A DNA stretch of 64,000 nucleotides from Streptomyces sp. MA5143a (lineage in GTDB: Bacteria; Actinomycetota; Actinomycetes; Streptomycetales; Streptomycetaceae). Every line of letters starts with the position of its first letter. Position 1 is the stretch's first letter. The stretch is from NCBI RefSeq assembly GCF_900290235.1, contig NZ_OLMK01000046.1, positions 1 to 64,000 on the forward strand, read 5' to 3'. The notes beneath the pieces are model-generated. The model searched no databases, had not been told where the DNA came from, and saw only the letters and a program-made list of their open reading frames with translations. This document shows, piece by piece, positions 1-64,000 of this stretch. The position numbers and the translations under genes were made by a program.

Positions 1-1575
1 GGCGGGGGCGCCATCCCCGCCGCACCGCCCGGTGCCCCGCTCCGGCAGCGCCGCCCGTACCTCCGACAGGAGCCGCAGGGTGAGCGGATGCCGGGCATCG
101 GCCCCCGCGAGCGCCCCTTGCGGGATCCCGTACCGCAGCCGCGCCCGCCGCGCCTCACTCTCGGTCAGCTCACCCAGCCGTACGCACGGCGGCAGCGACC
201 TCCCCTCACCCTCCGGCCCACCCCCGTGCAGCGCCTCCGGCGGGAACTGCGCCCCCGCCTGCTCCCAGTACTCGGCCCGGCACGCCACCACGAGCCGTGC
301 CCCGTTCGCCCGCAGCCAGGCGACCGTGCCGTCGGTCCACTCCGCCAGCCGGTGCGCGAGGGCGGGCGGCATCTCCTCGGGACCGTCGAGCAGCAGCAGC
401 AACGGCCGCCCCTCCTGCGACGCGAGCCGAGCGAGCCGCTCCGGCCGGATGTCCCCCAACGCACCGTCGTACCGCCCGCCCGCCACCGGTTGCCCGGCCA
501 CGCAGCCGAACGGATCGACCACGGCACCGAACGGGTCGTCCGGCGCGGTGGAAGTGCCCGTACCGGGGGACGCGGCCACGATCCGCCCCGCCCGCTCCAG
601 GGACCGCCGTGCCGCGTCGGCCACCGATCCGTCGTCGGCGAGGAGGTCGGCACCCCGGAGCCACAACGTGGGGGTGGGCTCGGGTCCCCGGGCACGTCGG
701 GCGGCGAGGGCCGCGAGGGCTGTCGTACGACCGCTGCCGGGCGCCCCGACGAGCCCGAGGACGGTGGCCGGTCCGTCGGTGAAGTCGGCGAACTCCCGCA
801 CACTTGCGGCGCGTTCGACGGGTTCCGCGGTGACCGCCGCGCTGGGCCCCGCCGGCGGTCGGGGCCCGTCGGACCCCACCGTGGTGGCCGTCAACTCCAG
901 GACCCCGGCGAGGTTCAGATCCGTCCCGTAGGCCGGGACGGTCGCCGCGTTGCGCGCGAGGAGGTCGGCCAGCGGCGGTACGGCCCGCCATCCGCTCAGG
1001 GGCACGGCGAAGCCGGTGGACCGGTGGGGTGCCTCCAGTGCGGTGCCGAGGACTCCCACCACGGTCCCGGTGGTCATGTCGAGGACGGGCCCGCCGGCCG
1101 CTCCCCCGCCCGGTCGCAACGCCTCGCTGCCCGCCGTCCCGATCGCCAACTCCAGGGCACCGGGCAGGAGATGGAAGCCGTCCGGCGCGGTGTAGGTGAC
1201 GTCCGCCGTACCCAGCACACGGGCCTCGCGCCAGCCGGCGGCGGCGATGCGGACATAGGCGCCGACCTCGACCTCGTGGCCCGGCGCGAGGGGCAGCGGA
1301 TCGACGCGGAGCCCCTCGGCGCGGATCAGCGCGAGATCGAGGGAGGGCAGCGGGGTCACCGCGTCGGAGGTCACCACACAGGTGCGGTCCCCGGTGGTGT
1401 GCAGCACGATCCGGGCCAGCCCGTCCACCGCCTCGTGGCTGGTGACGACCGTGCCGTGGTGATCGGCCACGAAGCCCGTGCCGCGCGGCCGTCCCGCAGG
1501 ATCGGCGACCCGCACCAGGACCTCGTCCCGCGCGGCCCGGCCGTCGCCCGTCGCCCGACGGCCCCGTACCGCCAT
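1..1575 (-). CDS. Trypsin-like (serine lost) plus P-loop NTPase protein, partial
   Basis: The open frame begins at an ATG with a GGGGAGG ribosome site just upstream and runs off the left edge, so the C-terminus is missing. Residues about 20-200 resemble a trypsin-like fold: GTGFV, a TSHEAV histidine (H47) and an aspartate in LDLALI (D80). The nucleophile motif reads GAAGGP (158-163), so the usual serine is alanine at 160 and proteolysis is unlikely. A Walker A motif GAPGSGRTT (277-285) and a hydrophobic Walker B-like strand (LLLLLDGPEE) follow, giving an ATPase module of STAND type. No signal peptide is seen. This architecture (protease-like sensor plus NTPase) is familiar in Streptomyces, but its role is unknown. 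It may be a conserved family-wide loss of activity rather than a decayed gene. Confidence 0.75.
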   Translation of the reverse strand, partial: MAVRGRRATGDGRAARDEVLVRVADPAGRPRGTGFVADHHGTVVTSHEAVDGLARIVLHTTGDRTCVVTSDAVTPLPSLDLALIRAEGLRVDPLPLAPGHEVEVGAYVRIAAAGWREARVLGTADVTYTAPDGFHLLPGALELAIGTAGSEALRPGGGAAGGPVLDMTTGTVVGVLGTALEAPHRSTGFAVPLSGWRAVPPLADLLARNAATVPAYGTDLNLAGVLELTATTVGSDGPRPPAGPSAAVTAEPVERAASVREFADFTDGPATVLGLVGAPGSGRTTALAALAARRARGPEPTPTLWLRGADLLADDGSVADAARRSLERAGRIVAASPGTGTSTAPDDPFGAVVDPFGCVAGQPVAGGRYDGALGDIRPERLARLASQEGRPLLLLLDGPEEMPPALAHRLAEWTDGTVAWLRANGARLVVACRAEYWEQAGAQFPPEALHGGGPEGEGRSLPPCVRLGELTESEARRARLRYGIPQGALAGADARHPLTLRLLSEVRAALPERGTGRCGGDGAPA

Positions 1576-1753
1576 CCCTGACCTCCCCGTCGTACCTCTG
1601 TTCCGACGGTAGGCAAGCGAAGATCAGCAGGACAGACCGCTCCGCGAACGCGCCCCCTTCCGCTCCCTCGGTTCACTCCGAGCGCCTGCACGAAGGGGTG
1701 AATAGACGTGGGCGGATGGATACACCTCTGGGTGGGGGAACCGAGGGGGGACC

Positions 1754-1795
1754 GTGGAGCGGCGGGAACAGCAAGCCCCGTGACCGTCGCTCCAC
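1754..1795 (-). terminator. Imperfect hairpin in the truB/protease-like gene gap
   Basis: Arms GTGGAGCGGCGG and CCGTCGCTCCAC pair with one mismatch around an 18-base loop. It lies about 70 bases past the truB stop codon and upstream of the next minus-strand gene. There is no U-tract, as is usual in Streptomyces. The rest of the 291-base gap (1576-1866) shows no gene. Confidence 0.35.
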
Positions 1796-1866
1796 GCTCG
1801 CTCCACCGGACCCCACCCCGGTTCCCGGGCCCGCGGCGCACCCGAGGCCCGCGGACCCTCCGGCCC

Positions 1867-2781
1867 TCAGCCGAAGACGGCCAGGCTCTTGGCCTTGCCC
1901 TTCAGGTTCTCCACCAGGGCCAGGAAGCGGCCGTCGGCGTCGAAGACCGCGACGGCGCCGGCACCCGCGTACTCCTCGGGCATCTCCAGGCGCACCCCGT
2001 TCAGCAGCAGCCGGGCCCGCTTGGTGTCCACGTCCCAGCGGGGGAACGCGGCGGCGGCCGCCTCGGCGATCGGCATCACGGTCAGCTCCTCCTGGTGCTG
2101 GTCGAGAGTCCGGGCCGAGTCCAGCTTGTACGGGCCGACGCGGGTCCGGCGCAGGGCGGTGAGGTGGCCGCCGACACCGAGGTCGGCGCCCAGGTCACGG
2201 GCGAGGGCCCTGATGTACGTCCCGGAGGAGCACACCACCGACACCACCAGGTCGAGGACGGGCGTGCCGTCCTCGGCGACCGCGTCACGGATGTCGTACA
2301 CGGCGAAGGAGGAGACGGTGACGGGCCGGGCGGGGATGTCGAAGTCCTCGCCGTCCCTGGCCCGCTTGTACGAGCGCACCCCGTTGATCTTGATGGCGCT
2401 GACCTTGGACGGCACCTGCATGATGTCGCCGGTCAGTTTGGCGACCCCGGTGTCGACGGCGTCGCGGGTGACCTTCGACGCGTCGACCGACGCCGTGATC
2501 TCGCCCTCGGCGTCGTCGGTGACGGTGGTCTGCCCGAGCCGGATGGTGCCCAGGTACTCCTTCTCGGTGAGCGCGAGATGGCCGAGGAGCTTGGTGGCCT
2601 TCTCGACACCGAGGACGAGCACACCGGTGGCCATGGGGTCCAGGGTGCCCGCGTGCCCGACCCGGCGGGTCCGTGCGATGCCGCGCATCTTGGCGACGAC
2701 GTCGTGCGAAGTGAAGCCCGACGGCTTGTCGACGATGACAAGTCCGTCGGGCGTGGTGTTCTTCTGGCGCTGCTCGGTCAT
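1867..2781 (-). CDS. truB: tRNA pseudouridine(55) synthase TruB
   Basis: Converts U55 of the tRNA T-loop to pseudouridine in the cytoplasm. The 304-residue protein has the family's start (DGLVIVDKPSGFTSHDVV) and the catalytic motif GHAGTLDPMATGVL with the nucleophilic aspartate D48. The KINGVRSYKRAR segment and the SGTYIRALARDLG segment are also typical, and the length is normal for actinobacteria. Its ATG overlaps the rbfA stop as ATGA, so the two are translationally coupled and probably form one transcript with the DUF503 gene upstream. Confidence 0.97.
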   Translation of the reverse strand: MTEQRQKNTTPDGLVIVDKPSGFTSHDVVAKMRGIARTRRVGHAGTLDPMATGVLVLGVEKATKLLGHLALTEKEYLGTIRLGQTTVTDDAEGEITASVDASKVTRDAVDTGVAKLTGDIMQVPSKVSAIKINGVRSYKRARDGEDFDIPARPVTVSSFAVYDIRDAVAEDGTPVLDLVVSVVCSSGTYIRALARDLGADLGVGGHLTALRRTRVGPYKLDSARTLDQHQEELTVMPIAEAAAAAFPRWDVDTKRARLLLNGVRLEMPEEYAGAGAVAVFDADGRFLALVENLKGKAKSLAVFG

Positions 2782-3224
2782 TCGGCGGCGTCGTCCTCGT
2801 CGTCGCCCGGCTTCCTGTACGGGTCGGCGTCACCGGCGTACTTCGCGCCCGAGGCGCTCTCGCGCACCTTGGCGTCCGAGGTCCGCGCCTTGTCGAGGAG
2901 GTCCTCGATGGTGCGGGCGGTGTCCGGGAGGGCGTCGGCCACGAAGGTGAGGGTCGGGGTGAACTTCACGCCCGCGGCCCGGCCGACCTCGGAACGGAGG
3001 ATGCCCTTGGCGCTCTCCAGTCCGGCGGCGGCCGCCGCCCGCTCCTCGTCGTCCCCGTACACCGTGTAGAAGACGGTCGCCTCCCGCAGATCCCCGGTCA
3101 CCCGGGTGTCCGTGATGGTGACGTGTGAGCCGAGCCGCGGGTCCTTGATCCCGCGCAGCAGCTTCTGGGCCACCACCTCTCGGATGAGGTCCGCCAGCCT
3201 CTTGGCGCGCGCGTTGTCGGCCAC
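2778..3224 (-). CDS. rbfA: 30S ribosome-binding factor RbfA
   Basis: Ribosome assembly factor that binds the 16S rRNA 5' region during late 30S maturation. The 148-residue protein starts VADNARAKRLADLIREVVAQ and contains the KH-like RbfA core: DPRLGSHVTITDTRVTGDL, then SAKGILRSEVGRA and the conserved FTPTLTFVADALPDTARTIE. I chose the GTG at 3224 because AGGAG sits 8 bases upstream; the frame stays open further upstream, but that extension does not look like RbfA. The acidic tail (GDDEDDAAE) is variable in the family. The stop overlaps the truB start. Confidence 0.95.
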   Translation of the reverse strand: MADNARAKRLADLIREVVAQKLLRGIKDPRLGSHVTITDTRVTGDLREATVFYTVYGDDEERAAAAAGLESAKGILRSEVGRAAGVKFTPTLTFVADALPDTARTIEDLLDKARTSDAKVRESASGAKYAGDADPYRKPGDDEDDAAE

Positions 3225-3298
3225 TGGTCCGTCTCCTAGCTCGTTCTGCGTTACCGCTGTTTCTTGAATTGTCCCTGCGATCCGGCTCCGCGACCGGT

Positions 3299-3592
3299 CT
3301 AGTCGTCGCCGCCGTGCAGCCGCCGTTTGACCGAGAGCAGTTCCACCTCGGGACGACCGGCGACCAGCCGCTCGCACCGGTCCAGTACGTCGGACAGGTG
3401 CCCCGTGTCACCGGAGACAACCGCCAGCCCGATGACGGCCCGGCGGTGCAGATCCATATGGTCGACCTCCGCCACGCTCACCGCGAACTTCCGCTGGAGC
3501 TCGGCCACGATCGGGCGGACGACGGAGCGCTTCTCCTTCAGCGACCGTACGTCGCCGAGCAGGAGGTCGAAGGACAGAGTCCCCACGTACAT
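3299..3592 (-). CDS. DUF503 family protein
   Basis: A 97-residue protein beginning MYVGTLSFDLLLGDVRSLKEKRSVVRPIV, the hallmark of the small DUF503 (YlxP-like) family commonly found between infB and rbfA. The fold is ferredoxin-like. The Bacillus homologue has been linked to ribosome function, but the biochemical role here is not established. The gene precedes rbfA by 74 bases and is separated from infB by a terminator and a repeat, so it is probably the first gene of a DUF503-rbfA-truB unit. No strong Shine-Dalgarno sequence is visible before the ATG. Confidence 0.9.
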   Translation of the reverse strand: MYVGTLSFDLLLGDVRSLKEKRSVVRPIVAELQRKFAVSVAEVDHMDLHRRAVIGLAVVSGDTGHLSDVLDRCERLVAGRPEVELLSVKRRLHGGDD

Positions 3593-3735
3593 GTGTGTAG
3601 CCGGTTAACCCGCCGGGCCGGGGTAGATGGCCTGCGCCGTGTCCGGGCAGGAACATCTGAACCGTACCCCGAACCCGCGGTGCGGCTCGACGGGATATCG
3701 GGCGCCCAGTGACTCGGGGGATGCGGGTTCTTTTG

Positions 3736-3840
3736 GCGGGTGCGGGTGGGTGGGGGTTGTTCGCGCAGTTCCCCGCGCCCCTGACACCCCCGGGCCCGGC
3801 CCGTGCTTTTCAGGGGCGCGGGGAACTGCGCGACAAGCCA
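3736..3840. repeat. Streptomyces-type intergenic inverted repeat, full copy
   Basis: The left arm (3761-3784, TCGCGCAGTTCCCCGCGCCC core) and right arm (3810-3833) are perfect complements over 24 bases around a 25-base variable loop. The left flank carries the GCGGGTGGGTGGGGG extension shared with other copies in this window. It lies between the DUF503 start and the infB terminator. Whether it acts as a terminator, a processing site or a mobile MITE-like unit cannot be told from the sequence. Confidence 0.85.
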
Positions 3841-3903
3841 CATCCGACCGGCAGTCTCACGACGACCGATCCACCCCCTCTTCTCGTGTGCTCAAAAGGA
3901 GGC

Positions 3904-3923
3904 CCGGGGGCGGCAGCCCCCGG
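3904..3923 (-). terminator. Terminator of the infB transcript
   Basis: On the minus strand CCGGGGG pairs with CCCCCGG around a six-base loop, followed by GCCTCCTTTT, an unusually U-rich tail for this genome. It sits 58 bases past the infB stop codon. Confidence 0.65.
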
Positions 3924-3980
3924 AAAACGGCCACACCGGCCGGCGGTGCCATCGCACCCCCGGCCGGCATGAACCTCGGC

Positions 3981-7052
<3,072 letters not shown>

Positions 7053-7199
7053 TTCGCTCCTTTTAGGTCCGGGTTGACGCCGGACCGTCGCTACTTCATG
7101 GGCGTACTCATCGCGTGCTCATCGAGTGCTCATCGCAATCTCGACCTACTTCCAACTCGCGGGGTACCAGGGCCGCACGGAGGTTCCATGCGACGCGTC

Positions 7200-7478
7200 T
7201 TACTGTGTTGCCTGCTCGACGGTGAGGCGCAACGCCGCGCTGTCGAGCGGTCCCGGGGCACGAAGCGCCCGCGGAAACGCCCGGCGGCGAACCGCCAGGT
7301 CGAGACAGACCAGGGCGGGGTGGATGTACGCACCCCGGCCGGGCAGCGTACCGCGATGATCGGGGACGCATTCGCCCTCGATCGCCACGACGCGCAGCAG
7401 CTCGGTCTTGGCCGCTCGTTGCCTGCACCCCACACAGGTGCGTTCAGGGCATGCGCGGGCACACGTCCGGCCAGACAC
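7200..7478 (-). CDS. ylxR: YlxR (DUF448) family protein
   Basis: A 92-residue basic protein with the family motif RTCVGCRQR and the GRGAYIHPALVCLDLA segment. YlxR-family proteins bind nucleic acid and sit between nusA and infB in many Gram-positive bacteria. Reported roles include nucleoid-type transcriptional regulation and an effect on RNase P. I use the GTG start at 7478, with GGGGAGG upstream at somewhat long spacing. Gaps of 137 and 147 bases separate it from nusA and infB. Confidence 0.9.
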   Translation of the reverse strand: MSGRTCARACPERTCVGCRQRAAKTELLRVVAIEGECVPDHRGTLPGRGAYIHPALVCLDLAVRRRAFPRALRAPGPLDSAALRLTVEQATQ

Positions 7479-7615
7479 CGCTAAGTCTACCTCCCCGCAC
7501 CGACCTCACCCCTTTGGGGCAAGAATCGAACAGTTGCCGCGCATATAACTGACGTGATCTGAGCGACCTGCGGCTTGGATCTATTCCCGATCATGCGCCG
7601 GCCGGTCGTCCTCCG

Positions 7616-8602
7616 CTATTCGGACGGCTGCTCGGTGTCCGGGCGGATGTCGATGCGCCAGCCGGTGAGACGGGCGGCGAGGCGGGCGTTCTGGCCCTCC
7701 TTGCCGATCGCCAGCGACAGCTGGTAGTCGGGCACCGTGACCCGCGCGGAGCGGGCCGCGAGGTCCACCACGTCGACCTTGGAGACCCGGGCCGGGGAGA
7801 GCGCGTTGGCGACCATCTCGGCCGGGTCGTCGGACCAGTCGACGATGTCGATCTTCTCGCCGTTCAGCTCGCCCATGACATTGCGCACACGACCGCCCAT
7901 GGGGCCGATGCAGGCACCCTTGGCGTTCAGGCCCGAACGGGTGGACCTGACGGCGATCTTCGTCCGGTGACCGGCCTCCCGTGCGATGGCGGCGATCTCG
8001 ACGGACCCGTCGGCGATCTCCGGCACCTCCAGGGCGAAGAGCTTCTTCACCAGATTGGGGTGCGTGCGCGAAAGGGTGACGGACGGACCGCGCACACCCT
8101 TCGCCACCCGAACGACGTACGACCTCAGCCGCATTCCGTGCGGGTACGTCTCCCCGGGGACCTGCTCCTGCACGGGCAGGATGGCCTCCAGCTTGCCGAT
8201 GTCGACGAGCACGTTCTTCGGGTCGCGGCCCTGCTGGACCACACCGGTGACGATGTCGCCCTCGCGGCCGGCGTACTCGCCGAGCGTCGCGTCGTCCTCC
8301 GCGTCCCGCAGACGCTGAAGGATCACCTGCTTGGCGGTGGTGGCGGCGATACGCCCGAAGTCCGACGGGGTGTCGTCGAACGCGCGTGCCTCCTGCCCCT
8401 CCTCCAGGTCCTCGGGGTCCTCCTTCGCCCACACGGTCACATGGCCGGTCTCCCGGTTGAGCTCCACGCGCGCGTGGCGGCGGCTTCCCTCGGTGCGGTG
8501 GTAGGCGATGAGGAGGGCCGCCTCGATCGCCTCGACGAGCAGGTCGAAGGAGATCTCCTTCTCCCGCACCAGGCCCCTGAGGGCACTCATGTCGATGTCC
8601 AC
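7616..8602 (-). CDS. nusA: Transcription termination/antitermination factor NusA
   Basis: RNA polymerase-associated factor controlling pausing, termination and antitermination. The 328-residue protein has the N-terminal polymerase-binding domain ([24 protein letters not shown]), an S1 domain ([12 protein letters not shown]) and two KH domains ([31 protein letters not shown] split around residues 170-200, and [17 protein letters not shown] with the KH GxxG). It lacks the acidic repeats of the E. coli C-terminus, as usual in actinobacteria. It begins two bases after the rimP stop codon, so the two are co-transcribed. Confidence 0.98.
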
Positions 8603-8604
8603 GG

Positions 8605-9114
8605 CTACGCCTCCTCCTCTTCCTTCATGTCGTTCTTGTCCTTGCGGTTGAACTCGACCTGGACGCGGGCCTTGTCGATCTCGTCGAAGGCGAGCCTGCG
8701 GGTGGTGGCCTTGCGGCCCTTCACTCCGGGCACCTCGAGGTCGAGGCCGTCGTCGTCCACGGTCAGGATTCTGGCGATCAGTTCCCCGCCCTCGCGGAGT
8801 TGGAACTTCACCAGTCGGTCCACGGCCCGCCGATAGTGGCGGTGTTCGGTGAGGGCGCGCTCGGCGCCCGGCGTGCCGACTTCCAGGGTGTACTCCGCCT
8901 GGCCCATCGCGTCCGTCTCGTCCAGCTTGGCCGAGAGCGCGCGGCTGACGTCGGCGACCGTGTCCAGATCGGCGCCCTCGTCGGAGTCGACGGTCACACG
9001 CAGCACCCGCTTGCGGCCGACCGCGTCCACGGCGATCTCTTCGAGGTCCAGACCCTGGGAGCGTACGAGGGGTTCCAGCAGCTCTCGCAGCCTCTCGCTC
9101 TGGGTGGTGCTCAT
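8605..9114 (-). CDS. rimP: Ribosome maturation factor RimP
   Basis: Factor needed for 30S subunit maturation. The 169-residue protein has the RimP N-domain ([52 protein letters not shown] split across the first 75 residues) and the [23 protein letters not shown] signature. It ends in the variable SH3-like domain and a charged tail ([12 protein letters not shown]). A GGAG site precedes the ATG. It is the first gene of the nusA-infB unit. Confidence 0.96.
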
Positions 9115-9140
9115 CCGGGTGACTCCTCGGCCGCGTGTGC

Positions 9141-9169
9141 TGTTGTGGGTAGGGCGCGTGTCAGGTCAA
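9141..9169 (-). promoter_or_regulatory. Weak candidate promoter for rimP-nusA-ylxR-infB
   Basis: TTGACC (minus strand, 9169-9164) is followed after 17 bases by ACAACA (9146-9141). The -35 is good and the -10 poor. It lies about 30-55 bases upstream of the rimP start. Confidence 0.3.
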
Positions 9170-9254
9170 AGGGTAGCCGCTCCGCTGGGGTGTTGCCGTC
9201 CGCCCGCACACTCGAGGGACGCGGTCCGTTGGCGCGAGCGGGTTGTCCGCGGCC

Positions 9255-9290
9255 GGTCGCGCGGTTCCCCGCGCCCCGCGTGGGGCGCGG
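9255..9290. repeat. Partial copy of the intergenic repeat
   Basis: Contains TCGCGCGGTTCCCCGCGCCC followed directly by GCGTGGGGCGCGG, giving a short hairpin instead of the long two-arm form. It lies in the divergent gap between rimP and the lipoprotein gene. Confidence 0.7.
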
Positions 9291-9347
9291 CCGGGTAACG
9301 TGATCACACCGCTCTTTTGTTCGTACGACCCCCCTAGGACGTCTGCT

Positions 9348-9908
9348 GTGTCGTTCAGCCTGCCGTCGCGTGCCCCGTCGGGGCCGCGCAGAAGGACTTT
9401 GCTCGCCGGGGCCGCGGGTCTGGGCCTCCTCGTGGGGTGCTCGTCCGGGGGCGAGGGGTCGGATGCCGCCGGGGGGAGTCCTTCGGCGACCGAGAAGGCG
9501 CGCGCCGGGGCGGCGCGGGACAGTGAGGCACTCGTCGAGCGGTACGACGCCGTGCTCGCCGCCCATCCCGATCTGGCCGGACTGCTGACGCCGCTGCGGG
9601 CGGAGGCCGTACGCCACGCGGAGGCGTTCGGGGGCGGGAAGCGCGCGACGAAGCCCTCCGCGTCCCCCTCGCAGTCGCAGTCGCCGTCGCCGTCCGCGTC
9701 CGCGTCGGTCTCGCCCTCCGGCGGGCCCGACCCCGTACCGGCCGAGCCGAAGGCGGCGCTCGCCGAGCTGGCCGCGGCCGAGCGGAAGCTCGCCGACCGG
9801 CGGGGCAAGGCGTTGGAGGAGGTGCCGGGCGAGCTGGCCCGGCTGTTGGCGTCGGTGGCCGCGGCGGGGGCCGGGCACGCGTACATGTTGACGGAGGGCG
9901 CGAAGTGA
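9348..9908 (+). CDS. Tat-type lipoprotein of unknown function
   Basis: I place the start at the GTG at 9348, which gives a 186-residue protein. It has a twin-arginine signal (PRRRTLLAGAAGLGL) ending in the lipobox LLVGC, so it should be a membrane-anchored extracellular lipoprotein. The mature part is rich in Ala/Glu helices and contains a Ser/Pro linker (about residues 100-125, PSASPSQSQS type) that splits it in two. The frame opens earlier at 9243, but that part covers the repeat and has no signal character. Its stop overlaps the next gene's GTG start, which encodes a ferritin-like protein; the helical halves here may form a related bundle, but that is only a guess. Confidence 0.75.
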   Translation: MSFSLPSRAPSGPRRRTLLAGAAGLGLLVGCSSGGEGSDAAGGSPSATEKARAGAARDSEALVERYDAVLAAHPDLAGLLTPLRAEAVRHAEAFGGGKRATKPSASPSQSQSPSPSASASVSPSGGPDPVPAEPKAALAELAAAERKLADRRGKALEEVPGELARLLASVAAAGAGHAYMLTEGAK

Positions 9909-10360
9909 GCGGCGCGGAGCTGAAGGCGATGCAGGCGGCGCTCGGGGCCGAGCACGCCGCCGTGTACGGGTACGGGATCGTCGGCGGGAAGATCGGTGAC
10001 GCGCGGCAGAGCGAGGCGCGGGAGGCGTACGACGCCCATCGGGCCCGGCGGGACCTGTTGACGCGGGCGGTGCGGGACCTCGACGGGCGGCCCGAGGCCT
10101 CGGCGGCCGCGTACGCGCTGCCCTTCCCGGTGACGGACGCGGATTCCGCCGTACGGCTGGCCGTGCGGCTGGAGGAGGGGGTGGCCGGGGTGTACTCCGA
10201 CCTGGTGCGGGCGGCGACCGGGGAGCGGCGCGCCTCGGCGGCCGAGGCGCTGCGGGAAGCGGCGGTGCGGGCGGTCAGGTGGCGCGGGGCAAGCGTAGCC
10301 TTCCCTGGTCTCGCCGAGCGGGCGGCCGGTGCCACCGCCTCGGCGGCACCGCGCACCTGA
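9905..10360 (+). CDS. DUF4439 ferritin-like domain protein
   Basis: A 151-residue all-helical protein with the start LKAMQAALGAEHAAVYGYGIVGGK, typical of DUF4439, a ferritin-like four-helix family found in actinobacteria. The EHAAVYGYG segment resembles a metal-ligand helix, but I cannot confirm a full di-iron site. There is no signal peptide, so it is predicted cytoplasmic, although its partner is a secreted lipoprotein. It starts with GTG overlapping the preceding stop (GTGA), so the two genes are translationally coupled. Function unknown. Confidence 0.85.
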   Translation: MSGAELKAMQAALGAEHAAVYGYGIVGGKIGDARQSEAREAYDAHRARRDLLTRAVRDLDGRPEASAAAYALPFPVTDADSAVRLAVRLEEGVAGVYSDLVRAATGERRASAAEALREAAVRAVRWRGASVAFPGLAERAAGATASAAPRT

Positions 10361-10388
10361 TCACGGCCTGGAAGGGAACGACTCGCAC

Positions 10389-11318
10389 ATGACGCGCAGG
10401 GCTTTCGAGGCTTTCGAACCGCCGCAGCGGCTTGTGCGGGCGCTCGCCGAGACCCGGCAGAGCGGGGGCGACGGCGCCGAGGAGTGGCTGTCGCGACTGC
10501 CTGACCTCCTTCAACGGGCCCTGGATCTACGCGAGTTGACCGTCGAGCGGGTGCAGGCACCCGGCGGCCGCAGCAGTCTGGTGCTGCTCGTACGGCAGAT
10601 CGACGGCACCCCGGCCGTGCTGAAGCTGGCGCCCGAGCGGGCGCGGCCGGAGAGCGAGCGGTCGGCGCTCGCCCACTGGGACGGGCGGGGCGCGGTGGAG
10701 TTGCTGAACCCCGGGGACAGTCAGGGTGTGCTGCTCCTGGAGCGGCTGCGCCCGGACCTGTCGGTGCGGTCGCTGCCCGAGGCGAAGGCGCTGCTGGAGG
10801 CGGCGGCCACGCTGCGGCGGCTGTGGGTCGAGCCGCCCGAGGCGCATGTGTTCGAGACCGTGGGTGAGCGGACGGGCCGTCAGGCCGAGGCGATGCGTGC
10901 GGGCGCCGAGGCCGACGGTGAGGTCCGGGGCCTGGTCGAGGCGGCTCTGGCCGCGCGGGAGGAGTTGCTGACCGCCGCTCCCGAGGAGCGGTTGCTGCAC
11001 GGGACCTTCCGGCAGAGCAAGGTGCTGGCCGGGGACCGGTTGCCGTGGCTGGCGGTGGGGCCCGATCCGGTGGTCGGGGAGTGCGCGTTCGATCTGGCGC
11101 GGCTGGTGCGGGACCGGGTGGAGGACCTGATCGCCTCCCCGTCGGGGGCGGCGACGACACGGCGACGGGTGAGGAAGCTGGCCGACTCGCTGGACGTGGA
11201 CCAGGAGCGGCTGCGGGGGTGGACGCTGTTCCGGGCCGTGGAGTCGGGGGTTCGGGCCCGGCGCGTGGGGCGCCCGCGCGACGCCGAGCTGCTGCTGGAG
11301 TTCGCCGGCTGGCTCTGA
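10389..11318 (+). CDS. Aminoglycoside phosphotransferase-fold protein, kinase residues missing
   Basis: A 309-residue protein in the APH/streptomycin 6-kinase-like group: an N-lobe with SSLVLLVRQIDGTPAVLKLAP (the lysine of VLK would bind ATP), then LLLERLRPDLSVRSL. The catalytic loop, normally HGDxxxxN, reads HGTFRQSK (H204-K211), so the catalytic base Asp and the Asn are gone. The metal-binding Asp is also not in its usual place (LAVGPDPVVGE). It therefore looks like a pseudokinase, perhaps a binding or regulatory protein. The ATG at 10389 follows GGAAGGGAA; the frame extends 60 bases upstream without support. I would not predict aminoglycoside resistance. Confidence 0.8.
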   Translation: MTRRAFEAFEPPQRLVRALAETRQSGGDGAEEWLSRLPDLLQRALDLRELTVERVQAPGGRSSLVLLVRQIDGTPAVLKLAPERARPESERSALAHWDGRGAVELLNPGDSQGVLLLERLRPDLSVRSLPEAKALLEAAATLRRLWVEPPEAHVFETVGERTGRQAEAMRAGAEADGEVRGLVEAALAAREELLTAAPEERLLHGTFRQSKVLAGDRLPWLAVGPDPVVGECAFDLARLVRDRVEDLIASPSGAATTRRRVRKLADSLDVDQERLRGWTLFRAVESGVRARRVGRPRDAELLLEFAGWL

Positions 11319-11354
11319 GGTCACCCCTCGGAAGCGGTTGGGGTTCGTCGACGG

Positions 11355-11488
11355 ACGCGGGTGCGTGGGGGCTGGTCGCGCGGTTCCCCGCGCCCCTGAG
11401 AAGCGGGGCTGCGCCCCGCGCTCCTCATCGGCCCGCAGGGGCGTTCCGGGTGCGGGGGAACCGCGCGAACAGCCCCCCACGCACCCGC
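11355..11488. repeat. Intergenic inverted repeat, diverged full copy
   Basis: Left arm GCTGGTCGCGCGGTTCCCCG... near 11372-11398 and a degenerate right arm near 11437-11487 ending in AGCCCCCCACGCACCCGC. An inner hairpin (GCGGGGCTGCGCCCCGC) fills the loop. It separates the convergent pseudokinase and proS genes and may terminate both. Confidence 0.75.
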
Positions 11489-11505
11489 TCGACGCCGGTG
11501 CCGGG

Positions 11506-13212
11506 TCAGGCCGCCGTCAGCCGGGCGATCGCCTCGTCGACGGTCAGTTCCTCGCGCTCGCCGGTGCGGCGGTCCTTCAGCTCCAGGACGCCCTCGGCCG
11601 AGCGGCGGCCCGCGACCAGGATCTGCGGCACACCGATCAGCTCGGAGTCGGTGAACTTCACGCCCGGCGAGACCCCGGCGCGGTCGTCGACGAGGACGCG
11701 CAGGCCGGCGGCCCGCAGCTTCTCCGAGACCTCCAGGGCGAGTTCGGTCTGGAGGGCCTTGCCGGCGGCGACCACGTGCACGTCGGCCGGGGCGACCTCG
11801 GCGGGCCAGCACAGGCCCTTGTCGTCGGCGGTCTGCTCGGCGAGGGCCGCCACCGCGCGGGAGACGCCGATGCCGTACGAGCCCATGGTGACGCGGACGG
11901 GCTTGCCGTTCTGGCCGAGCACGTCGAGCTTGAGGGCGTCGGCGTACTTGCGGCCGAGCTGGAAGATGTGGCCGATCTCGATGGCGCGGTCCAGCCGCAG
12001 GCCGGTGCCGCACTTCGGGCACGGGTCGCCCTCCTGGACGACCACGACGTCCACGTACGCGCCGACCTCGAAGTCACGGCCCGCGACGACGTTCTTGGCG
12101 TGCGTGCCGCCCTTGTTGGCGCCGGTGATCCAGGAGGTGCCGGGGGCCACCCGCGGGTCGGCGACGTAGGTGACCTTCTCGCCGAGGCCCTGCGGGCCGA
12201 CGTAGCCGCGGACCAGCTCGGGGTGGGCGACGAAGTCGTCCTCGGTGACCATCTCGACGACCGCCGGGGCGAAGTGCGCCTCGACCTTGCCCATGTCGAC
12301 CTCGCGGTCACCGGGTACACCGATGGCGACGATCTCCCCGTCGACCTTCACGAGGAGGTTCTTCAGGGTGGCGGAGGCCGGGACGCCGAGGTGGGCGGCG
12401 AGGGTCTCGATGGTGGGGGTGTCGGGGGTGGGGATCTCTTCGAGGGCGGGCACGCCGTCCCCGTCCACCGGCTTCAACTCGTAGGTGATCGCCTCGGTGT
12501 TGGCGGCGAAGTCGCAGTGGGGGCAGTCCGCGAAGGTGTCCTCGCCGGCGCCGGCCGGGGCGAGGAACTCCTCCGACTTGGAGCCGCCCATCGCGCCCGC
12601 GGTGGCGGCGCAGATGCGGTAGTCGAGGCCCAGGCGCTCGAACACCTTCTGGTACGCCTGGCGGTGCAGGGCGTACGACTGGGCGAGGCCCTCGTCCTCC
12701 AGGTCGAAGGAGTACGAGTCCTTCATCAGGAACTCACGGCCGCGCAGGATGCCGGCGCGGGGGCGGGCCTCGTCGCGGAACTTCGTCTGGATCTGGTAGA
12801 GGATCACCGGCAGGTCCTTGTAGGACGACGCCTGGTCCTTCACGATCAGCGTGAAGATCTCTTCGTGGGTGGGGCCGAGGAGGTAGTCGCCGCCCTTGCG
12901 GTCCTGGAGGCGGAACAGCTCCGGGCCGTACTCGTCCCAGCGGCCGGTCGCCTCGTAGGGCTCCTTCGGCAGCAGGGCGGGGAGCAGCACCTCCTGGGCG
13001 CCGATCGCGTCCATCTCCTCGCGGACGATGCGCTCCACGTTGGCGAGGACCCGCTTGCCGAGGGGCAGCCAGGTCCACACGCCGGCGGCGGTGCGGCGGA
13101 CGTAGCCGGCGCGGACCAGCAGCTTGTGGCTGAGTACCTCGGCGTCCGCCGGGTCGTCGCGCAGCGTCTTCGCCATCAACTGGGACATGCGCTGGACCGG
13201 TGCGTTCGCCAT
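11506..13212 (-). CDS. proS: Prolyl-tRNA synthetase
   Basis: Charges tRNA-Pro with proline. The 568-residue bacterial-type enzyme has class II motif 1 in the N-terminal third, motif 2 around [24 protein letters not shown], and the TxE-like GPTHEEIFT. The editing (INS) domain lies mid-protein, motif 3 reads [14 protein letters not shown], and an anticodon-binding domain is at the end. I chose the ATG at 13212 ([20 protein letters not shown]) with AGGAG 10 bases upstream, because the extra 138 codons further upstream are a reading-frame extension over another gap. It converges with the pseudokinase gene across a repeat. Confidence 0.97.
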
Positions 13213-13313
13213 GGTTCTCGTACTCCTGCTGCGGGTCGGTTGATGGCAGGAGGTTAGCCGGGGGGCGGGGGACCGTGGAAATCCGGCGGTGGCGTACGGG
13301 GCCGGGAGGGCGG

Positions 13314-13844
13314 CTACCTGCGGCGCAGGGGAAGGGGGGCGCCCATGACGGCGTAGGGCCTCGGGGCGCTGGGGAAGAGGACCTGGCGGGCGAGGTCCTC
13401 GTAGCCGAGGGAGTGGTACAGGCCCCGGGCGGGGCTGTCGATGTCGATCGCGGAGAGGATCGAGCGGGGCTCGTTCGCGCTGTCGGTGATGGTGGTGATC
13501 AGGGAGCGGCCGACGCCTCGGTTCTGGTAGGCGGGGTGGACGTGCAGCTCGGTGATCACGAAGGAGCCGTCCAGCCAGTCCTCGTGGCCCCGGGCGCGGA
13601 GGTAGGGCTCCACGACGGTGGACCACCAGTGGGTGCGGTCGTTGGGCATGCCGTAGACGAACCCGACGAGACGGCCGCCGGCCGTGGCGCCGAGTGCCCT
13701 CGCTCCGGGGTAGGTCATGTGGCGCAGGACGATCTGGCGGCGTACGGCCACCTCGTCGGCGCCGAGACCGAAGGCCACGGCTTGGACGGCCAGGGCCTCG
13801 TCTACGTGGGCGGGGAGGTCCAGGGGGCCGATGACGAGGCTCAT
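13314..13844 (-). CDS. GNAT family N-acetyltransferase
   Basis: A 176-residue cytoplasmic acetyltransferase. The acetyl-CoA pyrophosphate loop reads QNRGVGRSL (motif A Q/RxxGxG/A), preceded by the β4 strand [12 protein letters not shown] and followed by motif B around [16 protein letters not shown]. The substrate cannot be inferred. It lies 101 bases upstream of proS on the same strand, and 102 bases downstream of a second GNAT gene, so an operon is possible. Confidence 0.88.
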
Positions 13845-13946
13845 GTTGCGGATGCTACAGGGGGGTTCGGGTGGTGCGCGGGGGGCCGGTCGGATGTGGC
13901 CGACCCGGCGGTTCCCCGTGTCCGGGACGGGGTGTGTCGGCCTTCG

Positions 13947-14801
13947 TCAGAACAGGACGCTCATGAACTCGCCGACCTCCTGGAAGCCCACCCTGCGGTA
14001 GGTGCGCCGCGCGGCCGTGTTGAAGTCGTTGACGTAGAGGCTGACCAGAGGGGCCACGTCGGCGAGGGCGTAGCGCAGGACCGCCGCCATGCCGGGCCCT
14101 GCCAGGCCCCGGCCGCGGTACTCGGGGGCCACCCAGACGCCCTGGATCTGGCAGGCCTGGGGGGTGGCGGCGCCGATCTCGGCCTTGAAGACCACACGGC
14201 CGTCGGCGTCGAGGCGGGCGAAGGAGCGTCCGGAGCCGACGAGTTCGGCGACACGGGCCTGGTAGAGGAGGCCGCCGTCCCCGGCCATCGGGGAGACACC
14301 GACCTCCTCGGTGAACATCGCCACGCACGCCGGCATGATCGTTTCCATCTCGTCCTTGCGGATCCGGCGGACGTACGGGTCGGGGGCGACCTCGGCGGGG
14401 TCGGGAAGCCGGTCGGTGACCATCAGCGGCTGGTGCGCGCGCACCTCGCGGGCAGGGCCCCAACTGGGCTCCAGCAGGCGCCAGAGCTGGGCGGTGGGTT
14501 CGGCGGGGCCGACGAGCGAGGAGCAGCGGCGGCCGGCCCGGCGGGCCCGGTCGGCGAAGGCGCGAACGGCGCGCGGGGTGGCGCAGATGGGGACGAGGTT
14601 GGCGCCGGCGTAACAGAGGGAGGTGAGGGCGCCGTCCTCGTACCAGCCCCACATCTCGCCGCCGAGCCGCCAGGGGTCCAGGCCGGCGATCTGGACGCGG
14701 GACGTCACGAAGGCGTTCGCGACGGGCTCGCGGTCGAGGACGGCGAGTGCGGCGTCCAGGTCACTCGGTTCGAGGACCCGGGTGGTGGTCTGGGTCAACA
14801 C
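13947..14801 (-). CDS. GNAT acetyltransferase with N-terminal DUF4081-like domain
   Basis: A 284-residue protein with two halves: an N-terminal DUF4081-like domain (LEPSDLDAALAVLDREPVAN, GEMWGWYEDGALTSLCYAGANLVP) and a C-terminal GNAT domain with the CoA loop QIQGVWVAPEYRGRGLAGPGMAAV split over residues about 215-240, then SLYVNDFNTAARRTYRRVGFQ. This two-domain form is common in Streptomyces next to ispG. Substrate unknown. I start at the GTG (14801, VLTQTTTRVLEP) because the upstream extension runs over repeats; GTGAGG upstream is a plausible ribosome site. Confidence 0.87.
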   Translation of the reverse strand: MLTQTTTRVLEPSDLDAALAVLDREPVANAFVTSRVQIAGLDPWRLGGEMWGWYEDGALTSLCYAGANLVPICATPRAVRAFADRARRAGRRCSSLVGPAEPTAQLWRLLEPSWGPAREVRAHQPLMVTDRLPDPAEVAPDPYVRRIRKDEMETIMPACVAMFTEEVGVSPMAGDGGLLYQARVAELVGSGRSFARLDADGRVVFKAEIGAATPQACQIQGVWVAPEYRGRGLAGPGMAAVLRYALADVAPLVSLYVNDFNTAARRTYRRVGFQEVGEFMSVLF

Positions 14802-14885
14802 GTGCGGGGGCCTCACCCTTGGTCTGCGCTGATGTCCGCACGATACCCTGCGGGGCTGTGGCCGGGCGCCCCTGTGGCTGTGCCA

Positions 14886-15095
14886 CGGGCCGGACGCCCA
14901 GGGGCCTCGGGGTATCAGTGCTCTGGCGGGTGCGAGTGCTTCCTGGCTGGTCGCGCGGTTCCCCGGGCCCCTCACGGGCGCGTGTGGCGGCCCGTGCCGC
15001 CGCCGGGCGCCCAACGGCTCGGGAGTGCCTGTGCTCTGGCGGGTGCGGGTCCGTCGTGGCTTGTCGCGCAGTTCCCCGCGCCCCTCAAGAGGCCT
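14886..15095. repeat. Tandem pair of intergenic repeat units, 113 bases apart
   Basis: Two imperfect direct copies carry GTGCTCTGGCGGGTGCG (14918 and 15031) and TCGCGC[GA]GTTCCCCG (14951 and 15064), both offset by exactly 113 bases. Each is a single arm of the repeat family. They fill most of the 368-base gap (14802-15169) between ispG and the GNAT gene; no gene is visible there. Confidence 0.75.
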
Positions 15096-15169
15096 GCCTG
15101 AGACGAACCCTGCGGCCCTTGGGAGGTGACTGGGGCGCCCCGAATCCCCGTGGGGCGCCCTCGGTGTTC

Positions 15170-16327
<1,158 letters not shown>

Positions 16328-16472
16328 CTGCTGTGCAACCCCAAGTTGTGGATCAGGATCGGGTCCCGGAACAGGCGGGCTCCAGGCTTCGAGATTACGG
16401 CACGGCCCTGGGCCCCAGCACATCACGGGCCGTAAACCCACCCGTAAGGGAAGGCCGGGGCGGGACAGCGAA

Positions 16473-16502
16473 GCGGCCGGGCACCCCAGGGTGCCCGGCC
16501 GC
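16473..16502 (-). terminator. Strong hairpin after rseP
   Basis: A perfect 14-bp stem, GCGGCCGGGCACCC with GGGTGCCCGGCCGC, two-base loop. It begins 17 bases after the rseP stop codon and precedes ispG by about 145 bases, so dxr-rseP and ispG are likely separate transcripts. Confidence 0.75.
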
Positions 16503-16518
16503 CGTGAACGCGGGGTGT

Positions 16519-17823
16519 CTACGAGATGCGCACCGGGTTCACGAGGTCCGCGATGAGGACCAGCAGCGTGAAGCAGATGAAGACGCCGGCCACGACGTAC
16601 GCGACGGGCATCAGCTTCGCCACGTCGAAGGGGCCGGGGTCGGGCCGGCGGAGCACCTTGGCGGTGTTCCGGCGCACCGACTCCCACAGGGCGCCCGCGA
16701 TGTGCCCGCCGTCGAGCGGGAGGAGCGGGAGCATGTTGAACAGGAAGAGGGAGAGGTTGAAGCCGGCCAGCAGGATGAGGAAGCTGGCGAGCTGCTGGGT
16801 GGCGGGGATGTCCATGGTGAAGATCTCACCGCCGACGCGGGCGGCCCCGACCACGCCCATGGGCGAGTCCGCCGCGCGCTCGCCGTCGCCGAAGGTGGCG
16901 TCCCACAGGGCGGGGATCTTGGCGGGCAGCGAGATCAGGGACTGGACGCCGTTCTCCATCATGTCGCCCATGCGGTCCACGGACTGGCCGAAGGAGAGCG
17001 GGACGATGTCGACGGCGGGGGTGAAGCCGAGCCAGCCGGCGGAGACGAACTTGTCCTCGACGTAGCCGCCCTGGCCGTCGGTCTGGGCGACATCGTTCTT
17101 GATGAGGGTGGGGGTGATGTCGACCTGCTTTCCGTCACGCTCGACGGTGAGGACGATCTTCTTGCCGGGGTTGTCGCGGATGTCGGCCTGGAGGGCCGAC
17201 CAGTCGGTGACGGGGGCTCCGTCGAACGCGACGATCTTGTCGCCGGGCTGGAGGCCGGCGGCCTTGGCCGGGGCCTCCTTGTCGCCGTCCTTGCACTTGG
17301 TGCGGTTCTCGCTGGCGGAGATGACGCAGTCGGAGACCTTGCTGACCGTGGTCGTCTGGGTCTTGGCGCCGAAGGACATCATCACGCCGACGAAGATCAC
17401 GACGGCGAGGATCAGGTTCATGAAGGGCCCGGCGAACATCACGATGACGCGCTTCCACGGCTTGCGCGTGTAGAAGAGGCGCTGCTCGTCGCCGGGCTGG
17501 AGCTCCTCGAAGGACGCCTCGCGGGCGTCCTCGATCATCCCGCGCCACGGAGAGGTGGAGCGGCTCTCGATGCGGCCGTCGTCGCCGGGCGGGATCATGC
17601 CGATCATGCGGATGTAGCCGCCGAGCGGGATCGCCTTGACGCCGTACTCCGTCTCACCCTTCCTGCGGGACCAGATGGTCGGGCCGAAGCCCACCATGAA
17701 CTGGGGCACGCGGATGCCGAACATCTTGGCCGTCGAGAAGTGGCCCAGCTCGTGCCAGGCGATCGAGAAGGCCAGGCCGATCACGAAGACCACTATGCCG
17801 AGGATGAACATCAGGGTCGTCAT
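16519..17823 (-). CDS. rseP: Site-2 protease family M50 metallopeptidase (RseP/YluC-like)
   Basis: Intramembrane zinc protease that cleaves membrane-anchored anti-sigma factors or signal-peptide remnants. The 434-residue protein has the N-terminal membrane segment with HELGH (about residues 24-28) and a GGYIRMIGM loop. A PDZ domain follows in the middle ([20 protein letters not shown]). The C-terminal membrane segments hold the third zinc ligand in [14 protein letters not shown]. Its start overlaps the dxr stop (ATGA), an arrangement conserved in many bacteria. The substrate in this organism is not known. Confidence 0.93.
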
Positions 17824-19094
17824 GCACGGGCCTCCGCGGTCGTCCGCTCGGTGGGTTTGCCTGGGGAACCGGTCAGTTCACGGGCGCGGGCGCGCGCCCA
17901 GGTCTCCGCTTCGAGGACGTCCGCCACGGTCAGGGAAGTTCCCGTGGCGGGGGTGCCGTGCTCCTCGACGACCCGGGTCACCGTCTCCATGATCGCGTCG
18001 AACCGGAGACCGCCGTGCAGGAACGCGTCCACGCACTCCTCGTTGGCCGCATTGAACACCGCCGGGGCCGTGCCCGCGAGCCGGCCCACGTGCCGGGCGA
18101 GGCCGACCGAGGGGAACGCGTCGTCGTCGAGGGGGAAGAACTCCCAGGTGGACGCCTTGGTCCAGTCGAAGGCGGGCGCGGCGTCGGGGACGCGCTGCGG
18201 CCAGCCCAGGCCGATGGCGATGGGGCCGCGCATGTCCGGGGGCGTGGCCTGCGCCATTGTCGATCCGTCCGTGAACTCAACCATCGAGTGGACATACGAC
18301 TGGGGGTGGACGACGACCTCAATGCGATCGAAGGGAATGTCGTAGAGGAGGTGCGCCTCGATGACTTCCAGGCCCTTGTTGACGAGGGTCGCGGAGTTGA
18401 CCGTGATGACCGGGCCCATGGCCCAGGTGGGGTGGGCGAGGGCGTCGGCGGGGGTGACGTCCGCCAGTTCCGCCTTGGTGCGGCCGCGGAACGGGCCGCC
18501 GGAGGCGGTGACGACCAGCTTGCGCACCTCGGCGCGGGTGCCGCAGGCGAGGGCCTGGAAGAGGGCGGCGTGCTCGGAGTCGACCGGGATGATCTGGCCG
18601 GGCTTGGCCACGGCCTTCACCAGCGGGCCGCCCACGATGAGCGACTCCTTGTTGGCGAGCGCGAGGGTGCGGCCCGCCTCCAGGGCGGCGAGGGTGGGCG
18701 CGAGGCCGATGGAGCCGGTGATGCCGTTGAGCACCGTGTGACAGTCGGAGGCGGCGAGCTCGGCGGCGGCGCCGGGGCCCGCGAGGATCTCGGGGAGCGG
18801 CTCGCCGGTGCCGTACGCGGCGGTCAGAACCTCGCGCAGCGCGGGGACGGTGTCCTCGCGGGCGACGGCGACGGTCCGCACCCGCAGTCGGTGCGCCTGC
18901 TCGGCCAGCAGCTCCACCCTCCCTCCGGCGGCGGAGAGCCCGGTGACCCGGAAGCGGTCCGGGTTGCGCAGGACGAGGTCGATGGCCTGGGTGCCGATCG
19001 AGCCGGTCGATCCGAGGATCACCACGTCCCGGACCCCGTCGACGGGGTCGAAGACGAGATGGGGATCGGCGAGAGGGGCGGGACTGTCACTCAT
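17820..19094 (-). CDS. dxr: 1-deoxy-D-xylulose-5-phosphate reductoisomerase
   Basis: NADPH-dependent enzyme forming methylerythritol 4-phosphate from DXP, the committed MEP step. The 424-residue protein has the NADPH motif [15 protein letters not shown], then [12 protein letters not shown], the metal/substrate segment [11 protein letters not shown], and ASGGPFRG. The C-terminal helical domain includes [13 protein letters not shown]. It carries a slightly long N-terminus ([20 protein letters not shown]). It is the first gene of dxr-rseP. Confidence 0.97.
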
Positions 19095-19315
19095 CCCCCC
19101 ATTGTTGCCGCATCCGGTGTCCGGCAGGACCGCGCGGCCCCCTGTTGACCCACTTCGGGTGGTGTGCCGTCGACGATGCGGTTTCTCCGTTTGTGAAGCA
19201 GGTGTGAAGGCAGGGTGATATGACTACTTCCCAGCTGATCCGAAAGTCGTATCAGCCGATCGCTGTGCCGCTGAAGGACGACGGCGATCGTGTACGAGGA
19301 CCCTGGGGGGAATCC

Positions 19316-19771
19316 ATGCGCAAGCGCATTCGCGCCGCCCTGCCCGCGCTCGCCGGAGCCGTGGCACTCACCGGCACGGTGCTGGGCAGCCCGGCGGAGG
19401 CGGCGGGGGGCGTCACCATCCACCGCGTGTACTTCGACAGTCCCGGCAAGGACACCCGGACCAACACGAGCCTCAACGGCGAATGGGTGCAGATCAGAAA
19501 CACCGGCGCGGCGGCCGTCTCGCTGAAGGGCTGGGTGCTGAAGGACCCCGACAACCACAAGTACACGTTCCCGGACGTCAAGATCGGGGCGGGCAAGTAC
19601 CTCAAGGTCCGCACCGGCTCGGGCACCGACACCAGCGCGACCAAGTACCAGAACCGCAGGGCCTACGTCTGGAACAACACCAGCGACACGGCGACTCTGC
19701 TGCGGGCGGGCGGGACCAAGGTCGACTCGTGCTCGTGGACCACGCGCGACGCGAGCGACAAGTACTGCTGA
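19316..19771 (+). CDS. Secreted lamin-tail domain protein
   Basis: A 151-residue secreted protein. The signal peptide is MRKRIRAALPALAGAVALTG... with a likely cut after AEA near residue 30. The mature part is an Ig-like lamin-tail domain: a conserved GEWVQIRNTGAAAVSLKGW strand pair, then DNHKYTFPDVKIGAGKYLKVRTG, and WNNTSDTATLLRAGGTKVDS. Such domains occur in extracellular actinobacterial proteins and often accompany nucleases or cell-surface proteins; here it stands alone and its role is unknown. The ATG at 19316 has GGGGGGAA before it; the earlier in-frame start at 19220 has no signal character. Two cysteines near the C-terminus could pair. Confidence 0.82.
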   Translation: MRKRIRAALPALAGAVALTGTVLGSPAEAAGGVTIHRVYFDSPGKDTRTNTSLNGEWVQIRNTGAAAVSLKGWVLKDPDNHKYTFPDVKIGAGKYLKVRTGSGTDTSATKYQNRRAYVWNNTSDTATLLRAGGTKVDSCSWTTRDASDKYC

Positions 19772-19798
19772 GCGGCGGCGGTACGCACCGCTGACCGG

Positions 19799-22444
19799 CT
19801 ACGACCGCCGGGCGCCCTCCACCACGCCCTCCGCCGTGTCGACGGTCGGGGCCGTGAAGTGGAGGGCGTCCTCGTCGCGGGAGGGGGCGAGGCCGGCGGA
19901 GGCGGAGTCGAGGTGGAAGACGTAGCCGACGGACTCCTCCTTGATCGCGTCGGTCATGGCGACGAACATGTCGAAGCCCTCGCGCTCGTACTCGACGATG
20001 GGTTCGCGGCCCAGGGTCCAGCGCAGCCCGATGCCGTCGCGGAGATAGTCCATCTCGTAGAGGTGCTCGCGCCAGGTGCGGTCCAGGACGGACAGCACCA
20101 CCCGGCGTTCCAGCTCGCGCAGCGTGCCCTCGCCCAGCTCCGCCTCACGCTCGGCGTAGTGGGCGCGGATGTCGTCCGTGAGGGCCGCCACCAGGTCCCC
20201 GGCGGTGAGGTTCGCGCGGCCGCCGTGCTCCCGCTCCAGGTCCTCGATCGTCACCCCGACCGGGTAGAGCTGCCCGAGCGCCCGCCACAGGGCGTCCAGG
20301 TCCCACTCCTCCGGGTACCCCTCGGCGGTCTCGGCGGCGACGTACGCCTCGACGGTGTCGTCCATGAAGCGCAGCAGCTGGCCGCGCAGGTCCTCGCCCT
20401 CCAGGACGCGGCGGCGCTGGGCGTAGATCAGCCGGCGCTGGCGGTTGAGGACCTCGTCGAACTTCAGGACGTCCTTGCGGGACTCGAAGTGCTGGCGCTC
20501 CAGCTGGGCCTGGGCGGAGGCCACGGCACGGGTGACGATCCTGTTCTCGATGGGGACGTCCTCGGGCACGTTCGTCGCGGCCATGACGCGCTCGACGAGC
20601 TGGGCCTGGAACAGCCGCATCAGATCGTCCTGGAGGGAGAGGTAGAAGCGGGACTCCCCCGGGTCGCCCTGGCGGCCGGAACGGCCCCGCAGCTGGTGGT
20701 CGACGCGGCGGGCGTCGTGGCGTTCGGTGCCGAGGACGTAGAGGCCGCCGAGTGCGGTGACCTCGGTGTGCTCGGCCGCCACCTGGGCGGTGATCCGGTC
20801 GAGGACCGCCCGGCGCTCCTCGTCGTCCGCGTCGTCGGGCAGCGCGGCCCGGGCCAGGGCCTCCGGATTGCCGCCGAGCATGATGTCGGTGCCCCGGCCC
20901 GCCATGTTGGTGGCGACCGTCACCGCTCCCCTGCGCCCGGCCTGGGCGACGATCATGGCTTCGAGGCGGTGGTTCTTGGCGTTGAGGACCTGGTGCGGGA
21001 CGCGGCGGGCGCGCAGTCGGGCGGAGAGCGCCTCGGAGACCTCGACCGTGGTGGTGCCGACCAGTACCGGCTGGCCCCTGGCGTGCCGCTCCGCGATGTC
21101 GTCGACGACCGCCGCGAACTTGGCGTCGGTGGTCCGGTAGATCAGGTCCGGCCGGTCCTCGCGGATCATGGGCCGGTTGGTGGGGACGGGGACGACCCCC
21201 AGCTCGTAGATCTGGTGGAACTCGGCGGCCTCCGTCATCGCCGTGCCGGTCATGCCGGAGAGCTTGTCGTAGAGACGGAAGAAGTTCTGCAGGGTGATGG
21301 TGGCGAGGGTCTGGTTCTCGGCGTTGACCGACACCCCCTCCTTGGCCTCGATCGCCTGGTGGAGGCCCTCGTTGTAGCGGCGGCCGGGGAGCAGGCGGCC
21401 GGTGTGCTCGTCGACGATCAGGACCTCGCCGTCGATGACGACGTACTCCTGGTCCCTCCGGAACAGTTCCTTGGCCTTGAGGGCGTTGTTGAGGTGCCCG
21501 ATCAGGGGGGTGTGGTCGGACTCGTAGAGGCTGTCGATGCCCAACTGGTCCTGGACGTACTCGACGCCGGGGTCGAGGATCGCGACGGTGTGCTTGCGCG
21601 GGTCGTACTCGTAGTGGTGGCTCGCGCGCAGTCGCTCCAGCCGGTCCTTGTCGGCGGGGCGGGTGAAGCGCTCCTCCTGGATCTCGACGCCCCTCATCGG
21701 GCCCACGAGGGTCGCGAAGGCCTCGTACCAGTGTGTGGCCGGGTCGGCCGGGCCCGAGATGATCAACGGGGTGCGGGCCTCGTCGATGAGGATGGAGTCG
21801 GCCTCGTCGACGATCGCGAAGTGATGGCCGCGCTGCACGAGTTCGGCTCGCGACCAGGCCATGTTGTCGCGGAGATAGTCGAAGCCGAACTCCGTGTTCG
21901 TGCCGTAGGTGACATCGCAGGCGTACGCCGCCCGGCGTTCGTCCGGGGTCGATTCGGAGCGGACGACGCCGACGGTCAGCCCGAGGAACTCATACGCCTT
22001 TCCCATCCATTCGGCGTCCCGGCGGGCGAGGTAGTCGTTGACGGTGACGACATGGACGCCTTTTCCGGTGAGGGCGTTCAGATAGACGGGAAGAGTGGCC
22101 ACCAGGGTCTTTCCCTCGCCCGTCTGCATTTCGGCGACATTGCCGAGATGCAGGGCCGCGCCGCCCATGACCTGGACGTCGAAGGGGCGCATGCCGAGGG
22201 TGCGGCGGGCGGCCTCCCGCATGGTGGCGAAGGTCTCCGGCAGCAGGTCGTCGAGGGTCTCGCCGTCCGCCAGCCGCTGCCGGTACTCGTCGGTGAGGGC
22301 GCGCAGGCCGGTGTCGTCCAGGGCCGCGACATCCTCCTCGACCGAGGCGACCTCGTCGGCGATCCGGTGCAGCCGGCGCAGTATCCGGCCCTCGCCCGCA
22401 CGCATGATCTTGTGGGTGAGGGAATTCATGCCGAGTTCGGACAT
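19799..22444 (-). CDS. SecA-type preprotein translocase ATPase, second paralogue likely
   Basis: Motor ATPase driving proteins through SecYEG. The 881-residue protein has all SecA motor parts: Walker [10 protein letters not shown] (about 107-115), VDEADS, the preprotein cross-linking domain, [31 protein letters not shown], and the helical scaffold ([27 protein letters not shown] split). It lacks the Cys-rich zinc tail and is shorter than the housekeeping Streptomyces SecA as I remember it (about 940 residues). It also diverges in many otherwise fixed positions (for example MQTGEGK for MKTGEGK). It is therefore probably an extra SecA, not at the usual chromosomal site. No SecA2-accessory gene lies nearby. 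GAGGTGA precedes the ATG. Confidence 0.88.
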
Positions 22445-22581
22445 CGCAGCATCACCTCGGCGCTGTCGCCCCGTCCGCCGTCCCTTCGATTGTCGGCTCG
22501 TGGGGTGAGCGCGGCAAGCAGCGGGACGGCGGAGCGGGGCGACGGTGCGTTCCGCACGCGGCGGTCGGTGACGGAGGCGCG

Positions 22582-24522
22582 TCAGCGGATGGGGCGGTGG
22601 ACGTTCTCCTTCTCACTGGCGCCCGGTGTGGCGTCCGCGATCCACGGGCCCTCACCGGAGGGGTCGATCACCCCCTGCTCCAGCCACTCGTACGCACCGC
22701 CGAGCACGCCCTTGACCACCTTGCGGTCCACGTCGTCGGTGTTGCTCCACAGCCGGCCGAAGAGTTCCTCGACGCGGAGGCGGGACTGCCGGCAGAAGAC
22801 GTCGGCGAGCTGGTACGCCTCGCGGCCGTGGCCCTCCGTGGTGCGCAGCAGCTCGGCGCGGACGCAGGCCGCGCTCATCGCGAACAGCTCGGCACCGATG
22901 TCCACGATCCGGCCCAGGAAGGCCTGCTTGGTCTCCATCCGGCCCTGCCAGCGGGACATGGCGTAGAAGGTGGAACGGGCCAGCTTGCGGGCGGAGCGCT
23001 CGACGTAGCGCAGGTGGGCCGAGAGATCGGGGTGGCCCGCCGGATGGAACTCCGGGTAGGCGCGCGGGAGTTGGCCGGTGCCCGTGACCAGCTTGGGCAA
23101 CCACTTGGCGTAGAAGACGCCCGCGTTGGCGCCGGCCCTGGCCTTGTCGGAGAGGGACTTCTCGGGGTCGATGAGGTCTCCGGCCACGGACAGGTGGGCG
23201 TCGACCGCCTCGCGGGCGATCAGCAGGTGCATGATCTCCGTGGAGCCCTCGAAGATGCGGTTGATCCGCAGGTCGCGGAGCATCTGCTCGGCGGGCACGG
23301 CCCGTTCGCCGCGCGCCCGCAGGGACTCCGCGGTCTCGAAGCCCCGGCCGCCGCGGATCTGGACCAGCTCGTCGGCGATGCGCCAGCCCATCTCCGAGGC
23401 GAAGAGCTTGGCGAGGGCGCCCTCGATCCGGATGTCGTTGCGGTCCTCGTCGGCCATCTGCGAGGAGAGGTCGAGCACCGCCTCCAGGGCGAAGGTGGTG
23501 GCCGCGATGAAGCTGATCTTGGCGCCGACGGCCTCGTGGTGGGCGATCGGCTTGCCCCACTGCTCACGGGCCTCCGACCATTCGCGGGCGATCTTCAGAC
23601 ACCACTTGCCGGCGGCCACACAGGAAGCGGGCAGCGAGAGCCGACCGGTGTTGAGGGTGGTCAGCGCGATCTTCAGCCCCGCGCCCTCCGGGCCGATGCG
23701 GTTCGCCGCAGGGACGCGGACCTGGTGGAAGCGGGTGACGCCGTTCTCGATGCCGCGCAGGCCCATGAAGGCATTGCGGTTCTCGACGGTGACCCCGGGC
23801 GTGTCCGTCTCCACGACGAAGGCGGTGATGCCGCCCTTGTGGCCGTCGGACTTCGGCACCCGCGCCATGACGACCAGGAGGTCGGCGACCACGCCGTTCG
23901 TCGTCCACAGCTTCACGCCGTCGAGCACGTAGTCGTCCCCGTCGGGCACCGCGGTCGTCGCCAGCCGGGCCGGGTCCGAGCCGACGTCGGGCTCGGTGAG
24001 GAGGAAGGCGCTGATGTCGGTGCGGGCGCAGCGCGGCAGGAACTTCTGCTTCTGCTCGGGGGTGCCGAACATCTTCAGCGGCTGCGGTACGCCGATCGAC
24101 TGATGCGCGGAGAGCAGCACACCGATCGCCGGGCTGGCCGAGCCGACCAGGGCCAGCGCCTTGTTGTAGTACACCTGGGTGAGGCCGAGGCCGCCGTACT
24201 TGGGGTCGATCTTCATGCCGAGGGCGCCGAGTTCCTTGAGGCCGTTGATCACCTCGTCGGGGATCCGGGCCTCGCGCTCGATGAGGGCGCCGTCGACCTT
24301 CGTCTCGCAGAACGCGCGGAGCTTGGTCAGGAACTGCTCACCGCGCCGGACGGCCTCGTCGGTGGGCAGGGGGTGGGGGTGGATGAGGTCGAGGCGGAAC
24401 CGGCCCAGGAACAGTTCCTTGGCGAAGCTGGGCTTGCGCCAGTCCCGCTCGCGGGCTGCCTCCGCCACCTGGCGGGCCTCGCGTTCGGTGACGACGGGTT
24501 TCTTGAGGGGTGGTGCGGACAT
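22582..24522 (-). CDS. Acyl-CoA dehydrogenase, large form
   Basis: FAD enzyme catalysing α,β-dehydrogenation of acyl-CoA in β-oxidation. The 646-residue protein has the N-terminal helical domain, the FAD/substrate segment [33 protein letters not shown], the C-terminal dehydrogenase domain ([23 protein letters not shown]) and the catalytic glutamate region [19 protein letters not shown]. An extra C-terminal helical part makes it the VLCAD/ACAD9-like size class. I prefer the ATG at 24522 over the GTG at 24531, because GAGGTGA fits as its ribosome site. It is followed by secA after 137 bases. Confidence 0.9.
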
Positions 24523-24769
24523 GAGGGTCACCTCGCCGCGAATCGGGATCTTGTACCGGATGAGTACCTGATTGGTTACCGATGGGTGCTACTCGATCGT
24601 TGGTACCCGATCCGGACGCCCCCCGCCACCCCTCGCGTCCGCGTTCGGCCGCCGGCGGCCGAGTACCGCCCGACCCCCGAACCGGCCACTCCTCGCCATC
24701 CACGGCCGAAAGCCGTCCCCCGGCCCTAAGCTGAGGCACACTGCGCCACTCGAAGCAGCGGGCGCCCGA

Positions 24770-24813
24770 AAGGGGCGCGGGGAACCTCGCGACAAGCCCC
24801 CACCAACCCGCGG
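24770..24813. repeat. Half copy of the intergenic repeat
   Basis: Right-arm form: AGGGGCGCGGGGAAC, then CTCGCGACAAGCCCCCACC. No left arm is found. It lies in the 461-base gap (24523-24983) before the LacI gene, which otherwise holds only the two operators. Confidence 0.65.
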
Positions 24814-24861
24814 CCGCCGTACGACACCCTTCCCCCCACCCCTTACGCGCCGGGAGCGGTA

Positions 24862-24875
24862 TCGAAGCGCTTCGA
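24862..24875. promoter_or_regulatory. Perfect LacI-type operator TCGAAGCGCTTCGA (site 1)
   Basis: A 14-bp perfect palindrome with the central CG typical of LacI-family operators, 109 bases upstream of the adjacent LacI-type regulator gene. The same sequence recurs exactly at 47117 and 47299. Confidence 0.8.
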
Positions 24876-24952
24876 CAGCCTATGGACACGCACTCACCTC
24901 CGAGCTAGTGTCGAGTCACCCTCACATCACCCTGTATGGAACCGACGCGCAG

Positions 24953-24966
24953 TCGAAGCGCTTAAA
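24953..24966. promoter_or_regulatory. Imperfect operator TCGAAGCGCTTAAA (site 2)
   Basis: Left half identical to the perfect palindrome and the right half degenerate (TTAAA for TTCGA). It ends 17 bases before the LacI start codon and suggests autoregulation. Confidence 0.6.
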
Positions 24967-24983
24967 CACGCTGGGAGAGCTGG

Positions 24984-25994
24984 ATGGTCACCCTCGCCGA
25001 GGTCGCCCAGCACGCCGGAGTCTCGGCGAGCACGGTGAGCTATGTCCTCAGCGGGAAGCGCTCCATCTCCGCCGGGACCCGCCAGCGGGTCGAAAGGAGC
25101 ATCCAGGAGCTGGGCTACCACCCGAACGCCGGGGCGCGGGCCCTGGCGAGCAGCAAGTCCAACATCATCGCGCTGATGGTCCCGCTGCGGACCGACATGT
25201 ACGTGCCCGTGATGATGGAGATCGCCATCGCGGTGGCGACCACGGCCCGTACCCACGGCTACGACGTGCTGCTGCTCACCGGCGAGGAGGGTCCCGACGC
25301 GGTCCACCGGGTCACCGGCAGCGGCCTCGCCGACGCGATGATCCTGATGGACGTCGAGCTGGACGACGAACGCCTGCCGCTGCTGCGCGACACCGACCAG
25401 CCGTCCGTGCTCATCGGGCTGCCGGCCGACACCAGCGGCCTGACCTGCGTCGACCTCGACTTCGGGGCGACCGGCGCGCTGTGCGTGGAGCACCTGGCGA
25501 TGCTCGGCCACCGCGAGATCGCCGTCATCGGCGAGGCCCCCGCGGTGTACGAGCGGCACACCGGTTTCGCCGAGCGCACCCTCGACGGGCTGCGGTCGCG
25601 GGCACGCGAGCTGGGGCTGCGGGTGCTGCACCGGCCCTGCGAGGGCGGGTACGACGCGATGGCCGCGACGCTGGCCCGGATCTTCGACGAACGGCCGGGC
25701 ACCACGGGCTTGGTCGTGCAGAACGAGTCCGCGGTCGAGCCGCTGCTCGCGCTGCTGCGCCAGCAGGGCCGGGCGGTGCCCGAGGACGTCTCGGTGATCG
25801 CCGTCTGTCCCGAGCAGGTCGCCATGCAGGCGTCGGTGCGGCTGACCTCGGTCGCCATCCCCGCCCAGGAGATGGGGCGGCGGGCCGTGGAGCAGCTCGT
25901 CGCCAAGCTCGACGGGCGGGAGACGGACGAAGTGGTGCTGCTCGCCCCCGAGCTGACGGTCCGCGCGAGCACGGGACCGCTGACGGGCGGCTGA
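24984..25994 (+). CDS. LacI-family transcriptional regulator (candidate regulator of the hemicellulose locus)
   Basis: A 336-residue DNA-binding repressor type. The N-terminal helix-turn-helix reads TLAEVAQHAGVSASTVSYVL with the hinge helix near residues 50-58, followed by a periplasmic-binding-protein-like effector domain (NIIALMVPLRTDMYVPVMMEIA to the C-terminus). GGGAGAG precedes the ATG. Two copies of TCGAAGCGCTTCGA-type operator lie just upstream, and the same palindrome flanks the ABC importer/GH3 genes 22 kb away. The GH31 gene follows on the same strand after 333 bases. I infer that it senses an imported oligosaccharide or its product; the ligand is unknown. Confidence 0.92.
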   Translation: MVTLAEVAQHAGVSASTVSYVLSGKRSISAGTRQRVERSIQELGYHPNAGARALASSKSNIIALMVPLRTDMYVPVMMEIAIAVATTARTHGYDVLLLTGEEGPDAVHRVTGSGLADAMILMDVELDDERLPLLRDTDQPSVLIGLPADTSGLTCVDLDFGATGALCVEHLAMLGHREIAVIGEAPAVYERHTGFAERTLDGLRSRARELGLRVLHRPCEGGYDAMAATLARIFDERPGTTGLVVQNESAVEPLLALLRQQGRAVPEDVSVIAVCPEQVAMQASVRLTSVAIPAQEMGRRAVEQLVAKLDGRETDEVVLLAPELTVRASTGPLTGG

Positions 25995-26327
25995 CATCGG
26001 CGGCGGCTGACCGGCGGCTGACATCGGGGGCGGGGCACGGCAGGCGGGGACCAGCTCCCGTGGGCCGACGGCCTCCTCCGCCACCCGGCGTCGGTCCTGC
26101 TTCTCCGCCCGCCCCGCGCGGCTCCGGACCCGACCCCGGTCTCCGGCCGTCCGGCGTCCACCGACCCGCCCACCGACCCGCCACTCGTCCGGCACGTTCT
26201 CCCGCCGACCCGCACGTCGTCCGGGCGGCGAGCCCTGCGCTCCTCGCCCCTGCCCCCGCCCCCCACTCCCCCGGCCGCAGCGGTCGTGCCGGGTGGGCCG
26301 TCACTCCTTCCTCCCAGGAGCCGCCTC
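25995..26327. other. Gap between LacI and GH31 genes, short direct repeat only
   Basis: The first 50 bases contain two copies of GGCGGCTGACATCGG-like sequence overlapping the end of the LacI gene. No operator, hairpin or promoter was recognised in the rest. The only clear signal is the AGGAG ribosome site before the GH31 start. Confidence 0.5.
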
Positions 26328-28385
26328 GTGAATCAGTCCGCCGAGAACGAGAACCAGACCCCGACGGGCGCGGTCAGCCTCGCCCAGTCCTCCCCCACCG
26401 TCGGCACGTTCCGTGAGCGGGACGGTGCCCTGGAGTGGAGCGGACGCCAGGAGACCCTGCGGATCGAGCCGTGGGGGCCGGACGCGGTCCGGGTCCGTGC
26501 CCGGCTGGGCGGCCCCCTCCTCGACGGGCTGCCGGGCGCCCTGCTCGACGAGGTGGAGAGCACCGAGAGCAGCGTCAAGATCGAGGAGGGGCGGGGACGG
26601 CTGACGGTCGGCGCGCTCACCGCCGAGGTCAGCGCCGAGGGCCTGGTCCGGTTCACCCGCACCGCCGACGGCCGTGAACTGCTCTCGGAGGAGCGCGCCC
26701 ACTTCTGGTGGCCCGGCCCCCGCCTCTACACGGCCGTCGGCAACGGCCACCACCGGCTGGAGCAGCGTTTCGCCGCGTACGACGACGAGAAGCTGTACGG
26801 CCTGGGCCAGCACCAGCACGGACGGCTGGACCAGAAGGGGCTGGTCCTCGACCTGGTGCAGCGCAACGCCGAGGTGGGCATCCCGGTGCTGACCTCCAGC
26901 CGCGGCTACACCCTGCTGTGGAACAACCCCGCGATCGGCCGGGTCGAGCTGGCGGGCAACGGGACGCGCTGGGTCGCGGACTCGGCCCGGCAGATCGACT
27001 ACTGGATCACCGCGGGCGAACCGGCCGAGGCGCAGCGCCGCTACAGCGCGGTGACGGGCCGTACGCCGATGCTGCCCGCGTGGGCGGCCGGGTTCTGGCA
27101 GTGCAAGCTGCGCTACCGCACCCAGGACGAACTCCTCACCGTGGCACGGGAGTACAAGCGCCGGGGTCTGCCGATCGATGTGATCGTGTGCGACTTCTTC
27201 CACTGGACGCATCTCGGCGAGTGGAAGTTCGACCGGAGCGAGTGGCCCGATCCGGCGGCGCTGGTGGACGAACTGGCCGGGATGGGCATCAAGTTGGTGG
27301 TGTCGGTGTGGCCGTCGGTGTCGCCGCTGTCGGAGAACCACCCGGTGATGGACCAGCGCGGCTACTTCATCGGCACGCAGTACGGTCCGACGGCCCACGC
27401 CGACTGGCCCGACAAGGAGGTCGCCTCCACGGTCCAGGTGGCCTTCTACGACGCGACGAACCCCGAGGCCCGCGCGTTCGTGTGGGCGCGGGTGAAGGAG
27501 AACTACCTGGAGCCGTACGGCATCACGGCGTTCTGGCTGGACGCCTGCGAGCCGGAGCTGAAGCCGGGCTTCCAGGAGAACCTGCGGTACTGGGCGGGCC
27601 CCGGCCTGGAGGTCGGCAACCTCTACCCGGCGGAGAACGCCCGCACCTTCTACGAGGGGCTGAGGGCGGCCGGCGAGGAGGAGATCGTCTCCCTCAACCG
27701 CTCGGCGTGGGCGGGCAGTCAGCGTTACGGGGCGGCCCTGTGGTCCGGTGACATTGGCACCGACTTCCCGACCCTGCGCCGGCAGATCGCGGCGGGCCTC
27801 AACACCGCGCTCTCGGGCATCCCCTGGTGGAACACCGACATCGGCGGCTTCCACGGGGGCGACCCGGACGACCCGGCGTACCGCGAGGTGATGGTCCGCT
27901 GGTTCCAGTTCGGCGCGTTCTCCCCGCTGATGCGCCTGCACGGCTTCCGCGAGCCCGGCATGCCGCTCGGCCCGGCCATGACCGGCGGCCCCAACGAGGT
28001 CTGGTCGTACGGCGAGGAGGCCGGCGCGATCCTGGAGTGGTATCTGCGGCTGCGCGAGCGCGTCAAGCCGTACGTCCTGCGGGTCATGCGCGAGGCACAC
28101 GAGGACGGACTGCCCGTGATGCGCCCGCTGTTCCTGGAGTTCCCCGGGGACGAGCGGGCCTGGTCGGTCGACGACGCGTATCTGTTCGGCCCCGACGTGC
28201 TGGTCGCGCCGGTGCTGGAGGCGGGCGCGACGACCTGGACGACGTATCTCCCGGCGGGCGCCCGCTGGACCGACGCGTGGACCGGGAAGACGTACGACGG
28301 GGGCGCGTCCGTGACCGTGGACGCGCCGCTGGACCGCATCCCGCTGTTCCTGCGGGACGGGGCGTCGTTGCCGGTCACCGAGTAG
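26328..28385 (+). CDS. GH31 glycosidase, likely α-xylosidase or α-glucosidase
   Basis: Retaining α-glycosidase of 685 residues. There is an N-terminal β-sandwich, then the barrel with LPAWAAGFWQCKLRYRTQDE, PIDVIVCDFFHW and the nucleophile segment ITAFWLDACEPEL (D405). The conserved WSGDIGTDFPTLRRQI and GIPWWNTDIGGF strands follow, and C-terminal β-domains end in IPLFLRDGASLPV. FWLDACEPE is closer to bacterial α-xylosidases as I know them than to the WxDMNE of α-glucosidases. No signal peptide, so cytoplasmic. I chose the GTG at 26328 with AGGAG upstream. In context it would remove xylose side chains from imported xyloglucan oligosaccharides; the activity is an inference. Confidence 0.85.
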   Translation: MNQSAENENQTPTGAVSLAQSSPTVGTFRERDGALEWSGRQETLRIEPWGPDAVRVRARLGGPLLDGLPGALLDEVESTESSVKIEEGRGRLTVGALTAEVSAEGLVRFTRTADGRELLSEERAHFWWPGPRLYTAVGNGHHRLEQRFAAYDDEKLYGLGQHQHGRLDQKGLVLDLVQRNAEVGIPVLTSSRGYTLLWNNPAIGRVELAGNGTRWVADSARQIDYWITAGEPAEAQRRYSAVTGRTPMLPAWAAGFWQCKLRYRTQDELLTVAREYKRRGLPIDVIVCDFFHWTHLGEWKFDRSEWPDPAALVDELAGMGIKLVVSVWPSVSPLSENHPVMDQRGYFIGTQYGPTAHADWPDKEVASTVQVAFYDATNPEARAFVWARVKENYLEPYGITAFWLDACEPELKPGFQENLRYWAGPGLEVGNLYPAENARTFYEGLRAAGEEEIVSLNRSAWAGSQRYGAALWSGDIGTDFPTLRRQIAAGLNTALSGIPWWNTDIGGFHGGDPDDPAYREVMVRWFQFGAFSPLMRLHGFREPGMPLGPAMTGGPNEVWSYGEEAGAILEWYLRLRERVKPYVLRVMREAHEDGLPVMRPLFLEFPGDERAWSVDDAYLFGPDVLVAPVLEAGATTWTTYLPAGARWTDAWTGKTYDGGASVTVDAPLDRIPLFLRDGASLPVTE

Positions 28386-28491
28386 GCGGGCGGCGGCTGT
28401 TCGGAGGCCGGGTCTACGCTATGGCGCCACGGCCATCCCGTGATCTTCAGGGGGTGTGCGCGACCCCCTGAGTGAGCGGAGACGACCAGAC

Positions 28492-29739
28492 ATGAACAGC
28501 CGTACGGGAGACCCTCGCCGGGTGCGCGGGGGACGGCAGGGGCGGCGGGGCGGTCCCGCGCGCAGACCGTTGCACCGGACGCGGACGACGATACGGACCA
28601 CCGGCGGCCCTGTGGAGCTGCCGCCGACGGTCGCCCCACCGGCGCCGGTCGTCCCCGGTGGCTTCCTGCCGGGGCCCGCGCGGCACGTGGCGGTGTGGAG
28701 CGCGCTGACGCTGCTCGTCACCGGTGTCGTGGCGGTGGGCGTGTGGATCTGCGTGACGTTCCAGACGGCGGTCACGCCGGTGCTGCTCGCGCTGCTCGGC
28801 ACGGCGCTGCTCGGCCCGTTCTACCGGCGGCTGGTGGCGATGCGGTTCAACAAGTCCCTCGCCGCCGGACTGACGTGCGCCGCCGTGGTCGTGGTGATGG
28901 GCGGCGCCGCGTACATCGTGGTGGCGGCGCTCATCGACACCGGCGACCAGATCATCGCCTCGCTGCGGGACGCGGCGAAGTCGCTGAGCGACGAGTTCGG
29001 GCTGGCCGGGACGTCGTTGGACGACCTCGCGAAGAACGCCAAGGAACTGCTGTCGAAGTTCGGCGGGACGGCGGCCTCCGGAGTGCTCACCGGGGTCAGC
29101 GCCGTCAGCTCGTTCGTCGCGATGGCGATCCTGGCGCTGCTGCTGATGTTCTTCTTCCTGCGTGACTCCGACAAGGCGGTCGCCTCGCTGCACTCCCTCG
29201 CGCCGCGCGGCCGCGGGGAGACGCTGGAGGTGATGGCCCGGCGCGCGTTCCAGGCGATCGAGGGCTTCATGCGGGGCACGACACTCATCGCGTTCATCGA
29301 CGGCGTCTGCATCGCCATCGGTCTGCTGATCCTCCAGGTGCCGGGTGCCGTCGGTCTGGGCGCGCTGGTGTTCGTCGGCGCGTACATCCCGTATCTCGGC
29401 GCGTTCCTGTCGGGCGCGGTGGCCATCCTGGTGGCGTTCGCCGACCGGGGGCTGGTGACGGCGCTGTGGGCGGTCGGCGTGGTGTTCGCGGTGCAGATCC
29501 TCGAAGGCAACGTGCTCCAGCCGATGATCCACAGCCGGACCGTGCAGATGCATCCGGCGGCGATCCTGCTGGCGCTCACCGCGGGCGCCTCCATCGCCGG
29601 CATCCTCGGCATGCTCCTGTCGGTGCCGCTGACGGCGGCGGCGTTCGGTGTGCTGTCGGAGCTGCGGTCCCGGTACGGCGACGGGGCGGACCTGGCCGAA
29701 CCGGCGCGGCCGAAGGAGGTCGCCGGAACGGCGGGATGA
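28492..29739 (+). CDS. AI-2E family transporter
   Basis: A 415-residue integral membrane protein of the AI-2E/PerM family with about eight hydrophobic segments. These include WSALTLLVTGVVAVGVWICV near residue 67, VAMAILALLLMFFFLRDSD near 210, GLGALVFVGAYIPYLGAFLS and IAGILGMLLSVPLTAAAFGV. The ILEGNVLQPMIHSRTVQMHP motif is diagnostic. An Arg-rich cytoplasmic N-tail is followed by a Pro-rich stretch. The substrate is unknown despite the family name. I start at the ATG at 28492 (GGAGAC upstream) rather than the GTG at 28456. It does not obviously belong to the glycosidase system. Confidence 0.88.
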   Translation: MNSRTGDPRRVRGGRQGRRGGPARRPLHRTRTTIRTTGGPVELPPTVAPPAPVVPGGFLPGPARHVAVWSALTLLVTGVVAVGVWICVTFQTAVTPVLLALLGTALLGPFYRRLVAMRFNKSLAAGLTCAAVVVVMGGAAYIVVAALIDTGDQIIASLRDAAKSLSDEFGLAGTSLDDLAKNAKELLSKFGGTAASGVLTGVSAVSSFVAMAILALLLMFFFLRDSDKAVASLHSLAPRGRGETLEVMARRAFQAIEGFMRGTTLIAFIDGVCIAIGLLILQVPGAVGLGALVFVGAYIPYLGAFLSGAVAILVAFADRGLVTALWAVGVVFAVQILEGNVLQPMIHSRTVQMHPAAILLALTAGASIAGILGMLLSVPLTAAAFGVLSELRSRYGDGADLAEPARPKEVAGTAG

Positions 29740-29765
29740 CCGCCGCGCCCGCAGGCCAAAAGGGG

Positions 29766-29796
29766 GGAACCCCAGCCGACGTGCGGCTGGGGTTCC
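29766..29796. terminator. Bidirectional terminator hairpin
   Basis: A perfect 13-bp stem (GGAACCCCAGCCG with CGGCTGGGGTTCC), five-base loop, in the 81-base gap between the convergent AI-2E and GH62 genes. Confidence 0.8.
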
Positions 29797-29820
29797 TTCA
29801 GGCGGTGCGTATCCGGCGGG

Positions 29821-31398
<1,578 letters not shown>

Positions 31399-31423
31399 TC
31401 AATACTTCTCACCGGATTCACCC

Positions 31424-31455
31424 TCCGCCGCCCCCGGCGGACCGGGGGCGGCGGA
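31424..31455 (-). terminator. Terminator hairpin after the clan GH-A glycosidase
   Basis: A perfect 12-bp stem (TCCGCCGCCCCC with GGGGGCGGCGGA), eight-base loop, starting 40 bases after that gene's stop codon. Confidence 0.75.
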
Positions 31456-31495
31456 TGCCGACCATCGCCGGGCCGCCCTCCCCACAGCGGACGGC

Positions 31496-34063
31496 CTAGC
31501 CGATGACCCGGCCCAGTTCGATGCGGTCGATGTTCGGGGCCCAGGCGGTCGCGTTGGCGAAGGCGACCTTGTTGGGGCCCTTCCTCAGGTCGACGGGGAC
31601 GCCGACGGTCCAGTAGTCGTCCCCGCTCCAGGTGTTCTTGAAGGTGACCTTCCGTGGGGCACCGGTGCCGACGGTGATGTCCGCCGTGCGGGACATGATG
31701 TCGGTGTTGTAGGCGTGGCCGTTGTCCCGGCGGTCGTTGTGGGCGTAGTGGACGACCAGTACGTAGCGGCCGGCGGTGGGCGCGTCCACCGTGAACTCCG
31801 CCGCGCTGTCGGCGCTGTTGCCGAGCCGGCCGATGTAGGAGCCGGTGGAGGCGTGCGCCGAGTCGACCAGCCCGGCCCCGCCGGTGAGCGTGGCGGCGGC
31901 GGCCCCGTAGGAGAGGGCGCCGTCGGACGAACCGTCACCGCGGACGTCGAGGGAGCGCACGGCGGAGTGCTTGGCGGTCGTCTCGATCCGGTTGTTGCCC
32001 GCGACGAGGTACAGCTTCAACGGACGGCCGGGCACCGCCGCCACCGTCTGCCCGTGCAGGGCGAGCCGCACCGGCGCCGACGCGCGGGGCACCACCCGGT
32101 AGTAGCCGTCGCGCGGGGCGTACACGTCGAAGACCGCCTTGTCGCCGGGGCCGAGGACGAGGGCGCCGGTGCCGACGCCGGCCGACGAGGAGTAGTCGTA
32201 CGACGGCCTGCCGCTGATGTCGGCGAGCGTGGCCTCGTAGGAGGCGGCGGGTGCCGCGGTGCGGGCGGTGAGGTCGATCCGGTCGAGGGTGACCTCGGCG
32301 GCGCCCTTGGCGAGGGTCAGGGTGTGGCTGCCGGCCGACAGCTCCACGCGGACGTCCTTCTTGGCGCGGTAGGTCCAGTTCTCGGTGGAGGGGTACGTGA
32401 CCGTGACCGGATCGCCGCCGTCGATGGACAGTTTCTGGGTGGCGGGGGCGCCGGACTGGTTGCCGTAGAGGATCGCCAGGTCGTAACGGCCGTCCTCGGG
32501 CACGGTCACCGTGAAGTCGACCTTGCTGCCCGCCTGGTTGAGGGAGCCGACGTCCTTGGTGCCGGAGGCGGCGTAGCCGTTGGCGTTGCTCACGGTGCCC
32601 TGGGTGTAGACCTTGCCGTCGGTGACGGCGGCGTCCTCGGCCTCGTAGGACGCGGTCCAGGGCACGGTGGGGGCGGCGGGGGTGCCGGAGCCGCCGGGGG
32701 TGAGGACGATCCGGTAGGCGGACATCCGGTGCGGACCGCGCAGGGGGACGGTCACCGTGCCGTCGTCGGCGACCCGTACCTTCGTGCGGGCGAGGACGCG
32801 GGGCGTGGCGTGCTGTCCCTCGTAGCCGGACCAGGCGGCCTCGGCCACGGTCGCGGTGACCGTACGGCCGAAGAGGGACCGGGGGACCTCGCGGACGACG
32901 ACGTCGGTGTCGCCGGCCGATCCGCCCAGCAGGACCTGGGCCTGGCGGCGGGAGGTGTCGAGGGAGGCGAGGCCCTGAAGGGTGTCGATGGTGTTCGCCC
33001 GCGGCGGGGTGACCTTCACGGTGTCGCCGGTGAGGCCCGCGTACCAACGGAAGAACCACCAGCCGCCGTTGGGGATGTTGGAGCGGACGACGTTGCCGTC
33101 CATGTTCCCGGCGGCGTCCCAGTACGCCTGGTTGGCGTACACCTTGTTCCTCTCGAACATCGAGACCCACTGCACGAGCTGGCCGGGGACGGACAGATCG
33201 CGGCGGTTGGCGTACTCATCGATGTTGATCTTCAGCGGGGCGATGCCCAACTGCCGTTCCAGGGACCGGTAGTCGTCGTAGTGGCCCTGGAAGTCACGGA
33301 GCGAGCCGGAGCCCAGTTCGTGCCAGGTCATGATCTGCGGCAGGACGTCCTCGCGCTGGGCGAAGGCGAGGAAGTCCTTCAACAGCCTGGTGTGGTACGA
33401 GGCTTCGTTGGGGCCGGCGATCCGCGCGCCGGGGTCGACGGCGCGGATGCGCTGGTACACGGTCTTCCAGTCCCGGAAGAACCGGTCGCGGTTCTTCTCG
33501 TACTGGGCCTGGTCGGCGACGTCGAGCTTGTACCAGATCTGATCGGGCTCGTTGAAGGGGACGTAGACGAAGCGGTCGCTGTTCGGGTCGGCCGCGATCT
33601 CCTCGGCGATCCTGTCGACCTTGGGGAGGTAGTCGTCGATGCCGAGGTCCTCGTAGGGCCACTTGGCGTAGATGTCCTGCATCATCACGTTGATCTCGCC
33701 GCCGCCGTTGCGGAAGAACGACTTCGACACGGTCAGCGCGTCGCCGTTGGGGTGCTGGGCGCCGCCCTCCGGCTTCTGCGAGATGCTGGTGATCTTCAGA
33801 GGGGCGAGGGCGGCGTCGCTGGGCACCCCGTCGTCGCTGAGCCCGTACAACGCGCCGTTGGCGCCCCGCATGACGGGCCCCTCGGAGGCGGAGAGGTCGA
33901 CGGTGAGGCGCTGCGGGTCCGCGGCGGCGGCCGCGGGGGCCCCGGAGGCGGGAAGGGTGCCTGCCATGGCGGTGACTCCAAGGACTGCGGTGATCAGGGC
34001 GGTTCGCGCCCGGGACCTGATGCGGGTTCGTTCACGGGCACGTGTGCGGGTGGGGGTGATCAC
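31496..34063 (-). CDS. Secreted clan GH-A glycoside hydrolase with C-terminal carbohydrate-binding modules
   Basis: An 855-residue secreted protein, signal peptide after an Arg-rich start and cut near AAA before residue 50. The catalytic part (about 50-400) looks like a clan GH-A barrel related to GH39: the acid/base segment YVPFNEPDQIWY (E172) and a nucleophile segment KINIDEYANRR (E283) are at the expected strands. A CBM35-like β-sandwich follows (ASYEAEDAAVTDGKVYTQG..., about 470-605), then a second pair of sandwich domains (YIGRLGNSADSAAEFTVDAP and VHYAHNDRRDNGHAYNTDI). The substrate cannot be named. I chose the GTG at 34063 because GGAGG is 9 bases upstream. It lies 16 bases after the stop codon of a truncated sugar-permease gene, so it was once the last gene of a transporter operon. 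Confidence 0.78.
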   Translation of the reverse strand: MITPTRTRARERTRIRSRARTALITAVLGVTAMAGTLPASGAPAAAAADPQRLTVDLSASEGPVMRGANGALYGLSDDGVPSDAALAPLKITSISQKPEGGAQHPNGDALTVSKSFFRNGGGEINVMMQDIYAKWPYEDLGIDDYLPKVDRIAEEIAADPNSDRFVYVPFNEPDQIWYKLDVADQAQYEKNRDRFFRDWKTVYQRIRAVDPGARIAGPNEASYHTRLLKDFLAFAQREDVLPQIMTWHELGSGSLRDFQGHYDDYRSLERQLGIAPLKINIDEYANRRDLSVPGQLVQWVSMFERNKVYANQAYWDAAGNMDGNVVRSNIPNGGWWFFRWYAGLTGDTVKVTPPRANTIDTLQGLASLDTSRRQAQVLLGGSAGDTDVVVREVPRSLFGRTVTATVAEAAWSGYEGQHATPRVLARTKVRVADDGTVTVPLRGPHRMSAYRIVLTPGGSGTPAAPTVPWTASYEAEDAAVTDGKVYTQGTVSNANGYAASGTKDVGSLNQAGSKVDFTVTVPEDGRYDLAILYGNQSGAPATQKLSIDGGDPVTVTYPSTENWTYRAKKDVRVELSAGSHTLTLAKGAAEVTLDRIDLTARTAAPAASYEATLADISGRPSYDYSSSAGVGTGALVLGPGDKAVFDVYAPRDGYYRVVPRASAPVRLALHGQTVAAVPGRPLKLYLVAGNNRIETTAKHSAVRSLDVRGDGSSDGALSYGAAAATLTGGAGLVDSAHASTGSYIGRLGNSADSAAEFTVDAPTAGRYVLVVHYAHNDRRDNGHAYNTDIMSRTADITVGTGAPRKVTFKNTWSGDDYWTVGVPVDLRKGPNKVAFANATAWAPNIDRIELGRVIG

Positions 34064-34079
34064 GCGGTCGGACCTCCGG

Positions 34080-34187
34080 TCAGTTGACGGCTCCACTGGT
34101 GATTCCGGACACGATCTTTCGCTGGCCGACGAGGAACACGGCGACCATCGGCAGGCTCGTCGCCACGACGTACGCGAGGACGAGATG
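34080..34187 (-). pseudogene. 3' remnant of an ABC sugar permease (MalG type)
   Basis: On the minus strand the frame reads LVLAYVVATSLPMVAVFLVG then QRKIVSGITSGAVN and a TGA stop. This is the characteristic end of MalG-type sugar permeases: two hydrophobic halves around LP, then Q-R and G-x-T-x-GA-V. The intact permease in this window ends comparably (MALLPVAVLSPFVQKHFKKG, then MLTGAIKG). No initiation site, membrane domain or EAA loop remains. The sequence is cut off by the LacI terminator hairpin at 34197, so the binding-protein gene, the other permease and most of this one were deleted. Confidence 0.75.
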
Positions 34188-34196
34188 CCGGTGAGG

Positions 34197-34220
34197 CGGT
34201 CCGGCGCGGGCGCCGGACCG
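34197..34220 (-). terminator. Hairpin after the second LacI gene
   Basis: A perfect 10-bp stem (CGGTCCGGCG with CGCCGGACCG), four-base loop, starting two bases after the LacI stop codon. It also marks the left edge of the permease remnant. Confidence 0.7.
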
Positions 34221-34221
34221 G

Positions 34222-35259
34222 TCAGACGCGGGCGGGCGGCGGCCCCGAGCTCTCCCGGACCACCAGCTCCGGTACGGAGACCCGGTGCGGGGCGATCGGG
34301 GCGGACTGCTCCAGGACGCCGTACAACAGGGCGAACGCGGCCCGGCCGAGGCCGGTGAAGTCCAGGCGCGCGGTCGTCAGGGACGGGGTCAGATACGCGG
34401 AGTGCGGGGCGTCGTCGAAGCCGGCCACGCTGACGTCGCCGGGAACGGACCGGCCGTTCTCGTGCAGGGCGCGGAGCACACCGAGCGCCAGGTCGTCGTT
34501 GCCGCAGAGGATCGCCGTGACCGAGGGGTCCTCCGCCAGTTTCCGGCCGGCGCGGTGGCCACCCGCCGGGCCCCAGTTGCCCTGGAGCGGGCGTGGTTCG
34601 GGCGCCCCCGCCTCCCGGAGCGCCTGCCGCCAGCCGGTGGTACGGGCGCTGGTGCGGCGGGTGCTGGACGGGATGGCGACGTAGTGCACGGTCTCATGGC
34701 CGAGGGAGAGCAGATGGCGGGTGACCGCGTGCGCGGCCTCGCGGTCGTCGGTCCACACCCACGGGCGGTCGCCGTCGGGCCGGGTGGCCGGGGTCTCGAC
34801 GACACCGACGACGGGCAGCTCGGCGGGCACGGCGGCCAGGGCGCCGACACCGGCCGGATCGTAGGCGATCACGATCAGTCCGCCGCCCGCGTCCGCCGCC
34901 CGCCGCACCTCGGCGGCGACGACCGCCTCCTCCGCCGACTCCAGGACGCCGATCCCGACCGCGTACGACGCCGCGCGGGCCGCCTCCTCGACGCCCTGGA
35001 GGATCGACGCGTAGCCGTAGTGGGTGGTGTTCGCGGTCAGCACGGTCACCGCGCGGCTGCGGCCGCTGGCCAGGGCCAGTGCGGTCGCGTTGCGGCGGAA
35101 GCCCAGCTCGTCGATGGCCGCCAGCACCCGCTCCCGCGTGGACTGCTTGACGCTGGGGTGGCCGTTGATCACCCGCGAGACGGTCTGGTACGAGACACCG
35201 GCGGCGGTCGCGACGTCCCGGATACTCGCGGGACGCCTTGTGTGACCGGTCACCATCAT
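34222..35259 (-). CDS. LacI-family regulator (second), predicted leaderless
   Basis: A 345-residue LacI-type repressor. The helix-turn-helix is SIRDVATAAGVSYQTVSRVI with hinge VLAAIDELGFRRNATALALA, followed by an effector domain (AVTVLTANTTHYGYASILQGV; CGNDDLALGVLRALHENGR; SVAGFDDAP). I start at ATG 35259 although the frame opens at a GTG (35280). A TTGACG/CACAAT promoter points to transcription starting at about this ATG, and no Shine-Dalgarno sequence is visible. The operator lies over the -10 element, so it probably represses itself and the divergent GH36 gene. The transporter operon it once controlled is mostly deleted (see 34080-34187). Confidence 0.88.
   Translation of the reverse strand: MMVTGHTRRPASIRDVATAAGVSYQTVSRVINGHPSVKQSTRERVLAAIDELGFRRNATALALASGRSRAVTVLTANTTHYGYASILQGVEEAARAASYAVGIGVLESAEEAVVAAEVRRAADAGGGLIVIAYDPAGVGALAAVPAELPVVGVVETPATRPDGDRPWVWTDDREAAHAVTRHLLSLGHETVHYVAIPSSTRRTSARTTGWRQALREAGAPEPRPLQGNWGPAGGHRAGRKLAEDPSVTAILCGNDDLALGVLRALHENGRSVPGDVSVAGFDDAPHSAYLTPSLTTARLDFTGLGRAAFALLYGVLEQSAPIAPHRVSVPELVVRESSGPPPARV
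35241..35254. promoter_or_regulatory. Operator copy A, TGTGACCGGTCACC
   Basis: GTGACCGGTCAC palindrome inside the first codons of the LacI gene, centred 27 bases from copy B. Confidence 0.65.
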
Positions 35260-35265
35260 GTCAGG

Positions 35266-35294
35266 ATTGTGACCGGTCACACTGGGAGCGTCAA
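35266..35294 (-). promoter_or_regulatory. Promoter of the second LacI gene
   Basis: TTGACG (35294-35289) is followed after 17 bases by CACAAT (35271-35266) on the minus strand. It is overlapped by operator copy B. Initiation about seven bases downstream would be at or next to ATG 35259, giving a leaderless mRNA. Confidence 0.55.
35268..35281. promoter_or_regulatory. Operator copy B, TGTGACCGGTCACA
   Basis: A perfect 14-bp palindrome in the LacI/GH36 divergent region, overlapping the LacI -10 element. Pairing with copy A (spacing 27, off one helical phase) suggests cooperative binding. Confidence 0.75.
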
Positions 35295-35409
35295 GAGAAC
35301 GTCAAGCGGGATTCCCGCGAGCGACCGCCCCCCGCGAGGATCTGGACCGCCCGCCGGCGACGGCCCGGGGGCGGCGTGCGTGAGCGCGGCGGCTCGGGAG
35401 GGCAGCGAC

Positions 35410-37674
35410 TTGACCAGTACGGCGGACCGGACGGCGGACGCCTCCACCACCTCCTCCCCGACGTTCGGTTGGGGGCATCCGGCGCTGCGCGCGGAGTTCG
35501 CCGCGGCGGCGGACGGCACCCCGCGTCTGGTCCGGCTGGGCCCCACCGGGACCGCCGTCGATCCGGAGGTCGCCCTGCCCCTCGTCGAGTTGACGGCGGT
35601 CGGGCACGGGAGCGGCTGGTCCGGGCCCCGGTTCACCGGCACGGCTCTCGGGTCGCGGCTCGCCTACCGCGGGCACCGTGACGCCGGCTCCTCCGACTGG
35701 GCTCGGCTGACCGTCGAACTCCACGACCCGGTGACGGCGTTGACCGCCTTCGTCGAGCTGACCTCCCCGATCGGGCTGCCGGTGCTCCGCTCCCGGGTGC
35801 GGCTCCGCAACGACGGCACGGACCCCCTCGTCGTGCAGTCCGTCAGCAGTCTCCTCCTCGGCGGGCTGCCCTCCCCCGATGTCCTTGACGTCCACCGGGC
35901 CCGCAACGACTGGCTCGCCGAGTGCCGTTGGTACGCCGAACCGTTGCGCGACAGCGTCGCCGACATCGGCGTCGACGCCCACCAGCACGACAGCCGGGCC
36001 GCGCTCACCCTCACCGGGCGCGGCAGCTGGCCCACCGACGGTCATCTGCCGATGGGGGCGCTGACGGAGCGGGACGGTGGCCGGGCCTGGGTGTGGCAGG
36101 TGGAGTCACCGGTCGGCTGGCGCTGGGACCTGGGCGAACGAGCGCACGGCACCTACCTCGCGCTGAACGGCCCCACGGACGCCGAACACCAGTGGCGGGT
36201 GCGGCTGGCGCCGGGCGAGGAGATCACGACGGTGTGGGCGGCGGTCGCGACGGGGGCTGACACCGGGCAGGGGGCGGGGGGCGGCTCGCCGGAGGCTGAC
36301 GCCGGGCTCGGCTCCGGTGCCGACTCGACCGCGGCCCCGGCGGCCGACCGGGCGGGGCCTTCGGTGCCCTCTCCGGGCGTCGGCTCGGCGCTCGACGCGG
36401 CGTGGGCAGCCATGACCGCGTACCGGCGGGCCGTGCGGCGGCCGCATCCGGACCATGGCGCGCTGCCCGTCGTCTTCAACGACTACATGAACACGCTGAT
36501 GGGCGACCCGACCACCGAGAAGCTGCTGCCGCTGATCGACGCGGCGGCGCGCGCGGGCGCGGAGTACTTCTGCGTCGACTCCGGCTGGTACGACGACACC
36601 GTGGACGGCGGCTGGTGGGACGGCGTCGGCGCGTGGCAGCCGTCGACGCGCCGCTTCCCCGACGGCGGCATCGAGGCCGTGCTGGACCGGATCCGGGAGC
36701 GCGGGATGGTGCCGGGGCTGTGGCTGGAGCCGGAGGTCGTCGGCGTGCACAGCCCGGTCGCCTCGACGCTCCCCCCGGACGCCTTCTTCCAGCGGGACGG
36801 CGTACGGATCACCGAGCAGGGCCGCCACCAGCTCGACCTGCGCCACCCCGCCGCCCGCGCGCACCTCGACAGGACGGTGGACCGGATCGCCGGCGACTGG
36901 AGCGTGGGCTATCTGAAGCTGGACTACAACATCGTCGTCGACCCGGGCACGTGCGCCCCCGGCGACCTCTCCCCCGGCGCCGGGCTCCTCGGCCACGCCC
37001 ACGCCTACCTGGAGTGGCTGTCCGACGTCCTGGACCGCCACCCCGGGCTCGTCGTCGAGAACTGCGCCTCCGGGGGCATGCGCATGGACGGCGCCACCCT
37101 GGCCGTCGCCCAGCTCCAGTCCCTCAGCGACCAGCAGGACCCGCTGCGCTTCCCCGCGATCGCCGCCGCCGCGCCGACGGCGGTCCCGCCGGAACAGGGC
37201 GCCGTCTGGGCCTATCCGCAGCCCGGGTTCGACGACGACCTGATCGGCTTCACCCTGGGCGGCGCGCTCCTCGGCCGCATCCATCTCTCCGGCCATCTGA
37301 ACCGGATGTCGGAGCGCCAACTCGGGCTCGTCCGCGACGCCGTGGACACGTACAAGTCGATCCGCGGGGACCTGGCGCGGGCCGTGCCCTTCTGGCCGCT
37401 CGGTCTGCCGGGGTGGGCGGACCCGTGGCTGGCGCTGGGCCTGCGGGTGCCGGAGGGGCCGTCGTACGTGTCGGTGTGGCGGCGCGGCGGGGAGGCGGAC
37501 GTGTCGCTGCCCCTCGGCCACTTGGCGGGCCGCGATGTGCGTCCGGAGATCCTGCACCCGTCCGCGGGAAGCGGCGGCTCGGTGGTCTGGAACCGGGACG
37601 GGCACACGCTGCGGGTGTCGCTCCCCCGCACCCCGACCGCCCTGCTGATCCGCCTCCACGCCGGGACCGGCTGA
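35410..37674 (+). CDS. GH36 α-galactosidase
   Basis: Hydrolyses terminal α-galactosyl residues. The 754-residue protein has the N-terminal β-supersandwich (TFGWGHPALRAEF, WSGPRFTGTALGSRLAYRGH split) and the barrel with VVFNDYMNTLMGDPT and EYFCVDSGWYDDTVDGGWWD. The nucleophile strand is SVGYLKLDYNIV (D505) and the acid/base segment VENCASGGMRMDG (D560). The C-terminal domain is all-β. No signal peptide is visible, so it is cytoplasmic. An Ala/Gly/Ser-rich insert of about 45 residues (281-327) joins the N-domain to the barrel. I take the TTG at 35410, which has GGGAGG upstream; GTG at 35380 is an alternative. It is divergent from LacI and probably repressed by it. Confidence 0.85.
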   Translation: MTSTADRTADASTTSSPTFGWGHPALRAEFAAAADGTPRLVRLGPTGTAVDPEVALPLVELTAVGHGSGWSGPRFTGTALGSRLAYRGHRDAGSSDWARLTVELHDPVTALTAFVELTSPIGLPVLRSRVRLRNDGTDPLVVQSVSSLLLGGLPSPDVLDVHRARNDWLAECRWYAEPLRDSVADIGVDAHQHDSRAALTLTGRGSWPTDGHLPMGALTERDGGRAWVWQVESPVGWRWDLGERAHGTYLALNGPTDAEHQWRVRLAPGEEITTVWAAVATGADTGQGAGGGSPEADAGLGSGADSTAAPAADRAGPSVPSPGVGSALDAAWAAMTAYRRAVRRPHPDHGALPVVFNDYMNTLMGDPTTEKLLPLIDAAARAGAEYFCVDSGWYDDTVDGGWWDGVGAWQPSTRRFPDGGIEAVLDRIRERGMVPGLWLEPEVVGVHSPVASTLPPDAFFQRDGVRITEQGRHQLDLRHPAARAHLDRTVDRIAGDWSVGYLKLDYNIVVDPGTCAPGDLSPGAGLLGHAHAYLEWLSDVLDRHPGLVVENCASGGMRMDGATLAVAQLQSLSDQQDPLRFPAIAAAAPTAVPPEQGAVWAYPQPGFDDDLIGFTLGGALLGRIHLSGHLNRMSERQLGLVRDAVDTYKSIRGDLARAVPFWPLGLPGWADPWLALGLRVPEGPSYVSVWRRGGEADVSLPLGHLAGRDVRPEILHPSAGSGGSVVWNRDGHTLRVSLPRTPTALLIRLHAGTG

Positions 37675-37743
37675 ACGGCCGCCGCCCGCCGCTCCTGGCC
37701 GAGGACGGACGGGCCGGAGCCTGGGCCGTGCCGGGACGGACGG

Positions 37744-37785
37744 GCCCGAGCCGGGGCCGTGTGGGGGGCCGGCACCGGCTCGGGC
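37744..37785. terminator. Hairpin between convergent GH36 and GH12 genes
   Basis: An 11-bp stem (GCCCGAGCCGG with CCGGCTCGGGC) around a 20-base loop that can itself fold. It lies in the 119-base gap. Confidence 0.6.
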
Positions 37786-37793
37786 GGGTCGGG

Positions 37794-38528
37794 TCAGCCG
37801 CTGCTGACGGTCAGATTGTTGGTCTGGAAGTTCAGGCCGCCGGACGACGAGGTGATCTCGAAGCCGAACTGCACGTCACCGATGGTCTCGTTGCCCATCC
37901 AGCCCTTGGTGTCCTTGAGCCACTTCAGGACGGGCAGGATCTGGACCGAGCCGGACGTGGAGTCCGCCGTCCGCAGGAAGGAGAAGACGTCCCAGTACGT
38001 GCCGTTGCTCCGGTACACGCGGCCCTTGTGGACGTTCCAGTTGTGGCCGCCGAGCGTCACGTTGCCCTGGTAGTCGCCGAGTGCGCCGACCGCGCCGTTG
38101 TAGTTGACCCAGAGCATGATCTCGTAGTCGTGGTCCGTGTCCCAGACATCGTACGAGGTGTTGTACGCGCCCGAGGACGGGACCGTGACGTTGTAGTTGC
38201 TGTTGAGCGAACCGAGCGAGGTGATCGACTTGTTGATCACCTTCTTGGAGTTGGGGTACGACTTGATGCCGCCGGTGTTGGGGTGGTTGGCCCAGACACC
38301 CCAGTTGGTGCCGGAGTTGGCCCAGATGCACTGGCTGCCGGCGCCGCCGCCCCAGATGTTGTTGTAGAGGGTGTAGCCGCCCAGGCTGGTGTTGCCCCAC
38401 TGGTCACAGCTGTTCCAGACGGCGGCGGAGGCGGGGGCGGCGGCGAGACCGACGGTGGCGCCGAGCGCGAGCGTGGGGGCGAGCAGGACGTTGCCGATCC
38501 TGCTCCGGGTGCGGGTGCGTAGTGCCAT
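37794..38528 (-). CDS. Secreted GH12 endo-β-glucanase/xyloglucanase
   Basis: Cleaves β-1,4-glucan backbones. The 244-residue precursor has a signal peptide (MALRTRTRSRIGNVLLAPTL..., cut after ASA near residue 35) and a single GH12 β-jelly roll beginning AVWNSCDQWGNTSLGGYTLYNN (split). The retaining residues are E136 (DYEIMLWVNY) and E224 (FGFEITSS). There is no carbohydrate-binding module. A good ribosome site (GGAAGGAAAG) precedes the ATG. GH12 includes both endoglucanases and xyloglucanases, and the sequence does not decide which. It lies downstream of the GH74-GH42 pair on the same strand after a hairpin. Confidence 0.93.
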   Translation of the reverse strand: MALRTRTRSRIGNVLLAPTLALGATVGLAAAPASAAVWNSCDQWGNTSLGGYTLYNNIWGGGAGSQCIWANSGTNWGVWANHPNTGGIKSYPNSKKVINKSITSLGSLNSNYNVTVPSSGAYNTSYDVWDTDHDYEIMLWVNYNGAVGALGDYQGNVTLGGHNWNVHKGRVYRSNGTYWDVFSFLRTADSTSGSVQILPVLKWLKDTKGWMGNETIGDVQFGFEITSSSGGLNFQTNNLTVSSG

Positions 38529-38569
38529 GGCTTTCCTTCCACGGGTGGGGGGAACTGCGGGGAGGATCA

Positions 38570-38594
38570 CCACGCCCCTGTGGGGAGGGCGTGG
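38570..38594 (-). terminator. Hairpin after the GH42 gene
   Basis: CCACGCCC pairs with GGGCGTGG, nine-base loop, 56 bases past the GH42 stop and upstream of GH12. A GH12-specific promoter is therefore possible. Confidence 0.5.
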
Positions 38595-38649
38595 TCTTCT
38601 CCGGCGAGCGGTGGGAGCGGCTCAGCGCCGGAAGAAGTCTCGGACTCGG

Positions 38650-40638
38650 TCAGGGTGCGAGCACCGCCGCCCCGTACCGTCCGAGGGACAGCGGGCCGGT
38701 GACCGTCGTGCCCGTCAGGAGGTCGCGGTGGGTGCCCGGCACCTCGACGGTGGCCTCGTCGCGGCCGTGGTTGAGCAGGAAGAGGACGTCTCCCCTGCGC
38801 ACCGCCTCGACCCCGTCGGGCAGCCCGTCGAGCACCGGCCGCACCCCGGCTCCGTCGGCGATCCGGGTCAGCAGCGCGCGCAGCGCGGCGGGTTCGGGCA
38901 GCGTGGAGACGTACCAGGCGCGGCCCTTGCGCAGCACCGCCGGAAGGCCGTCGAGTTCACCGCCCCGGTAGGGGATCACCTCGTCCGCGTCGGCCGCCTC
39001 CAGCTCCTCGGACCACAGCGTGCCCCGGAAGCCGTCGCAGCGGACCTCCTCCCCGGCCTCCAGCGGCCACCACTCGTGCAGGGTGCGGATGCCGAGGAGA
39101 TCGCGGAGCCGGGCGTCCATGCCGCCGGGTCGGACCCGGTCGTCCTCGTCGGCGACTCCGGTCTGGAAGCCGCAGACGAGGGTGCCGCCGCCGCGGACGT
39201 GGGCGACGAGGTTCTCGACGGCGGTGTCCGTGAGGAGGTAGAGCTGGGGGACGACGACGAGCCGGTACGCCGACAGGTCGTGCTCGGGGTGGGCGAAGGC
39301 GGTGGTGAGGTGGGCCTCCCAGAGGGCGCGGTGCCAGTCCCGGACGACCTGGGGGAGGTCCACCTCGGACGACAGGCGGCCGTCCTGCGCGCCGGCCCAC
39401 CAGGAGTTCCAGTCGAACAGCACGGCGACGTCGGCGGTGAGGGGCCGGCCGGACACCTCGGCGCCGATCGCGGCGAGGTCGGCGCCGAGCCGCTTGACCT
39501 CCTGGAAGGTGCGGCCCTGCTCGCCCGCGTGACTGACCATCCCGGAGTGGAACTTCTCCGCGCCCTGCCGGGACTGCCGCCACTGGAAGTAGCAGACGGC
39601 GTCGGCGCCGCGGGCGACGGCCTGGAGGGACCAGAGGCGGTTCAGCCCTCGGGGCTTGGGATGGTTCACCCCGCGCCAGTTCACGGGCCCGGCGGCCTGT
39701 TCCATGAGCACCCAGGGGCCGCCGCCCGCCTGCGAGCGGGTCATGTCCTGGATGAGCGCGCCGTGCTGGGCGCCCAGCGGGTCACGCGGGTCCGGGTACA
39801 GATCGACCGAGACGACGTCCTCCTCCTCGGCCCAGCGCCAGGCGTCCTGGCCCACCCACAGCGGCATGAAGTTGGTGGTGACCGGGATGTGGGGGGTGTG
39901 CCGGCGGACGATGTCGCGCTCCATGACGTAGCACTCCAGGAGCATGTCGCTCGTGAAGCGCTTGAAGTCCAGCACCTGGGTGGGGTTCCTCATGTAGTGG
40001 GCGCGGCGGGGCGGGAGGATCTCGTGCCAGCCGTCGTAGCCCTGGCTCCAGAAGGCCGTCCCCCAGGCCTCGTTGAGCGCGTCGAGCGTGCCGTACTTCC
40101 GGCGCAGCCAGTCGCGGAAGGTGGTCGCGGCCTCGTCGCCCCAGTCGTAGGTGCAGTACTCGTTGTTGATGTGCCACAGGGTGAGGGCGGGGTGGGAGCC
40201 GTAGCGGGCGGCGAGGTCCTCGGTGATGGCGGCGGCGTGACGGCGGTAGACGGTGCTGGAGTGCGAGAAGTGCTGGCGGGAGCCCCACCACTCGACCTGC
40301 CCGTTCTCGTCGCGCGGGAGGGTCTCGGGGTGGAGGCGGCCCATCCACGGCGGTGGGGAGGAGGTGGGGGTGGCGAGGACGACCCCGACGCCGTGCTCGT
40401 GCATCAGGTCCATCAGGGTGTCCAGCCAGCCGAACTCCCGGGCGCCGGGCCGGGGTTCGAGCTTCGCCCAGGAGAAGACGCCGAGGGTGACGGAGTTGAC
40501 ACCCGCCTCCTTCATGAGGCGGACGTCCTCGTACCAGACCTCCTCGGGCCACTGCTCGGGGTTGTAGTCACCGCCGAAGAGGAGCCGGCCGCGGGTGGCG
40601 TCGGCGAGGGTGGGCCCGGTGTGCCGCCGCCGGGTCAT
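38650..40638 (-). CDS. GH42 β-galactosidase
   Basis: Hydrolyses terminal β-galactosyl residues. The 662-residue protein has the GH42 start LLFGGDYNPEQWPEEVWYED, the acid/base strand TLWHINNEYCTYDW (E160), the nucleophile strand PWVLMEQAAGPVNWRGVNH (E313) and the trimerisation and C-terminal β domains (YFQWRQSRQGAEKFHSGMV). No signal peptide, so cytoplasmic. Its ATG overlaps the GH74 stop (ATGA), coupling a cytoplasmic enzyme to a secreted one. In xyloglucan degradation this activity would trim galactose from imported oligosaccharides. The true start is at 40638; the longer frame upstream is the GH74 gene's shadow. Confidence 0.94.
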   Translation of the reverse strand: MTRRRHTGPTLADATRGRLLFGGDYNPEQWPEEVWYEDVRLMKEAGVNSVTLGVFSWAKLEPRPGAREFGWLDTLMDLMHEHGVGVVLATPTSSPPPWMGRLHPETLPRDENGQVEWWGSRQHFSHSSTVYRRHAAAITEDLAARYGSHPALTLWHINNEYCTYDWGDEAATTFRDWLRRKYGTLDALNEAWGTAFWSQGYDGWHEILPPRRAHYMRNPTQVLDFKRFTSDMLLECYVMERDIVRRHTPHIPVTTNFMPLWVGQDAWRWAEEEDVVSVDLYPDPRDPLGAQHGALIQDMTRSQAGGGPWVLMEQAAGPVNWRGVNHPKPRGLNRLWSLQAVARGADAVCYFQWRQSRQGAEKFHSGMVSHAGEQGRTFQEVKRLGADLAAIGAEVSGRPLTADVAVLFDWNSWWAGAQDGRLSSEVDLPQVVRDWHRALWEAHLTTAFAHPEHDLSAYRLVVVPQLYLLTDTAVENLVAHVRGGGTLVCGFQTGVADEDDRVRPGGMDARLRDLLGIRTLHEWWPLEAGEEVRCDGFRGTLWSEELEAADADEVIPYRGGELDGLPAVLRKGRAWYVSTLPEPAALRALLTRIADGAGVRPVLDGLPDGVEAVRRGDVLFLLNHGRDEATVEVPGTHRDLLTGTTVTGPLSLGRYGAAVLAP

Positions 40639-42866
40639 CGGAGCGGGTCCCCGTACTGGATGCCGCGGCCGTTCGTCGCCACGTAGACGCGGCCGTACAG
40701 CCGCGGGTCGCCGGCGATGGCCTCGCCGGTCCAGCCCCACTGGTGGGCGTCGTCGTTGACGCGGGTCCATGTCCGCGCGCCGTCGTCGGAGCGGAGGACG
40801 GCGGTGAGGCTGTCGACGGCCCCGATCTGGTAGATCGCCGGGTAGGCGGCGCCGGGCGCGGCCTTGCCGAAGCCGAGGACGTGCGAGGCGCGGCAGCCGG
40901 CGACCTTGGTGAAGGAGGCACCGCCGTCGGTGGACCGGTACAGGCCGTTCGTCTTGGTGCTCAGCCACAGGTCGCCGGTGCGTCCCGGGGCCGCGGCCAG
41001 CTTGTACTGGCTGTCCCCCGAGGGCAGACCCGTCGCGCCCGCCGTGAAGGAGCGGCCGCCGTCGGTGCTGGCGTACACCGTGCCGGTGTCCGTGTCGTAC
41101 GCGTAGAAGCGCGTCGCGTCCGCCGGGTCGGCGACCGGGGTGGCGCCCTTGGGGAAGGTGGGCACCTCGTCCCAGGTCGCACCGCCGTCGCCGGAGCGAT
41201 GGGCCGCATACCTGGTGCCGTCCCAGTGGACGAAGGACCAGATCAGCACGGTCGCGTCGGTGTTGACGGCGATCGGTCCCGGTGCGTCCTTGGCGAGGGC
41301 GGGCTGGCTCCCGAAGGGCGCCCATGTCCGCCCGCCGTCGTTCGAGAAGGCACCGTTGCCGTGGTCGCCCCAGCCGGTGCGGACCACGTACGACGGCTTC
41401 CTCGCGGCCAGCGCGAGGCCGGTCGCCGACCCGAACACGGGGTTCGTCGCCATGCCGCGCGACGGGGACGCCGTGAGCCGCTCGTGGTACATCGTGCCGA
41501 TGTCCCCGAGCCCGCTGATCAGGTGCGCCTGTCCGACGGGCGGCGAGATCAGCTGGCGCACGGCGGTCTCCTCCAGCCCCCGGATCCGCGGCGCCCAGTG
41601 CCTGAGGTCGCGGGTGCCGTAGAGGGTCGCCCCGGTGCCGTACACGACATGCTTCGAGTCGTACGGGTCGAGCGCCAGCGCCTGGATCCACCAGCCGAAC
41701 TTTGGCTTGTCCGCGCCCCACTTGAGGTAGGGGGTCTCGGACACGTCGAGGACGGCGGAGTCCTTCAGGGAGGTCCAGGTGCGGCCGCCGTTCGTGGAGC
41801 GGAAGACCGTGTCGATGTCCGCCCAGCGGTTGTTGGTCGACACGACGACGGTGCCGGGGCAGCGGGCGTCCACGGCGACGCCGCCGTAGCCGAAGGCGTC
41901 GGCGGAACCGTCGGCCGCCGTGCCGCCCGGCTTCACCGGGGTGACGTCGGTCCATGTGCCGCTGGTGGTGCGCAGCTTGTGCACACTGCCGTCGGACTGC
42001 CCGTTGGGGCCGGGCCCGTTGGCGTACGTCACGTACAGCTCACGCGCGTGCCGGTCGTACGCGGCGCGGATCGGGACCTTGGCGGAGGCGCCGACCGGCT
42101 GTCCGGGGACCGCCTCCCAGGTGGTGCCGTCGGTCGTGCGGTACAGGTTGGCCGTGGCGGTGGTGCCGTCGCCGTCGCCCCAGCCCGCGTAGAGGGCGCG
42201 GCCGGCGGCGACGAGCAGGGTGACGCCCTGTCCGGTGGCGGTGGGTGTGGCCGGGAAGCCGGTGGCCCTCGCCCAGGTGGCGCCCCGGTCCGTCGACCTG
42301 AGGAGGCCGTCGTGTCGGGTGCCCAGCCACAGGGTGTCGCTGTCCCGGGGGTCGACGAGCAGGCGCTCGCCCGTGCCCCGGCCGTCCTCGTTGCCGCCGA
42401 GCTTCACGGTGAGGTCGGTACGGGTCCAGGTGGCGCCCCGGTCGTCGGAGCGGAGGATCGCGCCGTTGCCGGCCCAGGACTGGGTGTAGGTGCCGAGGGC
42501 GAGGTAGACGCGGTTCGGGTGGGCCCGGTCGACGGCGATCGCCTCCACACCGAGGAGGTTCCAGTCGTCCCAGCCGAGGTGGTCGGTCAGCGGGGTCCAG
42601 CGGGCCTTGCGGTCGTCCCAGCGGTAGGGGCCGCCGATGTCCGTGCGGGCGTAGGCGAGGCCGCGGACGGAGGGGTGGAACAGGACGCCGGTGATGAAAC
42701 CGGTGCCGCCGATCACGGCGGTGCGCCAGCGGTAGCCGCCGGCGGTCGGGCCGTTTCGAGCCTCGGTGGCGTGGGCCGGGGTGGGGAGTGCGGGGAGGGT
42801 GGTGAGGGCTGCTGCGGCTGTGGTCGCGGTGAGTAGGGTGCGGCGGCTCGGGTGGGGCGTGCGCAT
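40635..42866 (-). CDS. Secreted GH74 xyloglucanase
   Basis: Endo- or oligo-xyloglucan hydrolase of 743 residues with two β-propellers. The Tat signal is MRTPHPSRRTLLTATTAAAA... with a cut after AHA near residue 30. The first propeller opens with YRWRTAVIGGTGFITGVLFH and DIGGPYRWDD, a GH74 hallmark. Repeats such as STDRGATWARA and STDGGRSFTA mark the blades. The end, VYVATNGRGIQYGDPL, is also typical. The inverting acids are aspartates; the first lies in ARTDIGG. No dockerin or CBM is present. GAGG precedes the ATG at 42866. It is the first gene of GH74-GH42 and is preceded by a repeat-filled 378-base gap. Confidence 0.94.
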   Translation of the reverse strand: MRTPHPSRRTLLTATTAAAALTTLPALPTPAHATEARNGPTAGGYRWRTAVIGGTGFITGVLFHPSVRGLAYARTDIGGPYRWDDRKARWTPLTDHLGWDDWNLLGVEAIAVDRAHPNRVYLALGTYTQSWAGNGAILRSDDRGATWTRTDLTVKLGGNEDGRGTGERLLVDPRDSDTLWLGTRHDGLLRSTDRGATWARATGFPATPTATGQGVTLLVAAGRALYAGWGDGDGTTATANLYRTTDGTTWEAVPGQPVGASAKVPIRAAYDRHARELYVTYANGPGPNGQSDGSVHKLRTTSGTWTDVTPVKPGGTAADGSADAFGYGGVAVDARCPGTVVVSTNNRWADIDTVFRSTNGGRTWTSLKDSAVLDVSETPYLKWGADKPKFGWWIQALALDPYDSKHVVYGTGATLYGTRDLRHWAPRIRGLEETAVRQLISPPVGQAHLISGLGDIGTMYHERLTASPSRGMATNPVFGSATGLALAARKPSYVVRTGWGDHGNGAFSNDGGRTWAPFGSQPALAKDAPGPIAVNTDATVLIWSFVHWDGTRYAAHRSGDGGATWDEVPTFPKGATPVADPADATRFYAYDTDTGTVYASTDGGRSFTAGATGLPSGDSQYKLAAAPGRTGDLWLSTKTNGLYRSTDGGASFTKVAGCRASHVLGFGKAAPGAAYPAIYQIGAVDSLTAVLRSDDGARTWTRVNDDAHQWGWTGEAIAGDPRLYGRVYVATNGRGIQYGDPLR

Positions 42867-43051
42867 GGCATACCTCGGGCGTCGGGAGGGGGGGAGGGGT
42901 TCGTCCGGAGGGGACGGAGAGGGGGCGTCGGGAGGGGTGCGGCGGGAGGGGAGGGAGAGAAGGGCTGGGAGGGGTGCGGCGGGGGGTGCAGGGGCCTCGG
43001 GATGCGGGCTTCGGCGCCTGAGAGCTCGGGGTGCCGGGGAAGGACGGCGAC

Positions 43052-43130
43052 TGCGGGTCGTTCGGGGCCGGTCGCGCAGTTCCCCGCGCCCCTGGAAGGG
43101 CTGCGCCCTTCGGCGGGGCGAGGCCCCGCT
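43052..43130. repeat. Intergenic repeat, single arm with inner hairpins
   Basis: GGTCGCGCAGTTCCCCGCGC (from 43070), followed by two small hairpins (AAGGGCTGCGCCCTT and CGGGGCGAGGCCCCG). It fills the middle of the 378-base gap (42867-43244) between GH74 and the importer, where no gene was seen. Confidence 0.7.
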
Positions 43131-43244
43131 GACACAGGCACCCGGATGGTTCTCGGGCGGAAGGCGCCCGGCCGCTGGGCCCGCCGCGCTCGGCCGGGTG
43201 ACAGGCACGGCCGAACACGGCGGGGGTCTGGCGGGCGGTGCGGG

Positions 43245-44225
43245 TCAGCCCTTGATCGCCCCGGTGAGCATGCCCTTCTTGAAGTGCTTCTGAACGAAGG
43301 GCGACAGGACGGCGACCGGGAGCAGGGCCATCACCATGACGGCCATCTGGATGGCGAGCGGGGAGAGTTGGCCCGTGTTGATCTGGGCCGCGAGGCCGAC
43401 GGGGCGTTCCTGCTTCTGGACGAGCTGGATCATGACGTTCTGCAGCGGCATCATGTCCTGGTCGGTGAGGTAGATGGACGCGTTGAACCAGGCGCTCCAG
43501 TAGCCCACCGCGTAGAAGAGGGCGATGACCGCGAGGACCGCTCTCGACAGGGGCATCACGATCTTCCACAGGATGCGCCAGTCGCCGGCGCCGTCGATAC
43601 GGGCGCTGTCGATGAGTTCCGGGGAGATGCCCATGAAGAACGACCGCAGGACCAGGATGTTGAAGACGCTCACCGCGCTGGGGAGGATGAGCGCGAGATA
43701 GGTGTCGGTGAGGCCGAGGGCCTGGACCAGGAGGTACGTCGGGATCAGGCCCGCGCCGAAGAACATCGTCGCGAGCAGGGTCATCAGGATCCAGCGGTGG
43801 CCGAGGGAGCCCGTGCGGGAGAGGCCGTAGGCGCACAGGACCGAGACGGTCATGCTGAACAGGGTGCCGACGAGGGTGACGCCGACGCTGACCAGCGCGG
43901 CCCGCTGCACCTGGCCGCCGCCGAGGAGTTCCTGGTAGGCGACGAAGGTGATGCTCCTGGGGACGACCACCAGGCCGCCCGCCTCGTCGATGGTCTTCTT
44001 CGTCTGGAGGCTGGTGACGACGACGATCCACAGGGGGAAGAGGATCGCGAAGCAGGCGAGGCCCAGGGCGACGCCCTTGCCCGCGAGTCCCGCCTTGGCG
44101 GGTTCCTCCTCCCAGACGGGGCGGGGTGGGGCGGCCCAGCGGCCCGGCTTCCTGGCGACCGGCCGCCCGTCGGCCGGACGGGCCGCCTTGTCCGCCTTGG
44201 CCGCCTTGTCGACGAGTGCGCTCAT
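43245..44225 (-). CDS. ABC sugar permease, MalG type
   Basis: Inner-membrane permease subunit. The 326-residue protein has six hydrophobic segments, starting at KGVALGLACFAILFPLWIVV near residue 55. It carries the cytoplasmic EAA-like loop DSARIDGAGDWRILWKIVMP (about 225-245) and the MalG-type end MALLPVAVLSPFVQKHFKKG. A 50-residue charged N-tail is unusual but common in Streptomyces. Its ATG overlaps the preceding permease stop (ATGA). With the two upstream genes it forms a complete importer except for the ATPase, which in Streptomyces is usually the shared MsiK. Confidence 0.94.
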   Translation of the reverse strand: MSALVDKAAKADKAARPADGRPVARKPGRWAAPPRPVWEEEPAKAGLAGKGVALGLACFAILFPLWIVVVTSLQTKKTIDEAGGLVVVPRSITFVAYQELLGGGQVQRAALVSVGVTLVGTLFSMTVSVLCAYGLSRTGSLGHRWILMTLLATMFFGAGLIPTYLLVQALGLTDTYLALILPSAVSVFNILVLRSFFMGISPELIDSARIDGAGDWRILWKIVMPLSRAVLAVIALFYAVGYWSAWFNASIYLTDQDMMPLQNVMIQLVQKQERPVGLAAQINTGQLSPLAIQMAVMVMALLPVAVLSPFVQKHFKKGMLTGAIKG

Positions 44226-45259
44226 TTCTTGTACACCCCCTGCTCACCCATGAGATGGGCCACCTTGTTGGCGACCAGGACCAGGGACACGCCGACCACG
44301 CCCTTGATGAGTCCCGCCGCCGCGGCGTAGCTGAAGTCCTGGTTACGGATGCCGTTCCACCAGACGTAGGTGTCGAGGACCTCGGAGGCGTCGACGCCGA
44401 CGGCCGAGCGTTGAAGGAGGAGTTGTTCGAAGCCGACGGTGAGGGCGTCACCGACACGGAGCACCAGGAGCAGGGCGATCACCGGGCGCAGGGCGGGCAG
44501 GGTGATGTGCCACATGCGCCGCCAGCGCCCGGCACCGTCCATGGCCGCGGCCTCGTAGAGGTCGTGGGAGACGGAGGAGAGGGCGGCGAGGAAGACGATG
44601 ATGCCCCAACCGGCGTCCTTCCAGATCATCTCGACGGTGACCAGGTACTTGAAGGCCTCCGGATTGGTCATCAGGTCGAAGCCGTCGACGCCGTGTTGGC
44701 GCAGGGTCTGCGCGATGATGCCGGCACCGCCGAAGATCTGCATGAACACGGTGACGACGAGGACCCAGGAGAAGAAGTGCGGCAGGTACATCACCGCCTG
44801 GGCGACCGCCCGGACCCGGGGCCTGACCACGCTGTTGATGAGCAGCGCGAGCAGGATCGGGACCGGGAAGAACAGCACCAACTGGAGGAAGAACAGCACG
44901 AACGTGTTCCGCACCGCGAGCCAGAAGGCGGAGTCCGCGAAGATCCGCTCGAACTGCTCCAGTCCGACCCAGGGACTCTCCAGCATGGCGACGAAGCCGT
45001 TGTCGCTGAGATAGGGGTCGTAGTCCTGGAAGGCCACCACATTGCCGAGGATCGGTATGTAGTTGAAGACCAGGAGGAGCAGGACGGCGGGCAGCGTCAT
45101 CAGGATCAGCGTGCGGTCGCGCCGGAATCTCAGCCGGAGGTTCAGTCTTCTGACGCGTTTCTCCCCCGGGGGCCGTGACCTGGCGGCGGCATCGGACGAC
45201 GGGGACCGGTCGGGGGTCTTCGCCTCGGCCCTGGGCCGGGGCACCGTGCTGTGGGACAC
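44222..45259 (-). CDS. ABC sugar permease, LplB type
   Basis: Second membrane subunit, 345 residues, six hydrophobic segments (LILMTLPAVLLLLVFNYIPI near residue 55; FVLFFLQLVLFFPVPILLAL). The EAA-like loop is YEAAAMDGAGRWRRMWHITL (about 230-250). The LplB/YteP branch usually works with large oligosaccharide or polygalacturonan-type binding proteins, which fits the 561-residue binding protein encoded 27 bases upstream. It overlaps the MalG-type gene by four bases. Confidence 0.94.
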   Translation of the reverse strand: MSHSTVPRPRAEAKTPDRSPSSDAAARSRPPGEKRVRRLNLRLRFRRDRTLILMTLPAVLLLLVFNYIPILGNVVAFQDYDPYLSDNGFVAMLESPWVGLEQFERIFADSAFWLAVRNTFVLFFLQLVLFFPVPILLALLINSVVRPRVRAVAQAVMYLPHFFSWVLVVTVFMQIFGGAGIIAQTLRQHGVDGFDLMTNPEAFKYLVTVEMIWKDAGWGIIVFLAALSSVSHDLYEAAAMDGAGRWRRMWHITLPALRPVIALLLVLRVGDALTVGFEQLLLQRSAVGVDASEVLDTYVWWNGIRNQDFSYAAAAGLIKGVVGVSLVLVANKVAHLMGEQGVYKK

Positions 45260-45286
45260 GGCCTTCTCCTTGCCTCGGGCCCCGGC

Positions 45287-46972
45287 TCAGCTCGCCGAGC
45301 CGGTCTCGTCGAGCAGCTTCTTGTACCAGTCGCGCAGCTTGTCGCCGCCCTTGCTCTTCCAGTCGGACACCGCCTGCTGGACGTCGCTGATCTTCTTGCG
45401 GCCGCGGACGGTGTCGTCCTCCAGCTGCTCGAAGTTGTCGGCGAGGTTGGCCCAGCGGTTGGGCTCGGTGATGGTCAGCCCGAAGAAGGGGGTCTTCTTG
45501 GTGAAGGCACCCATGCGCTGCTGCCACTCGACGATGCCCTTGGTGATCTCCGGCAGGTCGGGGTAGGCGACGTACGGGGCGGGGTTGCCGGTGTAGTCGT
45601 AGGCGCCGTTGACCTCGTTGACGCCCTGCGTGGTCTTGACCGGCAGGCCCTTCTTCGTCTCGTAGTCCGTGCCCTCGACGCCGTAGGCGGTGAGCATGAA
45701 CTCCTTGGTGCCGTAGGGGGCCGCGCAGTAGTTGCAGAGGGCGAGGAAGTCCTTGATCTGCTGCTTGGTCGCCTTTTTGCTGATGAAGGTGAAGATGCTG
45801 GCCGGCTGACCGGCCCACAGCGTGGGGTCGCCGCCGTCGGGGCCGAAGTAGTCGAACGCGGCCATGTCGAAGTCGGGTTTCTGGGTGCGCTGTTCGGCCG
45901 TCTTGCCCCACCAGTCGGAGATGTTCTGGTTGTAGACCAGCACCTCCCCGGCGGTGAAGCGGTTGCCCGCGGTGCCACCGGCCTTGGTGTTGAGGGCGTC
46001 GGGGTGGACCACGCCGGCCGCGTAGAGCTTGCGCGTCCACTCCAGGGCCTCCAGGTACTCCTCGGTCTCGACGCGGTTGACCAGCTTCCCGTCGACCAGG
46101 TTCCACCACAGCTCCCTGTCACCGCCGGGGAAGACGCCGTAGATGTGGAACGCCGCCCACTTCATGTCGTCGCAGGCCCACAGCTTCGACTTGGCGTCGG
46201 TGGCCTCCTTCGCCCAGGACAGGAACTCGTCGGGGCTCTTCGGGACCTCGTAGCCCTTCTTCCCGAAGAGGTCCCTGCGGTAGAGGGGCGCGATGTTCGT
46301 GACGTACGAGCCGGGCATCGGGATCCCGCGGAGCCGGCCGCCGAAGATGGCGCGCTGCCAGGCCTCGCTGGGGACGGCGGCGAGGTTCGGGTACTCCTTG
46401 ACCTTGTCGCCGGAGAGGTAGGGGCCGAGGTCGGCGAACTTGGCGTTGATGGCGCTGGGTATCTTGCCCATCAGGTTCCAGGCGGGCACGACCACCACGT
46501 CGGGGATGTCGCTGGAGGCGAGGACGGCGCCGAGCTTCTGGTCGTAGGTGATGCCGTCCTGGTTCTGCCAGGTGACATCGACGCCGACAGCTTCGTTCAT
46601 CGCCCTGTAGTAGGGGTTGTCGCCCTTGGGCGGGGTCCCCCAGAACGGCGACATGATCTTCAGGCTGCCGCCGCTGCCCAGCTTCTCCGGGACCGAGGTC
46701 TTCAGGTCGGCCGAGGGGATCGCCTTGGTGAAGCCGGCCGCCGAGCCGTTCTTCGACGGGATGTCGGGCGCCACGACGTTCGACGCGACGAAGGCCGGGA
46801 GGATCTTCTTGGCGTCCTTGCCCGACGTCGTGCCCTCCTTGCGGCCTTCCTGCGAGCCGCCGCAGGCGGACAGCAGGGGAACGCCCCCCGCCACGACGGC
46901 GGTGGCGACCGCCGTGGAGGCGAGGAAGCTTCTCCGGCTCGGGGCGGAGGGGGCGGCGGAGTTCGGCGTCAT
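45287..46972 (-). CDS. Extracellular solute-binding lipoprotein (large, LplA-like)
   Basis: Sugar-binding component of the importer, 561 residues. The Tat-type signal is APSRRSFLASTAVATAVVAG and ends in the lipobox LLSAC, giving a membrane-anchored lipoprotein. The mature part has the long LplA/YtcQ-type fold (IMSPFWGTPPKGDNPYYRAM, DIPDVVVVPAW, RDLFGKKGYEVPKSPDEFL, WAGQPASIFTFISKKATKQQ). The pocket cannot be read, but its size favours oligosaccharides. The gene starts a three-gene importer operon. An exact TCGAAGCGCTTCGA operator is 145 bases upstream (47117), pointing to control by the LacI protein at 24984. Confidence 0.93.
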   Translation of the reverse strand: MTPNSAAPSAPSRRSFLASTAVATAVVAGGVPLLSACGGSQEGRKEGTTSGKDAKKILPAFVASNVVAPDIPSKNGSAAGFTKAIPSADLKTSVPEKLGSGGSLKIMSPFWGTPPKGDNPYYRAMNEAVGVDVTWQNQDGITYDQKLGAVLASSDIPDVVVVPAWNLMGKIPSAINAKFADLGPYLSGDKVKEYPNLAAVPSEAWQRAIFGGRLRGIPMPGSYVTNIAPLYRRDLFGKKGYEVPKSPDEFLSWAKEATDAKSKLWACDDMKWAAFHIYGVFPGGDRELWWNLVDGKLVNRVETEEYLEALEWTRKLYAAGVVHPDALNTKAGGTAGNRFTAGEVLVYNQNISDWWGKTAEQRTQKPDFDMAAFDYFGPDGGDPTLWAGQPASIFTFISKKATKQQIKDFLALCNYCAAPYGTKEFMLTAYGVEGTDYETKKGLPVKTTQGVNEVNGAYDYTGNPAPYVAYPDLPEITKGIVEWQQRMGAFTKKTPFFGLTITEPNRWANLADNFEQLEDDTVRGRKKISDVQQAVSDWKSKGGDKLRDWYKKLLDETGSAS

Positions 46973-47116
46973 TGCGTCAACCCTTCATGGCGCACACCAG
47001 GACACCCGGCGGTGGCCGTCGGCTGCGGTGTCTTGAATGGAACTGGCTGTGCTGAAGCGATGGAACCCATGACCGGCGGAGGGGAGGGGGAGGCAAGCGA
47101 AGCGATCCCTCCACAG

Positions 47117-47130
47117 TCGAAGCGCTTCGA
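47117..47130. promoter_or_regulatory. Perfect operator TCGAAGCGCTTCGA (site 3)
   Basis: Exact copy of the palindrome at 24862, in the divergent region 145 bases upstream of the binding-protein gene. No convincing -35/-10 pair for the importer was found around it. Confidence 0.8.
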
Positions 47131-47269
47131 TGTTGCTGCGAGGTTAAGTGAACGACCGGGGGCGCACAAGGGTCGATTCCCAGATTCCCCGGAGGCACGG
47201 ACCACTGGCGCGGCACTCGAACCCGGGCTGTGTGACAGCGAGGAAACGGATCTGTTGCGCCCTGGTCTC

Positions 47270-47299
47270 TTGACACCCACCCCACGGTCGAATGAGCAT
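47270..47299 (+). promoter_or_regulatory. Promoter of the GH3 gene
   Basis: A perfect -35 TTGACA (47270-47275) and, after 18 bases, GAGCAT (47294-47299), whose last base is also the first of operator site 4. The repressor would block the start region directly. Confidence 0.55.
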
Positions 47300-47312
47300 C
47301 GAAGCGCTTCGA
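47299..47312. promoter_or_regulatory. Perfect operator TCGAAGCGCTTCGA (site 4)
   Basis: Exact copy of site 1, located 36-49 bases upstream of the GH3 GTG and touching the -10 element. The divergent gap is 375 bases with no gene. Confidence 0.8.
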
Positions 47313-47347
47313 AAGGCTCACGCAGCTCCATCGCAAAGGGATCCCAC

Positions 47348-50203
47348 GTGACCGCTCAGACGCCGCCCGTGCCGCCGTTCCGTGATCCGCGGCTGTCGAT
47401 CGCGAAACGCGTCGACGACCTGCTCCAGCGGCTCACCCCGGACGAGAGGATCGCGTTCCTGCACCAGTTCGTTCCCGCCGTCGACCGGCTCGGGGTGGCC
47501 GCGTTCCGCACCGGCCAGGAGGCCCTCCACGGGGTCGCCTGGATGGGCCCCGCGACGGTGTTCCCGCAGGCCGTCGGCCTCGGCGCCACCTGGAACGAGG
47601 ACCTCGTCCGCAGGGTCGGCGAGGCGGTCTCCACCGAGGTCCGCGCCATGCGGGCGCGCGACGACCGCGTCGGTCTCAACGTCTGGTCGCCGACGGTGAA
47701 CCTCCTGCGCCACCCCCTGTGGGGCCGCAACGAGGAGGGCTACTCCGAGGACCCGGCACTGACCTCGGCGATCGCGACCGCGTACACCCGGGGTCTGCGC
47801 GGCGACCACCCCACGTACTGGCGCACCGCCCCCGTCCTCAAGCACTGGCTGGCCCACAACAACGAGACCGACCGAGCGGAGACCTCCTCCTCGGTCCGCC
47901 CGCGCGTCCTGCACGAGTACGACCTGCGGGCCTTCCGTTCGACCGTCGAGGCGGGCGCGGTCGCCGGCGTGATGCCCGCGTACAACCTGGTCAACGGCCG
48001 CCCCAACCATGTCTCGCCCTACCTGGCGGAGCAGCTGCGCACCTGGACCGACGAACCGCTGCTGGTCTGCTCCGACGCGGGCGCCCCGTCCAATCTGGTC
48101 GACTCCGAGCACTACTTCGACACCCACGAGGAGGCGACCGCCGCCTCGCTGCGCGCCGGGGTCGACAGCTTCACCGACCACGGCACCGACAGCTCGACGA
48201 TGATCGCGCGCATCCGGGGAGCCCTCGACCGGGGCCTGCTGGCCGCGGACGACATCGACGAGGCGGTCCGCCGCCAGCTCTCCGTCCGCTTCCGGCTCGG
48301 CGAGTTCGACCCCGACGCCGACCCGTACGCCGGCGCCCTGGACTTCGACACCCCGGCCCACCGGGCCCTCGCCCGGGAGGCCGCCGAGCAGGCGATCGTC
48401 CTGCTGAAGAACGAGGGCGGTCTGCTGCCGCTCGCCGAGGAAACCCGGATCGCCGTCGTCGGCCTCCTCGCCGACGAGTGCAAGCTCGACTGGTACAGCG
48501 GCACCCTCATCCACCGCTCGACCCCGCTGGAGGGCCTCTACGACCGCTTCGGCGCCGAGCGCGTGACGTTCGCGGAGGGCGTGGACCGGGTGAGGCTGCG
48601 CACGTCGGGCGGCGCGTACCTGGCCGTCCCCGAGTCCGGCGGCACCGCCGACGCGGTGCGCGGCGCGGAGGGTTCCCTCGATCCGGCGCTCCTCGCGGGC
48701 CGTACGGATCTGCCCCCGCTCACCACCGACGCGACCGGTACGGAACTCGCCCTGGTCGACTGGGGCGACGGCGTCCTCACCTTCCGCGCCCCGGACGGCC
48801 GTTATCTCTCGGTCGCCGAGGACGGCCGGGTCCGCGCCGCCGCCGACCAGCCGGGCGGCTGGGTGGTCCAGGAGACGTTCCACCTGGAACCGCACGAGAA
48901 CGGTCACCTCCTCAGGCACACGGGGACGGGCCGGTACGTCACTGTCGCCGCCGACGGCGTGAAGGTTGCCGACGGGGATCCGGAGGTCTTCGAGCTCGTC
49001 GTGGCGCAGCGCGGCGAGGAGGCGGTGGCGGAGGTTGCCGCCGGGGCCGACGTGGTCGTCGTGGTCGCGGGCAACGACCCGCACATCAACGGGCGCGAGA
49101 CCGAGGACCGCACCACCCTCGCCCTGCCCGCCCACCAGGAGCGCCTGCTGCGCGCGGCCCGCGCCGCCAACCCGAACACGGTCCTGGTCCTGGTCTCGGC
49201 CTACCCGTACGCCGTCGACCCGGCCGAACTGCCGGCCGCCCTGTGGACCGCGCACGGCGGCCAGGCCGCGGGCACCGCCCTGGCCGGTGTCCTCGCCGGT
49301 GACGTCTCCCCCGCCGGCCGCCTCCCGCAGACCTGGTACGCCTGCGACGCGGACCTGCCCGGCCTCCTCGACTACGACGTGATCGGCGGCCGTCAGACGT
49401 ACCTCTACTTCGAGGGCGAGCCACTGTTCCCGTTCGGCCACGGCCTGTCGTACGGGGAGTTCGCGTACGACAACCTCGACGCCCGCGTGGAGCAGGGAGG
49501 CGGCGGCGAGGGCGAGCTGACGGTGTCCTTCACGGTCACCAACACCGGCACGGTGACCGCCGACGAGGTCGCCCAGCTCTATGTCCGCGCCGTGGACCCG
49601 TCGGTCCCCCGCCCCCGCCGCGAGCTGGCCGGCCATCGCCGCGTCACCCTGACACCCGGCGCGGCGACCGAGCTGTCCTTCCGACTGCCGCTGTCGGTAC
49701 TGGAGTTCTGGGACGTGGCGCACGGCACCCTGCGGCTGGAGCCGGGCTCCTACGAGGTGCTGGCCGGCGCGTCCAGCGAGGACATCCGTCTCCGTACGAC
49801 CGTCGAGGTCGAGGGCGAGCCGCTCGCCCCGCGCCCGGTCCGTGAACGCGGCCTGGACGCGGCGGACTTCGACGAGCAGCGCGGCACGGAGATCGTCGAC
49901 CGTGCGAAGGTGTCCGGCGACGCGGTGACCCCGCTGGGCGGCACCTCGGGCGAACTGATCTACCACGCCTGCGACTTCGGGCCGGGCGTCACGGGGATGT
50001 CGGTCGAGGTGACGGGCGGGGGAAGCGTCGAGTTCTCCCTCGCCGACGGCCCGGTGCTGGCGACCCTGACGCTCGACACCCCCACCGGGGACCCGTACGC
50101 GTACACCACCCTGCACGCCGCCGTCCGGGCGGCCGGTGTGCACGACGTCCACCTCACACTGCGCGGCCCCCTGCGGCTCGCGCGTGTCGGCTTCTCCGGT
50201 TGA
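47348..50203 (+). CDS. GH3 β-glucosidase with inserted β-trefoil domain
   Basis: Retaining β-glucosidase/xylosidase of 951 residues. The N-terminal barrel (FRTGQEALHGVAWMGPATVF, LNVWSPTVNLLRHPLWGRNE) carries the nucleophile D243 in LVCSDAGAPS. The C-terminal α/β-sandwich carries the acid/base candidate E584 in NGRETEDRTTLALP. An insert at about residues 412-550 looks like a fascin-type β-trefoil with repeated GxYLxV units (GGAYLAVPES, DGRYLSVAED, TGRYVTVAAD). A fibronectin-III-like domain (VSFTVTNTGTVTADEVAQLY) and an extra C-terminal β-domain follow. No signal peptide is seen, so it is cytoplasmic. The GTG start has AAGGGA upstream. Regulated by operator site 4. Confidence 0.9.
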   Translation: MTAQTPPVPPFRDPRLSIAKRVDDLLQRLTPDERIAFLHQFVPAVDRLGVAAFRTGQEALHGVAWMGPATVFPQAVGLGATWNEDLVRRVGEAVSTEVRAMRARDDRVGLNVWSPTVNLLRHPLWGRNEEGYSEDPALTSAIATAYTRGLRGDHPTYWRTAPVLKHWLAHNNETDRAETSSSVRPRVLHEYDLRAFRSTVEAGAVAGVMPAYNLVNGRPNHVSPYLAEQLRTWTDEPLLVCSDAGAPSNLVDSEHYFDTHEEATAASLRAGVDSFTDHGTDSSTMIARIRGALDRGLLAADDIDEAVRRQLSVRFRLGEFDPDADPYAGALDFDTPAHRALAREAAEQAIVLLKNEGGLLPLAEETRIAVVGLLADECKLDWYSGTLIHRSTPLEGLYDRFGAERVTFAEGVDRVRLRTSGGAYLAVPESGGTADAVRGAEGSLDPALLAGRTDLPPLTTDATGTELALVDWGDGVLTFRAPDGRYLSVAEDGRVRAAADQPGGWVVQETFHLEPHENGHLLRHTGTGRYVTVAADGVKVADGDPEVFELVVAQRGEEAVAEVAAGADVVVVVAGNDPHINGRETEDRTTLALPAHQERLLRAARAANPNTVLVLVSAYPYAVDPAELPAALWTAHGGQAAGTALAGVLAGDVSPAGRLPQTWYACDADLPGLLDYDVIGGRQTYLYFEGEPLFPFGHGLSYGEFAYDNLDARVEQGGGGEGELTVSFTVTNTGTVTADEVAQLYVRAVDPSVPRPRRELAGHRRVTLTPGAATELSFRLPLSVLEFWDVAHGTLRLEPGSYEVLAGASSEDIRLRTTVEVEGEPLAPRPVRERGLDAADFDEQRGTEIVDRAKVSGDAVTPLGGTSGELIYHACDFGPGVTGMSVEVTGGGSVEFSLADGPVLATLTLDTPTGDPYAYTTLHAAVRAAGVHDVHLTLRGPLRLARVGFSG

Positions 50204-50229
50204 GGGTCCGGAAGCGGGCCGACACAGAA

Positions 50230-50265
50230 GGGGCCCGGCACCGGAAGGCATCGGTGCCGGGCCCC
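50230..50265. terminator. Strong bidirectional terminator hairpin
   Basis: A perfect 14-bp stem (GGGGCCCGGCACCG with CGGTGCCGGGCCCC), eight-base loop, in the convergent gap between GH3 and the aldehyde dehydrogenase gene. Confidence 0.8.
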
Positions 50266-50294
50266 TTCATCCCGGGATCTGACCCCAGACTACA

Positions 50295-50309
50295 TGAAAA
50301 CGATTGTCA
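50295..50309. promoter_or_regulatory. Zur-box-like palindrome TGAAAACGATTGTCA (orphan)
   Basis: A 15-base near-palindrome of the TGAxAACGxTTxTCA form that I recall for the actinobacterial zinc repressor Zur. It is AT-rich and stands out from its background. It lies in the convergent 3' gap, so no gene starts after it on either strand; it may be a relic. Confidence 0.45.
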
Positions 50310-50384
50310 GAAGCTAGGGGTGGGCGTCGCCGGACAGGCGCTCTGAGGACTTCTCGATCCTCGGTCCAGGGCGCCCGTGGTGGC

Positions 50385-51830
50385 TCAGAGCTGGAGGCCG
50401 GTCAGCACCAGCACCCGCTCGTAGGTGTAGTCGTCCATCGCGTAGCGCACGCCTTCGCGGCCGACGCCGGACTGCTTGGCGCCGCCGTACGGCATCTGGT
50501 CGGCGCGGTAGGACGGGACGTCGCCGATGACCACGCCGCCGACCTCCAGGGCGCGGTGGGCGCGGAAGGCGGTCTGCACGTCGTGCGTGAAGACGCCCGC
50601 CTGGAGGCCGTACTTGGAGTCGTTGACGGCGGCGAAGGCCGCGGCCTCCCCGTCCACCTTCTGGAGGGTGAGGACGGGGCCGAAGACCTCCTCGCAGGAG
50701 ATCGTGACGTCGGCGGGCACGTCGGCGAGGACGGTCGGCGCGTACGAGGCGCCGTCGCGCTTGCCCCCGGTGAGGAGGGTGGCGCCCGCGTCGACGGCCT
50801 CCTGGACCCACGTCTCGACCCGCTTGGCGGCGTCCTCGCTGACCAGCGGGCCGACGTCGGTGGCGGCGTCCGACGGGTCGCCGGTGACCTGGGCCTCCAC
50901 GGCGGCCACGACGCGCGGCAGCAGCCGGTCGTAGACGGAGGCGTCCGCGATCACCCGCTGCACCGAGATGCAGGACTGGCCGCCCTGGTAGTTGGAGAAC
51001 GTGGCGATCCGGTTCGCCGCCCAGTCGAGGTCCTCGTCGGAGGCGTAGTCGGCGAGCACGACCGCCGCGCCGTTGCCGCCCAGCTCCAGCGTGCAGTGCT
51101 TGCGCGGCACCGAGTCCATGATCGCGTAGCCGACCTTCTCGGAACCGGTGAAGGAGATGACGGGCAGCCGCTCGTCCTGCACCAGGGCCGGCATGCGGTC
51201 GTTGGCGACGGGGAGGATGCTCCACGAGCCGGCGGGCAGTTCACTCTCGGCCAGCAGCTCGCCGATGACGAGGCCGGAGAGCGGGGTGGCCGGGGCGGGC
51301 TTCAGGATGATCGGCACACCGGCCGCGATCGCCGGGGCGATCTTGTGGGCGCACAGGTTCAGCGGGAAGTTGAACGGCGCGATGCCGAGGACGACGCCCT
51401 TCGGGAAGCGGCGGGTGACCGCGAGCCGCCCCTGACCGCCCAGGTCGGTGTCGAGGCGCTGGGCCTCGCCCCCGTTGAACCGGCGGGCCTCCTCCGCCGC
51501 GAACCGGAACACGGACACGGCACGGCCGACCTCGCCGCGGGCCCACTTGATCGGCTTGCCGTTCTCGGCGGAGATGAGCTGCGCGATCTCCTCGGTCCGC
51601 TCGGCCAGACGCCGGCTGACGTGGTCCAGCGCGGCGGCCCGTACGTGCGCCGGGGTCGCCGCGAACTCGTCCCGTACGGCGTACGCGGCGGCGACAGCCT
51701 CCTCGACCTGCGCGTCCGTGGGCACGCTCACCCTGCCGACGAGCCGGTCGTCCCACGGTGACGTGACGTCGAACGTGGTCTCACCGGTGGCCTCGCGGCC
51801 GGCGAGCCAGAAGGCATGCGTGGCGGTCAT
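50385..51830 (-). CDS. NAD(P)-dependent aldehyde dehydrogenase
   Basis: Oxidises an aldehyde to its acid in the cytoplasm. The 481-residue ALDH has the cofactor segment GIAPFNFPLNLCAHKIAPAI, SFTGSEKVG, the general base E249 (TLELGGNGAAVV) and the catalytic cysteine C287 (YQGGQSCISVQRV), with the C-terminal EEVFGPV and YGGAKQSGVGREG. It is close to the aldehyde dehydrogenases that sit near gabT in Streptomyces. A polyamine- or GABA-derived semialdehyde is the likely substrate from context, but sequence alone does not fix this. Confidence 0.92.
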   Translation of the reverse strand: MTATHAFWLAGREATGETTFDVTSPWDDRLVGRVSVPTDAQVEEAVAAAYAVRDEFAATPAHVRAAALDHVSRRLAERTEEIAQLISAENGKPIKWARGEVGRAVSVFRFAAEEARRFNGGEAQRLDTDLGGQGRLAVTRRFPKGVVLGIAPFNFPLNLCAHKIAPAIAAGVPIILKPAPATPLSGLVIGELLAESELPAGSWSILPVANDRMPALVQDERLPVISFTGSEKVGYAIMDSVPRKHCTLELGGNGAAVVLADYASDEDLDWAANRIATFSNYQGGQSCISVQRVIADASVYDRLLPRVVAAVEAQVTGDPSDAATDVGPLVSEDAAKRVETWVQEAVDAGATLLTGGKRDGASYAPTVLADVPADVTISCEEVFGPVLTLQKVDGEAAAFAAVNDSKYGLQAGVFTHDVQTAFRAHRALEVGGVVIGDVPSYRADQMPYGGAKQSGVGREGVRYAMDDYTYERVLVLTGLQL

Positions 51831-52006
51831 AGTGGTTCCCGGCCCTTCGGTGCGTCTCTGTACAACCTCTTCTCGGCTCCACGGTAGGGCCGGGAGGCCG
51901 GGGGGTCGTTTGTCCGGGGCGTATGAGTGGGCGGGGGGGTTGCTCCGCTTTGGTGCGGTGGCGGGTGGGCCGGGCGCCTGGTGACTCGGGGGTGCGCGTC
52001 GATCGG

Positions 52007-52153
52007 CGGGCGCGGGTGGGTGGGGGGCCGGTCGCGCAGTTCCCCGCGCCTCTCAAAAAGCGGGGCCTGCGGCCCTCGCTTTTGATGAAGGGGCCGCAGG
52101 GCCTTCTTCAGGGGCGCGGGGAACTGCGCGACCAGCCCCCACCCACCCGCGCA
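52007..52153. repeat. Intergenic inverted repeat, longest full copy
   Basis: The left arm (52007-52054, GGTCGCGCAGTTCCCCGCGC core) and right arm (52108-52153) pair over about 40 bases; the outer parts (CGCGGGTGGGTGGGG with CCCCACCCACCCGCG) also pair. An inner stem-loop lies between them. It occupies the 406-base gap (51831-52236); no gene is seen there. Confidence 0.85.
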
Positions 52154-52236
52154 TGCCCACAACCCCCTGGCAGGGTCGAAGGGGCGCAGCCCCTGGGATG
52201 GGACGGGTAGGGGCGGCGGGGGCGAGGAACCCCCGG

Positions 52237-54126
52237 TCACTCCCCCGCCGCGGACGTCGCCTTCAGCGCCAGCCACAGCTCCATCCGTACATCGGGATCG
52301 TCCAGCGACCGCCCGAGGATCTCCTCCACCCGCCGCATCCGGTACCGCAGCGTGTGCCGGTGCACCCCGAGGTCCGCCGCCGCCGCGTCCCACTGCCCGT
52401 GCCGCGACAACCACGCCCGCAACGAGGCGACCAGATCCCCCCGCCCGGTCGCGTCGTGGTCCCGCAGCGCGCGCAGCAGCCCGTCCGCGAAGGCCCGCAC
52501 CGCGTCGTCCGCGAGCAGCGGCAGCACGGACCCGGCCGCCAGTTCCTCGTGCTCGACCAGGCACCGCCCCCGCCGCCGCGCCACCGACAGCGCCTGCTCG
52601 GCCTGCTTGTACGCGGCCGATACCGCTATGGGCCCGGCGGGCGCGGAGAGGCCGACGACGAGTTCCTCCTCCTCGGTGAACGCGGAGGCCGCGGCAGCGC
52701 CCGCGGCGGAGGCCGACAGGGGGGCCGGGCCCGAGCCGGGACCTCCGGCCGGGACCGAGGGACCGGCCGCGGCCGGGGTGGCTCCCGAGGCCGACGCCGA
52801 CGTGCCGCCCGTACCCCCCGCGCCCCGCGCGGTCGCCGCCCGTGCCGTCTCCAGCGCCGCCGCGAACTCCCCGCACGCGCCTACCGCCGCGCCCCCGTCC
52901 ACGGCGAGCACGACCAGCCGCTCCCCCTCGGGCACGACGAGCACCGCCTCCCCGGCCCGCGCGGCCGCCGCCTCCACGACCTCGGCGAGCTGCGCGAGCG
53001 GGGCGCTGTTCGCCGTGGCGGCGGCCAGGGCCGCGGCCCGGTACCGCCCGCTCCCCCGGCCCGCCGCCCCGCCGGTCCCGGCGGCGCCAGCGTTGCCGGC
53101 CCCACCGCCACCGCCGGCGGCCGCGCCGCTCCCGGTCGACGCACCGGTCGTACCGGCCGCGCCCTCCGCCCGCGCCCGGGCCGCCGACGCGGAGCCCGAC
53201 TCCGCGAGGATCAACCGGAACGGCGCGTCCAGCAGTTCCCCGTACAGGTCCCCGGCGACAGCCCGCGCGTGGTCCGACTCCCCGGCCAGCAGCATCCGCA
53301 GCACCGCCGCCCCGATCCGCTGCTCGGCGGCGTGCAAGGAACGTGACCGCTCCGTCGTCAGCGTCAGCAGCGCGATCGCGGAGTGGACGGCGTACCGCTC
53401 GGCGGTGCCCGGCGCGGCGGCCGTGCCGACGGCGAGCGCCGCGCGGGCCCGGCGGGTGGTGCCGAGGGAGTGCAGCTCGACGCGGTCCTCGCCGCCGACG
53501 ACCGCGCTGGCCGGTGCGGGCCGGTCCCGCAGCCGTTCGACGTCGGCGGTGAGCCGCCCCGCCCGCCGCTCCGCCCACTCGGGCGCCGCGGCCACCACGG
53601 CACCGGAGGCGTCGTACAGCGCGGCCCACCCGTCGACCTGTGAGGCGAGCGCGGCGAGCACCCCCTCGGGACCGGAGCCCAGCGCCTGCTTGGTGAGTTC
53701 ACGCTGCGCGGCGAAGCCCGCCGTCACCGCCCGGTACTGGTCGGCGGCGATGGCCGCCGACACCGCCTTGCTGATGGCGAGGAAGGGCGTGCGCCGGGGC
53801 ACTTCCAGCAGGGGCAGCCCCTCGGTGTCCGCCGCCTCGACGAGCGCCTCGGGGACCTCCTCGTAGTTCACCCCGACGGCGAAGCCGAGCCCGACGACCC
53901 CGGCCCCCACCAGCCGCCGTACATAGCGCCGCATCTCCTGCGGGTCCTCCGCGTCCAGCTTGAGCGCGGTGATCAGCAGCAGTTCGCCGCCCTCCATGTA
54001 CGGGACGGGGTCGGCGAGTTCGCTGACGTGGGCCCAGCGGACGGGTACGTCCAGGCGGTCCCCACCGGCCCGCACGGTCAGCTTGAGCGCGGAGTGGTGG
54101 ACGAGCGAGGCGAGCGTCGGGGGCAT
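52237..54126 (-). CDS. PucR-family transcriptional regulator
   Basis: A 629-residue regulator. The N-terminal PucR domain (LRVPVRWAHVSELADPVPYM-like: DVPVRWAHVSELADPVPYME) and GGELLLITALKL are clear, as are the GGDEF-like middle region and the C-terminal HTH_30 (LGVHRHTLRYRMRRVEEILG). Two low-complexity Ala/Gly/Ser stretches (about residues 312-360 and 429-479) interrupt the middle, an enlargement over the family's usual length of about 500. PucR proteins usually activate nitrogen-catabolic genes; the flanking ALDH and gabT suggest GABA or polyamine genes as targets. No operator was recognised. Confidence 0.88.
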   Translation of the reverse strand: MPPTLASLVHHSALKLTVRAGGDRLDVPVRWAHVSELADPVPYMEGGELLLITALKLDAEDPQEMRRYVRRLVGAGVVGLGFAVGVNYEEVPEALVEAADTEGLPLLEVPRRTPFLAISKAVSAAIAADQYRAVTAGFAAQRELTKQALGSGPEGVLAALASQVDGWAALYDASGAVVAAAPEWAERRAGRLTADVERLRDRPAPASAVVGGEDRVELHSLGTTRRARAALAVGTAAAPGTAERYAVHSAIALLTLTTERSRSLHAAEQRIGAAVLRMLLAGESDHARAVAGDLYGELLDAPFRLILAESGSASAARARAEGAAGTTGASTGSGAAAGGGGGAGNAGAAGTGGAAGRGSGRYRAAALAAATANSAPLAQLAEVVEAAAARAGEAVLVVPEGERLVVLAVDGGAAVGACGEFAAALETARAATARGAGGTGGTSASASGATPAAAGPSVPAGGPGSGPAPLSASAAGAAAASAFTEEEELVVGLSAPAGPIAVSAAYKQAEQALSVARRRGRCLVEHEELAAGSVLPLLADDAVRAFADGLLRALRDHDATGRGDLVASLRAWLSRHGQWDAAAADLGVHRHTLRYRMRRVEEILGRSLDDPDVRMELWLALKATSAAGE

Positions 54127-54365
54127 CGGGCCTTCAGAACGGTTCGGAAACTACTCGGAGCGGCGTCGCGCCGCGTCGGGCATCGGGATCCCGGCCGGGT
54201 CGACGATCACCGTCGTACGTTTTGGCCGCCGCGTATGAACGGCCTGTGCCGATTCTGCCTCACCGTACGGTCGCCGCGCGCCCCTCAAGCCCGATCCCGC
54301 GCCCCTTCCCGCCCCACGGCCTCCGACGGCCTCCATCGTTCAGCCCCGCCGCCCAGCCCCTTCCC

Positions 54366-56486
54366 TCAGCCCCGCAGGTTCACCAGCAGCGGCGGCGCGT
54401 GTTCGCCGTGGACATCCGTCAGGGACAGCACCGCGTGGCCGGGCGGCACGGCGTGCGCCAGCTCGGACGCGGACCAGCGCTCCCGCTCGACCTGGCGCAC
54501 GGTGACCGCGCGGGCGGTCGGCGCGGACCCGGTGATCACCCGGCGCAGCGCGTGCCACGCCTTGCCCGCCGGGGAGTCCGCGATGATCTGCCGGTCGGTG
54601 ACGTCCCGCGCCTCGGTCCACTCCTTGCCCCAGACCTCGGCGAAGTCCTGGCCGTCCCACGGGGTGATCCCGGACAGCGCCATACGGCAGCCGGTCGCGC
54701 CGAGCAGCGGCCCGCGCAACGGCCGGGGCACGTCGTCGAGGGTGCGCAGGGTGAGGACCGTGCCCGCGTTGGCGGACCGCAGCCGCTGGATGCCGCGGAC
54801 GGCCTCGGGGGTGATGACGCCCGTCGCGTCGTCCAGCACCAGGCAGGCGAACAGCGAGCGGTCCTCCCGTACCGACACGCTCGCGGTGAACTGCGCGAGC
54901 ACCAGCCGGGCCAGGATGCGTGAGGCGTCGGCGTGGCCGCGCTGGGGGAGGTCGATCCGGACCCGTACGGGGTGGTCGAGCGCCTGGAGGGAGAAGGGCC
55001 GGGACTGGCCCGAGGTGTCGAAGAACCCGGCGAAGGCGGGCCGGTCCAGCAGGGCGACCCGGTCGGCGAGGACGGAGCCGACGTCACCGGGGTGCCCGAG
55101 CTGCCGCTCCCGCGCGTCCAGCTCCCGCAGCAGCGACTCCTGCCCGGCGTCCTGGAGCGCCTTGCGCAGCTCGCCCAGCGGGCCGGGGGCGCCGTCGAGC
55201 AGCTGCCGAAGCTGCGGCACCGACGGGAACCGCCCGTGCACCGCCCGGAACGGGCCGAGCAACTGCGCGAGGACCGTGGTCGAACGCCGGCTGTCGGCGC
55301 CGGGGTGCGGGTCGGCCAGGTCGCCGACGAGCGCCTCGGCGAGGACGGCGGCCGCCTCGTCGGGGTCGGTGGTGCCGCCGTAGAGGTCGAGGTCGTACTC
55401 GGACTCCGGGTTGCCGATGCGGACGACGACGTCGTAGGCGTCGGCCGGGCCGAGGCCCGCGCCCGCCGCGCCCACGACCACCACGGCGGCCCGGCCGGCC
55501 AGCGCGTGCAGGCACAGCGACTCGGCGACGGGCCATACGATGCCGCCGGTCTTCCCCGACCCGGCGGGCCCGACGGCCAGCAGGGACGTACCGAGCAGTT
55601 CCGGACCGAGGGCGAGGCCGGTGCCGCGGTAGGCGTACGGGTTGCGGGGGTCGTCGGCGGTCGTGCCGAGCCGGACCTGCCCGGTCACCATGTCGTGCTG
55701 CGCGAGCCGGCCCGGGAGGTCCCGCTCGCCCGACGGATGCAGACAGGCCGCCGCGCCGTCCTTCAGCACCGCGCCGCTGAACGTCGCCATGCTGTGCCGC
55801 CCGCTGCGCACCCCCTGCCACGCCCGCATGATCCGCGCGTGATCCACATCCCGCATGAGCCCGGCCCGCGCCTCGGCCCCGAGCCGATCGGCGACATCGG
55901 TCGCACCGGCCTCCCTGAGCTGCGGCCATTCGGCGGGGTCCCGCTCGGGCGGCGGGAGGACCTGCCGTTCCCGGGGCTGTGTGAAGCGCGGGGCGCCGTA
56001 CCGGCGCCAGACCTCGCCCCAGCGGCCGAGCCGCCCGACGCCGATCATGATCGCCAGGGCGACGACGACGTACCAGACATAGCTGAGGACGACCGCGGAG
56101 TACGAGTGGGCGGGGGCCCAGGAGTCCGGGATCATCGCGTAGAGCGGTACCAACCACCAGCCGCCGAGGTAGCCGTTCCACAGCAGGGACCAGATGAGCC
56201 AGCCGACGAGGAAGGCGATGACCGCGCCGCCGAGCAGCTGGCGGCCGGGGACGATCTCGGGCTCCTCCTCGGGCCGCGGCCGGTGGCCGAGCCGCCAGAC
56301 GCCGGGCGCCGCGTCCGGCCGGGGGGTCCGCAGCCAGGTCAGGAAGGTGTTCCCGTCGGGCCTCGGCGGCGCTCCGGGCACGCCCGCGGGCATGGGAGGC
56401 ACCGCGGGCATCTCCGGCGACCCCGCCGGACGCGGCACAGGATTCGCGTGCGTGCCCCGTGCGTCCCGCGTCCCGTCGCTGTTCAT
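54366..56486 (-). CDS. TraD/VirD4-like membrane ATPase of unknown role
   Basis: A 706-residue protein: a Pro-rich N-tail, two membrane segments (LLGGAVIAFLVGWLIWSLLW near 84-103 and AVVLSYVWYVVVALAIMIGV near 131-150), then a cytoplasmic ATPase. The Walker A motif is GPAGSGKT (306-313) and the Walker B strand FACLVLDDA. The overall design resembles TraD/VirD4-type coupling ATPases, but no relaxase, pilus or other conjugation gene is nearby. The same gene occurs beside gabT in other Streptomyces as I recall. It may act in DNA or protein handling at the membrane; the function is open. Confidence 0.75.
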   Translation of the reverse strand: MNSDGTRDARGTHANPVPRPAGSPEMPAVPPMPAGVPGAPPRPDGNTFLTWLRTPRPDAAPGVWRLGHRPRPEEEPEIVPGRQLLGGAVIAFLVGWLIWSLLWNGYLGGWWLVPLYAMIPDSWAPAHSYSAVVLSYVWYVVVALAIMIGVGRLGRWGEVWRRYGAPRFTQPRERQVLPPPERDPAEWPQLREAGATDVADRLGAEARAGLMRDVDHARIMRAWQGVRSGRHSMATFSGAVLKDGAAACLHPSGERDLPGRLAQHDMVTGQVRLGTTADDPRNPYAYRGTGLALGPELLGTSLLAVGPAGSGKTGGIVWPVAESLCLHALAGRAAVVVVGAAGAGLGPADAYDVVVRIGNPESEYDLDLYGGTTDPDEAAAVLAEALVGDLADPHPGADSRRSTTVLAQLLGPFRAVHGRFPSVPQLRQLLDGAPGPLGELRKALQDAGQESLLRELDARERQLGHPGDVGSVLADRVALLDRPAFAGFFDTSGQSRPFSLQALDHPVRVRIDLPQRGHADASRILARLVLAQFTASVSVREDRSLFACLVLDDATGVITPEAVRGIQRLRSANAGTVLTLRTLDDVPRPLRGPLLGATGCRMALSGITPWDGQDFAEVWGKEWTEARDVTDRQIIADSPAGKAWHALRRVITGSAPTARAVTVRQVERERWSASELAHAVPPGHAVLSLTDVHGEHAPPLLVNLRG

Positions 56487-56757
56487 CGCCTTGCCCCCTG
56501 ACCAGCCGTTCCGTCCACCATCAGCGAGTCAATCTAACGCTCCCGGAAAGGGAGTTCACCGCTTACGCGGCCGGGTGCGCCCGGAAGCTGCCGGTCCGTG
56601 ACCGAAGCGGCCCGGTTCACCTCCGACAACGCGCCATGTCCACCACGGACAAGCGGACTCCGCAACAACGCCCACATGGAGCATGCCCACCTCTCGTCCT
56701 CGGTCCTAGCCTGCGAGAAAAGAAGACAAGCGTCCGTAACGCCCCCAGGAGCCCCAC

Positions 56758-58092
56758 ATGAGCGCACTTCCGCAGGAGCGCCGCGTAGTCACCGCCATTC
56801 CCGGACCGAAGTCGCAGGAGCTGCAGGCCCGTCGCACCGCCGCGGTGGCGGCGGGTGTGGGCTCCGTGCTGCCGGTGTTCACCGCGCGTGCGGGCGGCGG
56901 GATCATCGAGGACGTGGACGGCAACCGGCTGATCGACTTCGGCTCCGGCATCGCCGTGACCAGCGTCGGCGCCTCCGCCGAGGCCGTGGTCCGCCGGGCC
57001 TCCGCCCAGCTCCAGGACTTCACGCACACCTGTTTCATGGTCACCCCGTACGAGGGCTACGTGGCGGTCGCCGAGGCCCTCGCCGAGCTGACCCCGGGCG
57101 ACCACGCCAAGAAGTCCGCCCTGTTCAACTCGGGCGCCGAGGCCGTCGAGAACGCCGTGAAGATCGCGCGTGCGTACACCAGGCGGCAGGCCGTCGTCGT
57201 GTTCGACCACGGCTACCACGGCCGCACCAACCTGACGATGGCGCTCACCGCCAAGAACATGCCGTACAAGCACGGCTTCGGCCCGTTCGCCCCCGAGGTG
57301 TACCGCGTGCCCGTCGCCTACGGCTACCGCTGGCCGACCGGCCCGGAGAACGCGGGCCCGGAGGCCGCCGCCCAGGCCATCGACCAGATCTCCAAGCAGG
57401 TCGGCGCGGAGAACGTCGCCGCGATCATCATCGAGCCGGTCCTCGGTGAGGGCGGCTTCATCGAGCCCGCCAAGGGCTTCCTCCCGGCCATCAGCAAGTT
57501 CGCCTCCGACAACGGCATCGTCTTCGTCGCCGACGAGATCCAGTCGGGCTTCTGCCGCACCGGTCAGTGGTTCGCGTGCGAGGACGAGGGCATCGTCCCC
57601 GACCTGATCACCACCGCCAAGGGCATCGCCGGCGGTCTCCCGCTCGCCGCGGTGACCGGCCGCGCCGAGATCATGGACGCCGCCCACGCGGGCGGCCTGG
57701 GCGGCACCTACGGCGGCAACCCGGTCGCCTGCGCGGGCGCCCTCGGCTCCATCGAGACGATGAAGGAGCTCGACCTCAACACCCGGGCCAAGCACATCGA
57801 GGCGATCATGAAGTCCCGCCTCACCGCCATGGCCGAGAAGTTCGACGTCATCGGCGACGTCCGGGGCCGCGGCGCCATGATCGCCATCGAGCTGGTCAAG
57901 GACCGTACGACGAAGGAGCCGAACCCGGAGGCGACCGCCGCGCTGGCGAAGGCCTGCCACCAGGAGGGCCTGCTGGTCCTGACCTGTGGCACCTACGGCA
58001 ACGTCCTGCGCTTCCTGCCCCCGCTGGTCATCGGCGAGGACCTCCTGAACGAGGGCCTCGACATCATCGAGCAGGCGTTCACCCGCGTCTGA
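56758..58092 (+). CDS. gabT: 4-aminobutyrate aminotransferase
   Basis: PLP enzyme converting GABA and 2-oxoglutarate to succinate semialdehyde and glutamate. The 444-residue class-III aminotransferase has ALFNSGAEAVENAVKIARAY (PLP phosphate binding), FDHGYHGRTNLTMALTAKN, the PLP-ring aspartate in VFVADEIQSGFCRTG, and the Schiff-base lysine K288 in LITTAKGIAGGLPL. AGGAG precedes the ATG. It lies divergent from the TraD-like gene and supplies substrate to the nearby aldehyde dehydrogenase. Confidence 0.95.
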   Translation: MSALPQERRVVTAIPGPKSQELQARRTAAVAAGVGSVLPVFTARAGGGIIEDVDGNRLIDFGSGIAVTSVGASAEAVVRRASAQLQDFTHTCFMVTPYEGYVAVAEALAELTPGDHAKKSALFNSGAEAVENAVKIARAYTRRQAVVVFDHGYHGRTNLTMALTAKNMPYKHGFGPFAPEVYRVPVAYGYRWPTGPENAGPEAAAQAIDQISKQVGAENVAAIIIEPVLGEGGFIEPAKGFLPAISKFASDNGIVFVADEIQSGFCRTGQWFACEDEGIVPDLITTAKGIAGGLPLAAVTGRAEIMDAAHAGGLGGTYGGNPVACAGALGSIETMKELDLNTRAKHIEAIMKSRLTAMAEKFDVIGDVRGRGAMIAIELVKDRTTKEPNPEATAALAKACHQEGLLVLTCGTYGNVLRFLPPLVIGEDLLNEGLDIIEQAFTRV

Positions 58093-58335
58093 ACCCTCCG
58101 GCCAGTTCCTCGCGAGTGCCCTGCGCGCCCCCTGCCGGCCCCCGCCCGCACGGGGCGCGCATACGGAATCCCCCATCCGCCTCCGACGTCCCACGCTTCC
58201 CGTAACCGGAACGCGGCCCCGGATTCCGGTGCCTGTGCACGAGCGTCGGAGGGCGTGAAGAAGGTGTGCAAAGTGCATGTCGGGTCGCGTTTTCGCCTGT
58301 CGCCGCCGCACGGCCTGTCGTAGGTTCTTGGGCAG

Positions 58336-59226
58336 ATGAGAGATACACCCCGCCCACAGGGGACTGTGGGCGACACCTGGTCGGGGCCTCCCCAGCTTCG
58401 CCCTGGTCGTGCCCTCGCGCACACACCCGGAGCTTCCGGCTCCGGATCTCCTCACCGATCGGATGGCCGCTCGCCCCAAACCCCCCGGGGCGCGCGGCAC
58501 ACCGATCCGGACGGCCGCTCTCGAACCACCCCCCCTGTTCGAGGGCGGCCGACCATTTCCTCCGGCCGTCGCGCCGGACCCCGCGGACTCGTCCGCGGTC
58601 TCCTCCTTCTCGGTCTTCCGGGCCTTTTCTTCTCGCTGATCACCTGGCAGGTCGTCGCGGACGGCCCGCTGACCCGCGTGGACGAACGCCTCAGCGACTC
58701 CCTCGTACGGCGCGGTGCCGCCGCGCGGTTCCTCGCCGACCTCGGCAACGTCACCGTCGCCGTGCCGGTGCTCGCACTCGTCCTCGTGTACGTCGCGTGG
58801 CGCGCGCGTGCCACCGGTACGGACCACTGGTGGCGGCCCGCCGCCGGCGCCGCCGCGCTCATGGCGGCCGTACCGCTCTGGGTGGTCCCGCTGAAGGAGC
58901 TGGTCGCCCGCCCCGGCCCCGCCATCATGGGCCCGGGCACGGGTTTCTACCCTTCCGGCCACACCGCGACCGCCACCGTCGCGTACGGCGCCGCCGCTCT
59001 GCTGCTCCTGCCCTGGCTGCGCGGCGCCCCGGCGCGCGGCGCGGCCGTCTGCTGCGCCGTCGTCGTCAACCTCGGCGTCGGTGCCGGCCTGGTGCGTCAG
59101 GGCTACCACTGGCCGCTCGACGTGGTGGCGAGCTGGTGCGTGTGCGCGATGCTCCTCACCGCGCTGGGCCGCTGGTCCCGCCCCCGCTCCCGCACCACCG
59201 ACGGGACAGACCGGGAGGTCCGGTAG
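58336..59226 (+). CDS. PAP2-family membrane phosphatase
   Basis: A 296-residue membrane protein of the PAP2 superfamily. The three motifs are present: KELVARPGP (about 192), PSGHTATATV (about 210) and RQGYHWPLDVVAS (about 259). Five or six hydrophobic segments surround them. It should hydrolyse a lipid or isoprenoid phosphate at the outer membrane face. The first 80 residues are low-complexity and Pro/Arg-rich, so the true start may be internal; no good ribosome site supports 58336. Confidence 0.78.
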   Translation: MRDTPRPQGTVGDTWSGPPQLRPGRALAHTPGASGSGSPHRSDGRSPQTPRGARHTDPDGRSRTTPPVRGRPTISSGRRAGPRGLVRGLLLLGLPGLFFSLITWQVVADGPLTRVDERLSDSLVRRGAAARFLADLGNVTVAVPVLALVLVYVAWRARATGTDHWWRPAAGAAALMAAVPLWVVPLKELVARPGPAIMGPGTGFYPSGHTATATVAYGAAALLLLPWLRGAPARGAAVCCAVVVNLGVGAGLVRQGYHWPLDVVASWCVCAMLLTALGRWSRPRSRTTDGTDREVR

Positions 59227-59249
59227 GGGAGCCCCGGCCGACCCGCGCG

Positions 59250-59378
59250 TCAGGCCTCCACGTCGACGACGACCCAGTCGGCGATCTCCCGCCAGAGGTC
59301 GGCCGAGCGCCGGTGGAACGGGTGGGTCGGGTAGCGGTCGACGGCCGGGACGTCGTCCGGGACGGGCCTTCGTGCTAA
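59250..59378 (-). pseudogene. Conserved-looking frame without a start (possible frameshifted tail)
   Basis: On the minus strand the frame RRPVPDDVPAVDRYPTHPFH, then RRSADLWREIADWVVVDVEA and TGA, has a normal protein-like composition. It begins at the end of the preceding hypothetical gene in another frame and has no start codon of its own. It could be a lost C-terminal tail of that gene, or a chance frame. Confidence 0.3.
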
Positions 59379-59827
59379 CCGTCCTGGTCCTGGGCGAGGC
59401 CCGCAGCCGCCTCGTGCATCGCCAGTTCCAGCAGGGCCGGGTCGGTGAGGGTGCCGGTGCCGTCCGGGGGGACCAACCAGCGCACGCCACCGGACTGCCG
59501 GCCGGGGTAGGGCACCACGATCCAGGTGCCGCGGCCCGCGCTGCGCACCCCCGTGCCGAGCCAGCGGGAGGCCGTGCCCGGGGGCACGAAGAAGCCCATG
59601 CGGTCGTCGCCGAAGTCGACGAGCACGGGCCCGGGTTGGTCGATGATGCGGGTCAGGACGTCCAGCGTGGGGTAGCCGAGCTCCCCCGGCAGGATCAGCA
59701 CGTCCCAGGCCCGGCCCGCCGGGAGCAGGGTGACTCCCAGGGGGTTGCGCTCCCACTCCCAGCGGCAGGCGTCCGGATCCGGCGCCACCGCCGCCAGCCA
59801 CTCGACCGCCGTCTTGGCCCCAGTCAT
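59375..59827 (-). CDS. Hypothetical protein, small α/β
   Basis: A 150-residue soluble protein that I do not recognise. It starts MTGAKTAVEWLAAVAPDPDA and has several strand-like segments (GVTLLPAGRAWDVLILPGEL; PVLVDFGDDRMGFFVPPGTA). The final third contains WIVVPYPGRQSGGVRWLVPP. A start with an upstream GGAGGT-like site is plausible. It resembles the unassigned proteins that appear in Streptomyces next to the PAP2 and FAD oxidoreductase genes, but no function is known. Another open frame, offset by one base, continues past its stop (see 59250-59378). Confidence 0.7.
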   Translation of the reverse strand: MTGAKTAVEWLAAVAPDPDACRWEWERNPLGVTLLPAGRAWDVLILPGELGYPTLDVLTRIIDQPGPVLVDFGDDRMGFFVPPGTASRWLGTGVRSAGRGTWIVVPYPGRQSGGVRWLVPPDGTGTLTDPALLELAMHEAAAGLAQDQDG

Positions 59828-59959
59828 GACGGGACCTCCCTCTCTGTAGAGCTCCTTCGGACGCGGAGTCGCGTCAGGAGCACAGACAGCGGTACGGGCC
59901 GGGCATTACGCGGGTTCCCCCCATGTCTTGGTGGTGAATCCGAGGACGGCATTCGAGCT

Positions 59960-59991
59960 GGGCGTACGCCTGTCCAGCAAGGCGTACGCCC
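59960..59991 (-). terminator. Terminator hairpin after the FAD oxidoreductase
   Basis: A perfect 11-bp stem (GGGCGTACGCC with GGCGTACGCCC), ten-base loop, 45 bases past the oxidoreductase stop codon. Confidence 0.7.
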
Positions 59992-60036
59992 ATGGCTCGC
60001 GAGCGCTTCGGTGCGCCCCCTCCATCCTGCGCAGTG

Positions 60037-61455
60037 TCAGCTGTCGAAGCCCAGCCCCAGGCGGTCCATGGCTTTCAGCCAGAGATTGCGCCGACCGCCG
60101 TGGGAGTCGGCTCGGGCGAGGGACCACTTGGTGAGGGCGATACCGGTCCAGGCGAACGGTTCCGGCGGGAACGGCAGGGGCTTCTTGCGGACCATCTCCA
60201 GCTCGGTGCGTTCCGTGCGCTCCCCCGCGAGCAGGTCGAGCATGACCTCCGCGCCGAACCGGGTGGCGCCCACGCCCAGCCCGGTGTACCCGGCCGCGTA
60301 GGCGACCTTGCCCTGGTGGGCGGTGCCGAAGAACGCGGAGAAGCGGGAGCAGGTGTCGATGGCGCCGCCCCAGGCATGGGTGAAGCGGACGCCCTCCAGC
60401 TGCGGGAAGCAGGTGAAGAAGTGGTCGGCGAGCTTGGCGTACGTCTCGGGCCGGTCGTCGTACTCGGCGCGCACCCGGCCCCCGTACGGGTAGATGGCGT
60501 CGTAGCCGCCCCACAGGACGCGGTTGTCGGCGGAGAGCCGGAAGTAGTGGAACTGGTTGGCGGAGTCCCCGAGCCCCTGTCTGTTCTTCCAGCCGATCGA
60601 CGCCAGCTGGTCGGCGGTGAGCGGCTCGGTCATGAGGGCGTAGTCGTACACCGGGACGGTGTACGCGCGGACCCGCTTGACCAGGCTGGGGAAGATGTTG
60701 GTGCCGAGGGCGACCTGACGGGCGCGGACCTGGCCGTACGGGGTGCGGACCGCCATGCCGGCGCCGTACGCCTTCAGGTCCAGCGCGGGGGTGTGCTCGT
60801 GGACGCGGACGCCGAGCCTCAGGCAGGCGCGCTTGAGGCCCCAGGCGAGCTTGGCGGGGTGCACCATCGCGACGCCCCGGCGGTCGTGGAGCCCGGCCTC
60901 GAAGGTCGGTGAGGCGACCTGCTCGCGGACGGCGTCCGCGTCGAGGAACTCGATGCCGTCGGCGAGGCCCCTGCGGCTGATCTCGTCGTACCAGTCGCGC
61001 AGTTCCCAGGCCTGGTAGGTCTCGGTGGCGACATCGATCTCACCGGTGCGTTCGAAGTCGCAGTCGAGGTCGTGCCGGGCGACCGCCGCCTCGATCTCGT
61101 CGAGATTGCGGGCGCCCAGCTCCTCCAGCTTGTGGATCTCGTCCGGCCAGCGGCTGAGACCGTTGGCCAGACCGTGGGTGAGGGAGGCGGCGCAGAAGCC
61201 GCCGTTGCGTCCGGAGGCGGCCCAGCCCACCTCACGGCCTTCCAGCAGGACGACATCCCGTCCGGGGTCGCGCTCCTTGGCGACGAGCGCGGTCCACAGT
61301 CCGCTGTAGCCGCCGCCGACGACCAGCAGGTCGCAGGTCTCGGCGCCGGTGAGGGCGGGCTCGGGGTGGGGCTTGCCGGGGTCTTCGAGCCAGTACGGGA
61401 CCGGCTGTGCGTCGGAAAGAGACTTTGTCCACCGGTTCATGGCGCTCGGGGCCAT
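60037..61455 (-). CDS. FAD-dependent amine oxidoreductase (PuuB-like)
   Basis: A 472-residue DAO-family flavoprotein. The FAD dinucleotide motif is LLVVGGGYSGLWTALVA (about residues 43-59), followed by the EGREVGWAASGRNGGFC loop. The C-terminal half has RFTHAWGGAIDTCSRFSAFF and GYTGLGVGATRFGAEVMLDL. It resembles γ-glutamylputrescine oxidase and related amine oxidases. It lies 44 bases after potC on the same strand as a polyamine transporter, which supports a role in oxidising imported putrescine derivatives. The reaction is inferred. Confidence 0.87.
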   Translation of the reverse strand: MAPSAMNRWTKSLSDAQPVPYWLEDPGKPHPEPALTGAETCDLLVVGGGYSGLWTALVAKERDPGRDVVLLEGREVGWAASGRNGGFCAASLTHGLANGLSRWPDEIHKLEELGARNLDEIEAAVARHDLDCDFERTGEIDVATETYQAWELRDWYDEISRRGLADGIEFLDADAVREQVASPTFEAGLHDRRGVAMVHPAKLAWGLKRACLRLGVRVHEHTPALDLKAYGAGMAVRTPYGQVRARQVALGTNIFPSLVKRVRAYTVPVYDYALMTEPLTADQLASIGWKNRQGLGDSANQFHYFRLSADNRVLWGGYDAIYPYGGRVRAEYDDRPETYAKLADHFFTCFPQLEGVRFTHAWGGAIDTCSRFSAFFGTAHQGKVAYAAGYTGLGVGATRFGAEVMLDLLAGERTERTELEMVRKKPLPFPPEPFAWTGIALTKWSLARADSHGGRRNLWLKAMDRLGLGFDS

Positions 61456-61499
61456 GATTTCAACTCCCTACGGAGATTCGACGGGCGACGTGATCGGCG

Positions 61500-62300
61500 T
61501 TATGCCTTCTGCCGCTTTCTGCGGTTGGTGACGACCATTCCGGCCACCACGAACAGTACGGCGATCAGGAACATGGCCGTACCGATGACATTGATCTGGA
61601 CGGGCGTTCCGCGCTGTGCCGAACCCCAGACGAACATGGGGAAGGTGACGGTGGAGCCCGCGTTGAAATTGGTGATGATGAAATCGTCGAAGGAGAGCGC
61701 GAAGGCGAGGAGCGCGCCCGCCGCGATACCGGGGGCGGCGATCGGCAGGGTGACGCGCAGGAAGGTCTGGACGGGGCCGGCGTACAGGTCCCGCGCGGCC
61801 TCCTCCAGCCGCGGGTCCATCGACATCACGCGCGCCTTGACGGCGACGACGACGAAGCTGAGGCAGAACATGATGTGGGCGATGAGGATCGTCCAGAAAC
61901 CGAGCTGAGCACCCAGATTGAGGAACAGGGTGAGCAGCGAGGCGGCCATCACGACCTCGGGCATCGCCATCGGCAGGAAGATCAGCGAGTTGACGGCGCC
62001 TCGCGCGCGGAACCGGTAGCGGACGAGCGCGAAGGCGATCAGGGTGCCGAGGACGGTGGCGCCGAGGGTCGCCCAGGCGGCGAGCTGGAGGCTGAGCGAG
62101 AGCGAGCCGCACAGGTCGGCGACGCCGCACGGGTCGGTCCAGGCGGCCGTGGAGAATTCCTGCCACTCGTAGTTGAAGCGGCCCTTCGGCTGGTTGAAGG
62201 AGAAGACCGTGACCACGACATTGGGCAGGAGGAGATATCCGAGGGTGAGCAGTCCCGCGATGACGACGAGATGCCGCTTGAGCCAGTTCAGGAAGGCCAT
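61500..62300 (-). CDS. potC: Spermidine/putrescine ABC permease PotC
   Basis: Second membrane subunit of the polyamine importer, 266 residues with six hydrophobic segments (VVIAGLLTLGYLLLPNVVVT near 12; FWTILIAHIMFCLSFVVVAV near 136). The EAA-like loop is EEAARDLYAGPVQTFLRVTL (about 166-185), followed by IAPGIAAGALLAFALSFDDF-like sequence typical of PotC. The stop codon of the frameshifted potB is directly adjacent to its ATG, so the two are translationally linked. It is followed by the FAD oxidoreductase. Confidence 0.93.
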   Translation of the reverse strand: MAFLNWLKRHLVVIAGLLTLGYLLLPNVVVTVFSFNQPKGRFNYEWQEFSTAAWTDPCGVADLCGSLSLSLQLAAWATLGATVLGTLIAFALVRYRFRARGAVNSLIFLPMAMPEVVMAASLLTLFLNLGAQLGFWTILIAHIMFCLSFVVVAVKARVMSMDPRLEEAARDLYAGPVQTFLRVTLPIAAPGIAAGALLAFALSFDDFIITNFNAGSTVTFPMFVWGSAQRGTPVQINVIGTAMFLIAVLFVVAGMVVTNRRKRQKA

Positions 62301-63232
62301 TTAAACCAGATCCTCCGTCCCGGACCTGCGAATGTATACCGTGACCATGATGAGGATCGCGGCCATGAGGATGAACGAGAGGGCCGCCGCCGTCGGATAG
62401 TCGAGAATCCTCAGGAACTGGCTCTGGATGACGTTGCCGATCATCTGGGTGTTCGTGGAACCGAGGAGTTCGGCGTTCACGTAGTCACCGCTGGCGGGGA
62501 TGAACGTCAGCAGGGTGCCCGAGACGACACCGGGCATGGACAGCGGGAAGGTGACCTTGCGGAAGGTGGTCAACGGGGTCGCGTAGAGGTCGCCCGCCGC
62601 CTCGTGCAGCCGCCCGTCGATGCGCTCCAGCGAGGTGTAGAGCGGCAGGATCATGAACGGCAGGAAGTTGTAGGTGAGGCCGCAGACCACCGCGAGCGGC
62701 GTGGCCAGCACACGGTCGCCCGCTGTGAGGCCGAGCCAGCTGGTGACGTCGAGGACGTGCAGCGAGTTGAGGGCGCCGACCACCGGGCCGCCGTCCGCGA
62801 GGATCGTCTTCCAGGCGAGGGTGCGGATCAGGAAGCTGGTGAAGAACGGCGCGATCACCAGGATCAGGATCAGATTGCGCCACCGTCCCGCGCGGAACGC
62901 GATCAGATACGCCAACGGGTAGCCCAGCAGCAGGCACAGGAACGTCGCCGTGCCGGCGTAGAGCACCGAGCGCAGGAACTGCGGGTAGTACTCGCCGAGC
63001 GCGTCCCAGTAGGTCGCGAAGTGCCAGGTGACCCGGTAGCCGTCCTCCAGGGAGCCCGTCTGCACGGACGTGGAGCCTGATAGACCATCGGCATCGCGAA
63101 GAACACGAGCAGCCAGATCAGACCGGGCGCGAGGAGCAGGTACGGCGTCCAGCGACCCCTTCTGCGGGGCGGCTTCGCCGTCGGGACGGGCGCGAGGGGT
63201 GGTGGCGCCTCGGCTTCGGTGAGGGTCGACAT
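62301..63232 (-). pseudogene. potB: PotB polyamine permease, frameshifted as read
   Basis: The first 52 codons from ATG 63232 encode a normal PotB start ([40 protein letters not shown]). At about 63076 the frame must change to continue with STSVQTGSLEDGYRVTWHFA and the rest of the permease, which is complete (six hydrophobic segments, EAAGDLYATPLTTFRKVTFP loop). One missing base within GCTCCACG would explain it: GCCTCCACG would read ASTS as expected. Thus either a recent single-base deletion or a sequencing error. The frame open from 63257 that leads into the second part is not a real start. Its ATG overlaps the potA stop (TGATG). Confidence 0.8.
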
Positions 63233-64000
63233 CACAGGGCCGCCCCCTCTTCGACACCGGCGTCGATGTCCTGGGCGGCGTCCAGTCCGAAGGTGTGGGC
63301 CGGGCTCCAGTGCAGGACGACGTCGGCGCCGGGGACCAGGCGGGCGTCGCGGTCGATGTTCTGCACGTACACCTCGAACTCGGGGCAGACCGAGCTGTCG
63401 ATGACGTACTGCGTGGAGACCCCGATGAAGCTGGTCGCGGCGATCTTCCCGGTGATGCGGTTGCGGCCGACCGGGATCTCGCCCGCGTCGTCCGCGTGCG
63501 TCAGCGTGATCTTCTCGGGGCGAATGCCGACGATGACCTTGCCGCCGGTGGTGGCGGGCGCCGCACATCGCGCCTCGGGCAGGACGAGCTTGCCGTCACC
63601 CGCCTTCAGCACGATCTCCTCGCCGCTCCTGGAGTCGACCTCGGCCTCGATGAGGTTGGAGGTGCCGAGGAAGTTGGCGACGAAGGTCGTCTTCGGGTTC
63701 TCGTAGAGGTCGGCCGGTGAGCCGAGCTGCTCGACCCTGCCGCCGTTCATCACGGCGACCGTGTCGGCCATGGTCATGGCCTCCTCCTGGTCGTGCGTGA
63801 CATGGATGAACGTGATCCCGACCTCGGTCTGGATGCGCTTCAGCTCCAGCTGCATCTGGCGGCGCAGCTTGAGGTCGAGGGCGCCGAGCGGCTCGTCGAG
63901 GAGCAGTACCTTGGGGTGGTTGATCAGGGCGCGGGCGACGGCGACGCGCTGCTGCTGGCCACCCGAGAGCTGGTGCGGCTTCTTGCGCGCCTGCTCGCCG
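63232..64000 (-). CDS. potA: Spermidine/putrescine ABC ATPase PotA, partial
   Basis: ATP-binding subunit, truncated at the right edge (its start lies beyond 64000). Visible parts: signature [15 protein letters not shown], Walker [13 protein letters not shown], the H-loop [13 protein letters not shown], and the C-terminal TOBE/OB domain ([35 protein letters not shown]). The potA-potB-potC-oxidoreductase order is typical of a polyamine importer operon; the binding protein PotD is outside the window. Confidence 0.93.

Follow-up and report, generated by a model that had tools for sequence, protein, structure and literature searches.

Between a lacI-type regulatory gene and the gene for a GH39-like glycosidase in Streptomyces sp. 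MA5143a lies a short piece of DNA that reads as the end, and only the end, of a sugar permease gene, and it raises the question of what once stood between the two genes, how it was removed and how often the same thing has happened in related strains. The piece was found in a window of 64,000 nucleotides (positions 1 to 64,000 of contig NZ_OLMK01000046.1), which is the whole stretch of DNA analysed here. Operon decay by deletions leaves gene remnants, and taken singly this one is nothing unusual; what makes it interesting is the parallel loss across the genus. We consider it very likely that the importer was deleted from a LacI-glycosidase operon, that the enzyme was kept under the LacI transcript, that such losses recurred, and that remnant edges come to lie preferentially at a conserved block near the end of the permease gene.

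Results

The remnant and its neighbours

On the minus strand the lacI-type gene is followed after 34 nt by the remnant with its stop codon and, after another 16 nt, by the glycosidase gene (Table 1); the remnant itself reads HLVLAYVVATSLPMVAVFLVGQRKIVSGITSGAVN.

Table 1. Features of the locus, in positions of the window.
Feature	Position	Strand	Remarks
GH39-like glycosidase with CBM35	31496..34063	-	GTG start; signal-peptide-like N-terminus by eye
Shine-Dalgarno-like GGAGG of glycosidase	34073..34077	-	named by eye
Remnant stop codon TGA	34080..34082	-	16 nt ahead of glycosidase GTG at 34063-34061
MalG-type (CUT1) permease remnant	34083..34187	-	last 35 codons, residues 240-274 of 274
Conserved 41-nt block at permease gene end, with rare A/T-ending codons	34084..34124	-	proposed glycosidase leader
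10-bp GC hairpin directly after LacI stop	34198..34219	-	near left deletion junction; no T run
LacI-family regulator	34222..35280	-	LacI 1.5e-19, Peripla_BP_3 3e-34; start as called
Pair of perfect palindromes GTGACCGGTCAC, operator-like	35280-35269 and 35253-35242	-	27 nt apart
Promoter-like TTGACG-17-CACAAT	35266..35294	-	overlaps first operator
GH36 divergent from lacI	35410..37674	+	nearest to beta-L-arabinopyranosidase model

The first-pass annotation had described about 34 codons that match only the end of a MalG-type permease and carry their own stop codon at a 16-base spacing from the next start, and the match, the stop and the spacing are all as it described them, with coordinates correct to the base. 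Against the consensus tail of intact relatives the remnant scores 146 by BLOSUM62, and the best other of about 127,800 six-frame windows in the same stretch scores 37, this runner-up being the MalG of another transporter. Identity to residues 240-274 of the intact permease of one relative (L034) is 89%, and a translated comparison of the 34-residue tail with permease C-termini upholds the proposed similarity, giving 82-88% identity for the nearer intact relatives and 71-79% for the five most distant intact loci (L049, L050, L051, L125 and L130). Pfam finds no family in the 36 residues of the remnant alone, in which no permease domain is recognisable, and matches the intact L034 permease to PF00528 at 7.8e-18; because the permease end alone survives, the 36-residue piece is treated here as a remnant and not as a family member. 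The remnant is drifting as a protein: four of its 35 residues depart from the intact consensus, three of them (F to L, M to T and K to N) at positions that are invariant in 48/48 de-duplicated intact loci. The stop codon is mutated in the close relatives L048 and L052.

Residues 50-454 of the glycosidase match PDB entries 8uwt (1.6e-52) and 5u22 (2.5e-50), the latter (N2152) presumably a rumen-fungal GH39, and Pfam adds a CBM_35 match (5e-11). In alignment with solved GH39-type enzymes the NEPD motif and the later (D/N)EY motif line up, at positions that we take to hold the catalytic residues. We call the enzyme 'GH39-like' because no GH39 family is among its Pfam matches with E up to 1. Its GGAGG is also seen in many of the relative loci inspected. 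The divergent GH36 matches Melibiase at 6.1e-28 and NF053652 at 4.7e-152, with a score of 507.6 bits that is under the NF053652 cut-off of 1100; a Gly/Ala/Ser-rich stretch lies within its gene at 36249-36390, and the GH36 match of L048 is split in that region.

The intact operon in relatives

Loci were found through the enzyme, in the genome of the window and 149 other Streptomyces genomes, in 20 regions (18 used) and as the best 80 of 152 named loci, which gave 95 distinct loci once four duplicates had been removed. L036 and L039, whose contigs recur as L094 and L113, were left out, and L101, whose contig ends just upstream of the enzyme, was left out of the importer state (the clade counts below are the same without it).

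A substrate-binding protein (SBP) gene and both permease genes lie upstream of the enzyme in 63 of the 94 Streptomyces loci with a readable state, and LacI is present as well in 60 of these 63, the contig ending before LacI in L091, L122 and L125. The LacI-SBP-permease-permease-glycosidase operon predicted from the window alone is thus found intact in many relatives; in L034 the importer consists, by Pfam, of an SBP_bac_1 protein and two BPD_transp_1 permeases. Missing from the window are the SBP, permease 1 and all of permease 2 except its end. Comparison shows that the SBP and two permeases formerly stood between the lacI-type gene and the glycosidase gene, in one operon, and it bears out the view of the remnant as the trace of a deleted sugar ABC transporter.

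Relocation of the importer elsewhere in the genome was considered and rejected. Searches of nine importer-less genomes (that of the window and eight others) gave no SBP ortholog in any of the nine, with best matches of 29-34% identity, and second-permease matches of at most 38% among the matches listed; in intact genomes the SBP search returned 88-100% identity in 5/5. By a cut-off of 55% identity or more, chosen on seeing the list, the enzyme is present in 21 of the 149 other genomes, eight of which have no SBP, and all 13 SBP-bearing genomes have the enzyme; the ratio of enzyme without importer to the reverse is 8:0 (sign test 0.008, relatedness ignored).

Recurrence of importer loss

On a codon tree of the enzyme, intact and loss loci are interleaved, and the non-intact loci form 18 clades when nodes below 0.8 are collapsed, 17 when the limit is 0.9 and 16 when it is 0.95; with the clade of L105, L106 and L108 set aside, which has a different layout and a divergent LacI, the counts are 17, 16 and 15. 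The tree thus indicates 15-18 separate losses of the importer within the Streptomyces sampled, with the neighbouring enzyme kept and, in most cases, LacI as well. Fragments of a permease or of the SBP are left in 13 of the 18 loss clades, and the direction of change is therefore loss and not insertion. The DNA of loss loci can be aligned to pieces of the intact operon, to the permease-2 end in many loci and to the SBP leader or an inner SBP piece in L052, L053, L080, L089, L092, L100 and L032.

Four different junctions are found in the window, in G139 (L048), in S. neyagawaensis (L052) and in Streptomyces sp. HM190 (L053), the enzymes of the last three being 93-97% identical to that of the window. 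Of the permease, 35 codons are left in the window, about 12 in G139 and 23 in S. neyagawaensis, which also retains an inner piece of the SBP gene, and HM190 keeps 239 permease-2 codons behind the SBP leader and first codons. Since the deletions vary in extent from relative to relative, 'operon loss in progress', as the locus had first been described, is a fair description of the lineage. An assembly error was rejected as an explanation: the deletions differ between species, and several are in genomes of 1-3 contigs.

The GH36 gene could not be found beside 10 of 23 loss loci, each with at least 8.6 kb of sequence ahead of the start of LacI, and only part of it was seen beside two more, compared with 55 full, two partial and no missing genes beside 57 intact loci (six loci were too short to judge). 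Importer loss seems often to have been followed by loss of GH36, and part of the order of dismantling would thereby be readable.

A TnpB-type IS605 OrfB gene (PF01385, PF07282) lies inside the former importer region of L032 (L032:6801-8009), and the end of a similar element can be made out by eye at the SBP start of L080. A mobile element may have helped in one or two of the losses (L032 and L080).

A conserved block at the permease end

Over about the last 13 codons of the permease gene, third positions are unusually conserved among the 48 de-duplicated intact loci (CGA in 43, GGA in 44, AGT in 44 and a second GGA in 45). A/T-ending columns conserved at 70% or more number four in these 13 codons, as against two in the other ~257 permease columns, and the 805 columns of the enzyme have none. 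When ten-codon windows are ordered by how far they depart from local codon usage, codons 262-271 stand 15th of 1929, and all 14 above them are at the LacI start, where the operators serve as a positive control, or at the SBP start. The end of permease 1, ahead of permease 2, also ranks high, so the conservation may be a general mark of the gene junctions of this operon. In the window the 41-nt block is unchanged. Its 27-nt core is single-copy in its own genome, with up to three mismatches allowed, and is found in 37 of 392 genomes of the genus, its own included. The core was rejected as a repeated element, with one match in its own genome and matches in 21 of 293 order-wide genomes, all of the same genus and its own included.

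The edges of the remnants also point to this block. Of 13 edges inside the final 120 nt of the permease gene, seven crowd into a single 8-nt stretch, 32-39 nt from the gene end and at the border of the block (p 0.0004), and without L103, a weak remnant, 6 of 12 do so (p 0.003); the edges were taken from local alignments and carry an error of a few nt. The clustered edges have different left partners. The core of the block persists where the stop codon has been lost (L048, L052 and L072) and where the frame is broken (L089). RNA folding gives the block no excess of structure (z +0.73 in the window and +0.71 in L034), and no promoter-like site is present in it. As the block has left no trace (at least 20 mismatches in 41) in 14 of the 31 readable loss loci, it is not needed everywhere. 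We lean towards regarding it as functional, and read it as part of the translation-initiation region of the enzyme.

Operators, promoter and the end of lacI

The operator-like pair (at most one mismatch) that marks the start of LacI, on the side of the divergent GH36, recurs in 59/59 intact and 22/24 loss loci, and such sites are absent from the LacI-SBP gap of 59/59 intact loci. A scan of 33900-35450 returned a single promoter-like match, at the LacI start. Two claims of the first-pass annotation find no support here: the glycosidase had been thought to lack its normal promoter, and the only promoter-like site of the region overlaps an operator at the LacI start; LacI had been thought to lack its main target, and the operator pair at its own start persists through nearly all losses. 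With operators confined to the start of LacI and absent from the LacI-SBP gap, it is probable that the LacI promoter still drives the enzyme, whose gene most likely belongs to the same LacI-controlled transcript. On the simplest reading the lacI transcript would be autoregulated; it would once have reached the enzyme by way of the importer genes, and since the deletion would run straight into the enzyme. The true LacI start is probably the ATG at 35259 or that at 35256.

Operator-like sites also cross the LacI stop in the clade of the window, that of L048 with a single mismatch and those of L052 and L053 with two; a second LacI site at this place is conceivable, and we give it no weight. The deletion had been supposed to cut at the LacI terminator, an element that finds no support: a terminator scan found no terminator-like site, and the hairpin after the LacI stop has no T run. 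The 56-nt stretch that contains this hairpin folds with z -1.86, and by eye none of the three closest relatives has it intact; it could lessen read-through. In the L105, L106 and L108 clade, which is also without the importer, the operator is slightly different (GTGACCGTTCAC) and the LacI is divergent (55-58% identity).

The enzyme after importer loss

No stop codon interrupts the enzyme match in any of the 95 loci (the contig of L048 ends within the gene). In 19 comparisons of loss and intact sisters, several of which share a sister, the loss side has the higher dN in 16 cases (p 0.0008) and the higher dS in 13 (p 0.10), and the summed dN/dS is 0.28 on the loss sides vs 0.23 for the intact sisters; L048, L052, L047, L101, L102, L103, L105, L106, L108, L110, L112, L114 and L118 are omitted from these comparisons. 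The values point to purifying selection on the enzyme that is slightly relaxed in loss loci and not gone.

In some relatives the enzyme has been rewired. LacI and enzyme form one open frame in S. griseoruber (L112:8954-12451, 1166 aa) and in Streptomyces sp. DSM 15324 (L118:8957-12451, 1165 aa), and a comparison of these two gives a dN/dS of about 0.20 over the LacI part and of 0.43 over the enzyme part, so that both parts are still constrained, the enzyme less. The LacI body is missing from L114, in which the promoter region and start codon are joined in frame to the enzyme (around 9900-10001), with one operator perfect and the other carrying two mismatches by eye; in L100 the first SBP codons lead, without a change of frame, into the sequence of the mature enzyme (around 9900-10001). 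By eye the signal-peptide region is gone in the LacI-enzyme, L114 and L100 fusions, and fused enzymes of this kind would be cytosolic, that of L112 and L118 being joined to its own putative repressor. To our knowledge a LacI-glycosidase fusion is without precedent. In the titles and abstract openings of the papers listed on LacI fusions, arabinogalactan, gene loss and repeated loss, nothing was found on this locus or on such fusions.

Discussion

In the model proposed here, a deletion of about 3 kb would have brought codon 240 of the second permease up against the LacI-SBP spacer (the left edge was placed by eye), leaving behind the last 35 permease codons, the permease stop and the ribosome-binding site of the glycosidase, with the enzyme gene brought directly behind lacI. 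That remnant edges often fall at a block ~55 nt upstream of the enzyme start is perhaps because the block belongs to the translation-initiation leader of the enzyme. What is new here is the codon conservation at the permease end, the clustering of edges there and the LacI-enzyme fusions. It is tempting to go further and suppose that the permease gene end doubles as the enzyme leader and so shapes where deletions end, the importer being repeatedly discarded and the LacI-controlled enzyme kept and sometimes rewired, as in the L112/L118, L114 and L100 fusions, but we put this forward only tentatively.

It is possible, if somewhat doubtful, that the tail is passive debris, left by recent loss through deletions that end at random, and that the block means nothing to the enzyme. 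Edges also occur far upstream (106, 262, 340 and 674 nt) and beyond the permease end, the block is missing from a good part of the loss loci, and low synonymous change around the 5' ends of genes can be mutational, according to the available part of PMC12725619. By eye, moreover, two junctions (that of L048 and that of L089 with L131) can be taken for recombination at a CGAAAG repeat common to the SBP ribosome-binding site and the permease end, which is a partial mechanism, for two junctions at most. Random ends do not, however, sit easily with the crowding of edges with different left partners into 8 nt, nor with a block core that outlasts its stop codon or reading frame. The polarity might also be the reverse, with LacI-glycosidase as the ancestral arrangement and the importer inserted in some lineages, and insertion and transfer could mimic the interleaving of loci on the tree; the leftover fragments, the intact state of the deepest branches (the outgroup L049, L050 and L051, then L125, L130, L122 and L123) and the presence of the same gene set in Bifidobacterium, as given in the accessible part of PMC10688797, make this extremely improbable.

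Two further alternatives concern the consequences and the cause of the deletion. Had the importer operon possessed its own LacI-controlled promoter downstream of lacI, the enzyme would now be unexpressed and LacI bereft of its main target, and the LacI-SBP spacer of about 30-170 nt (12 intact loci) could hold a promoter of a type outside the scan; the imperfect operator-like sites across the LacI stop would suit such an arrangement. We think it very unlikely, given the placing of operators and of the sole promoter-like match at the LacI start, the purifying selection on the enzyme along loss branches and the survival in the window of GH36, divergent from lacI. Nor do we favour, though with less confidence in its rejection, the idea that another importer took over and made the old one dispensable. 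At 43245-46972 of the window, some 8 kb away from lacI, stands a complete SBP-permease-permease set of the CUT1 type, and weak matches to similar permeases are found upstream in the loss loci L055 and L085, but the nearest permease of that set shares 29% identity with permease 1 of the lost importer (161 residues compared), and a takeover seems unlikely.

The Streptomyces CUT1 importer cebEFG stands with cebR under a LacI-type regulator and comprises an SBP, two permeases and an enzyme gene. The locus described here resembles it in having an SBP and two permeases, an enzyme gene alongside and a LacI-type regulator, and differs in that the permease end alone survives in the window and that the operators are at the start of lacI itself. 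Truncated remnants, and relatives caught at different stages, are shared with operon decay in general; unlike it, the same module has apparently been lost 15-18 times with the enzyme kept and the edges clustered at a conserved block.

The nearest functional parallel is the cluster of a GH39 AAfase, GH36, LacI and ABC importer in Bifidobacterium pseudocatenulatum MCC10289, which serves the use of arabinogalactan side chains and is held to import beta-L-Arap-(1->3)-L-Ara released from arabinogalactan (PMC10688797, in the part available; a paper on the rumen-fungal GH39 stands in its reference list). As in that cluster, the intact Streptomyces operon has a secreted GH39, a beta-L-arabinopyranosidase-type GH36, an SBP, two permeases and LacI, the gene sets being compared here with layouts unaligned. 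This set is whole in intact relatives and incomplete in the window, which, unlike the Bifidobacterium cluster, keeps LacI, GH36 and the GH39-like enzyme and has lost the entire importer. By analogy, the lost importer probably carried an arabinose disaccharide, released from plant arabinogalactan by the secreted enzyme and split by the cytosolic GH36. The strain of the window would still secrete the enzyme, with no dedicated importer for its product.

With one module lost 15-18 times, as it appears, from the same slot, the locus amounts to a replicated natural experiment in the dismantling of a pathway. Two questions can be put to the test with it: for what reason a secreted enzyme should persist beyond its importer (as shared goods, or thanks to a second importer), and whether the leader of a downstream neighbour can fix the 3' end of the gene before it. 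The fusions, for their part, join a repressor to the enzyme that it probably controls.

Next to the locus, positions 37794-46972 of the window hold a GH12, a match to an F510_1955 glycosylhydrolase below the cut-off and the complete CUT1 importer mentioned above, and are perhaps a separate plant-polysaccharide locus; the enzyme encoded at 38650-40488 resembles GH42 by eye, and NCBIfam gave no match for it. Farther off, at 19799-22444, the window encodes a SecA-type translocase of 881 aa with SecA domains by Pfam.
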